Under the pieces are notes generated by a model. It saw only the letters and a list, made by a program, of their open reading frames with translations, was not told the DNA's origin and searched no databases. Below, piece by piece: positions 1 through 42,890 of a stretch of 42,890 nucleotides of DNA. The position numbers and the translations under genes were made by a program. This DNA comes from a virus, in IMG/VR virus record IMGVR_UViG_3300044608_000887, positions 1-42,890 of that record; one strand, written 5' to 3'. Every line of letters begins with the position of its first letter. Position 1 is the stretch's first letter.

Positions 1-3000
1 CTGTCGTTAATGGAAGCAAGCAGTTTGTTCTGGATTGTCAAACTTACAAAGTCATCCAACCCTAAAGAACTTGCAATGTTTCTAAACAAGCCACCAAAGG
101 TTTCGTTCTGGTCAATACGTGATCCTCTGGCTGCAAGGTGGTTTGTAAGACCCCGTTGTAAAACGGCTCGCTCGGTCAGCGGCTGGGTTTCTAGCCTGAC
201 AATAGCACCGTCTTCCGCTCTGTTTACATTCTCCATTTCTCGAATGACATCAAACTCAGTCATATCAAGAATACCGTGTGGATTCATTTCCTTGTTATTG
301 GTGATGTCTTCAATTTCAATTAGACGCATTTTTTCAGTGGGAGACAACGGGATTTTCTTTGCTATATTGTTATTAAGATTTCTTAACTCAATGCTGAGCC
401 GCTGAAGGTCTGTCACCATGCTTGGTGTTACTTCTGTAGAGTTGGGTCTAATTGACTTGACGGCGTTAAATGCCGTGTCTGGGTTTCCAGCGTCTACTCG
501 GGTTGCCATACCTTGGCCGATTATTCCCTGCATTACATTGTACATTTCGTTGAAATTAGCGGCGTATTTCGGATCAACTGCGATTTGGCTTACCATTTTC
601 AAACTTCGGACGGCAATGCTCTTAATCCTAAAGAACGCTTTCTTGTACCATGTATTAAGCATTTCTACTGGGGTATACTTTGCTTCAAGAGCAGACATCG
701 TTTCCTCGCTGTAGACTGTTTCGGCCAGCAACACGACAGCTCCCCAGTGAGCCAAGAACTCGTCCGTGTGTTCCATGGCATACCGAACATCTGCTTCGAT
801 AGCAGCATATGGCTTGTCCCTGTTCATGGCAAACAACATCTCTCGGATCATTTCTTCCGAGTTAGGTGTTCTAAAGATTGCTTGGATCTTTCTGTATTCG
901 TTGGAACCTTCGGCCATGTACTTGACTCGGGCAAGGTGAACAAGTTCTTCCGCAAACTTAAGCAACATTTCGTTTTCTGGTGTTGTTTCCATGGCCTTGA
1001 TGTTTAGACCAATGGTGTATTTGCCCTTAAGCTTAGCCATCTTGGCATAGGTGTGGCCATCAAACTCCATTGCCTCTAGTGCAAGATCTGACAGGATGTT
1101 TGGGTTGATTGATGCCAAGGAACCAATGAGGATCATCTTCATATCGGCAACACGACGAGACATTAGTTTCATGGCTACCATGCCATCCAACTGAGCTACG
1201 ATGCCACGACCAGCATCCCCAAAGGCGTTGATAAACTCATCACGGTCAGCAAACTTTGCAACATCCTTTCGGGCATCCCACGGTAGGTGGGTAAAGGGTC
1301 TGTCTTCTGGTACGGTAGTAAGGTCTTGCCGTGCATTAATGATTGCCCTGACCGCCTTGCTTCTTTCTTTGTCTGTTTTGTCCACTCCGACAGCATCCAG
1401 GATCTTGTTTTGAATCTCGGTGTTGTCTTCGATTCCGTCTTCTGTGTTTTCCATCTTTGACAACAAAGCGTGGGCTACATATGTCATTTGCTGGTTTTCA
1501 CCAGGTACGGCATCTGCAATCTTCTGCAAAAGCCGAGATACTCTGGTTGCGGCTTTGTATACCTTGTTCGCAGCTTCTTGGGTAATCTCCGTCTGTAGGG
1601 TAGACATAATTGTGTCTTTGACACCTTCTACTCTATTGCTTTTTATACCCTCTAGTCTTGACTTAAGAACAGCAGCCTTGATGACAATATGCTGGGTGTT
1701 GTTGATCCTTAGTGCCTTGTTTGTTTCGATCTTTACACTTGAGTTTTGCATCTCGGCCAGCAGGAACTCACCAAGCTCGTCGGCTTCTTTGTCCATACCA
1801 AGTTTTCTTGCTTTTGACATTGCTGCCAAGATGTCCGTAGCATACACGGCGGTTTCAAGAGGTACATTCTTCATCATGCGTGATTTACCACCCACGGTTA
1901 CTTCCATGTCAAATGTCTTTCCTAGGTACATGGTTGCATCTAGGGTTGCAGATGGTTTGCCGAATGCGTCTTTTCTTCTGTAGTTGTTTCTATACAGCAA
2001 AGCATTCTCGTTGCTTGATGGGTCTACGGTATGAAGCAATACCAACGCTTGGTGGGTAAGGTCTACGCTACGACCGACATTATCCATCAATTGTTTTTGC
2101 TGTTCCAAGACAAGGATATCTGTTTCTGTATTTGCAAAACCGACTGTCTTGTGTGTTTGCCAGCTTAGCTCAGCCGCAGAAATAACTGGATTATTCCTGA
2201 GTGAATTGAGGAACTGAATTACCATGTCTGGTGTAAAGTACCACAAAGTGTCTGGGTTGTTTACCTGACTAAAGACATGAACCATGTTTGTTAGTTTAGT
2301 TTTGATGTCCAACAAGCTTTGTCCTGGTGTGACAAGTTCTTTGGCTATTTTGCCCATACCGTCTAGGTGTTCTTTGTGAAGAACAAAATAAACACCCTTT
2401 TGAGTACCAAGCTCGGCAGCAAGTTGCGGAGCTTTCTTCAGGACTCTGTCAAGAATTTCTTCTGACTTTAGTTTGTCAGCAGGAAGCATAGACAGCACAA
2501 GATTTCCAGCGGAGTCTCTTGGGAACTTGTCAAAGTCAGGATCGGACCTATAGACTTCCTGCGCTTCTTTTTCAAACAAGTCGCTCATCATGAGCATCAT
2601 GACTGTATTGTTGTTGGTTTCGATGTTAAATACGCTTAGGGCTTTGTATGTGGGTGTTCCCTTGATTAGCCCTTGTTCTCCACGAACAATAAGTCCTGGT
2701 TCCAGCACTAGTGGGAATTCTGGCTTTAGTCCTTCTAGACGGTCAAATCTGGTTGATAGATGCCTGAGCAAATCCATGTAGCGAAGACCATCAGGGAAGT
2801 TTTTCCTTAGTTCATCCATCTCTTTGGTTGTGAATCGGATTTCTTCTGGCTTTGCCATAAGGTCCAACACGCTGTAGGTTTGTCCTGGGCTGTATGCTCT
2901 TGCATTGGTACCCATAAGCTTAAAGACAGATTCATACATGGCAATACGGGATGGGAACATATCCAAGATGCCGTTGTTAATCTGGTCCTTCATAACATTG

Positions 3001-6000
3001 ACCGACTTCTCCAAGCCTTGCCGCCTCCATTCCCTGATCATCCACAACCTAGTCCATTCCTTGTTTTCCAGCAACGACTCAAGACCGTTTTGCGTGGCAA
3101 AGTATGTCAGGCTGTTTCTGAGCTTGATTGCCTCTAGTTCTGTTTCCCGATTAGGTGACATAACAAGACTAGTGACCATGTTTCCAGTTTGATGTGGAAT
3201 ATAAGGTAGGTTCTTTTTATCGGTTGTCTTTTCAAATCCACGGAACCTAGATGGAATGATTGAGTTTGGGTCTCCATCCTGGGGAGCTGCCGTCAATAGT
3301 TTCTTCTTTTGGAACATCTCATTCTGTCGAATTTCACGACTCTTCATTACCTCAATCAAGGCATACATGCCACGCTGGGTATAATCCATGTTGGCGTACC
3401 GTGGCCGTAGTGCAGCCAACCCAGACACGGTTGGATCAAGTACAACAGGGTTTTTGTTATCCCTTCCATAGCTATTACGAACCCAAGTCAATCTTTCCTC
3501 AAAGCCACTCTTTCTTAGTTTCTTGGCGGTTTCTTGGATATTCTCATATTCGGGATCATTGGGGGATACTGAGTTTGCTTGTTCAAGGGTTCTAATTGCA
3601 TTGACCTGAGCAAGGCGTTCTAGGTTTGATCGCTTTTTCATTGCGTCAAAGTAGTTTTCCATGCTTTCTTTGTCTGGGTCATATCCTGGGTGGTAATAGT
3701 TAGGAACAAGGTCTAGCATGATCTGCATTGCGTATGCCTTGCGATATGCTTGTTCGCGTTCCTTGCTTTCATACACTTCGTTGATATCCCAGATACCGTA
3801 CTTGTTCTTTTCCTTGCCATGCAATACCCTGATTTGGGCTTCCTTTGGACCCTGTGGACCAAAGTCATAACTACCAAACATGTGGTGTCGTCCGCTGGCT
3901 AGTTCAGAACCCATTGCGTGGAACAATGTCTTGCCGACAAATGGCATGATGTCTGATTCGTCAATGTACTGCCCCGCCAACGCAGAGTGCATGGCTACTG
4001 TTTCCGCATCCGTAAACATCTTGAATGGAGTGGCTGCTCTTTTTGCAAGTGTAAACAACATAAGATGCGTCTCATAGGCTTTCTTGTCACCCATTAAAGC
4101 GATGTTGATTTCGTCTTGAATCTTGGGATCGCTTCGGATACCTGGGTTTGACATGTCATGTTTGGCCATGATTGCCGCAGCTTTGTTGATTCTTTCTTGA
4201 TATACTTTTCTTAGCTTTTCTTTTGAAGCGTTAATCGCATCATCTCTTTGCTTGTCATTTAGACCAGCAACGCTTGTGCCCTTTTGGGCTAGCATGTTTA
4301 CAAAAGCATTTAAGTATTTTTCAGCTGCGTCAAGTCTTGTCTTTGTGTCTTTTTCTCCAAACTTGTTTTTATCAAAAGATTCTTTGATCTTTTCGTTATC
4401 CAACTCAGAAGACATGTCCATAATGGCTTTTATGACCATATCTTTGGTGAATTGTCCATCTTTAGCTTTGGACATAATACCAATTGCCTTTTCGACGTAA
4501 GTGGCATTTTGTTTCATGGCTTCTCTTAGCACAATCTTGGCTGCAATACTGGCGTGGTTTAACCCTAGGTCCATTCCTTCCTTGTCGATTTTATCCAAGA
4601 TACCTTCAAAGATGCCATCAAAACCAGCATCGTACATAGCAGGGGTGATGATTCCCTTTAGGAATTCTTTTCTTTCTGGTCTATCAATACCAAGGAATTC
4701 TCCTAGTTGAACAAAAGTAACAAGCTCTTCTTCAGAAATCTTAAAAGCTGCCTTAAAACTTTCGCCATCTTTCTTGGCTTGCTCTAGCAAGGTGATCAAA
4801 TAATCATTTAGTTTTTCTCTGGGGTCGTTCTTTTCCTTGAATTCCTGTAGGTTTCTTCTTACATTTGGTTCGTTTGCTGTGTCTACGCTATTAAGGAACT
4901 GTGCGATAAAGTCATTGAAGACCGATAGGTTTTGTTTCTGATAGGCCAACGCCAACATTAGCTGGACATGGACCCCGTGATATGAGTAGTCACTTTTGTT
5001 ACCCATGTCTTGTACGGTAGGGTCAGCAACAATTGCGTCATATCCGTCAGACAACGCCTTTTGCAGCAGCTTTCGTAGGTGCTTGTTGTTTGGGTCAAGC
5101 ATGTCAAATGAAACAAGCCAAGCAGTATGGTCAACAGCGCCTGACAAAATCATCTTGGCGGTAGGTGCACCAGCTGTAAAGAAGTCTTCTGCGTAGTAAA
5201 CAGAACCCTTGGTTAGCCATCTACCTTTCTGAGCAAGGGGTGTATAGAAAGCATCGTGGTTGATAAACATCATGGCTCTTGGGATGTCAAACAAAAACTC
5301 CTGGCCAAGTAGTTCTCTTTCAGACAGGTCTGGCAAGAAATCGTATGGGCCTCTTGATGTAACCTTGGGGAATACACCTGGTACTGACCCTCTTCGGAAT
5401 ACAGACAAAGATACATTGGGGTCTGTATCTTCTGCGGTCTCCGCCCATTTCATGATCTCGTCAATCTCTTTGTCAGTAAGATCTCGCTCCATAATATCCT
5501 TGACTCTGGTCAACAATCTAAAGTTGTCGTAAATCAAGGCTTCTTCTGTGATGCCCCATGGAGACGCAAAGTTTGCTCCATCTAGCAAGAAGTACCTAGG
5601 TACACCTCTATTGGTGGCTTCCTTGGAGATAAAGTTTCTCTTGCTGAGTTTTTCAGTATTCATCAAAGACTGGGTATCAACAAGTGACATACCTTCTTTG
5701 CGGTCTGTAAAGACATGGGCTAGTGCTCTGCCTACATCGGTAGCTGGGTGCCAGTCGATTGTTCCGTCTCCAAAATCAGAAAGGCTGTCAATTGAAATGT
5801 AATTCTTAAGAACCTGAACTAGATTTTCTCTGACATATCTTTGCGGTGATTCAGTTTCACCAACTGGAGGAATACCAAAACTTTCGGCAAACTCGGTAAA
5901 TACCGTATCCAGTTGACGGCTGGTTGACAAGGCGTCCACAAAGCTGATGGCAATGGTTTCGATGTATTCATCTTTGCTGCCACCGTTATACATTTCTGCT

Positions 6001-8978
6001 TCGTTGATTTCAAATACACCAGGCTTTGTTTCTGCAACATCCATGGCAATGGTGCCATCACCACGAAGGCGTAAAGACAATACATAACCAAAGGTATCAA
6101 AGTTTTCCTTGGCTGACTTCTTAACTGCATCAGCCATACGCCGTGCAATGTTTCTACCAGTTTGCTGAACAATGGTATCTACATTCACAGCTTCGGTAAG
6201 GGCTTTTTGTAATTCGTTTACCCTATCTTTTGATTCTGGATCCATAGCCAAGGCTTGCATGTACCAGCCCTCGACCAACGAAATAAGCTTGTCTAGGTTG
6301 ATGTCAAGCTCTTCGGTGTACTCTACATTTAGGACAAAATTCTTTAGATTGCTTGATGTGTTTCCAAAAGGAGCCATGATCTCACCCAAGGTAGTTGAGT
6401 GAATGTTACTGCTGTTGATTGGCAGCATCATGTTTGATCTTGGTCTACTGGTTACAATTGTATAGTCTTTGGATGAATCCCTTTTGTCCTTAACCGTGAC
6501 AATAGTCTTTTGAGACCCCATGAAATGGTTGAACAACCCTAGCGTGATAACGACATCGTTTTCAGCATACAAGTCAAACAAAGCCCAGTCGCCATCTGCG
6601 TTTGCCAGGTTAAAGTTTGCTTCGGCTTCTGCCCCTGTAACCTCGGTTTCGGTTTTCTTGTCATCCGACATTCTGAGAACAGCCCCATTTGTGATTACAT
6701 ATCTACCGTCAGGGGAAATCTCCCTTATTGGTGGTAGGTTGTTCTGGGCCAGTGACTTTAGGTTTGCATTCTTTGGGTTGCTGGTGTAATATGCACCGCC
6801 CTTTTCCCGTTCAGTATTGTCAAATCCAAGGTTTCTTTGAAGGTCATAACTTCTTAGGGCTACTCTTGACACTAGGTTTTTGTTGTCTACAAAGTTAACC
6901 AATTTACCTAAGTCAAAATGATTACCAGCAAAGGTTACTAACTTAAAACCGTTATTCTGATACCCTTCAAGGAAGTTCAAGACATATTCAATCTGTTGCT
7001 TATTCAGTGGTTTTCTTGTTCCAGTTGGGAGATCTTTGGAATTTGTTGGAATACCCGAATCATCGGTGTTTGAGAAAATAAAGGTTACTGGCTCTTTAGC
7101 GTTTGACTTGTCTTGAACCCTGACTTGCATAGACAGAATCTTAGATGGGTTTCCTGTTGTTTTGTCTGTAAGATCTGTTTCAATGTCATAGGAAACAGCA
7201 TCCATTCTGTTGTCAAAGTCAGGTTGAAACTCAGGTAGTGTTTCTGGGTTTGCAATACCAAGATCCTTCAGGGTATCCTGGAGCTTCGATACATACAAAG
7301 TTTTACCAGCTTCTCCTAGCTTTCTCTTTCGCTTGCTGACAAGACCAAGGTCATCTGAATTGATAGACAAGTCATACAACCTAGGGTGGAGCACCATATC
7401 TACGGCCTTGCTAGAAATGGTTCCATTATAGTAGGGGCTTGCTCGTAGGCTGTATAGACCTCTAATGGTGTACTCTAGCCAGCTGGACAACTGACGGGCG
7501 GTAGACGCTTTGTTTTCATCTGGGATTACACCAATGTTGGTGTTTAGCAAAGCCTCAGAACCAGTCCTGTCCTGCTTGACAACAAGGTTATTGATGTCTG
7601 TTTCAAGAGGGTTAGCCACTCCGTTCTGCGTAATAATGGCCTCTAGGAGATTTAACTCTGAGTCCATTACCGTTGTGACATTGTCAGCAAAGGTACCGCT
7701 TTCGACACCACGCCAAGCGATTCTTTCCCACTCCTTGATAATTTCCTTGGCTTGTTCTTTGGTAAACAAGGTTCTATCGATGGGCTTTGCTTCCTTATCG
7801 TCTGCTTCTCTTTTTTCACGACGACGGAGGTAATACTCTACGATTGGCTTACCAACCATATTATGCATCAAAAGGTGGTCGATTTCGTTTTCAGCACCAC
7901 CGTTTTTGACGGATTCCGCTTCAAAGAAATCAACCAAGTTGTTCATGCGCTCAACGGTGTTCTTGATGTTTTTTGCAGCCAGTCTTTCCTGTGCTAGTTG
8001 ATTAGCAAGGGTTGTTGCGGATGCAACGGTTAGTTCTGAGATTTCAGCAGAGTCCAAACTCTCCAGTTTGGCCGCTTCTTTTTCAATTGCTGCTGTAACC
8101 TGGTCTCTAGCCAAGGCAACAGACCTGATTTTAATTGAGTCTTTACCACCCAGCTCTACAACCTTTTCATCAATCAACTCCTGAAGTAACGCTTTTTCCG
8201 AGGCTCTTGCTTCGGTTAGTTGTTTTTCAAGTTCTTTGATCTCTGCTTTCCTTTCCTTGGTTCCTTTTACACCCTCTTTAAACCTATTTAGCAGTTTCTT
8301 GCTTGCTTTAATGGTATTTTCAAGGTTTTTAATATTTGCTTTGATCATGGCATATGAACGAAGCTTTGCTCTAACATCCTTGGGTGTAGCCACATTGATT
8401 GTATATTCGATGTAAGTAAGGATTTGCTTAAGTTGGTTAAGCTTATTGAGGGCACTGTCTCTTTTCTGCTTTTTCTCTCCATCTTTAACCCCATCATAAA
8501 CCCTTTCTCTATCCAGTTTTTCCTGGATTTTGTTTCTTTTTTCATACAAACCTGGCAAGACTTCTTCTCTACCAAGGTTTCTGTTCATTGTAATCAACTG
8601 GTCGATGTTTTCGATCTGAGACAGGCTAAACAGGTTAACATCACCCTCTGCAATTCTGATCTTTGACAAAAGGGTAGCAAGTCTGTCGGCTTTTTCTGCT
8701 GGTAGCATTCGTGAAATCAAGTCTTTAAAGGTGTATACAAAACCACCCTCAATTACCTTGGAGATGTTGCTAGTTAGTTCGTCAACTGTTTCTCTCAGGA
8801 AAGCTTTGTCTTCGTCTGTAAGAAAGTCTGTTACAAGGTCATCAATTTTATTGCTGAATGTTGGATCGGAATCTCTTTCCGTGATCAAAGTAATAACAGC
8901 ATCCGCGTCTTCCTTGGCATAGCCATTACGGAGTAACTGTTCATAAATAGCTTTCTTTTGTTCGATGGTACAGGCCAT
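1..8978 (-). CDS. Giant internal virion (ejection) protein with embedded DEDDy exonuclease domain, 3' end outside window
   Basis: I read this frame codon by codon: it opens at ATG 8978 (protein begins MACTIEQKK) six bases after the preceding stop, behind GAGGA, and I found no stop over 2,992 codons to the window edge (above 320 kDa). It is the last gene of the internal virion protein set, so by position it is probably packaged and ejected like T7 gp16. The N-terminal 550 residues are mostly charged helix. Residues about 590-820 hold a DnaQ/PolB-like 3'-5' exonuclease signature: D598-I-E600, N686-H-F-D689 and Y804-x3-D808. Around residues 1436-1456 is R..K-x7-Y..G..GI, recalling motif B of single-subunit RNA polymerases; this is tentative. 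Near residues 2677-2681 EELVH, followed by DEFLAH, resembles a degenerate zinc-peptidase site. The rest I do not recognise. The frame and exonuclease are well supported; the virion role is inferred from context. Confidence 0.88.
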   Translation of the reverse strand, partial: MACTIEQKKAIYEQLLRNGYAKEDADAVITLITERDSDPTFSNKIDDLVTDFLTDEDKAFLRETVDELTSNISKVIEGGFVYTFKDLISRMLPAEKADRLATLLSKIRIAEGDVNLFSLSQIENIDQLITMNRNLGREEVLPGLYEKRNKIQEKLDRERVYDGVKDGEKKQKRDSALNKLNQLKQILTYIEYTINVATPKDVRAKLRSYAMIKANIKNLENTIKASKKLLNRFKEGVKGTKERKAEIKELEKQLTEARASEKALLQELIDEKVVELGGKDSIKIRSVALARDQVTAAIEKEAAKLESLDSAEISELTVASATTLANQLAQERLAAKNIKNTVERMNNLVDFFEAESVKNGGAENEIDHLLMHNMVGKPIVEYYLRRREKREADDKEAKPIDRTLFTKEQAKEIIKEWERIAWRGVESGTFADNVTTVMDSELNLLEAIITQNGVANPLETDINNLVVKQDRTGSEALLNTNIGVIPDENKASTARQLSSWLEYTIRGLYSLRASPYYNGTISSKAVDMVLHPRLYDLSINSDDLGLVSKRKRKLGEAGKTLYVSKLQDTLKDLGIANPETLPEFQPDFDNRMDAVSYDIETDLTDKTTGNPSKILSMQVRVQDKSNAKEPVTFIFSNTDDSGIPTNSKDLPTGTRKPLNKQQIEYVLNFLEGYQNNGFKLVTFAGNHFDLGKLVNFVDNKNLVSRVALRSYDLQRNLGFDNTEREKGGAYYTSNPKNANLKSLAQNNLPPIREISPDGRYVITNGAVLRMSDDKKTETEVTGAEAEANFNLANADGDWALFDLYAENDVVITLGLFNHFMGSQKTIVTVKDKRDSSKDYTIVTSRPRSNMMLPINSSNIHSTTLGEIMAPFGNTSSNLKNFVLNVEYTEELDINLDKLISLVEGWYMQALAMDPESKDRVNELQKALTEAVNVDTIVQQTGRNIARRMADAVKKSAKENFDTFGYVLSLRLRGDGTIAMDVAETKPGVFEINEAEMYNGGSKDEYIETIAISFVDALSTSRQLDTVFTEFAESFGIPPVGETESPQRYVRENLVQVLKNYISIDSLSDFGDGTIDWHPATDVGRALAHVFTDRKEGMSLVDTQSLMNTEKLSKRNFISKEATNRGVPRYFLLDGANFASPWGITEEALIYDNFRLLTRVKDIMERDLTDKEIDEIMKWAETAEDTDPNVSLSVFRRGSVPGVFPKVTSRGPYDFLPDLSERELLGQEFLFDIPRAMMFINHDAFYTPLAQKGRWLTKGSVYYAEDFFTAGAPTAKMILSGAVDHTAWLVSFDMLDPNNKHLRKLLQKALSDGYDAIVADPTVQDMGNKSDYSYHGVHVQLMLALAYQKQNLSVFNDFIAQFLNSVDTANEPNVRRNLQEFKEKNDPREKLNDYLITLLEQAKKDGESFKAAFKISEEELVTFVQLGEFLGIDRPERKEFLKGIITPAMYDAGFDGIFEGILDKIDKEGMDLGLNHASIAAKIVLREAMKQNATYVEKAIGIMSKAKDGQFTKDMVIKAIMDMSSELDNEKIKESFDKNKFGEKDTKTRLDAAEKYLNAFVNMLAQKGTSVAGLNDKQRDDAINASKEKLRKVYQERINKAAAIMAKHDMSNPGIRSDPKIQDEINIALMGDKKAYETHLMLFTLAKRAATPFKMFTDAETVAMHSALAGQYIDESDIMPFVGKTLFHAMGSELASGRHHMFGSYDFGPQGPKEAQIRVLHGKEKNKYGIWDINEVYESKEREQAYRKAYAMQIMLDLVPNYYHPGYDPDKESMENYFDAMKKRSNLERLAQVNAIRTLEQANSVSPNDPEYENIQETAKKLRKSGFEERLTWVRNSYGRDNKNPVVLDPTVSGLAALRPRYANMDYTQRGMYALIEVMKSREIRQNEMFQKKKLLTAAPQDGDPNSIIPSRFRGFEKTTDKKNLPYIPHQTGNMVTSLVMSPNRETELEAIKLRNSLTYFATQNGLESLLENKEWTRLWMIREWRRQGLEKSVNVMKDQINNGILDMFPSRIAMYESVFKLMGTNARAYSPGQTYSVLDLMAKPEEIRFTTKEMDELRKNFPDGLRYMDLLRHLSTRFDRLEGLKPEFPLVLEPGLIVRGEQGLIKGTPTYKALSVFNIETNNNTVMMLMMSDLFEKEAQEVYRSDPDFDKFPRDSAGNLVLSMLPADKLKSEEILDRVLKKAPQLAAELGTQKGVYFVLHKEHLDGMGKIAKELVTPGQSLLDIKTKLTNMVHVFSQVNNPDTLWYFTPDMVIQFLNSLRNNPVISAAELSWQTHKTVGFANTETDILVLEQQKQLMDNVGRSVDLTHQALVLLHTVDPSSNENALLYRNNYRRKDAFGKPSATLDATMYLGKTFDMEVTVGGKSRMMKNVPLETAVYATDILAAMSKARKLGMDKEADELGEFLLAEMQNSSVKIETNKALRINNTQHIVIKAAVLKSRLEGIKSNRVEGVKDTIMSTLQTEITQEAANKVYKAATRVSRLLQKIADAVPGENQQMTYVAHALLSKMENTEDGIEDNTEIQNKILDAVGVDKTDKERSKAVRAIINARQDLTTVPEDRPFTHLPWDARKDVAKFADRDEFINAFGDAGRGIVAQLDGMVAMKLMSRRVADMKMILIGSLASINPNILSDLALEAMEFDGHTYAKMAKLKGKYTIGLNIKAMETTPENEMLLKFAEELVHLARVKYMAEGSNEYRKIQAIFRTPNSEEMIREMLFAMNRDKPYAAIEADVRYAMEHTDEFLAHWGAVVLLAETVYSEETMSALEAKYTPVEMLNTWYKKAFFRIKSIAVRSLKMVSQIAVDPKYAANFNEMYNVMQGIIGQGMATRVDAGNPDTAFNAVKSIRPNSTEVTPSMVTDLQRLSIELRNLNNNIAKKIPLSPTEKMRLIEIEDITNNKEMNPHGILDMTEFDVIREMENVNRAEDGAIVRLETQPLTERAVLQRGLTNHLAARGSRIDQNETFGGLFRNIASSLGLDDFVSLTIQNKLLASIND
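6551..7200 (-). other. DEDDy 3'-5' exonuclease domain inside the giant virion protein
   Basis: This is a sub-domain of the giant gene. Exo I is YDIETD (D598, E600) in a beta-strand-like context followed by the strand KILSMQVRV. Exo II is TFAGNHFDLGKL with N686 and D689. An NLKSLA helix, usual before Exo III, precedes YAENDVVITL (Y804, D808), which gives the Y-x3-D form of the DEDDy subclass. All four acidic residues plus the tyrosine are present, so the domain is predicted to be active. This family normally proofreads in DNA polymerases or acts as a free nuclease. No family A or B polymerase follows directly. The domain assignment is from motifs read by eye. Confidence 0.75.
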
Positions 8979-8984
8979 GGTTCC

Positions 8985-11546
8985 TCACTTACAAATCTTG
9001 CTGATCAAAGAAATTAACTCTGGTTTAGACATGACGATATCTATAGCATTGGTTATTGTGGCTGAAGTTGGTTTTGTTTCTGGCTCAGGTGCAACCTCGG
9101 GGGCCGTAGGTGCAGCCACAGGAGCCGTAGGAGCAGTCTCAGGAGCCGTAGGAGCAGTCTCAGGAGCCGTAGGAGCAGTCACAGGCGCAGCCTTAGGCGT
9201 AGCCTTAGCTACCGCTTCTGCTGTGTTCCTAGCGATTATATCAGCATTCTCTGCTTGGTTAACCAAAAGATCTTGATCTGGTGCCTCGGTACTAGATGTA
9301 TTGGTTGGTGGGTTTTCACTAAGGAGCTTTGAAGCCGCGCTTTGTAAAGCTAGGATCTTTGTTTCTTCTTCTTTAAAGGATTCACTGTTTTCAAGAATAT
9401 CCTTTTTGACAGCTTCCGCAACCTCTGTTTCTGTCATACCAGCAGCTTTGTGCTTTTCGGCTAGCTTACCTTCTATTTGTGTCCGCAAAACCAATGCACC
9501 GATCTCAGAAGCATCGGTAAATGTGGTTTGGTTTCCTGCTGCAACCAACCTTACTACTGTTTCTAATGCTTCAAGAGACATCGTAACTTTGCCGTCATCT
9601 CTGACAGCAAGGAAACCTGGGTGTTCTTGAATAAACTGTGACAACTTGTTTGATTGGAAAGCACCTGTAGTGGGATCAAAAGTACCAATACCAGTATTGA
9701 GGTTATTTAGCCACTCGTTAACCGCCAGTACTGCACCTAATGCTGACTTTTGGTTTGTGTTTTCCGAGGCCATCTCAATATTACTTAGTGCTCTGATGGC
9801 ACTTACAAAACCTTCGTTTTTCTTGTCTTCCAATCTACCGAAGGTGTTGTTGCTCATTTCGTTTAGCAAGGATTCTGTAACCAAGGCTCTTGCTTCTGCT
9901 GCTAAACGAACATGCTGTTCTTCTACGCTTAGGTCACCTAGGTTTGTTCCCGTAAAGGCGTTCATATACAACCTAAATTCACTGAGGCGGCTTGGATTAA
10001 TGTCTAGTACTCTTGTTACAGCAAAGTCTGAAATCGCGTTACCGCTTATTCTAAGGCCATATCCTGCTATTGAAATAGGAATACCAGCTACTTTAAAAGC
10101 ACCAGCAAGTACTGGACCCATGGCTGCTCCCATAAAAGCTGATTCGGTCATTTGACCATAGTCAAACGAGACCTGAGTATCAAGTTTGTGGATGTTTAAC
10201 AACTGGTTAGCAACATCAATAGCCCCTTCCTCGACAAACTCGGTTGCCATTGGTCCCACAAAGTACTTCATCCACTTTGCATTACCAACGGTTGGACCTA
10301 CGGTTTTGTTAAGCAAGGTAGAGGCAATGTTTACTGGTAGGTAATCTTGGGTTTTCTTAATTGCTTGACCTACCTTGTGAATTTTGGCGGCTCTTTCGGC
10401 AATCTTGGCTGCTCTTGCACCTGTTTGAGCAGTGGCTAGTCCTGCCCTTGCGGTAAATGTAGCCGCGCCTGAAATAGCCGTACCAACACCAGCAGTGGCT
10501 GCTGCAATGACTACCTGACCAACCATATCCGGTGAATCAATGGTACCTGTGAGCTGGTCCCAAGTAAATCTGGCTGCTTTTTCAATTGGTCCAGCGGTCA
10601 TTGAGTATACTTCTGCTGCTTGCGCCATTGCTTTATTGTTTACAGCAGAGTTTACTCGATACCTAAAATCGAATGCATTGTTTGCTGTTGTCAAGTCATC
10701 TTCAGTAAGTCCTGCATTTTGAAGATATGCCCAAAACTCTGGATCTTCTTTTTGAATTAGATTAAGCAAAGCAGATCCATCAAACTCAGGGTCTTTTTTC
10801 TGAAACAACACTAATTCAGCATTATTTTCAGTTGCGTAAAACGAGCTGGCAAGTGGCAGGGTTTGAAGCATTCCCTCGTAAGCATACAAACCAGTAATTG
10901 GGTCTAAATATGCATAGGGGTTTAAGAACTTTAAAGACTTTTTAATATAACTTGGGCTATACTTACTAGCTTGTAAAAACTCATATTGTTCTGGTGTTGT
11001 GTTCCCGTCCAGCATGGCTTTCATTTTACCATAGGCTTTTGAACCCATAAACAAAGCATCGCTAGTCGAAAGGTTTGCTTTTTCATACGCTGTATTAGCC
11101 GACATACCCAAAAACTCAAAAACATTGCCGTAGATATTACCGGCATGTGTAAGTTCATTATAGCTCATCCAATCTTTTTGTACAACACCATCGCGGTCAA
11201 TAAACAGACTGTCCCTGTTTGTTGGGCCTTCTCTATTAAACATTTGAGTTGGGTTTCTTGCAGCAAACTTATCTAAAAATCTATCTGAACCAGCTTTAAT
11301 TTCAGAGATTTCTTGCTCTATGTCTTCTAGTGCTTTTTGGTTTACAGTTCTCCCAAGACTACGGATTATAGTATCGTTTATGTCTTTTACTTGGTCTTCT
11401 GATACTAGGTTTGCGTAATATGGTTGTCCTTTTTCATCGACTGTAAGTCCCAAAACCTTGTCAGTAATCTCTTGTTGCAGTGATCTTTGTTTTGGTTGAT
11501 TAGCAAGTAAATTATCTACCGCAGTTTGTAAGCCAAAAGAACTCAT
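8985..11546 (-). CDS. Internal virion protein with alanine/proline repeat tail
   Basis: This 853-residue protein lies between the gp15-like and giant virion proteins and starts at ATG behind AAGGAAAC. The N-terminal 300 residues are soluble and charged. The middle holds long Gly/Ala-rich hydrophobic stretches (roughly residues 335-370 and 455-500) that could insert into a membrane, as expected of proteins that form an ejection channel. Towards the C-terminus comes a low-complexity region of TAPTAPE-type heptads, then a short conserved-looking end, AIDIVMSKPELISLISKI. I do not recognise a catalytic domain. By position and composition it is one of the internal core proteins (T7 gp14-gp16 group) released into the cell with the DNA. 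Family membership is inferred from synteny. Confidence 0.65.
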   Translation of the reverse strand: MSSFGLQTAVDNLLANQPKQRSLQQEITDKVLGLTVDEKGQPYYANLVSEDQVKDINDTIIRSLGRTVNQKALEDIEQEISEIKAGSDRFLDKFAARNPTQMFNREGPTNRDSLFIDRDGVVQKDWMSYNELTHAGNIYGNVFEFLGMSANTAYEKANLSTSDALFMGSKAYGKMKAMLDGNTTPEQYEFLQASKYSPSYIKKSLKFLNPYAYLDPITGLYAYEGMLQTLPLASSFYATENNAELVLFQKKDPEFDGSALLNLIQKEDPEFWAYLQNAGLTEDDLTTANNAFDFRYRVNSAVNNKAMAQAAEVYSMTAGPIEKAARFTWDQLTGTIDSPDMVGQVVIAAATAGVGTAISGAATFTARAGLATAQTGARAAKIAERAAKIHKVGQAIKKTQDYLPVNIASTLLNKTVGPTVGNAKWMKYFVGPMATEFVEEGAIDVANQLLNIHKLDTQVSFDYGQMTESAFMGAAMGPVLAGAFKVAGIPISIAGYGLRISGNAISDFAVTRVLDINPSRLSEFRLYMNAFTGTNLGDLSVEEQHVRLAAEARALVTESLLNEMSNNTFGRLEDKKNEGFVSAIRALSNIEMASENTNQKSALGAVLAVNEWLNNLNTGIGTFDPTTGAFQSNKLSQFIQEHPGFLAVRDDGKVTMSLEALETVVRLVAAGNQTTFTDASEIGALVLRTQIEGKLAEKHKAAGMTETEVAEAVKKDILENSESFKEEETKILALQSAASKLLSENPPTNTSSTEAPDQDLLVNQAENADIIARNTAEAVAKATPKAAPVTAPTAPETAPTAPETAPTAPVAAPTAPEVAPEPETKPTSATITNAIDIVMSKPELISLISKICK
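9119..9181 (-). repeat. Three tandem 21-bp repeats coding for TAPTAPE heptads
   Basis: Three consecutive near-identical 21-bp units (each beginning CAGGAGCCGTAGG on the plus strand) lie in frame in the internal virion protein and encode TAPTAPE, TAPTAPE and TAPTAPV. Degenerate copies flank them on both sides. The length is a multiple of three, so gain or loss of a unit would keep the frame. It is probably a flexible linker that can change length by slippage. Confidence 0.9.
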
Positions 11547-11580
11547 TTGTGTTTCCTTAGTTATTTTTTAAATACTGTAT

Positions 11581-14500
11581 TTACATCTTACCAGGGAACG
11601 GCATTTTAAACTGTATTTGGTTTGTCGGTTTTGGTTGAGTTATGTTTCTAATTTTTAGGATGTTTGCTGTAATCGCTTCTTTTTCTTTTTCTATTGCTTG
11701 TTTTGATCTTATAACTGGTCTTTCTCTTTTAAACACGGTTCCTGTATTTGGCTTATCTAACCGAATGACTCTTGAACCTATTTCAAGAACTGGATAAAAC
11801 TCACCTGTTTCATAGTTTCTTTTTGTGTTGATTCTAAAAGCAAACTGAGTTGTTGTTTTGTCTAGTTCTTTTTTTAGTACTTCCTTAAACACGGGGTTTT
11901 CGTTAAGCCGATCAAACAAGGTTTGGTTTCTAGCCCTTGGTGTTGTTGGGGCTTTTCTAGATTGTACTGCAACACCAGCTTGCACATACACTTGATCTAG
12001 GATGTGTGTGTACTCTTCTTCGGAATAGTTTTCATCAGCCATAACCAAGTATCCAGCTAGGTCTAGTTCTGAAGATAGGTAAAAATTTTCGATTGAATAC
12101 CGAGATTCATCAGGGCTTATTTGACTTAAGCCATCTAAAGTTCTTTTAACAGTTCCCTTGACTTCCCGCATAGAAAATGGTGCATTTTGTCCAGTTTCAT
12201 TAATTTCTTCAAAGCTTAGGTCCTGTCTTTGGGTATTTACAAATCCTTCGTTTTTTATGGTTGTTGTTTTTTCAAAAAAAACTCTTGGGGGTGCGGTTAG
12301 TCCTAGCCTATCTTCGGGATACAGTAGGGTTTTTCCTATTTGGATTTTGTTTAGATCAGAGACTTGTACTTTTTCGTCAGCTAAATACAGAAACATAGAT
12401 AACAATCGTTCCGCGTTTTCTGTTGTTCCTTGTGCGTTACTCAGTCTTTCTAACGCAAATAAAACCTTATCAGAATCTCCAAAATCCTTTAGTTGCTTTG
12501 TTGTTTTGTTTCCGTTTGCATCTTGAATGCTTACATAAGCACCAGAACTACTGTTCCATTCTGGGAGGTCAACAAGAGTTCCAACAAATTTGTAAAATAA
12601 TTCTGAACTTCCAAAACCAAGTGCTCTCACAGTTGATTGCAGAACTTCTGGTTTTCTGTAATCATTTGAACCTAGATTAGCCGTGGCAATTAAATCCTCT
12701 CCAATACTCCTGTATCCTGTTCTAGATTGTGATAATGAAAAGTGTACAGGATTTCCTCTATCTCCAAAATCTCCAGCGCCTTGGAACTGAGCCGCTACAC
12801 TTAGTAGTTGTTTTACTTGTTCAGCGTTTGCTCTAAAGCGAGAATCAAAGGAATTAATTTCTACAAAAGAAGCCATAGGCATAGCGGCCATCATTGAAAA
12901 TGCGCTTATTGAATCGCTTCCAATTCCAAAAGAACTAACAATGTCGGCTGTTTTACCTGAGTCTTGTATTGCTTGGGCAATGGTAACTGCTGTATAAAGC
13001 TCATTATACGGAACCCTATCTATGCCCCTTTCTTTTATGTTGGTCAAGATTGTTTTAAAATCGGTTACATATTCCCTGAGTTCTGGAGTATCATAACCAT
13101 TTCTAAGCATATGGTGAAGCATGTGTCTATAAATCAGTAAGTCACCCAAACCATCTGGTGTTAATCTTCCGTTTTCGTCAGCAATGTTTCTTTTTGAAAA
13201 ATTCATGGGCCTTACCCCAGACAGACCCAAAATCCTATCGCGGCTTTCAGCAGGATCCAAATCCATTACTCGTTGAACACCTTCACTTAGATTCCAATCT
13301 GAAGCGTTGTCTAACTTAAGCTTTTTAACAGTTTCATCTAGCCAGCCTGGTAATGTAGTTGCTACATGATTAAGCTGACCAATTTCTGTTATTATTTTAA
13401 CCCTATCTTTTTCGTTTAATTGACCAAGAATACTTGGGTCTTTTATGGCACTTCTAATCCCTTCAATTTTTGCTGGGCTAGCCGTAAGTAAGCTAATAGA
13501 TGCTTCTTCTGGTGTGGGCAATTCCCTTAACTGACTGACACTACCAGTTTCTTCTTGTTTTGAGCCACTTTGGATTTGAATGTTTATGCCATCAAACACC
13601 ATACCATACATTTTTGTTTTTAGATCAGCATATGAATCTTTCTCAAACCCATTGTCTTTTAGGATTGTCTTTAAATCCCCTGGCATTTGGTTCCACCAAT
13701 CCCTGAAAGAACTATGGTCTAGGAAAATTGTATCAACGCCTCCAACAACACCCCGCCCAGCAGAGAATAAATACTGGACAAATTCACTTTGTTTGTCTTC
13801 TGGAATGCCTACGCTTTTAGCAAGGCTTGTATAAACGGCTTCTAGTCTAGCTTCAACAACATTCTTTGGAAGCTTTTCAGCTAGAGGTTTTATCACGCCC
13901 AAGTCAAGCGCGGTTTCATTTAAGGCATTACCAACTCTGTTTTTCCATTCTGGGGTACTAATAAGCGCTTCTCTTTGAACTTTGATCCAAGTTTGATAAT
14001 CTATTCCAGCGGGTAATACAGTATCCCAGTTTTTAAAATCGTCAAGTTCTTCTTTAATTTTTTCCCAAATCTCGTGTGGAGATACACCTGGTGTCTCATC
14101 TAGTTTTGCTTGGAATACTTTAGGAACCAAAGAACTTACAATACCTTGTCGCTGGTCTGGTGGTAATACATTAATGTTAGCCGCTACTTGCACAAGTAAA
14201 TCATTAGTTTTTTTGTTTGCGTTAAATACATTCACAGCGGCTGCGATGTTAGACCCTGCCTCAGACTCTGCGGCCATTGATTTTTGTACCCGCTTAAGAA
14301 GATTAAACATAGGGGCTTTTTCAACTATTGAAGAATCTACTGCCCTAAGTATTTCTTCTTTTATGTCGTCTGGTACATTTTGCAGCTGGGGTTGTAAGGT
14401 GTCTTTTACATGTGAAGCAACAAACTCAAAAACTTCTTCACCAGTGGCATCGTTTGGAATTTTGTTTGCCAAATCAAAATATACTGGGAAGTTTTGTTCT

Positions 14501-15249
14501 ATTTCTCGTTTAACTTTTGGGTCATTTGTTAAGGTATACTCATTAAAAGTACTCTCGGATGGTAGTTGCATCAGACTATCTACAGCTGCTTTTACTCTGA
14601 CCCTAGTACTGTGTGTTGCATTTATAGCAACCTTGGCTTTGTTATCTGCCTTTGTGGTTTGATACCAGGATACCTGTCTAGCAAGGGGATGTCTATTCTC
14701 GTACTCTTGTTGGAACACATCCAATAGCTCTGGCGTAATTTGTGAGTTTCTGTCTAGGTTTCTGCTATTAAGAAAGTCACCTAGCTCAGACTTATATCGC
14801 CTCTCTTCAAACGAATCCATGGCATCTCCCGAAAGCCATTGTTTTTTTACCCTGTTGTTAATGTCTTTCTTCCAGTTTTCGCCTAACAGTGGGGTATAGA
14901 TTCCTTTTAAACCGTCTTCTAGTTTTGTAAACTTTGTATTGCCATCTATGGTTTCATCAGCATCAATTTCATCAAAAAGGAGCTGTGCTTTCTGAACTTT
15001 TTCCTTTTCTAGTCTAGAACCAATGTCCGCAAAAACATCAAGACCCTTAGCTACGCCCCCAGCAATTTGAGCAAGGGCTGCATAAGAGGCTTCTTCTGAC
15101 GATGGTCCTACTTGTTGCCTAGGCTGAGCCACCTGCATTTGGCCACCTACGGAACGGCTTTCAATAAACTGAGGAGCGGGGGCTGCAATTTCAACAGATG
15201 GGGCTGCTTGGTTAAAACCTAGTAAACCTTGTGAATTAACTCTTGACAT
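11581..15249 (-). CDS. Large internal virion protein, T7 gp15-like by position
   Basis: This 1,222-residue protein begins with ATG 15249 behind AAAGGAG, ten bases after the gp14-like gene. It starts with a disordered Ala/Pro/Gln-rich region (about 1-55), then is mainly soluble and helical with no predicted membrane segment. It ends in a basic tail (RERPVIRSKQAIEKEKE, then a Pro/Lys-rich end). T7 gp15 is about 750 residues and also ends basic, so this one is markedly longer. In T7 gp15 forms the middle of the ejectosome that carries DNA across the periplasm. Here the role is inferred from its position between a gp14-like protein and further giant virion proteins. I see no enzyme motif. Confidence 0.65.
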   Translation of the reverse strand: MSRVNSQGLLGFNQAAPSVEIAAPAPQFIESRSVGGQMQVAQPRQQVGPSSEEASYAALAQIAGGVAKGLDVFADIGSRLEKEKVQKAQLLFDEIDADETIDGNTKFTKLEDGLKGIYTPLLGENWKKDINNRVKKQWLSGDAMDSFEERRYKSELGDFLNSRNLDRNSQITPELLDVFQQEYENRHPLARQVSWYQTTKADNKAKVAINATHSTRVRVKAAVDSLMQLPSESTFNEYTLTNDPKVKREIEQNFPVYFDLANKIPNDATGEEVFEFVASHVKDTLQPQLQNVPDDIKEEILRAVDSSIVEKAPMFNLLKRVQKSMAAESEAGSNIAAAVNVFNANKKTNDLLVQVAANINVLPPDQRQGIVSSLVPKVFQAKLDETPGVSPHEIWEKIKEELDDFKNWDTVLPAGIDYQTWIKVQREALISTPEWKNRVGNALNETALDLGVIKPLAEKLPKNVVEARLEAVYTSLAKSVGIPEDKQSEFVQYLFSAGRGVVGGVDTIFLDHSSFRDWWNQMPGDLKTILKDNGFEKDSYADLKTKMYGMVFDGINIQIQSGSKQEETGSVSQLRELPTPEEASISLLTASPAKIEGIRSAIKDPSILGQLNEKDRVKIITEIGQLNHVATTLPGWLDETVKKLKLDNASDWNLSEGVQRVMDLDPAESRDRILGLSGVRPMNFSKRNIADENGRLTPDGLGDLLIYRHMLHHMLRNGYDTPELREYVTDFKTILTNIKERGIDRVPYNELYTAVTIAQAIQDSGKTADIVSSFGIGSDSISAFSMMAAMPMASFVEINSFDSRFRANAEQVKQLLSVAAQFQGAGDFGDRGNPVHFSLSQSRTGYRSIGEDLIATANLGSNDYRKPEVLQSTVRALGFGSSELFYKFVGTLVDLPEWNSSSGAYVSIQDANGNKTTKQLKDFGDSDKVLFALERLSNAQGTTENAERLLSMFLYLADEKVQVSDLNKIQIGKTLLYPEDRLGLTAPPRVFFEKTTTIKNEGFVNTQRQDLSFEEINETGQNAPFSMREVKGTVKRTLDGLSQISPDESRYSIENFYLSSELDLAGYLVMADENYSEEEYTHILDQVYVQAGVAVQSRKAPTTPRARNQTLFDRLNENPVFKEVLKKELDKTTTQFAFRINTKRNYETGEFYPVLEIGSRVIRLDKPNTGTVFKRERPVIRSKQAIEKEKEAITANILKIRNITQPKPTNQIQFKMPFPGKM

Positions 15250-15259
15250 TATTGCTCCT

Positions 15260-16036
15260 TTATCCTATTGCATTATTACCAGAAACACTACCAACAGATT
15301 GTGGAGTATTACTGAAATTTTCTACATTACTTGAAGAACCCAAACCACCATCACTATATTGTGCTGGACTTGGGCTTGAAGAAGATGTTGAACCCATAGA
15401 TCCTATAGCAGCGCCCGCAAAGGCACCGCCAATTTGAACCAAACCAGACACCATTCCAGCTGTCCTAGCAGCTCCCGCATCACCGTAAATGGGCTGGTCA
15501 TCAAACATAGCAATGTTTGGCATAAACACATTTTCGGTTGTTTGTTGAAGCATTGATTGCTTTTGTTTTGTAATGTTGTTTAGTTGTACCATTGCATTCT
15601 TTTCAAATGACTTGGCAGCTCTTAGTGCATTGATGCTTTGGGACATGTTTAACGCCGCGTACAGCCCGCTGTTCTTGGAGACCCCTCTGGATAGGATGTC
15701 ATTGACCAAAGCCCCCCGCTGGGCTTGTAGCTGCTTGCTAAGCTCTCCCTGTTGGAAGGTCACGGAGTCCTTTACGGCTTGCTTAGCATCCCACTCATAT
15801 TCCCATGCGGCTTTAGTAATAGCCTCGTTTCTTTTCATCTGTTGAGCAAAAGCCTGGGCAGACTCAAACTGAGACTTAGCGTTATTAATGGCTTTTTGAT
15901 TGTTTTGAGCAATCCAGTTTCTAAATGCTTGTTGATTCTGGGCAGCTATGGCAGCACTTTGGGAACGACCACCAAAGATGGAACTTAATCCACCAGCCAC
16001 CGCTGACCCTAGAGCGATCATTGTCATTGGTTCCAT
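15260..16036 (-). CDS. Internal virion protein, T7 gp14-like
   Basis: This 258-residue protein starts at ATG 16036 behind AAGGAG, ten bases after the large terminase gene. It opens with a small Ala/Gly hydrophobic segment (MIALGSAVAGGLSSIFGG), continues as a long Ala/Gln-rich amphipathic helix region (about 25-165), and has a second Gly/Ala membrane-like stretch (about 185-215) before a Ser/Pro/Gly-rich tail. This layout is typical of T7 gp14-type core proteins, which enter the outer membrane during infection. It opens the run of four ejection genes. In T7 the equivalent gene precedes the tail fibre, whereas here it follows the terminase. Confidence 0.7.
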   Translation of the reverse strand: MEPMTMIALGSAVAGGLSSIFGGRSQSAAIAAQNQQAFRNWIAQNNQKAINNAKSQFESAQAFAQQMKRNEAITKAAWEYEWDAKQAVKDSVTFQQGELSKQLQAQRGALVNDILSRGVSKNSGLYAALNMSQSINALRAAKSFEKNAMVQLNNITKQKQSMLQQTTENVFMPNIAMFDDQPIYGDAGAARTAGMVSGLVQIGGAFAGAAIGSMGSTSSSSPSPAQYSDGGLGSSSNVENFSNTPQSVGSVSGNNAIG

Positions 16037-16046
16037 TGTACTCTCC

Positions 16047-17717
16047 TTACCAGCCCCATTGTCTGGATGATCTATTTGGTTTCTTTTTAGCAGTAGTGCT
16101 TATTACTCTGATTGCTCCACTAGTGGGGGCATAGTCAGCAGCCCTAAAGTTTTCAGACCAGTTCTTTATGGTCTTTAGCCATTCCTTTTTCTTAAGGTCT
16201 TCGGATACCTTTTGCTTGTCTGTTGACATGTGATCCTTGTAAAACGCAACAGCGTGACTAAGGGCATCGACACGGTCATCGTTCTTCAAGGCTCCTTTAC
16301 CCCTATGTAGTCTGGTAAGTTGGATTTGGTTCTCATGGTTCATAATTGCCTTGCGGTCAATTACAAGCCTATGGGAAGACATCACTGGTTCTAAGATGTC
16401 TATGATCCGTCTTTCTTTTTGACCCGTTACTTTGAACTCTTCAATACCCACTTGGTGGGGACAGTTAGCAGCAATCACTGGTGCCAAGATCTTTGAAAAC
16501 ATACCGTCACCAAAGTTAGACTCAATCCTAACCAATGGTAACTCATATTCATTTATAAGAGCACAGATCTTCTTTAGAGTAGGTTCATCATAACCACCCG
16601 CAACACCCAGCAACTCTGCAATAAAAGTCGTACCCGAAAGAACACCAGCTACGCAGATACCAGTTTCGTTGGTACCACGACCCGATGTGTCAATAGCCAT
16701 GTGCTTATGCTGATATGGCATAAAGTTGGTGGATATGTGCATTGGTTCTGGGACAGCATCACCTGAGATACCAAACATAGGTATGCCCTGCATAAGGTTC
16801 TGGCCTTGCCAGATCAACTTATCAGGTGCCAAGGATGGGTGGACATCCATTACAATAAGATCCCTGAGTTTTAGGGGGTACTTGTCCATGTCGGCTAGGT
16901 TTGTAACTAGCTTGTACTGGAGCGCATAGTGACTTGGACCAATCTTGGCTTTTCTGCTTGCTAGTAAGTCTGCATCAAATCGCTCTGGCTGCGTAGGCAT
17001 CCCAGGTTCTATACCAAGGTCTAGAACCCACGGAGCCACATCTTCTACTTCATATGGGATTGAAGAGTCAGGCATCTCGGCTGGATACTTGATCATGGGG
17101 TACGACTCCTTTAGGGAGTTGTAAATGGAATCCTGGTAGTGAGGAGTACCTAGGAAGATAACCCGTGATCCTTTGTTTCTGATTGACTCCAGTTCGGCTA
17201 GTTTCTTAAGCAATGCTTCCTTACCCAATGGTGTTTCATTCTTACCAGAAATTTCAATGTCATCTAAAATGATACGATCTGCGTGAAGACCCGTAATCTG
17301 ACCTGTGATACCCCTGGCGGCACAACTAAGGTCTTGGGTAAACTTTGACCTAACTGCAACATTGAATCCAAGGGCGTTGTCTTTGTCGATATCCCTTGGC
17401 AGTAGATATTGGCAATATGGTACAACACTAAGGATCTTTCTAGACTGGGACACAAAGTCAATAGCTTTGGACTGCGTGTTAGAAAGCACCAAGAAGGTGA
17501 GGTTGGGATCCCTAAGCCATTCCCAGCTGCTGGCACATGCCGTAATGGTTGACTTACCAGTGCCTCTTCCTGCCGCTAGGATAGAGTCATTGGCACCTTC
17601 TTGGTACTCTCTTGCGATCTCGTACTGAATTCGGGTAGGTTCTCCAAGACCAAGATACTTGAAACAAAAGAACAAATGATTTCTAAAGTCATCTATGACT
17701 TCCTGGGGAACCTTCAT
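16047..17717 (-). CDS. Terminase large subunit (DNA packaging ATPase/nuclease)
   Basis: This 556-residue protein starts at ATG behind CTAAGGAGGG. The N-terminal ATPase has Walker A GRGTGKST (residues 50-57), Walker B IILDDIE (149-155) and the coupling-type motif LGTPHYQDSIY (about 189-199). The C-terminal RNase H-like nuclease has AIDTSGRG with D343, an acidic site near ESNFGDG (about 399-405), and DDRVDALSHA (480-489). The basic and aromatic C-terminus ends in RQWGW. Order, length and the TPHYQDS motif match T7 gp19 (DNA maturase B). It packages concatemeric DNA into the prohead at the portal together with the small subunit encoded just upstream. Confidence 0.96.
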   Translation of the reverse strand: MKVPQEVIDDFRNHLFFCFKYLGLGEPTRIQYEIAREYQEGANDSILAAGRGTGKSTITACASSWEWLRDPNLTFLVLSNTQSKAIDFVSQSRKILSVVPYCQYLLPRDIDKDNALGFNVAVRSKFTQDLSCAARGITGQITGLHADRIILDDIEISGKNETPLGKEALLKKLAELESIRNKGSRVIFLGTPHYQDSIYNSLKESYPMIKYPAEMPDSSIPYEVEDVAPWVLDLGIEPGMPTQPERFDADLLASRKAKIGPSHYALQYKLVTNLADMDKYPLKLRDLIVMDVHPSLAPDKLIWQGQNLMQGIPMFGISGDAVPEPMHISTNFMPYQHKHMAIDTSGRGTNETGICVAGVLSGTTFIAELLGVAGGYDEPTLKKICALINEYELPLVRIESNFGDGMFSKILAPVIAANCPHQVGIEEFKVTGQKERRIIDILEPVMSSHRLVIDRKAIMNHENQIQLTRLHRGKGALKNDDRVDALSHAVAFYKDHMSTDKQKVSEDLKKKEWLKTIKNWSENFRAADYAPTSGAIRVISTTAKKKPNRSSRQWGW

Positions 17718-17726
17718 CTACCCTCC

Positions 17727-17948
17727 TTAGTACACTGCTTTCTTAAGCTTGAATGGAACCTTCTCGGCCATGGCTGCTTCTACAGCCTCAATGGCCTCGC
17801 TGGGGATGGCTCCAACCTTTTCCTTGTGGTCGGTCAGGATGCCCCGAACGACCGTATACAGACCTGGGGTCTGCTTCTCGGGATTCTGAAGATCGTCAAT
17901 AAGACGATCAATCAAAAGCTCCTGAAGTTGCTTTAGCTTTTCTTTCAA
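17727..17948 (-). CDS. Terminase small subunit, T7 gp18-like
   Basis: A 73-residue protein directly upstream of the large terminase, with nine bases between them. The start is TTG at 17948, placed behind AAGGAG with normal spacing; no better start is present. The segment DLQNPEKQTPGLYTVVRGIL resembles the conserved part of T7 gp18 (DNA maturase A), followed by an acidic Ala-rich helix. Small terminases recognise DNA and regulate the motor. The identification rests on this similarity (recalled, not searched) and on the gene order holin, small terminase, large terminase, the same as T7 genes 17.5, 18 and 19 with 18.5 missing. Confidence 0.75.
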   Translation of the reverse strand: MKEKLKQLQELLIDRLIDDLQNPEKQTPGLYTVVRGILTDHKEKVGAIPSEAIEAVEAAMAEKVPFKLKKAVY

Positions 17949-17951
17949 GAC

Positions 17952-18086
17952 TTACTCCTTTCCGAAAAACTTGGCAAGCTTGCCGATTGGCAAGACATTA
18001 CCAACAATGTAGCCGACTAGCCCAAGAAGGCCAGCAAACCAACCACAACCAACAAACGACTCAAACGATGCGAGAGTTGTAAACAT
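17952..18086 (-). CDS. Small membrane protein, candidate holin
   Basis: An open frame of 44 codons starting at ATG 18086 behind ACAGGAGTAAACT and stopping three bases before the small terminase start. It has one strongly hydrophobic segment (FAGLLGLVGYIVGNVLP, about residues 17-33) and a basic C-terminal tail (GKLAKFFGKE). T7 gene 17.5, a small type II holin, occupies exactly this position between the last tail gene and gene 18, so a holin role is the best guess. It is shorter than most holins. Coding status is well supported by the ribosome binding site, spacing and hydrophobic composition; function is inferred from size and place. Confidence 0.65.
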   Translation of the reverse strand: MFTTLASFESFVGCGWFAGLLGLVGYIVGNVLPIGKLAKFFGKE

Positions 18087-18105
18087 AGTTTACTCCTGTA
18101 AATAC

Positions 18106-18118
18106 GACCCATGGGGTC
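18106..18118 (-). other. Short hairpin between structural gene and holin-like gene
   Basis: GACCC, a 3-base loop and GGGTC form a perfect 5-bp stem just after the stop of the 811-residue protein and before the holin-like start. On the transcribed strand it is followed by only GTATTT, so as a terminator it would be weak. It may be a processing or attenuation site, or chance. Confidence 0.3.
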
Positions 18119-18121
18119 TGG

Positions 18122-20557
18122 TTATGGGGCAACATAGCCCTGGAAATTAACCCAAACGCCACCAGTCGATGATGTTACTGTCTGAAGTTGTACCGATGTG
18201 TTAACAGAACCACGCAATGGTGTTGGGAATGCAATATGACGATGCGCTGTTGCTGTTGTTGGTAAACGGGTTTGCCAAAGAATTTTGTTGAATGTTGCAG
18301 TGACGTTTGCTCCCGAGATACTTAAAACACCACCACCGCGTGTAGCTGAAAGAGTTAGTGTATTAGCACCAGTTGTCAAAACAAAATAAGTAACGGTGGA
18401 CGCCGTTATACCTGTGACTGTGCTTGCAGTAAATACAACAGCATCACCCACAGAAAGGTTGTGAGTTGCTGAAGTTGTCAATGTGTTTGCGTTAATGGTT
18501 TGTGAAGAGCATGTTAGGTCTGGTTCTCGGATTCGTAGATCTGTCGCTGTTCCAGCTTCCGCGTAAAGATCAATACCAGTAACATAGTTTCTAATACCAG
18601 CACCAGCGGCTTCTTTAACCACCAAAGGTACGGCGGTATTAACCAAACCGCCAGCAATGGATGGGGTTTGCCAATCTGTTTCTGGTAAACTAAAGTTCTT
18701 TACAATACCAGCGCCAATCATTGTACCAAGCCAACCAACTGAGTCACCAGTCGCGCTCATTGCTGTAATGTTAGCATTGGATGCTCTTAGACCAACGGTG
18801 ACTGGGTTACCGATAGCAGCATCGACCGCGACTGTACCAGCTACAGCTGTGGAGGTAAGAGTTACGGTTGGGTTTGCGGCAAGAACCACAGGAAGTGCGT
18901 TGATTGCATCCGCGCCTGTCCTTTGTACAAATTCAACACGCTGTCTTGCAAAGTCAAAGAATCTTGCGTAGGAAATACGAAGATCTGTTCTCTTGATTAC
19001 CTGACCGCCGCAGTTTGTTGTTAAAAAATCGGCTGGCAATGATGCTTCAAATGCGCTAGTAAGGGGCAACAAGACCAGAGAGGTTGTGCTAATATTCTCA
19101 ACCTTATAAACACCATCAATGCCAAGATCCGCAGTTGACGACCTAAAACCAGCAAGGTTTACGTAATCACCGATTGAAAGAAGAGTCCAGTTTGCTGCAG
19201 AAATTAAAGTAACCCGTTTGCGGCTGTCTACGCTACTAGTTGCCAGGGCAGCACTTACCTGATCTGCTGGGTTGTAACCAAGCGAAGAAGGAAGATTATT
19301 ACCATGGACTACTGAGACAATACCACCAAAAGAGCTAATTGTAGCTGCAGTACCAATTACAACGTTAAAGGTATTAGTAGTTACAGCTGTGATATCCGTT
19401 GCTGTAGTAAGGTTTGGAAAGCTTGCGGCTGCTTGGTCCGAAACACCGTAAATGGTAACCCTAGAAAGAGCATTCAATCCGTGTGGTCTATCGCATGTGA
19501 CCGTAGCCGTGGTGCTGCCGTTCTTTACAATTGAGGTAATTTTTGCAACTGGTCTTGTAATGTCCTTTGCGTTTGTTACCCGAAAACGCAAAGAGTAGTC
19601 CTTCAGCAGCGAAGGAATAACTTGGGTTCTGTTTACCAACAAAGACGCAGCGGTGACGGCATCAATCGTGGAGTTAGTCCACTGAAGTCGATCACCCATT
19701 ATCAATAGGTTGTACTGAGTTGTTGGGACAAACGAGTAAGCACCAAGAATGTTGCCAGCGGCCTGAACAGATGCCGTGCTAAGTGTAGTCACGGAATGGT
19801 TTCCAAGGACTACGCCAGATGGAAGAACGTCACCAGCTTCAGATCTAATGAAGAACGCAGCGTTGGTAGCCGTTGCGTTTTCCAAGATCATGCTAGTTCC
19901 GTTCTGAGAACCACCTAAGGCAGATCTACTACCTAGCTGTGGGTATGGGGCGCTACTAAAGTTATAGGTCTGGTTAATGGAGGGTATGGTATAACCAGAG
20001 GCACCAACCAGTGAAACTTGATTTGGAGTCAATATAGCACTGACAACCAACGCTGGATAATTGAAACGTGAATCTGGTACGCCGCTGATTTGAACACGCG
20101 AACCAACAGCAAGATTATGCGCTGTTTGCGTGGTTATGGTTATTGCGGTAGTACTATGGACAAACGATGTGATATTCAAACTAACAGGGAAATTCGGTAC
20201 AAGCTCTTCATCCACAACCTCAACTACCATTTCCTGACCAAACACTCTTTGGGATGCGTGCAAACCGACTGTTAGATCAAGTGGCAAAGAAAACTTTTGC
20301 TTACTGGTAATTGTGATTTCCGAATCAGCTGACCATGGATCCTTTGAGATTACCAGATAACTCGCACCGACACAGTTGCCATCGGCAATCACGATGTCGT
20401 CAGTAGCATTTGTTCTTTTCTCTTCCCATACAAAGGGATTTGGATAATCCTCAAAAGACTCACGAAACTTTGAAATAAAGTTCCCACTAACAGTTGGTAA
20501 TGGGTTGTCTTTGGATACTACCTTACCGAGATGTGTCAGATCATTTTGAATTGGCAT
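18122..20557 (-). CDS. Large modular beta-rich virion structural protein
   Basis: This 811-residue protein has the Ser/Thr/Ala/Val-rich composition of phage fibre or baseplate proteins. I can see four related modules built on the theme H-[NG]-L-x-V-G-x-x-V followed by a strand-rich segment: around residues 140-190 (TAHNLAVGSRVQISG), 350-405 (RPHGLNALSRVTIYG), 450-500 (LSIGDYVNLAG) and 690-745 (ATHNLSVGDAVVF). The C-terminal 60 residues (ending GGVWVNFQGYVAP) look like a separate beta domain. It starts at ATG behind GAGGAAAAAA and overlaps the preceding membrane protein gene by 17 bases. It probably belongs to the adsorption apparatus; no enzymatic motif is visible. The exact role is unknown. 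Confidence 0.7.
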   Translation of the reverse strand: MPIQNDLTHLGKVVSKDNPLPTVSGNFISKFRESFEDYPNPFVWEEKRTNATDDIVIADGNCVGASYLVISKDPWSADSEITITSKQKFSLPLDLTVGLHASQRVFGQEMVVEVVDEELVPNFPVSLNITSFVHSTTAITITTQTAHNLAVGSRVQISGVPDSRFNYPALVVSAILTPNQVSLVGASGYTIPSINQTYNFSSAPYPQLGSRSALGGSQNGTSMILENATATNAAFFIRSEAGDVLPSGVVLGNHSVTTLSTASVQAAGNILGAYSFVPTTQYNLLIMGDRLQWTNSTIDAVTAASLLVNRTQVIPSLLKDYSLRFRVTNAKDITRPVAKITSIVKNGSTTATVTCDRPHGLNALSRVTIYGVSDQAAASFPNLTTATDITAVTTNTFNVVIGTAATISSFGGIVSVVHGNNLPSSLGYNPADQVSAALATSSVDSRKRVTLISAANWTLLSIGDYVNLAGFRSSTADLGIDGVYKVENISTTSLVLLPLTSAFEASLPADFLTTNCGGQVIKRTDLRISYARFFDFARQRVEFVQRTGADAINALPVVLAANPTVTLTSTAVAGTVAVDAAIGNPVTVGLRASNANITAMSATGDSVGWLGTMIGAGIVKNFSLPETDWQTPSIAGGLVNTAVPLVVKEAAGAGIRNYVTGIDLYAEAGTATDLRIREPDLTCSSQTINANTLTTSATHNLSVGDAVVFTASTVTGITASTVTYFVLTTGANTLTLSATRGGGVLSISGANVTATFNKILWQTRLPTTATAHRHIAFPTPLRGSVNTSVQLQTVTSSTGGVWVNFQGYVAP

Positions 20558-21095
20558 TTTTTCCTCGCTTGATTTTCTTAAAGGCTTGATTTAGTTCTGG
20601 GTCTTCCGCCCTGAGAACCGCCACGGCTTCCTCTACCGTAGTCTTGCTTGACTTATCCAGTGCCTCGGTTAACAAGGAAGCCTGGTCCATTTTCTTAGAA
20701 GAGACCCATCCTAGGCGCATAAACAACGCCTTGGTAAGGTGACCAATACCCAGATACCATAACAAGAAACAACTACCTAGGATGCTCAGGCCAACCATTA
20801 CATAAACAATCATAGTAGACCACCATGGAACTTTATCTTCTACCTTTGTAAGGTTTACCAAGGTACTCTTAGTGATTTCTATAATGGTTTTTTGTTCTTC
20901 CATTCCTTCCTTGGTATTTTCCTGGATTGATTTGACATCTATAAACTCGTTCCTAGTGGCCAAATCAATATCCTCAAACCTTTGGTGAGAGGAGTTTGCA
21001 AGGTCTGATACCTTGGTTGCATCCTTGGCAATTTCCTTTACGGGAGATGTGCAAGCTGCGAAGAAAGCTATTACAACCAAAAGAAATCTCTTCAT
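20541..21095 (-). CDS. Lipoprotein with internal transmembrane helix, candidate unimolecular spanin
   Basis: A 184-residue protein starting in an ATGA overlap with the gene before it and behind CTGGAG. The N-terminus MKRFLLVVIAFFAAC is a lipoprotein signal with C15 as the lipidated residue. Residues about 17-88 are charged and helical (possible coiled coil), about 92-118 form a transmembrane helix (STMIVYVMVGLSILGSCFLLW), and a 65-residue charged tail ends in basic residues. An outer-membrane lipid anchor plus an inner-membrane helix in one chain is the topology of unimolecular spanins, which disrupt the outer membrane at lysis. The neighbouring holin-like and coiled-coil membrane proteins fit a lysis cluster. 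The topology is read from sequence; the function is inferred. Confidence 0.6.
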   Translation of the reverse strand: MKRFLLVVIAFFAACTSPVKEIAKDATKVSDLANSSHQRFEDIDLATRNEFIDVKSIQENTKEGMEEQKTIIEITKSTLVNLTKVEDKVPWWSTMIVYVMVGLSILGSCFLLWYLGIGHLTKALFMRLGWVSSKKMDQASLLTEALDKSSKTTVEEAVAVLRAEDPELNQAFKKIKRGKNANSK

Positions 21096-21361
21096 CGTCT
21101 TTTCTCCAGTTCAACAACCCTTGCTTTTAAGTCATCAAGCATTGTTCTATGGGCTGCATCATTAGATGATACTTGTATTTGTGCTTTTACTAGGTCTTGC
21201 ACAATTAACCTAAGCTCAGCAAGATCTTGAGTTGTCTTATCTAAGACTTGAGTTCTTTTACCTAGGTCTACAAAAAACCCACCAACACCAATGGCCAATA
21301 CAATCAACTGAAACCATTGAACCATGTAAGGTTGTGGATTACTAGTCCTTTTTCTAGTCAT
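21092..21361 (-). CDS. Small membrane protein with coiled coil (Rz-like topology)
   Basis: An 89-residue protein starting at ATG behind ACAGGAGAG. A basic N-terminus is followed by one transmembrane helix (about residues 14-32, FQLIVLAIGVGGFFVDL) and then a heptad-rich charged helix to the C-terminus ending ELEKRR. This N-in, C-out arrangement with a periplasmic coiled coil is the layout of inner-membrane spanins such as Rz and T7 gp18.5, but it could also be another small membrane protein. It is translationally coupled (ATGA) to the lipoprotein gene that follows, so the two products probably act together. Confidence 0.6.
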   Translation of the reverse strand: MTRKRTSNPQPYMVQWFQLIVLAIGVGGFFVDLGKRTQVLDKTTQDLAELRLIVQDLVKAQIQVSSNDAAHRTMLDDLKARVVELEKRR

Positions 21362-21363
21362 AA

Positions 21364-24300
21364 TTACTCTCCTGTAAAATCAAGTGTGTCGGGGTCAACA
21401 AAACTAACAGAAGCATCGGTGTTAAGGATGGAAAGTCTTAACCAAAAATCTGACGGAATTCCTAGCCTTGTAAATTTAACAGCACACTCATTACGCCCAG
21501 CCACAAGGTTTTGGATATTGTCGTAATTATACTCTCCTTCAGTTGCATATCTCAAATAGCAATAGGTGGAAATTAAGCTACTGCTTTTGTCAATATCCCA
21601 ATTTAGACCAGAAAGGGTAGAGTCAGTAGCTAAATTGCTGTTTTGGTAACTACCCAATGGCATATCTAGATTAAAATTCCACGGACCGCTATCAATTTCT
21701 ATGTCATTACTTGTACCGCTATCTCTTGTTGGGTAGTTTGTATTGGTCGATCCGGTAGCAAACTTTCTAAATACTTTGCTGTAACCAATTGATTTAAGCC
21801 TTGGAATTGAAATTGCAATCCTAATAACATACCGTAAAATATTGACATTGCTTATATCTGATTCAAGTTGTTCTGATAAAACACGACAAACTACTTTTGA
21901 TTTATCAAGTCTGCTTTTAATCTTTGAGCTAATGATATTTGATGCTCCAATATCTGCGTTCATCGCTGGATACAGTTTCTTTTTATCATTGCCTATAGGT
22001 ACAACAGACCCAGATTCAGAGTTTTCTCTAAAACCATACTCTAACAAAACAGCAGAGTTAATTTTTGGTTTTGACCCAGGTACTGTTTCGGTAAAGTAAG
22101 CAGCAGTAATGTTTGGTGGTAATACTACTCTAAAGACATAGGTATCTACTGGGTCAGGGACAAAACTCGAAGAAGAAGAAAAGATGGTGTTTGCATCAAT
22201 ATTAAGAAGATGCGTACCAACTTGTCTGGTTCCAGAGTCTAGGATGTTAACTTGGTTTGGTCTAAAAGACCACGGATAAAACCTACTTGCTGGGAATCTA
22301 TTATTAAGCGGACCGTCACTTTGCCCTAAACTAACTGTGTTCCAATCGAACAAAACAGATCCTAAAGTATCAAAATGACTAATAGATGTGTTGCTGATAT
22401 CCCACACGGCCCAATCAACATCAGCTTCATTAAATTTTTGGAAATAGTTATTACTTGTGTCCGTAGACCATCGTTGACACCACTCAGACCAAAAACTATT
22501 TGCTTTGTAGTAATAACCCATTGGTTTAGATGACAAATGTCTTTCTGTTTTTACTTTGCTTTCTGTAAGGGTTGTATTTGGTGCTAACCCCCCAAAGCCC
22601 TGAAAGCGTACAGTGTTTCGTAGACCAGCTACATCCGTTGTTGTTATGTAGTTGTAACTAAGTGATTTGTTAGCTAAAGCTAATGCAGCTGTACTATAGT
22701 AAATTATTTGTTCTGGGATTTTAAACACACATTGTGAAGCATCTTCAGAAGCTTGCTCTAGTCGTTTAAATGAAATGTTAGAAAAGCTATTGTAGTTTGC
22801 TTGGATAAGTAAACCCTTGCACATTCTTGTTTTGCTGTCGCGTACCTTTAGATCGTCACCAGTAGATGGAATTGCTGTGGTTTCTGGTCGTGCAGAAGCA
22901 AAAGCTAGATCTCGTAATGCACTAAGGTATAAATCTTTGTAAACACCTCCAATTGCTACGTTGCTGGTTAGTTCGTCTATAGAACTTAGGTCACTTACTA
23001 AAGAAAAGTTTCCATCTGGCTTTACTGTTGGTATATAAAAACCTGATGTGCAAGAGTCAGGAATACTTAGGTAAAAATTCTCAATACCATAGCCATGGAT
23101 TTTTGGCTCTAGGTTTTCAACTGTAGTTGGAGAACCGTCTGGAGACGTGTACGACCACCAGGGAGAAATTCGGTATCTAATAGCACCTTCTTTTACACTG
23201 TGGAACCAAACATCTGAATTTCCAACTGGACTGTATAGTTCATTTGGGTGATCCCAAAACGCAGAGTAAGGTCCGTGCAAGGATTCACTGTTTGTTTCTG
23301 TTCGTTGAGTTTTTGCGCCGTAGGCTAAATCCCATTCTAGTTTTGCTTTTACAGGATTTTTTAGATTTTGAACAGCTGCGTTTAATTGGGTATTAACATT
23401 TAGGAAATAGGTTTTTGGGTCTTCTTCGTTTGGGATAGATTTCTTGAGCAAGTGATAAACAGTAGATGCGTTAGGCATAATTTGTTCATTCTGTGCTCTA
23501 TTGAAGTCAGCTAAATAGCCTGGTAATACTATTTCGTTATCAGCAAAAGAAGACATTACACTAGTAAAAATGTGTTTTGAAAACACAAGATCTGAGCCAA
23601 ACAAGCTAGGTGTCCATTCTACTGTTCTGTTTCGCCACTTAGAGTTTAGGTAACCTAGTACTTGGTTGTTAGTTGGATTATTTAACTCAAAATCAGAAAG
23701 ATTGTCTGAAGAGTTGATGGCAAAGCCAGACACAAATTTCTTAAGTGCTTCGCTCCATACAAGCGTTTGGTTTTCTTGCATAGAGGTCAGATCAAAGTTT
23801 ACTGGCTGGTTGTAACCAGTAATGTAAAAGCCATTAGACAGTTGGTTTTGTGCTTTCCATACAGACGGTGAAGAAGACGGAATGTTGTTACTTTGTGGTC
23901 CACTCTGGGCAATGTAAATAGTCCCATTGTAAATAACCACGTCATTTACGTTGTACGAAGTTCCACTATTCCATGCTGAAGCTACAATAGAAACTGGATA
24001 AAAGTTTTGGATGTTTGTCGCAAAGTTAGCTTTTTCTTGGGCAATAAACAACAACTGATGCATGGTTGCATTGAGTTGTTTTGCAGACAATTTGGCACCA
24101 TCGGTATAACTAAAGACCATTTTTGACAGGTCTGTACTGCGCCTAATGACAACTTCACCAGAAGGAGTTGTGTTTAGTGCAATAGATTCATTAGGACCAA
24201 ACTGAAAGTCTGTTCCATTAATAAGAGACGTTTCTGGTCCAATAGAGCTGGGTCTTGTAAACACAAGCACTTGATCTTCAATGGGAATTTCTGGTAACCA

Positions 24301-24426
24301 TGCAACACAACTGTAAGAATATGTAGTACCATTGGCAGAAAAAACTACTTCTATAAACTGACCTGTAGTTGGGTTTAAAGCCGAAATACCAATTGGTACC
24401 CCACTTGTGTAACTGTAGCTTGGCAT
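21364..24426 (-). CDS. Tail fibre protein with T7 gp17-type N-terminal domain
   Basis: A 1,020-residue protein starting at ATG behind AAGGAG, directly after tail tubular protein B. Residues about 18-140 match the T7 tail fibre attachment domain: a beta-rich part, then GEVVIRRSTDLSKMVFSYTD and a helix LSAKQLNATMHQLLFIAQE, the part that docks the fibre on the tail. Around residues 150-200 (SYNVNDVVIYNGTIYIAQSG with a later SVW) is a motif like carbohydrate-binding modules of the CBM5/12 type. The remainder is long, aromatic and Ser/Asn-rich, as in receptor-binding shafts and heads, and I recognise no enzyme in it. T7 gp17 is 553 residues, so the distal part is greatly expanded. Confidence 0.85.
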   Translation of the reverse strand: MPSYSYTSGVPIGISALNPTTGQFIEVVFSANGTTYSYSCVAWLPEIPIEDQVLVFTRPSSIGPETSLINGTDFQFGPNESIALNTTPSGEVVIRRSTDLSKMVFSYTDGAKLSAKQLNATMHQLLFIAQEKANFATNIQNFYPVSIVASAWNSGTSYNVNDVVIYNGTIYIAQSGPQSNNIPSSSPSVWKAQNQLSNGFYITGYNQPVNFDLTSMQENQTLVWSEALKKFVSGFAINSSDNLSDFELNNPTNNQVLGYLNSKWRNRTVEWTPSLFGSDLVFSKHIFTSVMSSFADNEIVLPGYLADFNRAQNEQIMPNASTVYHLLKKSIPNEEDPKTYFLNVNTQLNAAVQNLKNPVKAKLEWDLAYGAKTQRTETNSESLHGPYSAFWDHPNELYSPVGNSDVWFHSVKEGAIRYRISPWWSYTSPDGSPTTVENLEPKIHGYGIENFYLSIPDSCTSGFYIPTVKPDGNFSLVSDLSSIDELTSNVAIGGVYKDLYLSALRDLAFASARPETTAIPSTGDDLKVRDSKTRMCKGLLIQANYNSFSNISFKRLEQASEDASQCVFKIPEQIIYYSTAALALANKSLSYNYITTTDVAGLRNTVRFQGFGGLAPNTTLTESKVKTERHLSSKPMGYYYKANSFWSEWCQRWSTDTSNNYFQKFNEADVDWAVWDISNTSISHFDTLGSVLFDWNTVSLGQSDGPLNNRFPASRFYPWSFRPNQVNILDSGTRQVGTHLLNIDANTIFSSSSSFVPDPVDTYVFRVVLPPNITAAYFTETVPGSKPKINSAVLLEYGFRENSESGSVVPIGNDKKKLYPAMNADIGASNIISSKIKSRLDKSKVVCRVLSEQLESDISNVNILRYVIRIAISIPRLKSIGYSKVFRKFATGSTNTNYPTRDSGTSNDIEIDSGPWNFNLDMPLGSYQNSNLATDSTLSGLNWDIDKSSSLISTYCYLRYATEGEYNYDNIQNLVAGRNECAVKFTRLGIPSDFWLRLSILNTDASVSFVDPDTLDFTGE

Positions 24427-24435
24427 GGTTTCTCC

Positions 24436-27090
24436 TTATTCAATAGCTGTATTCTTTGGTTTAAAATTACCAAGGATTTCGATATTTGTAATGTTACAAG
24501 GTGTTGGGTACTTTGATTTTAGTAACAACTTCACGTTTTCTGAGTAAGCAAGAACTTTAGATTGATGCTTACCACCGCTATCAAGCTTTAGTTCATCTGT
24601 TCTTGACAACATGCTGTTAACAAAAAACGGGTAAAAAGTAACCTTGCTTGGTGTTCTAGCTTGTCTAACGACTTCAATATCATAAGACCCACTATTGTAG
24701 TGTCGTGTTATCATTGTCTTTAGGTTAAGAACACCTTCGTAGACTTGACTTTGATCTTGAGATCTTTGAACTTGTTGTGAAAGTTCTACGACCATTTCAT
24801 ACGATCTTCCAACAAACACTGAGTGTTGACTAAAGTTACCAGCTATTGTTACTACAGTATTACCAGAAAGATTAGTAGAGATGTTGGCTGATGTGAGGTA
24901 TTTTGCTTCGTAAGCTTGCGTACCCCAAGCAGGGCCTCTTACCAATGTATCAATTTTAGGGTCATAGTGTGGCAATACAAACGTTGTTTGGTTGTTACTG
25001 TATGTGCCAGTTACTTCTGTTAACCAGTCAATCATAGGAGTCGTAACTGGGACAGTTTCCATAGACACGAAATATACGTTTAAACTCTTAGAAGAATCTG
25101 CTTTAGTTCTTTGAGAAATTAAATACATGTCTTTCTCGTAACACTTAGCACCTATGATTGAATCTTGATCATCTAAAATCCACCTGTAAAAAGCATTTTG
25201 AGATATTTTTTCACCGTTTGTTCTAAAGGTAAAGAAATACAAATAGTTTTTTGTGGATTCGTCAACCATTACAATAGTGTTGTTTGCAGAAGAAACTGTT
25301 ATAGATCCAAAATTTAAAGGCAAATAATCTTTGCAATGGTGCGTCATTTCCATTGATGTTGAGAACTCGTCTGAAAAACCAGAACCACTAAGGTACATGT
25401 ACATTTTTCTTGAGTCCATAAAAAACACATTGTTTGCCATCTTTTGAGGCATGACTAGCTTTGCTGTACTAAAGAAAGAAGTGGGTCTAAACTCTACGTT
25501 AAACGGAGAAATACCTACATCAACAGAACCACCCCTTACCTCAAATTGTACCGAACCAGATGACAACACAAATAAGATTTGTTGGAATGGCACAATATGA
25601 CTAAGTCGGTTATAACTACCAACAGAAGCTTGAACATCAATTGGATCTGTTTCACTTACCGCATTGACATCATTAATCCAAAAGTCAAAGAAACTACCAG
25701 AAACAGATGCTGCCAATGAGTTGTCCATAGCAATCCAAAGTCTATTTTTCCAAACTGCCATTGATTGAATTTTCTCTTTCTTTTTAAACCCTGTTAAACC
25801 TGGATTACTTAGTTCTGTTCCAGATCTTCTTGGCAACATAGGCATATGCCTTATTTTCCAAACACCGTTATCAGAAAAATCTTTGTAAATAATCAAAGGC
25901 ATTCGTCTGTGGTCTACAACAGAGTTTGGGCTTTCTGATCTAACTCTCTCAAAGTAAGGGTTTTTTGAATACCTAGTTGCTCTATAAAACCCAGCAGGAA
26001 AAGAAAGATACGGATTTCTTGTAAAGTAAACTTTCCCAAAACCCCTATAGGTATTGCTGTCTATTTCTCTTTCAAGCGGTAAAAAGGGAGATGTTACTTG
26101 ACCATAGTCACCAGAAGACCAATCTGGGTTGTTTGGTGTTGTGATTTTATTTGGAAAATCATAGTAATCTTTTAACATTCTTTGAGCTTTAAAACCGTTT
26201 GCATCGCTAACGTCTGCCTTTACTTCACTGGCTGGGTATTGCGGAATAACGCTAAAGTCATTAAGGCTTTGACCTTCTTCCTCTTCTTCCTGAGTACCCG
26301 GGTTAATGACAAACTCAATGTTATCCCGCACATTGGTCCAATACAAAGCATCGTTAATCAAATCCTCAAGATTAGAAGTAACTCCCTGAGGGCTGATGCT
26401 TGTTTTGTAATTTATAGTATCTCCCGAGTGAATAACTGAGTTTGCGTTAGACACCCAGTTTGCGGGGCTTACAAGGTCTACTTGTGAGTTATCAGGTAAA
26501 TACCCAGTATCGATTAGTTTATTCCAAAGGATTAAACCAACTTCAAAATCAATACTACCAAATGTGTTTTTTATTTGAGTAGGTGAAACTGTCTTAGATT
26601 CATTAGCTATCCTATAAGACTGGGTTGTATCACGAGAACCAAAAGTAAGGTATTCATACATACCCCTATTAAAATTAGCCGAACTAGAATCCACTGTTTC
26701 TCTTATCCATTCTGTTGGTTCTATTCTGTAAACTGAAATAAAGTTTGAAGCAGAAAGATTATTAAAAAAATTAGTTTCGGTATATGGGTTTACTGGTGAA
26801 CCAGCACGGTTAATAACCACACAATACCTATTAAACCCATCTACGTCGATAAAATGAAAGTATAGGTTATCGTCATTAAACCCAACAGGAGCTTCTACAT
26901 TATTTATCTGCAAATATGATGATCCATTATCTGCTGTTACCCTTGTAAGTGGAGGTCTCTTTTCGACTGATCGTTCTAGAGTGATTAAGCAATTATCAAG
27001 GTTTTCTGCTTCAGTTACTAGTCGTTTTGTAGGTGCTTGCCTAGCCACACCACCACTAAGAGAATTAATTATCAGTCGAGTATTTGGCAT
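24436..27090 (-). CDS. Tail tubular protein B (nozzle), T7 gp12-like
   Basis: An 884-residue protein whose ATG overlaps the stop of tail tubular protein A (TAATG) behind CGAGGTT. The N-terminus (ARQAPTKRLVTEAENLDNCL and the following ERSVEKRPPL) is the usual opening of gp12-type proteins. The body is beta-rich with segments such as FSVIPQYPASEVKADVS and LWIAMDNSLAASVSG, and near residues 455-530 a stretch (MAVWKNRLWIA, later FVLSSGSVQFEVRGG) typical of the beta-propeller of tail nozzles. With the gp11-like adaptor it forms the short tail below the portal. T7 gp12 is 794 residues, so length agrees. Confidence 0.88.
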   Translation of the reverse strand: MPNTRLIINSLSGGVARQAPTKRLVTEAENLDNCLITLERSVEKRPPLTRVTADNGSSYLQINNVEAPVGFNDDNLYFHFIDVDGFNRYCVVINRAGSPVNPYTETNFFNNLSASNFISVYRIEPTEWIRETVDSSSANFNRGMYEYLTFGSRDTTQSYRIANESKTVSPTQIKNTFGSIDFEVGLILWNKLIDTGYLPDNSQVDLVSPANWVSNANSVIHSGDTINYKTSISPQGVTSNLEDLINDALYWTNVRDNIEFVINPGTQEEEEEGQSLNDFSVIPQYPASEVKADVSDANGFKAQRMLKDYYDFPNKITTPNNPDWSSGDYGQVTSPFLPLEREIDSNTYRGFGKVYFTRNPYLSFPAGFYRATRYSKNPYFERVRSESPNSVVDHRRMPLIIYKDFSDNGVWKIRHMPMLPRRSGTELSNPGLTGFKKKEKIQSMAVWKNRLWIAMDNSLAASVSGSFFDFWINDVNAVSETDPIDVQASVGSYNRLSHIVPFQQILFVLSSGSVQFEVRGGSVDVGISPFNVEFRPTSFFSTAKLVMPQKMANNVFFMDSRKMYMYLSGSGFSDEFSTSMEMTHHCKDYLPLNFGSITVSSANNTIVMVDESTKNYLYFFTFRTNGEKISQNAFYRWILDDQDSIIGAKCYEKDMYLISQRTKADSSKSLNVYFVSMETVPVTTPMIDWLTEVTGTYSNNQTTFVLPHYDPKIDTLVRGPAWGTQAYEAKYLTSANISTNLSGNTVVTIAGNFSQHSVFVGRSYEMVVELSQQVQRSQDQSQVYEGVLNLKTMITRHYNSGSYDIEVVRQARTPSKVTFYPFFVNSMLSRTDELKLDSGGKHQSKVLAYSENVKLLLKSKYPTPCNITNIEILGNFKPKNTAIE

Positions 27091-27749
27091 TAGAACCTCG
27101 TTCTTGTGTAATATGGGTCTCTAGATAGGATGCCACCTCTACTTACGGCTGCGGCTGTTCCGTTATCACCAAGGAAAATAGATCTGTTCTTTTTAAAGAT
27201 ATCAGATGCGCGACCCCTGGACATATGGTATTGTTCTCGCATAGCCATACGCTTGTCAATCTCTAGATCACCTTGGGTTGTCATTTGGTACTCTCTAGCA
27301 GCCATTTCCATGATTGCTCTCTGTAGCGGAGAGTCGATGTCATCCCAACCATAATTGGCGGCTTCGTTACCTAGAAGAACAATAACCTCTATCTTTAACT
27401 TCTTGTCAAACACATCCGTCTGCTTGGTGATGTTGAACAACCTTGTAGGATTGGACTTAAGTGTAGTTTGGATCACCTCCCCCGTCGATGGATCGTACAG
27501 AGGTTCAACAACCTGAGCATAACAAGCATCGGTCGGCAAGTTAATCTTGCCTGTATTATCTGGAGTATACTCATTGACAAACCTGTTGTTTGCCACGCCT
27601 CTCATTACTGTGCTTTTTATTGTCTGGTTAAGGATAAATTCGGCTACCTGGGTATCTACTCCAGAGTCTTGGTTAAGATCTGAAACTAGATGTTCCCCAG
27701 ATGACAATAGCATGTGGTTAACTGCGTCTTTATAGCTGTAGATTCCCAT
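27090..27749 (-). CDS. Tail tubular protein A (adaptor), T7 gp11-like
   Basis: A 219-residue protein starting at ATG behind ACGGAGG. The N-terminal half (YKDAVNHMLLSSGEHLVSDL, then VAEFILNQTIKSTVMRGVANN) matches the opening helices of gp11-type adaptors, followed by a loop region with INLPTDACYAQVVEP and the helix MEMAAREYQMTTQGDLEIDK near the C-terminus. The protein makes the ring linking portal and nozzle and carries the fibres. It is the first gene after the strong terminator that follows the capsid gene, and it is coupled by a one-base overlap to its partner gene downstream. Length is close to T7 gp11 (196). Confidence 0.88.
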   Translation of the reverse strand: MGIYSYKDAVNHMLLSSGEHLVSDLNQDSGVDTQVAEFILNQTIKSTVMRGVANNRFVNEYTPDNTGKINLPTDACYAQVVEPLYDPSTGEVIQTTLKSNPTRLFNITKQTDVFDKKLKIEVIVLLGNEAANYGWDDIDSPLQRAIMEMAAREYQMTTQGDLEIDKRMAMREQYHMSRGRASDIFKKNRSIFLGDNGTAAAVSRGGILSRDPYYTRTRF

Positions 27750-27761
27750 TAAACCTCCGTG

Positions 27762-27798
27762 AAAAAAATACCTAGGGGGCCTTTCGACCCCCTAGGTA
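27762..27798 (-). terminator. Strong intrinsic terminator after the major capsid gene
   Basis: On the transcribed strand a perfect 11-bp stem (TACCTAGGGGG and CCCCCTAGGTA) closes an 8-base loop and is followed directly by seven Ts. It lies 18 bases after the capsid stop and just before the tail tubular protein A ribosome binding site. T7 T-phi lies at the same place, between genes 10 and 11. It should lower, but not abolish, expression of tail genes relative to capsid. Confidence 0.93.
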
Positions 27799-27815
27799 CT
27801 AGTTAAAATGTTTGA

Positions 27816-29126
27816 TTAAGCCAAGGAAGCGGTAGTATCACCCTGGATTGCGCCACAGACTTCTGGACGCAGGATGCCAGCACCCGCCATGATGGAGCTT
27901 ACGGTAAAGTAAGTACCACGTCTGGTGTCCTTGACGGACTCGGTCTGCATGCCCTGGAGACGCAACGAACATACACCGTTACGCTGCCAAAGCAATGCCT
28001 TGATTGGCTTGGTCGCTTGTGAGCCAGAACCAGCTGTTCTCTGGGCAAAGTCAAAGTTGTACTTAGGATCACCGATGTCATTTACGGTGCCTACAGCAGT
28101 AACAATACCCGTAGAAGTGCTGATTGTTCTTGCAGCTGCGGTACCAGAATCAAGAATACGGTTACCGTAAAGACCAGTGGGACCCTCGCCAATGTGGTTG
28201 GTCTTAATGATCTTGACACCCATGTACTCAAGTGAATCCATGATGTTCATCATGCCTTGTGACAAGGAAGCACCAAGACCGCCAGCCTCGGCAACACCGC
28301 CGAAGTATGGACGACCAGCACCACCAACGAGACCTGTAGCGTCACGGGCGATACCAAGAGCACGGATGTCCTGGAAAGCCTGGGGGGTGACGGCACAGTA
28401 GATCTCGCCTGATGGAACATCGACTTCCTGGAGGTTAACCATGTAACGCTCTAGGTAATCAAGGAGCAACAGAGCAGCGTCTGTACGCTGGGTCTGTGTG
28501 GCGAGTCTGTTACCAAGGAAGTTGAAGGTTGCGCTGGCAGGAAGGGCATTCTTACCAGAGAAGTTCATACCCGCAAGACCAGTACCATATGGGTTACGGT
28601 TTTCTGCAAACGCAGCCTGGGCAATCATGGAGATGATCTGCTTATCGCGGGTGTTAGCGAGCCAGAGACCAGCCTGACGGCTGAGTTCTGCCCGATAGTC
28701 CCATTGGGTAAGCATAAGGTGGATCTGGTCAAGATCAAAGTATGCTGCCATTGGACGCTGATCCAATGAAATATCGAACCAACCTGGGGTCTGAATACCT
28801 TCATTACCACCAAGCTCTTCACCAGCATTCCACTTGGACTTACCCTTTACAGTACCAGTGATGGGGAACCGCTTGGTTGTACCCGATTCAATGGTTTCTG
28901 TGGTTACAAGTGGCTCAAATACGTTGAGTTCCGAGTAAGCGGTGAGGACTTCACCGCTCCACAGAGGAAGCCAGTAATCTGGGTTGTTAGCACCAGATAC
29001 CGAAGGCGAAGAGGTACCACTAGCAGCCTGACCACCCAATGGCCACTGAGCTGTGGTTGGGTTGTTTGGTGCTGTGTTCCCGAGTGGGAAAAGGTTAGCG
29101 TTAGTTAGACCTGAAAAATTACTCAT
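27816..29126 (-). CDS. Major capsid protein, T7 gp10-like
   Basis: A 436-residue protein starting at ATG 29126 behind AGGAG. It follows the scaffold gene and precedes the terminator and tail tube genes, as in T7. The order of motifs fits gp10-type HK97-fold capsids: an N-terminal arm rich in Asn/Gly/Ser/Pro, then WSGEVLTAYSELNVFEPLV (about 54-72), the strand FPITGTVKGKSKWNAGEEL (E-loop region), a long helix with LSRQAGLWLANTRDKQIISM, and the P-domain and A-domain continuing to GVCSLRLQGMQTESVKDTRR. Codon choice here looks more GC-rich than in the neighbouring fibre genes, as is usual for a very highly expressed gene. The leader may be regulated by a hairpin (29131-29176). Confidence 0.92.
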   Translation of the reverse strand: MSNFSGLTNANLFPLGNTAPNNPTTAQWPLGGQAASGTSSPSVSGANNPDYWLPLWSGEVLTAYSELNVFEPLVTTETIESGTTKRFPITGTVKGKSKWNAGEELGGNEGIQTPGWFDISLDQRPMAAYFDLDQIHLMLTQWDYRAELSRQAGLWLANTRDKQIISMIAQAAFAENRNPYGTGLAGMNFSGKNALPASATFNFLGNRLATQTQRTDAALLLLDYLERYMVNLQEVDVPSGEIYCAVTPQAFQDIRALGIARDATGLVGGAGRPYFGGVAEAGGLGASLSQGMMNIMDSLEYMGVKIIKTNHIGEGPTGLYGNRILDSGTAAARTISTSTGIVTAVGTVNDIGDPKYNFDFAQRTAGSGSQATKPIKALLWQRNGVCSLRLQGMQTESVKDTRRGTYFTVSSIMAGAGILRPEVCGAIQGDTTASLA

Positions 29127-29130
29127 GTTT

Positions 29131-29176
29131 GTTTCTCCTGTGTTGAAACTTGTTTAAACTTTATAAAAGGAGAAAC
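29131..29176 (-). promoter_or_regulatory. Hairpin that can sequester the capsid ribosome binding site
   Basis: In the 87-base gap before the capsid gene, GTTTCTCCT and AGGAGAAAC are perfectly complementary over 9 bp, separated by 28 bases. The downstream arm contains the whole AGGAG Shine-Dalgarno sequence eight bases before the capsid ATG. The loop is AU-rich and contains GTTTAAAC. Folding would hide the ribosome binding site. No convincing host-type promoter is seen in the gap. Confidence 0.5.
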
Positions 29177-29213
29177 CATCAATTGTTCCGTGTCCTTGGG
29201 GGATTAGACGGAG

Positions 29214-30134
29214 TTAACGATTTCCTGAAAATCCGAACTTGTGGGTGTTGATTACCATTGCCTCAACAGCCTTTCTATAGTTGGGATCAACCCGATAACG
29301 GGGGTCTCTGATCGCCATTTGCTGCTGTTGCATTGATGTAAACACCTGTACGGAGTTTGGAACCTGAGACTGATTGACCCTGTTCTGGGTAGGCTTAGGT
29401 TCTTGTGAAGGTGGTTTTGATGTGGTCTGTCCATATTCAGCTTGAAGACCAAGAAGAACATTCTTATAGGCATTTGTCCGAAGAGACTTATTGATTGCAT
29501 CAATTTCCTCAACAGTCTTTGTCTCTTGTGCCCACTTGAAAAGACGCTTAAGGTTGTCATTCCCTCCGACAACCGATGCGGCATTTTCCCAGGATTGCTT
29601 GGCCAAAGCCTTACGACCCTGAATAAGTTGCTCAATGATGACATCTTCAGCACCCATCTTTTCGGCAATTTCTTTTCTAGTTGCTTCGCTTACGGCTCCA
29701 GTGTTGTCGATTTCCGACCCCCACCGTAGCCAATCTTCCGAAGTAACCTTAGCCTGAGGCTTGGGTTCTGGAGGCTTGATGCTAAGCTCTTCCGGAATAC
29801 CAGAAAGATCTTCTGTCTTTTGTGGCTGAACAGGAGCGGGTGAGTCCCCCACATAATCGGGATTGGTCACGCCGTTTTGATTGTATTGTCTTTTGAGATC
29901 TGCAATCTCCTGCCGAGCCTGGGTAAAACCCTTGCGGGCTTCTACCAAACTGTTAAACCAGTCCTCTGCGGACTTAAAGTTAGGAGGAATCTTTTGACCC
30001 TGATCCTGCACATGTCGCATAAACATAGCGCGCTCATGGGCGGTCTGGGGATCTTCTTGCGGAGTTACATTAACGATCTCTGGTTGCTGAGTCCCGACAA
30101 TATTGGATTGTTCAGCATTGATTGGCTCTGGCAT
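29214..30134 (-). CDS. Capsid assembly scaffolding protein, T7 gp9-like
   Basis: A 306-residue protein starting at ATG behind GTAGGAG, immediately upstream of the capsid gene. Composition is highly charged and Gln/Pro-rich with long helical stretches (about 35-85 and 150-225) and a Pro-rich linker, as in gp9-type scaffolds. The C-terminal part RDPRYRVDPNYRKAVEAMVI with a short basic end looks like the helix-turn-helix by which such scaffolds grip the capsid protein. It guides prohead assembly and then leaves. T7 gp9 is 307 residues, an excellent length match. Confidence 0.88.
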   Translation of the reverse strand: MPEPINAEQSNIVGTQQPEIVNVTPQEDPQTAHERAMFMRHVQDQGQKIPPNFKSAEDWFNSLVEARKGFTQARQEIADLKRQYNQNGVTNPDYVGDSPAPVQPQKTEDLSGIPEELSIKPPEPKPQAKVTSEDWLRWGSEIDNTGAVSEATRKEIAEKMGAEDVIIEQLIQGRKALAKQSWENAASVVGGNDNLKRLFKWAQETKTVEEIDAINKSLRTNAYKNVLLGLQAEYGQTTSKPPSQEPKPTQNRVNQSQVPNSVQVFTSMQQQQMAIRDPRYRVDPNYRKAVEAMVINTHKFGFSGNR

Positions 30135-30143
30135 TTAAATCTC

Positions 30144-30230
30144 CTACTTTTTTGGTTTCTTTGAATCTGGTTTAGGTCCTACTTTTTGTAGAACATACTT
30201 TTTAACATCTTCTGGTGTTTTCTTTTTCAT
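30144..30230 (-). CDS. 28-residue lysine/proline-rich protein
   Basis: A 28-codon frame that begins in an ATGA overlap with the stop of the 136-residue gene before it and ends nine bases before the scaffold start. The product is very basic (MKKKTPEDVKKYVLQKVG followed by a Lys/Pro tail). The coupled start and conserved-looking spacing argue for a real gene, though it could be a leader for the scaffold gene. No function can be assigned; it resembles the other tiny basic products of this region. Confidence 0.5.
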   Translation of the reverse strand: MKKKTPEDVKKYVLQKVGPKPDSKKPKK

Positions 30231-30637
30231 TTTTTAATCTTCTTCATGATTCCTAACCCAGTAATGTGAAGCCACTTTTCTACTGTAGACAGTGTATTGT
30301 TATTATCAACAACACCACCTTCTAGATAATCCAAAATACCGTTACTGTTTAAATCACTACTTGTTGACACTAATGAATACGTTATGCCTGATGGTGTAAG
30401 GGGGTTACCGATCAAAACAATAGTAGCTTCTTCTGGTGTTCCAGGGTCGGCAAGATACTGAACAAAACCCAAATCTTTTGGTGTGTTATTAAGTAGTTCT
30501 TGTAGTCGATTATTGATTGTAGGTGCAAACAAAGAAGTTTCTAGGTTACTAACAAATACTGGTTGTGATTTGTCTTCTAGCGATATGTAAGCTCGTAAAG
30601 AAAGTGCGTAAGCTTGTTGAATAGTTATTGCTGGCAT
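30227..30637 (-). CDS. Unknown 136-residue protein sharing termini with its upstream neighbour
   Basis: Starts at ATG behind AAGTAGGAG, ten bases after the 381-residue gene. I do not recognise the family. The N-terminus (ITIQQAYALSLRA) and C-terminus (WLHITGLGIMKKIKK) are similar to those of the upstream protein (VSFPQAFALAKGV and YHLTGLSLLKKLK), while the middle is different and includes LNSNGILDYLEGG, an Asp/Asn-rich loop that could bind calcium. Position among fibre-like genes next to the scaffold suggests a virion accessory or decoration protein, but this is only inference. Confidence 0.7.
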   Translation of the reverse strand: MPAITIQQAYALSLRAYISLEDKSQPVFVSNLETSLFAPTINNRLQELLNNTPKDLGFVQYLADPGTPEEATIVLIGNPLTPSGITYSLVSTSSDLNSNGILDYLEGGVVDNNNTLSTVEKWLHITGLGIMKKIKK

Positions 30638-30647
30638 GTTGGTTCTC

Positions 30648-31793
30648 CTACTTTAGTTTTTTAAGCAAACTAAGTCCTGTTAGGTGATAATCTATTTCTG
30701 AGCTTGATAAAGAATCATCGGTGCTTTCAAAGTTATTCCACAATTCAACATGTTCTTTTTGCCGCCAAGCAGCTGCTTCTGAAACACAGATAGTAAAAGA
30801 ACCAGGAATTGTTTGGTTTTCGTTATTACCACCTTTAAGAACAGAAACTGAAGCATATACTGGGTTAGCGTCATTATCAAATGAATGACCAAGAGCTTCA
30901 AGAGACGCAATTGAAACGCTTCCAATAGTTACACCATCTACATTCCACGCAATAACCCCATTAGTTAAAGTAACCCCAAGTGACGTTGGGTTAAAAATAC
31001 TTTTGTTGGTATTTAAAGTATAAACAAAACCGGGTTCATCTGGTCCGTCAACAAAGTCAGCCACAACAACAGCATACCAGTTAAATGCACCACCATTTAA
31101 AACACCAATAAAACCAAAACCTTTGCTTGGTCCAATTACAACAGGTAACCCAGAGTTTTCTCCTGGTATTGATTGAGTATGTAAATATCGGAAACCAACC
31201 CAAAATTGAGTATGCCATCCTAATGGTTTATTAAAGCTAGAAATAGCAGTAAAATTAAATGGTTTGACGTGTACTTTTGCTTGCATGCCAACATTGTTAT
31301 TGGCGTCATCAAAGTGGAGATAACCAATAACGGTAGAGCTGTTTTCGGTTATTTCATTACCATTTCTTTGGAACTTTACGTCGTGTATTAACGCTCTATT
31401 TACTAGAGTTGTTCCTGGGCCACATGTAATTTCAATTCTATTGTTTAAAACATCAACAGAACCGTTTGTATTAAACCCAGCATGATTAAGAATTTTGTAC
31501 CAATTTCCAAGAGATTTACCATTTGTCCATTTCATTGGACCATTTACCAAGTTCCCACCGTTTTTAAAAACAAGGTTTCCTTCGCTGTTAAATGAGGATG
31601 AAGCTAAGCTAAACACCGCGGTTTCTGGGTCAAACAAGTTTGGGGCTGGTGTAGAAAAAGACGGCTGTGTAAAAGCATAACCACTTGGGTTTGTAAGAGT
31701 ATTTATGGGCAACCCGCTAAAAACAGCGTTAAATTTATGGTTAACGCCCTTAGCTAAAGCAAAGGCTTGTGGAAATGATACAACCTTAGACAT
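30648..31793 (-). CDS. Unknown 381-residue, probably virion-associated beta-rich protein
   Basis: Starts at ATG behind GAGGTAACTA, eight bases after a 26-codon gene. Asn/Gly/Ser/Phe-rich sequence with many alternating hydrophobic residues (for example AKVHVKPFNFTAISSFNKPL and GWHTQFWVGFRYL) suggests a jelly-roll or lectin-like fold, as found in capsid decoration or receptor-binding proteins. It shares N- and C-terminal motifs with the downstream 136-residue protein: an FPQAFALAKG-type start and a YHLTGLSLLKKLK end. No catalytic motif is visible. It lies within the insert between portal and scaffold, which in T7 are adjacent. Confidence 0.7.
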   Translation of the reverse strand: MSKVVSFPQAFALAKGVNHKFNAVFSGLPINTLTNPSGYAFTQPSFSTPAPNLFDPETAVFSLASSSFNSEGNLVFKNGGNLVNGPMKWTNGKSLGNWYKILNHAGFNTNGSVDVLNNRIEITCGPGTTLVNRALIHDVKFQRNGNEITENSSTVIGYLHFDDANNNVGMQAKVHVKPFNFTAISSFNKPLGWHTQFWVGFRYLHTQSIPGENSGLPVVIGPSKGFGFIGVLNGGAFNWYAVVVADFVDGPDEPGFVYTLNTNKSIFNPTSLGVTLTNGVIAWNVDGVTIGSVSIASLEALGHSFDNDANPVYASVSVLKGGNNENQTIPGSFTICVSEAAAWRQKEHVELWNNFESTDDSLSSSEIDYHLTGLSLLKKLK

Positions 31794-31801
31794 TAGTTAC
31801 C

Positions 31802-31882
31802 TCACTTCTTGCATTTGCTGCAAGACTTCTTAGCTGGTTTCTTGGGTTTAGCTGATGACTTTTTGGAGTACATACCTTTCAT
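31802..31882 (-). CDS. 26-residue lysine/cysteine-rich protein
   Basis: A 26-codon frame starting at ATG 31882 behind GAGAGGT and ending in CSKCKK. About half the residues are Lys or Ser, with one C-x2-C pair. It starts within a few bases of the stop of the 58-residue gene before it and ends just before the ribosome binding site of the next gene, so it fits the tight gene packing. Function is unknown. Such small size makes it less certain than its neighbours. Confidence 0.5.
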   Translation of the reverse strand: MKGMYSKKSSAKPKKPAKKSCSKCKK

Positions 31883-31884
31883 GA

Positions 31885-32061
31885 TTAACCTCTCTTTTGG
31901 AATCCCTTAAGGGTTTTGGCCAAATTGCATTGGCGTTTAGATTGAGTACTTAGGTTCTTGGACGAGCAATAAGCACTAATTGATTTTCCAGCAGCTTTGG
32001 CTTTTTTGGTCAAAGCACCTGGCCGTTTAATAGCTCCTGAAATCCAGTTCTTTTTTGCCAT
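31885..32061 (-). CDS. 58-residue basic protein
   Basis: A 58-codon frame beginning at ATG 32061 behind AAGG, 17 bases after the 41-residue gene. The start MAKKNWISGAIKRPGAL and the end LAKTLKGF followed by a short basic tail resemble, from memory, small basic proteins of unknown function found in many phages (start of the type MAKKxWIxGAIKxPGAL). The middle is Ser/Lys/Ala-rich with two cysteines. Basic charge would allow binding to DNA or to acidic virion surfaces. No function is established here. Confidence 0.7.
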   Translation of the reverse strand: MAKKNWISGAIKRPGALTKKAKAAGKSISAYCSSKNLSTQSKRQCNLAKTLKGFQKRG

Positions 32062-32078
32062 GTTCTATCTACCTTGTT

Positions 32079-32204
32079 TTATTTCCAAATTCCAGTTACA
32101 TTGACTAGGGGATTTGCTATTTTCCAAGTTCCTGTTACCTTTATCCACAGGATTACTTGTTTCCACACTCCTGATATCTTGATCCAAATGATGTTACCAA
32201 TCAT
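32079..32204 (-). CDS. 41-residue protein made of three Trp-Lys beta repeats
   Basis: A 41-codon frame starting in an ATGA overlap with the stop of the preceding gene. It consists almost entirely of three copies of the pattern [IV]-x-[IV]-[ST]-G-x-W-K (IKISGVWK, IKVTGTWK, VNVTGIWK). Such GxWK repeats occur in the distal parts of phage fibres and receptor-binding proteins, but here they form a free-standing micro-gene. It could be an accessory fibre-tip subunit, or a fragment left over from a longer fibre gene. The open frame and overlap are clear; the role is not. Confidence 0.6.
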   Translation of the reverse strand: MIGNIIWIKISGVWKQVILWIKVTGTWKIANPLVNVTGIWK

Positions 32205-32365
32205 AAGACTGCTTCTAGGAATTTGATGTCAAATGCACCAATGTCTTCAAGGATGTAGGTATTGTTTTCCAATACCCCAGTCACCTGATAAACTTCATTA
32301 AATGTGTGATCAAATGGGTAAGTGACCCTGACTAGATCATGTATATTGAATGTAGATGTCGCCAT
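32201..32365 (-). CDS. 54-residue unknown protein (small beta-barrel-like)
   Basis: The start at 32365 is fixed by a perfect AGGAGG five bases upstream; the frame extends further upstream without a comparable start. It overlaps the end of the fibre gene by 29 bases. The product (MATSTFNIHDLVRVTYPFDH, later YQVTGVLENNTYILEDIGAF, ending KFLEAVL) has the strand pattern of a small SH3-like barrel. It sits between a fibre gene and the Trp-Lys repeat micro-gene, so an accessory role in fibre assembly is possible but unproven. Confidence 0.75.
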   Translation of the reverse strand: MATSTFNIHDLVRVTYPFDHTFNEVYQVTGVLENNTYILEDIGAFDIKFLEAVL

Positions 32366-33902
32366 CAGAACCTCCTGTTGGTGTTGCTGTTCCCGATGTA
32401 ATTGTTTTTTGGATTCCATTATTGAGCAACAAAGCAACAACACTAGGCATATCAAGATTAACCCAAGTGTTGTTTACGCTATCCCAGGCAAAGAAATCAT
32501 TAGATTGAAGGCTTGTAAGACTAACATCATGTAAGTTTTCTAGATGCTCGCCGTGTTCGATGGACACATAAATAGAACCGCTTGTACCAGCCCCGCTATT
32601 AACAATCCAACCAATTTTTACTGGGTGAGCAGGAGCAGAGGCTCTGGTTGTGGTCAGGTTACCCGAAGTACCTAAGTATAACCGATCACCGTCAGAACCC
32701 AGAGTATTTGTAGCCAATCCACCTAAGTATCCTTCTTTAATAATATAACCATTTTTGTTGTTGCCTATATCTTCAATAGTAACACCAACAACGTCATCCG
32801 CAGAAACGTTTGCATTAGTAGCTTTTTCAATTAATAGCAAACCAGAAGAACCTTGAGAACCAACGATTTTGACAACTTTTCCTTTGGTAATAGTAGATCC
32901 TGATGTATTACGGGTTTTTTTAATAATGGCTTCTGCACTAACGTCAGGAAATTCACCAGCAGTACCAAATAATTTTAGCGAAAAGAAATCTACTAAAAAA
33001 TCAAAAGGAGTAAAGTCATCTACTTCGGCACGAATACCTGGGATTAAAAAATCAGTTGGAATATTTGTGTTGATTATAACTTCGGGATCATCATTAAGTT
33101 GAAACAAAACACTGGTGGAAGAAAGTCTTTCTATTTTTAAAGTACACCAATCATTAACAACAGTAGGTCCATTGACAGTTGTTGTGCCGGTATCTTTAGT
33201 AACAAAAGACCAGTTGTTGTTATTAACACCAGTAAGATAAACACCCTTGGTTGGTGTATCCATATCATCAAACAAACCAAACTGCAATGTATAATCACTT
33301 GAGGAAACAAGTGGCTTAAAAATGTAGTACAATCTATTAATGTCGTTCCAAGAAAGAGAGTTCAATGAAGAGTCGTTGACTGTAGACATATACCCATCTT
33401 CAACATCTACACGACATTCTACAATTCCAGTATGTCCTGGTTCAGAGGCTTTTTCATAAATTTCTATGTTAACTGGATTTAAAACATAAGAACCAGCTAA
33501 TGTATCACCTGGTGTAGGAAAAGCTTGCCAACGACCTATAGAACCTGTAGGATCTCCATTACCCGAAACAACAAAGTTATCATAAATCAATATCGGTTGT
33601 GAGGGATCTGTAGGGTCTATACCTCCACCACCACCAGAATCAACATCATCTTCTAGGTTCTTAATTCTAGCGGCTAACGAACCTGTGTTTTCTTCGTTTG
33701 TTTGGTTATTTAACGAATCAGTAGCATAAAAAACCTGTTCGTTTAGAGAATTAAGTATCTTGGTGTTTTCTTCTGTTTTGTTTTGCAAGTCAACAGCAAA
33801 GTTTTTTAATTGCTGTATTTCTGTAGTTAAAGAAAAAAGTTGAGAAGACGGACTTACTTGGGCTTGTCGTCTGCTCACAGCAGATTGTTTTGTGTTTTTC
33901 AT
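32337..33902 (-). CDS. Fibre-like structural protein with coiled coil, lectin-like and beta-module domains
   Basis: A 521-residue protein; I choose ATG 33902 (MKNTKQ), which overlaps the previous stop as ATGA behind AGGAAG, over an in-frame GTG nine bases upstream. Residues about 20-75 form a coiled coil, followed by a Gly/Asp/Pro linker (DDVDSGGGGGIDPTDPSQP). Residues about 95-305 look like a laminin G/ConA-like lectin domain (WCTLKIERLSSTSVLFQLND). Residues about 310-450 match a common fibre beta-module (TRNTSGSTITKGKVVKIVG, GDRLYLGTSGNLTTT, GEHLENLHDV). The end, GGSDGDIYIQY, is a frequent fibre terminus. Probably a side fibre or capsid fibre. Its place between portal and scaffold is unusual. 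Confidence 0.75.
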   Translation of the reverse strand: MKNTKQSAVSRRQAQVSPSSQLFSLTTEIQQLKNFAVDLQNKTEENTKILNSLNEQVFYATDSLNNQTNEENTGSLAARIKNLEDDVDSGGGGGIDPTDPSQPILIYDNFVVSGNGDPTGSIGRWQAFPTPGDTLAGSYVLNPVNIEIYEKASEPGHTGIVECRVDVEDGYMSTVNDSSLNSLSWNDINRLYYIFKPLVSSSDYTLQFGLFDDMDTPTKGVYLTGVNNNNWSFVTKDTGTTTVNGPTVVNDWCTLKIERLSSTSVLFQLNDDPEVIINTNIPTDFLIPGIRAEVDDFTPFDFLVDFFSLKLFGTAGEFPDVSAEAIIKKTRNTSGSTITKGKVVKIVGSQGSSGLLLIEKATNANVSADDVVGVTIEDIGNNKNGYIIKEGYLGGLATNTLGSDGDRLYLGTSGNLTTTRASAPAHPVKIGWIVNSGAGTSGSIYVSIEHGEHLENLHDVSLTSLQSNDFFAWDSVNNTWVNLDMPSVVALLLNNGIQKTITSGTATPTGGSDGDIYIQYT

Positions 33903-34171
33903 CCCTTGCACTTCCTACCTTTGGGACATGATTGCTTAGAGCCACCAGGACCAGCCCATAAATTTTTACAAGCCCAGTACTTTGCCGTAAGCTTGTTAGT
34001 TGCTTCAGAGCAGTTGTGTCTAGCTCTAAAGCTCTTTCTGGCCTCTGGGCTGTAATTGTGTCCATACCCTTTGGCTCCGAAGTGGATGATCTTTTCTTGG
34101 CCATTAGCACAAGCCTTGACCATTTTCTTTTTACCTGGAGATGTCGAGGGCCTTGGTTTGTTACAAGGCAT
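33899..34171 (-). CDS. 90-residue Cys/Lys-rich conserved-type phage protein
   Basis: I choose ATG 34171, eight bases after the portal stop; the frame continues upstream inside the portal gene but those codons look like shadow sequence. The core (GQEKIIHFGAKGYGHNYSPE, then ARKSFRARHNC and KYWACKNLW) resembles, from memory, a small protein family widespread in marine phages and of unknown function. Six cysteines and many Lys/Arg could form a zinc site or bind nucleic acid. The gene is coupled by ATGA to the fibre gene that follows. Confidence 0.75.
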   Translation of the reverse strand: MPCNKPRPSTSPGKKKMVKACANGQEKIIHFGAKGYGHNYSPEARKSFRARHNCSEATNKLTAKYWACKNLWAGPGGSKQSCPKGRKCKG

Positions 34172-34178
34172 GGTTTTT

Positions 34179-35786
34179 TTACTGGCCACCCATCCCTCCT
34201 TGCAGCATCTGCATTGCTTGTTCAGCCATTTCAGGTGGGATGTTTTGACCACCCGTAGCCATGATGTCTTGCTGTGCAGCAGCTCCCATAGCACCAGCTG
34301 CATTCTGAGCAAAGATTTTTTGCATTTCCATTTTTTGTTGCATGGCGGCTTGGGCTTGTTGCTCTGCTGCAATTTCTTCCCGACTACGGACCCAGTTTTG
34401 TGGATCAAAGCCAAGGGACGTAATCAAAGATCTGGCGTACTCTTCCCACTTAAAGGAAGCGGCTGCTTCTGGAGGGAGGTTTCTAACCATTTCACCCATT
34501 TGAAGAAGCTTGGTGATATCAGACTCTCTACTGAGTGATTGAAGACCAGTAAGGATTTCAATGTTAAGGATACCATCTTTTTCATCAAACTGCTGGCTAA
34601 GCTTTTGGTCAATCTCGCCATTTTGAAGCATTAGGTAGACGGTTCTTTTAATGATGGGAACCATAAAGTCTCTGGCAATCGCGGAGAAAGTACCACCTAA
34701 TACGGTCTCAAGTTCATTGCCAACAGCTCTGATAGCCGTGGCGGTTACGCGATCACCTGTAGGCATTGCTGCGGTCTGTAGTAAGAAACCCTGACCGACT
34801 TCCTTACGCATTTCTGTGACGGCTGTGGTTGAGATCTGGACCTGGGGATTGATGGTATCCGAGGGGGAAATGGTAAAGACATCTTCTTTTCTGGCAGCAA
34901 CCCATTGCCCATTCTGAGCACCAGCAAGGTCATCAATTTCTGTTACTCCGCTTGGATTGACTCCCATGAAGAATGTAGAACCAGCTGCCATACCTTGAAT
35001 TGCCGATCTGGTATATGCTTCTAAGGTTCTAATATCAGCATAGATATCTTCTACATGGGATCTACCATAGTCTTCACCAGATACACTAGACCATCTGATT
35101 ACAACATATGGTAGGACATCATAGTAACCAACTTCAACTATGTTGTCGTCAATCTCTTTTTCTACAGCCCACTGCCCATCGCTAGTTTGGTAAACTCTAA
35201 TGTAAACTGTTCTGTACCCATGTTGGTTTGTTTCACCAGACATAAAGTCATAAGCAATTGCATCTTCCTCATTACTGGGAGAGATAAATTCAAGGTAGAT
35301 AAACTCCTTGATGCTGCCGTTTACATCTCGACGGACTACAAATTGATCAAGTCTAATCAACCTAAAAGAGAAATCATTTTCCATGATAATAAGAACATCG
35401 CCAATTACAATAGCGTGTTGCATTGCTAAATAAGCAATTTCTCTAAGGTTGTTTGACATCAATTTTCTATACACTTGGAACGATAAATTTTCCAAGTATT
35501 CTTTGATCTCGTTAGTTGGTTCTCGACCGTTTTTTAACCCAAAAGAAAAGAACGGTGTGTCATTAAGTGGAATCAAAACACTAAGGATTTTACTTGCTAA
35601 AGAAGTAACTCCTCGGCTTTGTACCGAAGAATAAGTCTGAATTAAGTTATCCTCTCCACTCATTGAGTGATAAGGCAACAAAGTGGGAACGGTTATAGCT
35701 GAACATGCTCTTGCTTTGTCAAGACGAGTTGTTCGCTTGGCGTCTAGTTTTTCCCATCTTTCTTTAATAGTTTTTTCAGACTTCAT
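34179..35786 (-). CDS. Portal protein (head-tail connector), T7 gp8-like
   Basis: A 535-residue protein, exactly in the size range of T7 gp8 (536), starting at ATG behind AAGGAG. Recognisable stretches in order are the N-terminal YSSVQSRGVTSLASKILSVL, IRLDQFVVRRDVNGSIKEF, YVVIRWSSVSGEDYGRSHVE, FFMGVNPSGVTEIDDLAGAQ, TAMPTGDRVTATAIRAVGNE-like and LETVLGGTFSAIARDFMVPI, ending in a long Gln/Met/Ala-rich helix and a Gly-rich tail. It forms the dodecameric ring at one vertex through which DNA is packaged and ejected and to which the gp11-like adaptor binds. Confidence 0.94.
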   Translation of the reverse strand: MKSEKTIKERWEKLDAKRTTRLDKARACSAITVPTLLPYHSMSGEDNLIQTYSSVQSRGVTSLASKILSVLIPLNDTPFFSFGLKNGREPTNEIKEYLENLSFQVYRKLMSNNLREIAYLAMQHAIVIGDVLIIMENDFSFRLIRLDQFVVRRDVNGSIKEFIYLEFISPSNEEDAIAYDFMSGETNQHGYRTVYIRVYQTSDGQWAVEKEIDDNIVEVGYYDVLPYVVIRWSSVSGEDYGRSHVEDIYADIRTLEAYTRSAIQGMAAGSTFFMGVNPSGVTEIDDLAGAQNGQWVAARKEDVFTISPSDTINPQVQISTTAVTEMRKEVGQGFLLQTAAMPTGDRVTATAIRAVGNELETVLGGTFSAIARDFMVPIIKRTVYLMLQNGEIDQKLSQQFDEKDGILNIEILTGLQSLSRESDITKLLQMGEMVRNLPPEAAASFKWEEYARSLITSLGFDPQNWVRSREEIAAEQQAQAAMQQKMEMQKIFAQNAAGAMGAAAQQDIMATGGQNIPPEMAEQAMQMLQGGMGGQ

Positions 35787-35795
35787 GTACTCTCC

Positions 35796-36152
35796 TTAGC
35801 TGGGTCTTGTTTGTGATTCGTAAATTGGTCTTTCAATTGTTGGCATAGCCAAATTAGAACCACCACCAAATTCATCTGAAGTTGTTTTAGATGATTGAGC
35901 AGTCATTTCCTGGAAAACAGCGGTTTCTCTACGCTCTTCGCTAGCAAGTCTATTGGCTTTTTCCTGGGCTGCTCTTTCTCGTTTAAGTTCTTCAGCAATA
36001 CGAAGACGCTCACGTTCGTCACGCATACGCTCTTCTGCCTCAAGTTGATACTGTCTTTGCATGTTAAATTGACGCATCTGAAACTCTTCGTTTCTTCTCA
36101 TTTGAGCGTCCATTTCTTCTTGAGTTTGGCCTTTAGGTGCTCTACCTCCCAT
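35796..36152 (-). CDS. 118-residue coiled-coil protein upstream of portal
   Basis: Starts at ATG behind AAGGAGAG, three bases before it the previous stop. Residues about 10-85 are an almost continuous Glu/Arg/Gln-rich helix (for example MRDERERLRIAEELKRERAA); the C-terminal 35 residues are Ser/Thr/Pro-rich with FGGGSNLAMP. Position directly before the portal matches T7 gene 7.3, whose product is a small virion tail protein ending in a Gly-rich sequence, but the similarity is only positional and compositional. A virion-assembly role is plausible; the family is not recognised. Confidence 0.75.
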   Translation of the reverse strand: MGGRAPKGQTQEEMDAQMRRNEEFQMRQFNMQRQYQLEAEERMRDERERLRIAEELKRERAAQEKANRLASEERRETAVFQEMTAQSSKTTSDEFGGGSNLAMPTIERPIYESQTRPS

Positions 36153-36154
36153 GT

Positions 36155-36412
36155 TTACTCTCCTTCTCGTAAAGAACTCTCAGTTTCTCCACTACTTCTA
36201 GCTGACCCGCTTTGAAGCCCCTGTCGTAATCCTTTAGTTTTAGGTCTGATGGACTCAGAGTTATTAGTCTTGTTAGATAGTCCATCAATTCTTTCGTTAT
36301 TCTCAATGACATGTAACCTATCCTTCAAAATAATACTAAGGGCAAACTTAAGATCTGGGTCTACAATTTGATTGTTTTTTAATCTAGCAAGAAGAATTTC
36401 CAGTCTATTCAT
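36155..36412 (-). CDS. Unknown 85-residue hydrophilic protein
   Basis: Starts at an ATGA overlap with the gene before it. The N-terminal 45 residues form a charged helix (MNRLEILLARLKNNQIVDPD and onward to LHVIENNER); the rest is Ser/Gly/Arg/Glu-rich and probably disordered. The alternating charge suggests a small adaptor or regulator. I do not recognise it. The overlap on one side and a normal ribosome binding site for the next gene inside its end support a real gene. Confidence 0.65.
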   Translation of the reverse strand: MNRLEILLARLKNNQIVDPDLKFALSIILKDRLHVIENNERIDGLSNKTNNSESIRPKTKGLRQGLQSGSARSSGETESSLREGE

Positions 36413-36621
36413 GCCATCACCGTAATATTGATTTCTACTTTTTTGTCTTTTTCAATCTGTTGCTCTTCAAGAGAAGCATTAAGATTGTCTAGAAAAATTT
36501 TTACCATCTTTTTATTATGGAACCCGATGTTTACTGCTGTATAGTTAAGCTTAATTAGCTTAATGGTTTCAGCCATAACAAGATCCATATCATACTCTGT
36601 TTCGATAAAATACTGAGACAT
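36409..36621 (-). CDS. Unknown 70-residue protein downstream of ribonucleotide reductase
   Basis: Starts at ATG behind CTAGGAG, eight bases after the ribonucleotide reductase stop. The product alternates strands and helices (FIETEYDMDLVMAETIKLI, then KKVEINITVMA at the C-terminus), consistent with a compact alpha/beta fold. I do not recognise the family. It separates the nucleotide-metabolism block from the head genes and is coupled to the 85-residue gene. Confidence 0.7.
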   Translation of the reverse strand: MSQYFIETEYDMDLVMAETIKLIKLNYTAVNIGFHNKKMVKIFLDNLNASLEEQQIEKDKKVEINITVMA

Positions 36622-36629
36622 GGCGACTC

Positions 36630-38543
36630 CTAGATTTTACAGGAATCCCCAACACAGGCGAATTCTTGAGACCCAGTGGTATTGTCTTCTACCTCATAAA
36701 AAGGCAAAAGACTCCAATTGATTTCTTTTGGCATTTTCGCCATCAGTTCGTCATACTTTTCTACTGAAATCTTTTCAAACGGGGTTTGGGTATAGACATT
36801 GTCATCCCTTGGTAGGAACGCAACACCAGAAACCAAATCCCAGTGATTCCAGACCCAGTCACCAACTCGCATAAACTCGTTGTCTCTATAGTAAACAGTG
36901 ATACTTGGTTTGTGGTCACAGTACCAAAGTTGGTAAGCTAACCACAGATTAAGTTGACCAATAGCATCAACCTGATCTGCTGTAACACCCTGACCCTTGC
37001 AGGGGAACTCAAAGACAACCATATCTGGCTTGCCGTGAATAGTTTCCCATGGTACTTTTTGATCCATCAAGAACTGAGTGATTGGTTCGTTCTTACTAAA
37101 CTGAACACGACGAATAAAGTAAGGGGCGTATTCAGGATGGATACCAGAAGAGCAACCAGCAACGCTGGATGTAGTTCCTTCTGGTTTGATGCAAGTAATT
37201 GACTTGGATGGGTTAATATCAACGTATTCAGCCCATTCAGCATTTACGGTTTTTGCAACAGACTTGAGAGCTGAAAGGATTTTTTGCAATTCTTCGGGAC
37301 CATGACCACCATTCATTAAATTGTTTGAAAAGATACCAGTCATGGAAACACCAAGCAACCGCTCTTCTTCACAGTTTTTTTTCCACTCAGTAGCACCAAT
37401 CTTTTCAAAGTATGTGAAGTTTGTCATGGCACTCTGGAGAGTACCGAGGATGGTGGCTGCTGTAATCTTTTTAATCAAAGTAACAGGGGTATCGTTTTCT
37501 CTAACTACGATTGTAGAAAGATTGCAGAACTGATAAGGACGCAGAATGATTTCACTGCACGGGTTTGTACCAAAATCATACGAGTCATCACGACCAGCTG
37601 CCCTGGCGATTGTCTTCATGGCTTGACGGTTGCAAATACCACGCTCTCCGCTGAATGAATTATACAACGAAGACCATTCCTTGAGGAAGGTAGACATGCT
37701 GGGCTTTTGCTCGTAAACAGCCGAGTTGTTGCTGTTAGACAGGAACAACTCCTTGTCATACCAGTTACCAGACTTTACCGTAGCCGTTTGATCATCTTCA
37801 AGATCACTGAGGGAGATTTCAGCGGATCTACGGACACCACCACACACGATGACATCTGCAATCATGCAGTGAATCTTATGGGCGCTTACTCGGGTAAGCT
37901 TGGTATGTCCTTCCCACATCTCTCTTTCTACGGTTTTGGTAATAAAATCAATAAGTCTGATAAATGGCTCAGGACCACTGGCTCTACCACCAAATGTCTT
38001 TAGTCTTGCTCCCTTTGGACGAACCTTGGAAGCATCCACAACAGGCACAACACCGCTAAATACGCTATCCAAGAACTGACGAAGAGCATTAGCCCATCCT
38101 TCCTTGGAATCCTCTACTACAATAACACCAGAGTAATCCAGATGCTTAGGTAGGTCTGGTAACTGGTAAACATACTTACCTTCTACCGAAAAACCATTAC
38201 CAGTGCCACAAGAAAGGATATACATGGCGCACTGAAAGTCTTGAAACGACTTGGTTGGCATGTAAGCACAATTATATGCACAGACATCATCTCGGTCGAG
38301 AGCAGGACCAGCTGACCAAAGAGCGCGCATAGAACCAAAGATTTCTTTGTTGTACATAAGCGTTCTAGCATCATGCAGCGCCTTTTGAGCTTCAACAGGT
38401 AGTTCCCCAAGGTTAAACCTATTGATTAAATAACCAAAATAGCGGTCAACAGCTTCATGCCAGGTCTCTCTCCGACCTAGGTCATCACGCCATCTACAAT
38501 ACTTATCAACCGCCACGACTTCGTTTAGTAGTTTATTGCTCAT
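36630..38543 (-). CDS. nrdJ: Ribonucleotide reductase, class II (adenosylcobalamin-dependent), monomeric type
   Basis: Converts ribonucleoside triphosphates to deoxy forms to feed phage replication. I start at ATG 38543 behind TTGGAG; an upstream ATG would add ten residues. Key residues of the class II single-chain family are present: C92 (YNCAYMP) and C340 (QFCNL) as the redox pair, C329 in NPCSE as the thiyl radical site with N327 and E331, and the C-terminal shuttle pair C630 and C635 (CVGDSC). The finger-loop region LSCGTGNGFSV and KPEGTTSS are also typical. At 637 residues it is shorter than the Lactobacillus enzyme (739). It overlaps the exonuclease gene by 11 bases. Needs host or imported vitamin B12. 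Confidence 0.93.
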   Translation of the reverse strand: MSNKLLNEVVAVDKYCRWRDDLGRRETWHEAVDRYFGYLINRFNLGELPVEAQKALHDARTLMYNKEIFGSMRALWSAGPALDRDDVCAYNCAYMPTKSFQDFQCAMYILSCGTGNGFSVEGKYVYQLPDLPKHLDYSGVIVVEDSKEGWANALRQFLDSVFSGVVPVVDASKVRPKGARLKTFGGRASGPEPFIRLIDFITKTVEREMWEGHTKLTRVSAHKIHCMIADVIVCGGVRRSAEISLSDLEDDQTATVKSGNWYDKELFLSNSNNSAVYEQKPSMSTFLKEWSSLYNSFSGERGICNRQAMKTIARAAGRDDSYDFGTNPCSEIILRPYQFCNLSTIVVRENDTPVTLIKKITAATILGTLQSAMTNFTYFEKIGATEWKKNCEEERLLGVSMTGIFSNNLMNGGHGPEELQKILSALKSVAKTVNAEWAEYVDINPSKSITCIKPEGTTSSVAGCSSGIHPEYAPYFIRRVQFSKNEPITQFLMDQKVPWETIHGKPDMVVFEFPCKGQGVTADQVDAIGQLNLWLAYQLWYCDHKPSITVYYRDNEFMRVGDWVWNHWDLVSGVAFLPRDDNVYTQTPFEKISVEKYDELMAKMPKEINWSLLPFYEVEDNTTGSQEFACVGDSCKI

Positions 38544-39309
38544 CCTTGTTCTCCAAAATGTCTCTAATTGCATTGTTATTAGGGGTCCATAACTTAATTT
38601 CCCCCGTTTCTTTGTTGTAATCCCCGTCCCTTAGGATTCTTACGCACCGTGCCTGGGACAAGGCAAACTCTTCTCTGTACATTTCTACAGGACGCTTTTC
38701 TTCTGGCCGCTTAGCCCAGTCTTCGTCTTGGTACATTGACATAATGATTGAATCCCAGGCTTCTCTTGGCTTTAGCATAAGAAGTTTCTTGGCTTTGGCT
38801 GGACCAATCTTCCATAAACCCCAAATGTTATCGGTAGTATCTCCAGTCATCCACTGTTGATAAAAATAGAAATCAGCATCATCTTGGGATACCGTAACGG
38901 GTTCTGGTTCCTTATCTGGGTTCCAGTGAACCCCAGGAATCTGTCTAAGGTCTTTGTCAACCGTTACGCCAATTGCCCTACCAGAACTAACAAGCATGCC
39001 AATAAGGTCATCTGCCTCTAGTCTGGCAACACAGCGTGTTGTACAGGTATTGTAGATGCACTCAAGAGCAACCTTCATGGAATCTGGGGATTTGAAATCA
39101 TCTCTGTGTTGCTTGTACCTAGGCCAAAAGTCTCGTCTAAAATTATCGGAACGAGGACAAGACATGGCAACAATGACATTTGTAGAACCTTTGGGTGTCC
39201 ACAATTCAATGTCTTTTTTAATTCTGTAAGGTAGTTCATCAACGCCTTCTACATCAGCCCAGAACGCAGCCCTATAGGCTATGATATCTCCATCAAGGAT
39301 TGCTTCCAT
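38533..39309 (-). CDS. 5'-3' exonuclease, T7 gp6-like (FEN/PIN family)
   Basis: A 258-residue protein starting at ATG behind AGAGGAAG and overlapping the kinase gene by 17 bases. Motifs in order are LDGDIIAYRA (first metal ligand), FRRDFWPRYKQHR, ARLEADDLIGML, TVDKDLRQIPG and GDTTDNIWGLWKIGPAKAKK (helical clamp and DNA-binding H2TH part). The C-terminal VRILRDGDYN with LWTP matches the end of T7 gp6. It removes RNA primers and degrades host DNA to nucleotides for reuse. In T7 gene 6 lies after polymerase, as here, with the kinase and HNH gene in between. Confidence 0.9.
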   Translation of the reverse strand: MEAILDGDIIAYRAAFWADVEGVDELPYRIKKDIELWTPKGSTNVIVAMSCPRSDNFRRDFWPRYKQHRDDFKSPDSMKVALECIYNTCTTRCVARLEADDLIGMLVSSGRAIGVTVDKDLRQIPGVHWNPDKEPEPVTVSQDDADFYFYQQWMTGDTTDNIWGLWKIGPAKAKKLLMLKPREAWDSIIMSMYQDEDWAKRPEEKRPVEMYREEFALSQARCVRILRDGDYNKETGEIKLWTPNNNAIRDILENKDEQ

Positions 39310-39934
39310 TGTCTTCCTCTAATTCAATCCAAGAAGAACTAAGCCAATCTTGGATATTGGTTTTTACCATTTCTTTTAGATCTTCTAAAGTTCCTGAGTT
39401 GTATAGAACGGCATCATAAAGATCGTCGTACTCAGAGTTAGCCATGCCCATAAAAGCCGACACTTGGTTAGCCAGGGTTTCCGATTCATGTGTTCTCCAT
39501 TCTGCATTGTGCTCGGGAATTTGACGGTCTCCCGCATAAACAAACAACTGAATGGCAGCTAGCTTGCGACCAAAGGCAAGTTCGTTCATGTACCGAACAT
39601 CATCTTGCACAATAACATATTCCCAGTTAGTGAGCAGTTCACGTTTATTGTTTACTTCCTTTTCCATGTACTCAAGGATTGCCTTTTCTGTTTCATCCAC
39701 CCAATGATCTGGGTTTTTCTTTCTCTTGCTAGCTCCAGTCTTTTGGCAAAACTTTCTGTACTCTTCACTATTGGATTCTTTAGTTAATCCTTTTTTGGCA
39801 GCGGCTTTTTTGATTGCATCTGCAAAAGGAATAATAACTGGTCTGTATCCAAGTTCAAAGGCTTCTTTGCACACCATATGAGCTAGGGTTGTCTTCCCAA
39901 CTCGCCCAACTCCAGAGATTTGAATTAGTCTCAT
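39293..39934 (-). CDS. Deoxynucleoside monophosphate kinase-like P-loop protein
   Basis: I start at ATG 39934 (MRLIQISGVG) because the P-loop needs the strand right at the N-terminus; an in-frame TTG 66 bases upstream is less likely. Walker A is GVGRVGKT (residues 8-15). DDVRYMNELAFGRKL (111-125) corresponds to the DVRxxNE motif of phage T4-type dNMP kinases. DHWVDETEKAI (about 76-86) is the lid/substrate region usual in this family. It would phosphorylate dNMPs from host DNA breakdown. Upstream Shine-Dalgarno is weak (GGGA), so translation may depend on reading of the gene it overlaps. Confidence 0.78.
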   Translation of the reverse strand: MRLIQISGVGRVGKTTLAHMVCKEAFELGYRPVIIPFADAIKKAAAKKGLTKESNSEEYRKFCQKTGASKRKKNPDHWVDETEKAILEYMEKEVNNKRELLTNWEYVIVQDDVRYMNELAFGRKLAAIQLFVYAGDRQIPEHNAEWRTHESETLANQVSAFMGMANSEYDDLYDAVLYNSGTLEDLKEMVKTNIQDWLSSSWIELEEDNGSNP

Positions 39935-40067
39935 TTTGTAGTTTGTCCCAGTTTCTAATGATATACCCAAGCCCAATGTTACCTCTATTGTACTCAACAA
40001 TCATTGGATGGTCCGAATGCTTTGCTATAAAGTCGGTTACCTGTTTCATAAACAAAACAGAGTTCAT
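39855..40067 (-). CDS. Small unknown protein overlapping the kinase start
   Basis: A 70-codon frame that begins in an ATGA overlap with the HNH gene, behind CAGGGC, and runs 80 bases into the kinase gene in another frame. The product begins MNSVLFMKQVTDFIAKHSDH and contains the segment GNIGLGYIIRNWDKL, ending in a Trp/Ser-rich tail. I do not recognise it. Without it there would be a 130-base gap in very compact DNA, and the coupled start supports it. The long overlap weakens the case. Confidence 0.5.
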   Translation of the reverse strand: MNSVLFMKQVTDFIAKHSDHPMIVEYNRGNIGLGYIIRNWDKLQNETNSNLWSWASWEDNPSSYGVQRSL

Positions 40068-40285
40068 CTTTTTGCCCTGTTAGTTGATCTGGAAACCACA
40101 CGAAGATTGGATCTACTATTGTTTCTAGGGTTTCCATCTTTGTGGTCAATGTCTTTGCCATCCCCTTTCTTAACACGACCTTTTCTTAGGGCTTCGCGGC
40201 GAACTTTGTTACGGTGCGCTCGGTCTTTTTTTGATTTTTCCGAGGATTGGAACTTCTTGTACTCATCTTTATAATCTCTTGACAT
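40064..40285 (-). CDS. Free-standing HNH endonuclease
   Basis: I place the start at 40285, where ATG overlaps the polymerase stop (TAATG) behind CGGAG; an in-frame upstream start inside the polymerase gene is possible but has no advantage. The 73-residue product is very basic and ends with an HNH core: DIDHKDGNPRNN (residues 45-56), then SNLRVVSRSTNRAK (N60 and N69). T7-like phages often carry such small HNH genes next to polymerase or packaging genes, as mobile homing elements or DNA-processing nickases. The gene lies exactly between polymerase and kinase, as expected for an insertion that spared both. Confidence 0.85.
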   Translation of the reverse strand: MSRDYKDEYKKFQSSEKSKKDRAHRNKVRREALRKGRVKKGDGKDIDHKDGNPRNNSRSNLRVVSRSTNRAKR

Positions 40286-42000
40286 TAGTGTGTCTCCGAC
40301 CAGTTGTTTCCTACTTTGTATTCTGCTTCGATAGGGCAACTACACCTGAAGTATTCACCAGCAATTGTAGCGGCCTTGCAGATAATTTTACCGACTTCTT
40401 CAGCATGTTCAGGATTGGTTTCTACCTGAACCTCGTCATGAACATTTGCTAACCATTTATAAGGAAGTTTAGAATTCCTAAGGTTCTTGTCAGCAATACA
40501 CAACCATGCTTTTGCAATATGAGCACCAGATGATTGCAATAGTGTGTTAAGGGCAGCGTGTTGCTTTCTTACATACACAGGTCTCCAGTTAAACGGCTTT
40601 ACAAAACCGTTGGCAATGGCATCAAACTTGCAGTTTTCAACCACTTTTTTTAATCCAACGATATTGTTTGTCAAGTTTTCTTTAACTTTTCTTGCTTTGT
40701 GCTCGGTTGTCTTAATGGTCTTTGCAAACTTGGCATCGCCACCACCATACAGGTAGCAGTAAATACCAGTTTTTGCTGTATCTCTGGCTTCTACGCCCAT
40801 GGCTTTTTGATTTAAGACATGGACATCGCCCTGGGTTACTTCCTTTACATAAGTACCCTGATCGTATGGCCACAGGTAATGAGCAAGCATTCTAAGTTCA
40901 AGACCCTTGAGATCAGCACCTACTATTTTCTTACCCTTGCTTGCAATAAAACAAGCTCTTGCTCTTGGGTCGGAATGGACATTCTGTAGGTTTGGTTCCC
41001 TAGCAGACATACGACCAGTAACAGCTCCAAGAGTGTTTACAAGGCCGTGTATACGACCATCTCTAGAAAGGTTAGCTCTGTTAATCCAGTCCTCTACCTG
41101 AGACTTGAGCTTTTCTTTGTCGAAATACTCACAAAGAATCTTTGCCTCTGGGTACTCTAGCTTAGATAGAACTTCATAATCGACTTTTGGATTTCCTTTT
41201 TCTGTTTCGGGTGCTTCCCATTCATACTTTTCAAACAACCTCTTTGCGATTTGTTGTCTGCTCCCTGGGTTGAAAACTTCGACCTTGTCCTTGAGGGGTT
41301 TTCCAGTCGTCTTATGATATCTAGGAGTGACGATTGGTTGGAATGTCGTTTGCATTTGGTCGTTGATTTGGCAAATCTCATATTGTAGCTCCATTACTAG
41401 TTTTTCAGCTGCGTCAACATCAAAAGCAAACCCATTCTCTACCTGACCCATAACAATGTTGGCAACAACATGTTCAAGGCGCATGGCTTCGTCTGTTAGA
41501 TTCTTTTTCTTTGCTTCCTTCATCAGGAAATGATAAAGATCCTTGGTAACCCTAGAGTCTTGAACACAATACTCACCCATTTCTCTACAGTATTCGTCCC
41601 AACCGCCTTTGTAATTGTCTTTCTTGTTACCAAGAAACTCGCCCCATGCCTCAAGAGAGTGGCTGTTGTCAGCAGTAGGTGGCTCATCTCCGTAGATTAA
41701 ACGACTAAGGATAAGCGTGTCTACTACATTGGTGAACGGATCTTTGATTTTAAAACCAAACTTCCTGACTAAAGCGGGTATGTCAAACCCATAGATATTG
41801 TGACCGACAATTACATTGGCTTCCTCTAGGATTTGAACGCCATAGGAGATGTTGTCACGCTCAAACAACAAGGATTCCCCTGTGTTTATATCAACAACAG
41901 AAAGACACCATACGGTGTCAAACTCTTTTTTATAGCCTTTCTTTTCCTTGATGATCTCATGGAGGCCATTTGCTTCGATGTCAAAGGCATAAACTTTCAT
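40285..42000 (-). CDS. DNA polymerase, family A, with 3'-5' exonuclease (T7 gp5-like)
   Basis: A 571-residue replicative polymerase starting at ATG behind AAGGAG. The exonuclease is complete: FDIEANGL (D7, E9), VGHNIYGFD (N68, D73) and YCVQD (Y144, D148). Polymerase motifs are GADLKGLELR (A, D363), R406-D-T-A-K410-T-G-I-Y414 with Y418-G (B) and NVHDEVQVE (C, H521-D522-E523). Y414 matches position 762 of E. coli Pol I, a tyrosine as in T7. Compared with T7 gp5 (704 residues), the thumb segment between GKPL and FNP (about residues 233-244) lacks most of the thioredoxin-binding loop, so processivity must be achieved differently. It works with the helicase encoded upstream. Confidence 0.96.
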   Translation of the reverse strand: MKVYAFDIEANGLHEIIKEKKGYKKEFDTVWCLSVVDINTGESLLFERDNISYGVQILEEANVIVGHNIYGFDIPALVRKFGFKIKDPFTNVVDTLILSRLIYGDEPPTADNSHSLEAWGEFLGNKKDNYKGGWDEYCREMGEYCVQDSRVTKDLYHFLMKEAKKKNLTDEAMRLEHVVANIVMGQVENGFAFDVDAAEKLVMELQYEICQINDQMQTTFQPIVTPRYHKTTGKPLKDKVEVFNPGSRQQIAKRLFEKYEWEAPETEKGNPKVDYEVLSKLEYPEAKILCEYFDKEKLKSQVEDWINRANLSRDGRIHGLVNTLGAVTGRMSAREPNLQNVHSDPRARACFIASKGKKIVGADLKGLELRMLAHYLWPYDQGTYVKEVTQGDVHVLNQKAMGVEARDTAKTGIYCYLYGGGDAKFAKTIKTTEHKARKVKENLTNNIVGLKKVVENCKFDAIANGFVKPFNWRPVYVRKQHAALNTLLQSSGAHIAKAWLCIADKNLRNSKLPYKWLANVHDEVQVETNPEHAEEVGKIICKAATIAGEYFRCSCPIEAEYKVGNNWSETH

Positions 42001-42009
42001 CTAATCTCC

Positions 42010-42890
42010 TTACATTACAAGTTCGTGTCTATACAATACCTCGTTTTCAGGGGTAATGGTAAACGGTACTTCGATCAGCTTGCTGGTTTGTTCATTGTAC
42101 CACAAGGCAGAAGCGATGCCTCTACGGCCACCACGACGATTTTTAAGACACCTTAGGTTGGTTGTGTTCCTGATCAAGGGGTCTGGGTGCTGGGCATTGC
42201 GCTCAAGGGCAAACACATTGTCCGAGATCTGACCAAGAGAACCAGAACCACGAAGATCACTTAGGGAGATTTTATCACCCTCGTCTACATTCTTATCGGT
42301 CTTCTTGATATGTGCAATTACATGGATTGTCACGTCGGTTCTTTCAATGATCTCTCTTAATTTCTTCATGACAGAGTCAAGAACCAGACGCTCATCATTA
42401 CCAAAATCAGATCCACTGGACAACAGCATATTGCCGAGCAAGGTGATGTGATCAAGGAAAATGACCTGACAATCAAGACCCATAGCCATGTACTCAAGTC
42501 TGTTGATGATGTTGTTGATATTTGCATTACCGATGTGGTCATATAGATACAGTGGTTTGGAACTAATCTCTACTCTGGCAGCATTGTACTCTTCTTCGGT
42601 CAGCGTGTCATTTACTTCGTCAATTAGACTCTTGCCTTTCTTTGACCTGAGTTCATTGAGGATTCGCTGGGCTTTGATTTTTGACACTGGTTTGCCGATC
42701 TTAAGGGAGATTAGATCGTCTACGGTCTGTTCGGGGGACTCTTCAAGGAAGACACCACCTACGGCACGACCAGCATTGAGGTGATCGGCCACAAGCTCTC
42801 TGATGATAGTGGACTTACCATGACCCGTGGCGCTTGTCCAAAGATTAAGCCGCCGCTTATCCTGTCCGATCATGAATGTAGTCAGGCTAT
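42010..42890 (-). CDS. Replicative DNA helicase (T7 gp4/DnaB type), 5' end outside window
   Basis: The frame is open to the right edge; ATG 42873 is internal, since in-frame codons continue upstream (SLTTF) and the family needs more N-terminal sequence. Visible RecA-like motifs are Walker A TSATGHGKST, the catalytic Glu region VFLEESPEQT, Walker B VIFLDHITLLG, motif H3 HVIAHIKKTDK and motif H4 with arginine finger LRGSGSLGQISDNVFALERN. The C-terminus ALWYNEQTSKLIEVP aligns with T7 gp4. It is a ring helicase that unwinds ahead of the polymerase encoded downstream. Whether a primase domain is fused cannot be seen here. Confidence 0.94.
   Translation of the reverse strand, partial: SLTTFMIGQDKRRLNLWTSATGHGKSTIIRELVADHLNAGRAVGGVFLEESPEQTVDDLISLKIGKPVSKIKAQRILNELRSKKGKSLIDEVNDTLTEEEYNAARVEISSKPLYLYDHIGNANINNIINRLEYMAMGLDCQVIFLDHITLLGNMLLSSGSDFGNDERLVLDSVMKKLREIIERTDVTIHVIAHIKKTDKNVDEGDKISLSDLRGSGSLGQISDNVFALERNAQHPDPLIRNTTNLRCLKNRRGGRRGIASALWYNEQTSKLIEVPFTITPENEVLYRHELVM

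Follow-up and report, generated by a model that had tools for sequence, protein, structure and literature searches.

The gp50 protein of phage N4 (Schitoviridae), about 3,500 amino acids long, is ejected and consists of loosely connected domains (PMC12633501). Polymerases of the N4 type are usually fused to a metallopeptidase (PMC5512222). The polyvalent proteins of Iyer et al. (2017) combine effector domains with a metallopeptidase and are predicted to enter the host together with the DNA (PMC5512222), and the gp16-like proteins of T7-type phages range from 609-1337 aa (PMC8954989). Proteins are delivered by phages along with the DNA, and a conserved, mobile exonuclease module carried by a giant protein that is probably ejected would offer an early effector open to direct testing.

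The stretch of DNA analysed here (the window) is one entire IMG/VR record of 42,890 bases from an uncultivated, T7-like virus that infects bacteria. Its gene content is T7-like and includes DNA polymerase A, a 5'-3' exonuclease-type gene, ribonucleotide reductase, a head-tail connector, capsid, nozzle and a T7-type terminase. Past the terminase come three genes, for 258, 1,222 and 853 aa, and then a giant gene (Table 1). It starts at an ATG at position 8978 with a GAGG ribosome-binding site upstream and runs down the minus strand to position 3, giving 2,992 codons without a stop and an end still open at the edge of the contig; the giant stop-free frame of at least 2,992 codons described for 1-8978 in the initial annotation was thus borne out. 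Since the window is the whole record, the gene is truncated by the contig end. The protein of the closest relative, L157, is complete, with 4,046 aa, and shares 58.7% identity with the window's protein across all 2,992 residues of the latter; the predicted full-length product of the giant gene is about 4,050 aa. Whole-protein searches with the window's giant returned nothing usable in Pfam, PHROGs, PDB, 50,697 phages or IMG/VR.

Table 1. Features of the giant gene and its surroundings in the window
Feature	Position	Strand	Basis or remark
Giant gene, first 2,992 codons	3..8978	minus	ORF; 3' end lies past the contig end
Zincin/SprT-like peptidase-type domain, residues 2560-2800	579..1301	minus	Pfam match of relatives
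DEDDy 3'-5' exonuclease domain, residues 545-862 (core about 590-835)	6393..7346	minus	Pfam on aligned members, AlphaFold, Foldseek PDB
Exo III, Y804-x3-D808 (YAEND)	6555..6569	minus	sequence, conservation
Exo II, residues 684-689 (AGNHFD), catalytic D689	6912..6929	minus	sequence, conservation
Exo I, D598-x-E600 (VSYDIET)	7179..7187	minus	sequence, conservation
853-aa gene	8985..11546	minus	gp16 position by synteny only; one frame with the giant in G013
1,222-aa gene	11581..15249	minus	gp15 position by synteny only
258-aa gene, gp14-like	15260..16036	minus	weak match to PHROG 805, internal virion protein
Large terminase subunit, T7 type	16047..17717	minus	defined clade
5'-3' exonuclease-type gene	38533-39309

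The initial annotation had the giant preceded by three internal virion protein genes. Three genes are indeed present at this place, but a virion match, and a weak one (E 4e-4), was obtained for the 258-aa product only; the 1,222-aa and 853-aa products gave no family match, and homology was undetected between the gp14-like gene and T7 gp14 and between the 853-aa gene and T7 gp16. Because the weak virion match concerns the 258-aa gene alone, the "ejection position" of the giant is deduced from synteny. Identity of the terminase reaches about 37-38% at most with those of isolates and 72-81% with those of uncultivated contigs. No isolate of the clade was present among the 50,697 phage records searched, and no relative was found when genome contigs were scanned for a host. 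A T7-type RNA polymerase gene (PF00940) was not matched within the window; in relatives the clade's gene is present, in the portion that is missing from the window. In several of them (G029, G025, G014, G038-G040, G042 and G043; e.g. L129:14869-16641 and L128:1483-3255) there are two such polymerases, one of normal size (about 810-840 aa) and another that is shorter (about 590-690 aa), divergent and encoded a little way downstream of the giant gene; the latter retains motif B and the HD motif in G029 and G025.

Relatives were reached via the terminase and the gp14-like 258-aa gene. Searching with an alignment of the 258-aa protein added further contigs, and in 10 of them a homologous giant begins right behind the same gene block; a scan with the peptidase-type region as query brought in more giants, including L157. 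Homologues of the giant were found in about 20 IMG/VR contigs, all in a single terminase clade, and the complete ones have 3,999-4,182 aa. Wherever a contig holds both, the giant comes after the block of terminase and gp14-like gene and is set apart from the replication genes. Departures from this arrangement were also seen. In G013 (L083-L085) the 853-aa gene and the giant form a single frame of 4,764 aa, and in G014 (L086-L089) a single frame of 4,267 aa, not recognised by the profile, occupies the same place; in neither of these fused giants was an exonuclease detected by profile. In L130 (G033) the giant is broken at 10957-11026 into frames of 3,249 and 860 aa, by a sequencing error or a real break.

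A complete DEDDy exonuclease had been proposed inside the giant from D598 and E600, an N-x2-D containing D689, Y804 and D808, and a helix before Exo III. All these positions were exact: N686 and D689 lie in the context GNHFDLGKL with the N-x2-D spacing, and the helix, NLKSLAQ, precedes Exo III. Since 10 of 2,000 shuffles of the window's protein also contained an ordered motif set of this kind, the improbability of the motif under chance is only moderate, and the question is settled by its conservation in the relatives. When residues 545-862 of ten giants were aligned, Exo I, II and III were found to be conserved, and positions 598, 600, 689, 804 and 808 are retained wherever the sequence of a relative covers them, G028 excepted; the far relatives L171-L174 also retain the catalytic set. 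In G028 (L135) the domain persists with all five catalytic residues replaced (S, I, N, H, N). The dN/dS of the domain was 0.13 between the window and L157 and 0.04 between G033 and G034; the exonuclease domain is under purifying selection.

Profile and structure comparisons gave the same picture. In the relatives, the region matched RNase_H_2 (PF13482, 2.8e-6), DNA_pol_B_exo2 (PF10108, 7.3e-7), DNA_pol_B_exo1 (PF03104, 0.002) and PF01612 (0.037), while the window member alone stayed under the Pfam cut-offs (RNase_H_2, E 0.026). AlphaFold produced a confident domain (pLDDT 77.8, pTM 0.82) with matches to the exonuclease fold, in keeping with the RNase H-like exonuclease fold that the initial annotation had anticipated. 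In the Foldseek search of the PDB, all 50 of the 50 best listed matches were 3'-5' exonucleases or polymerases bearing one. A family B DNA polymerase and exonuclease I led the list (E 7e-4); TM-scores in this search were modest (0.23-0.33). The viral library gave no match below 0.001, and its named matches were mostly of the 3'-5' exonuclease kind too. By every computational test applied, namely Pfam, the model, the fold matches and the conserved catalytic residues, the domain classifies as a DEDDy 3'-5' exonuclease by homology, as had been proposed.

The exonuclease does not occupy the same place in all giants. Its place is near residue 600 in the window's group, but at residues 2924-3245, just ahead of the peptidase-type region, in L178. 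On both sides of this site the L178 giant is colinear with those of L177 and L176, to which it is 56% identical; these two have about 28 residues there instead and no exonuclease. The L178 exonuclease is therefore a clean insertion of about 320 aa relative to the exonuclease-less giants, and such a relocated, clean insertion marks the exonuclease as a mobile module. Among the 2,385 frames of the loci analysed, the exonuclease profile matched giants exclusively. Judged from these alignments, the exonuclease is gained, lost or moved as one unit.

The second recognisable domain lies towards the end of the window's part of the giant. In relatives this region matches SprT-like metallopeptidases (9.4e-5); the window member gave no Pfam match here. 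The motif reads EELVH in the window (936-950), and EExxH is found across the window's subgroup; HExxH is intact in the subgroup of G030, G027, G026 and G028 and also in G013. Because EExxH replaces HExxH, the peptidase of the window and its subgroup is probably inactive. The states of the two domains were also compared: a canonical DIET-type exonuclease goes with the degenerate peptidase (EExxH) in one subgroup, and HExxH with divergent or lost exonuclease motifs in the other (DLEW/DIEW; lost in G028).

A degenerate peptidase domain in the window's subgroup, together with the G028 domain that has survived the loss of its whole catalytic set, could mean that the exonuclease domain, too, is an inactive structural bead or a DNA-binding module. 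We consider this quite unlikely, as every other relative, however divergent, has retained the catalytic residues, and so has the relocated copy of L178.

Between the two domains no further domain could be assigned, either from the model or by comparison with the N4 virion RNA polymerase. Residues 1241-1452 (about 4,620-5,260, minus strand) contain strongly conserved HD, DxxxSGxH and K-x7-Y motifs. D1330xxxSGxH and K1441-x7-Y1449 suggested an N4-type RNA polymerase as a candidate, which was not supported by profile comparison, by a PDB profile search or by structure prediction. Under this idea, an exonuclease would have been added to a virion RNA polymerase of the N4 type; the giant's size and position are indeed similar, fusion to a metallopeptidase is usual in the N4 type (PMC5512222), and a short stretch at R1697 aligns with the motif region of N4 R424. 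The profile comparison was nevertheless not significant (probability 7%) and the model of residues 1131-2330 was unreliable and uninformative (pLDDT 45). Moreover, PF00940 was matched neither in the window nor inside the giants by a search that, in several relatives, does detect a pair of separate T7-type RNA polymerase genes. We regard this identity of the giant as highly improbable.

With regard to function, we think it fairly likely that virions package the giant alongside the ejection proteins and deliver it to the host together with the DNA, and that the giant's DEDDy domain is an active, transferable effector module which acts early. Packaging and ejection are plausible from the position and size of the gene, that is, from synteny and one weak family match, and we infer these two steps as well as catalysis by the exonuclease. 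The protein of about 4,050 aa would be packaged beside the ejection proteins of a T7-like phage, pass through the tail and refold in the cytoplasm, by analogy with N4 gp50 and polyvalent proteins. There, the DEDDy domain, most like the exonuclease domains of DNA polymerases, would work as an active 3'-5' exonuclease and trim 3' ends of nucleic acid before the phage genes are expressed. Its substrate and role are a guess on our part. The most likely role would be to shield the incoming genome, for example by recessed 3' ends that deny loading to nucleases of the RecBCD type, or to destroy nucleic acid of a host defence. RecBCD requires blunt or nearly blunt ends, and recessing the 3' ends would therefore protect the genome.

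For an ejected exonuclease, the initial annotation proposed either the trimming of ejected genome ends or the degradation of host DNA; the latter could supply nucleotides or shut off the host. An active-looking 3'-5' exonuclease in an ejection-type gene position would suit this purpose. However, the few copies expected per virion could do little bulk degradation, DEDDy exonucleases depend on free 3' ends and there are none on an intact circular chromosome, and the phage has a separate 5'-3' exonuclease-type gene as well as a DNA polymerase with its own exo motif. Host-DNA degradation is therefore decidedly improbable in our opinion. It could also be argued that the giant is not ejected at all and serves inside the cell as a protein of replication or repair, with its exonuclease acting on phage DNA as this is replicated, and that its gene simply lies in the late block. 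This would agree with the likeness of the domain, greatest to DNA polymerase proofreading domains, and with neighbouring genes that mostly have no family match. The giant nevertheless follows the terminase and gp14-like block, apart from the replication genes, and its size and peptidase-type partner domain resemble those of ejected giants, and we judge an intracellular function to be unlikely.

To return to early action after ejection, the broader proposal is that a new clade of T7-like phages ejects multidomain proteins of about 4,000-5,000 aa with interchangeable modules, among them a particle-borne DEDDy exonuclease that would process 3' ends of the incoming genome or of defence nucleic acid before phage expression; we regard the arguments for and against this full proposal as evenly balanced. 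On this view, T7-like phages too would possess very large multidomain proteins of the N4 gp50 type, apparently lacking an RNA polymerase domain.

Compared with known exonucleases, the giant's domain has the same fold and the same Exo I, II and III motifs as those of family B DNA polymerases, PF10108 and PF13482. Unlike the family B DNA polymerase exonucleases, it is embedded in a huge protein in which a polymerase domain was not detected. No virion-borne DEDD exonuclease was found in the literature searched, and tblastn with the giants of the window, G025 and G030 found no relative in 50,697 phage records, which supports the initial view that the domain is absent from known phage proteins of this kind. 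A DEDDy exonuclease domain in a giant, probably ejected phage protein has thus probably not been reported in such proteins before.

The T7 gp16-like proteins share a comparable neighbourhood, behind genes in the gp14 and gp15 positions, but they lack the exonuclease and are far shorter. Comparison of the giants and of the 853-aa family with T7-type gp16 gave an hhalign probability of 0.1% in each case, with thin profiles. The term "T7-type internal virion protein", if taken as homology, is accordingly not supported by the profile comparison or by the sizes of gp16-like proteins. N4 gp50 resembles the giant in being a huge single protein encoded by the last gene of the ejection block and in carrying a metallopeptidase domain (PMC5512222), whereas there is no significant sequence relation between the two, the RNA polymerase domain was not detected in the giant, and no DEDDy exonuclease is reported for gp50 in the literature searched. 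Polyvalent proteins, like the giant, are very large and have several unrelated enzyme domains in varied combinations and a zincin-like metallopeptidase. They are recognised by at least two domains of disparate activity, and the giant has an exonuclease and a SprT-like peptidase-type domain, the latter with a degenerate motif in the window. The polyvalent families LPD, ArdC-N, DdrB-ParB and ART had no Pfam match in nine giants, so that of the domains named for polyvalent proteins only a peptidase-type one was matched, and neither a DEDD domain nor any named exonuclease domain occurs in the text that describes them (PMC5512222). The giant thus fits the idea of a polyvalent protein, with a domain that Iyer et al. 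do not name, and it is better described as a giant of several domains, probably ejected, whose presumed mode of action resembles that of N4 gp50 or the polyvalent proteins.
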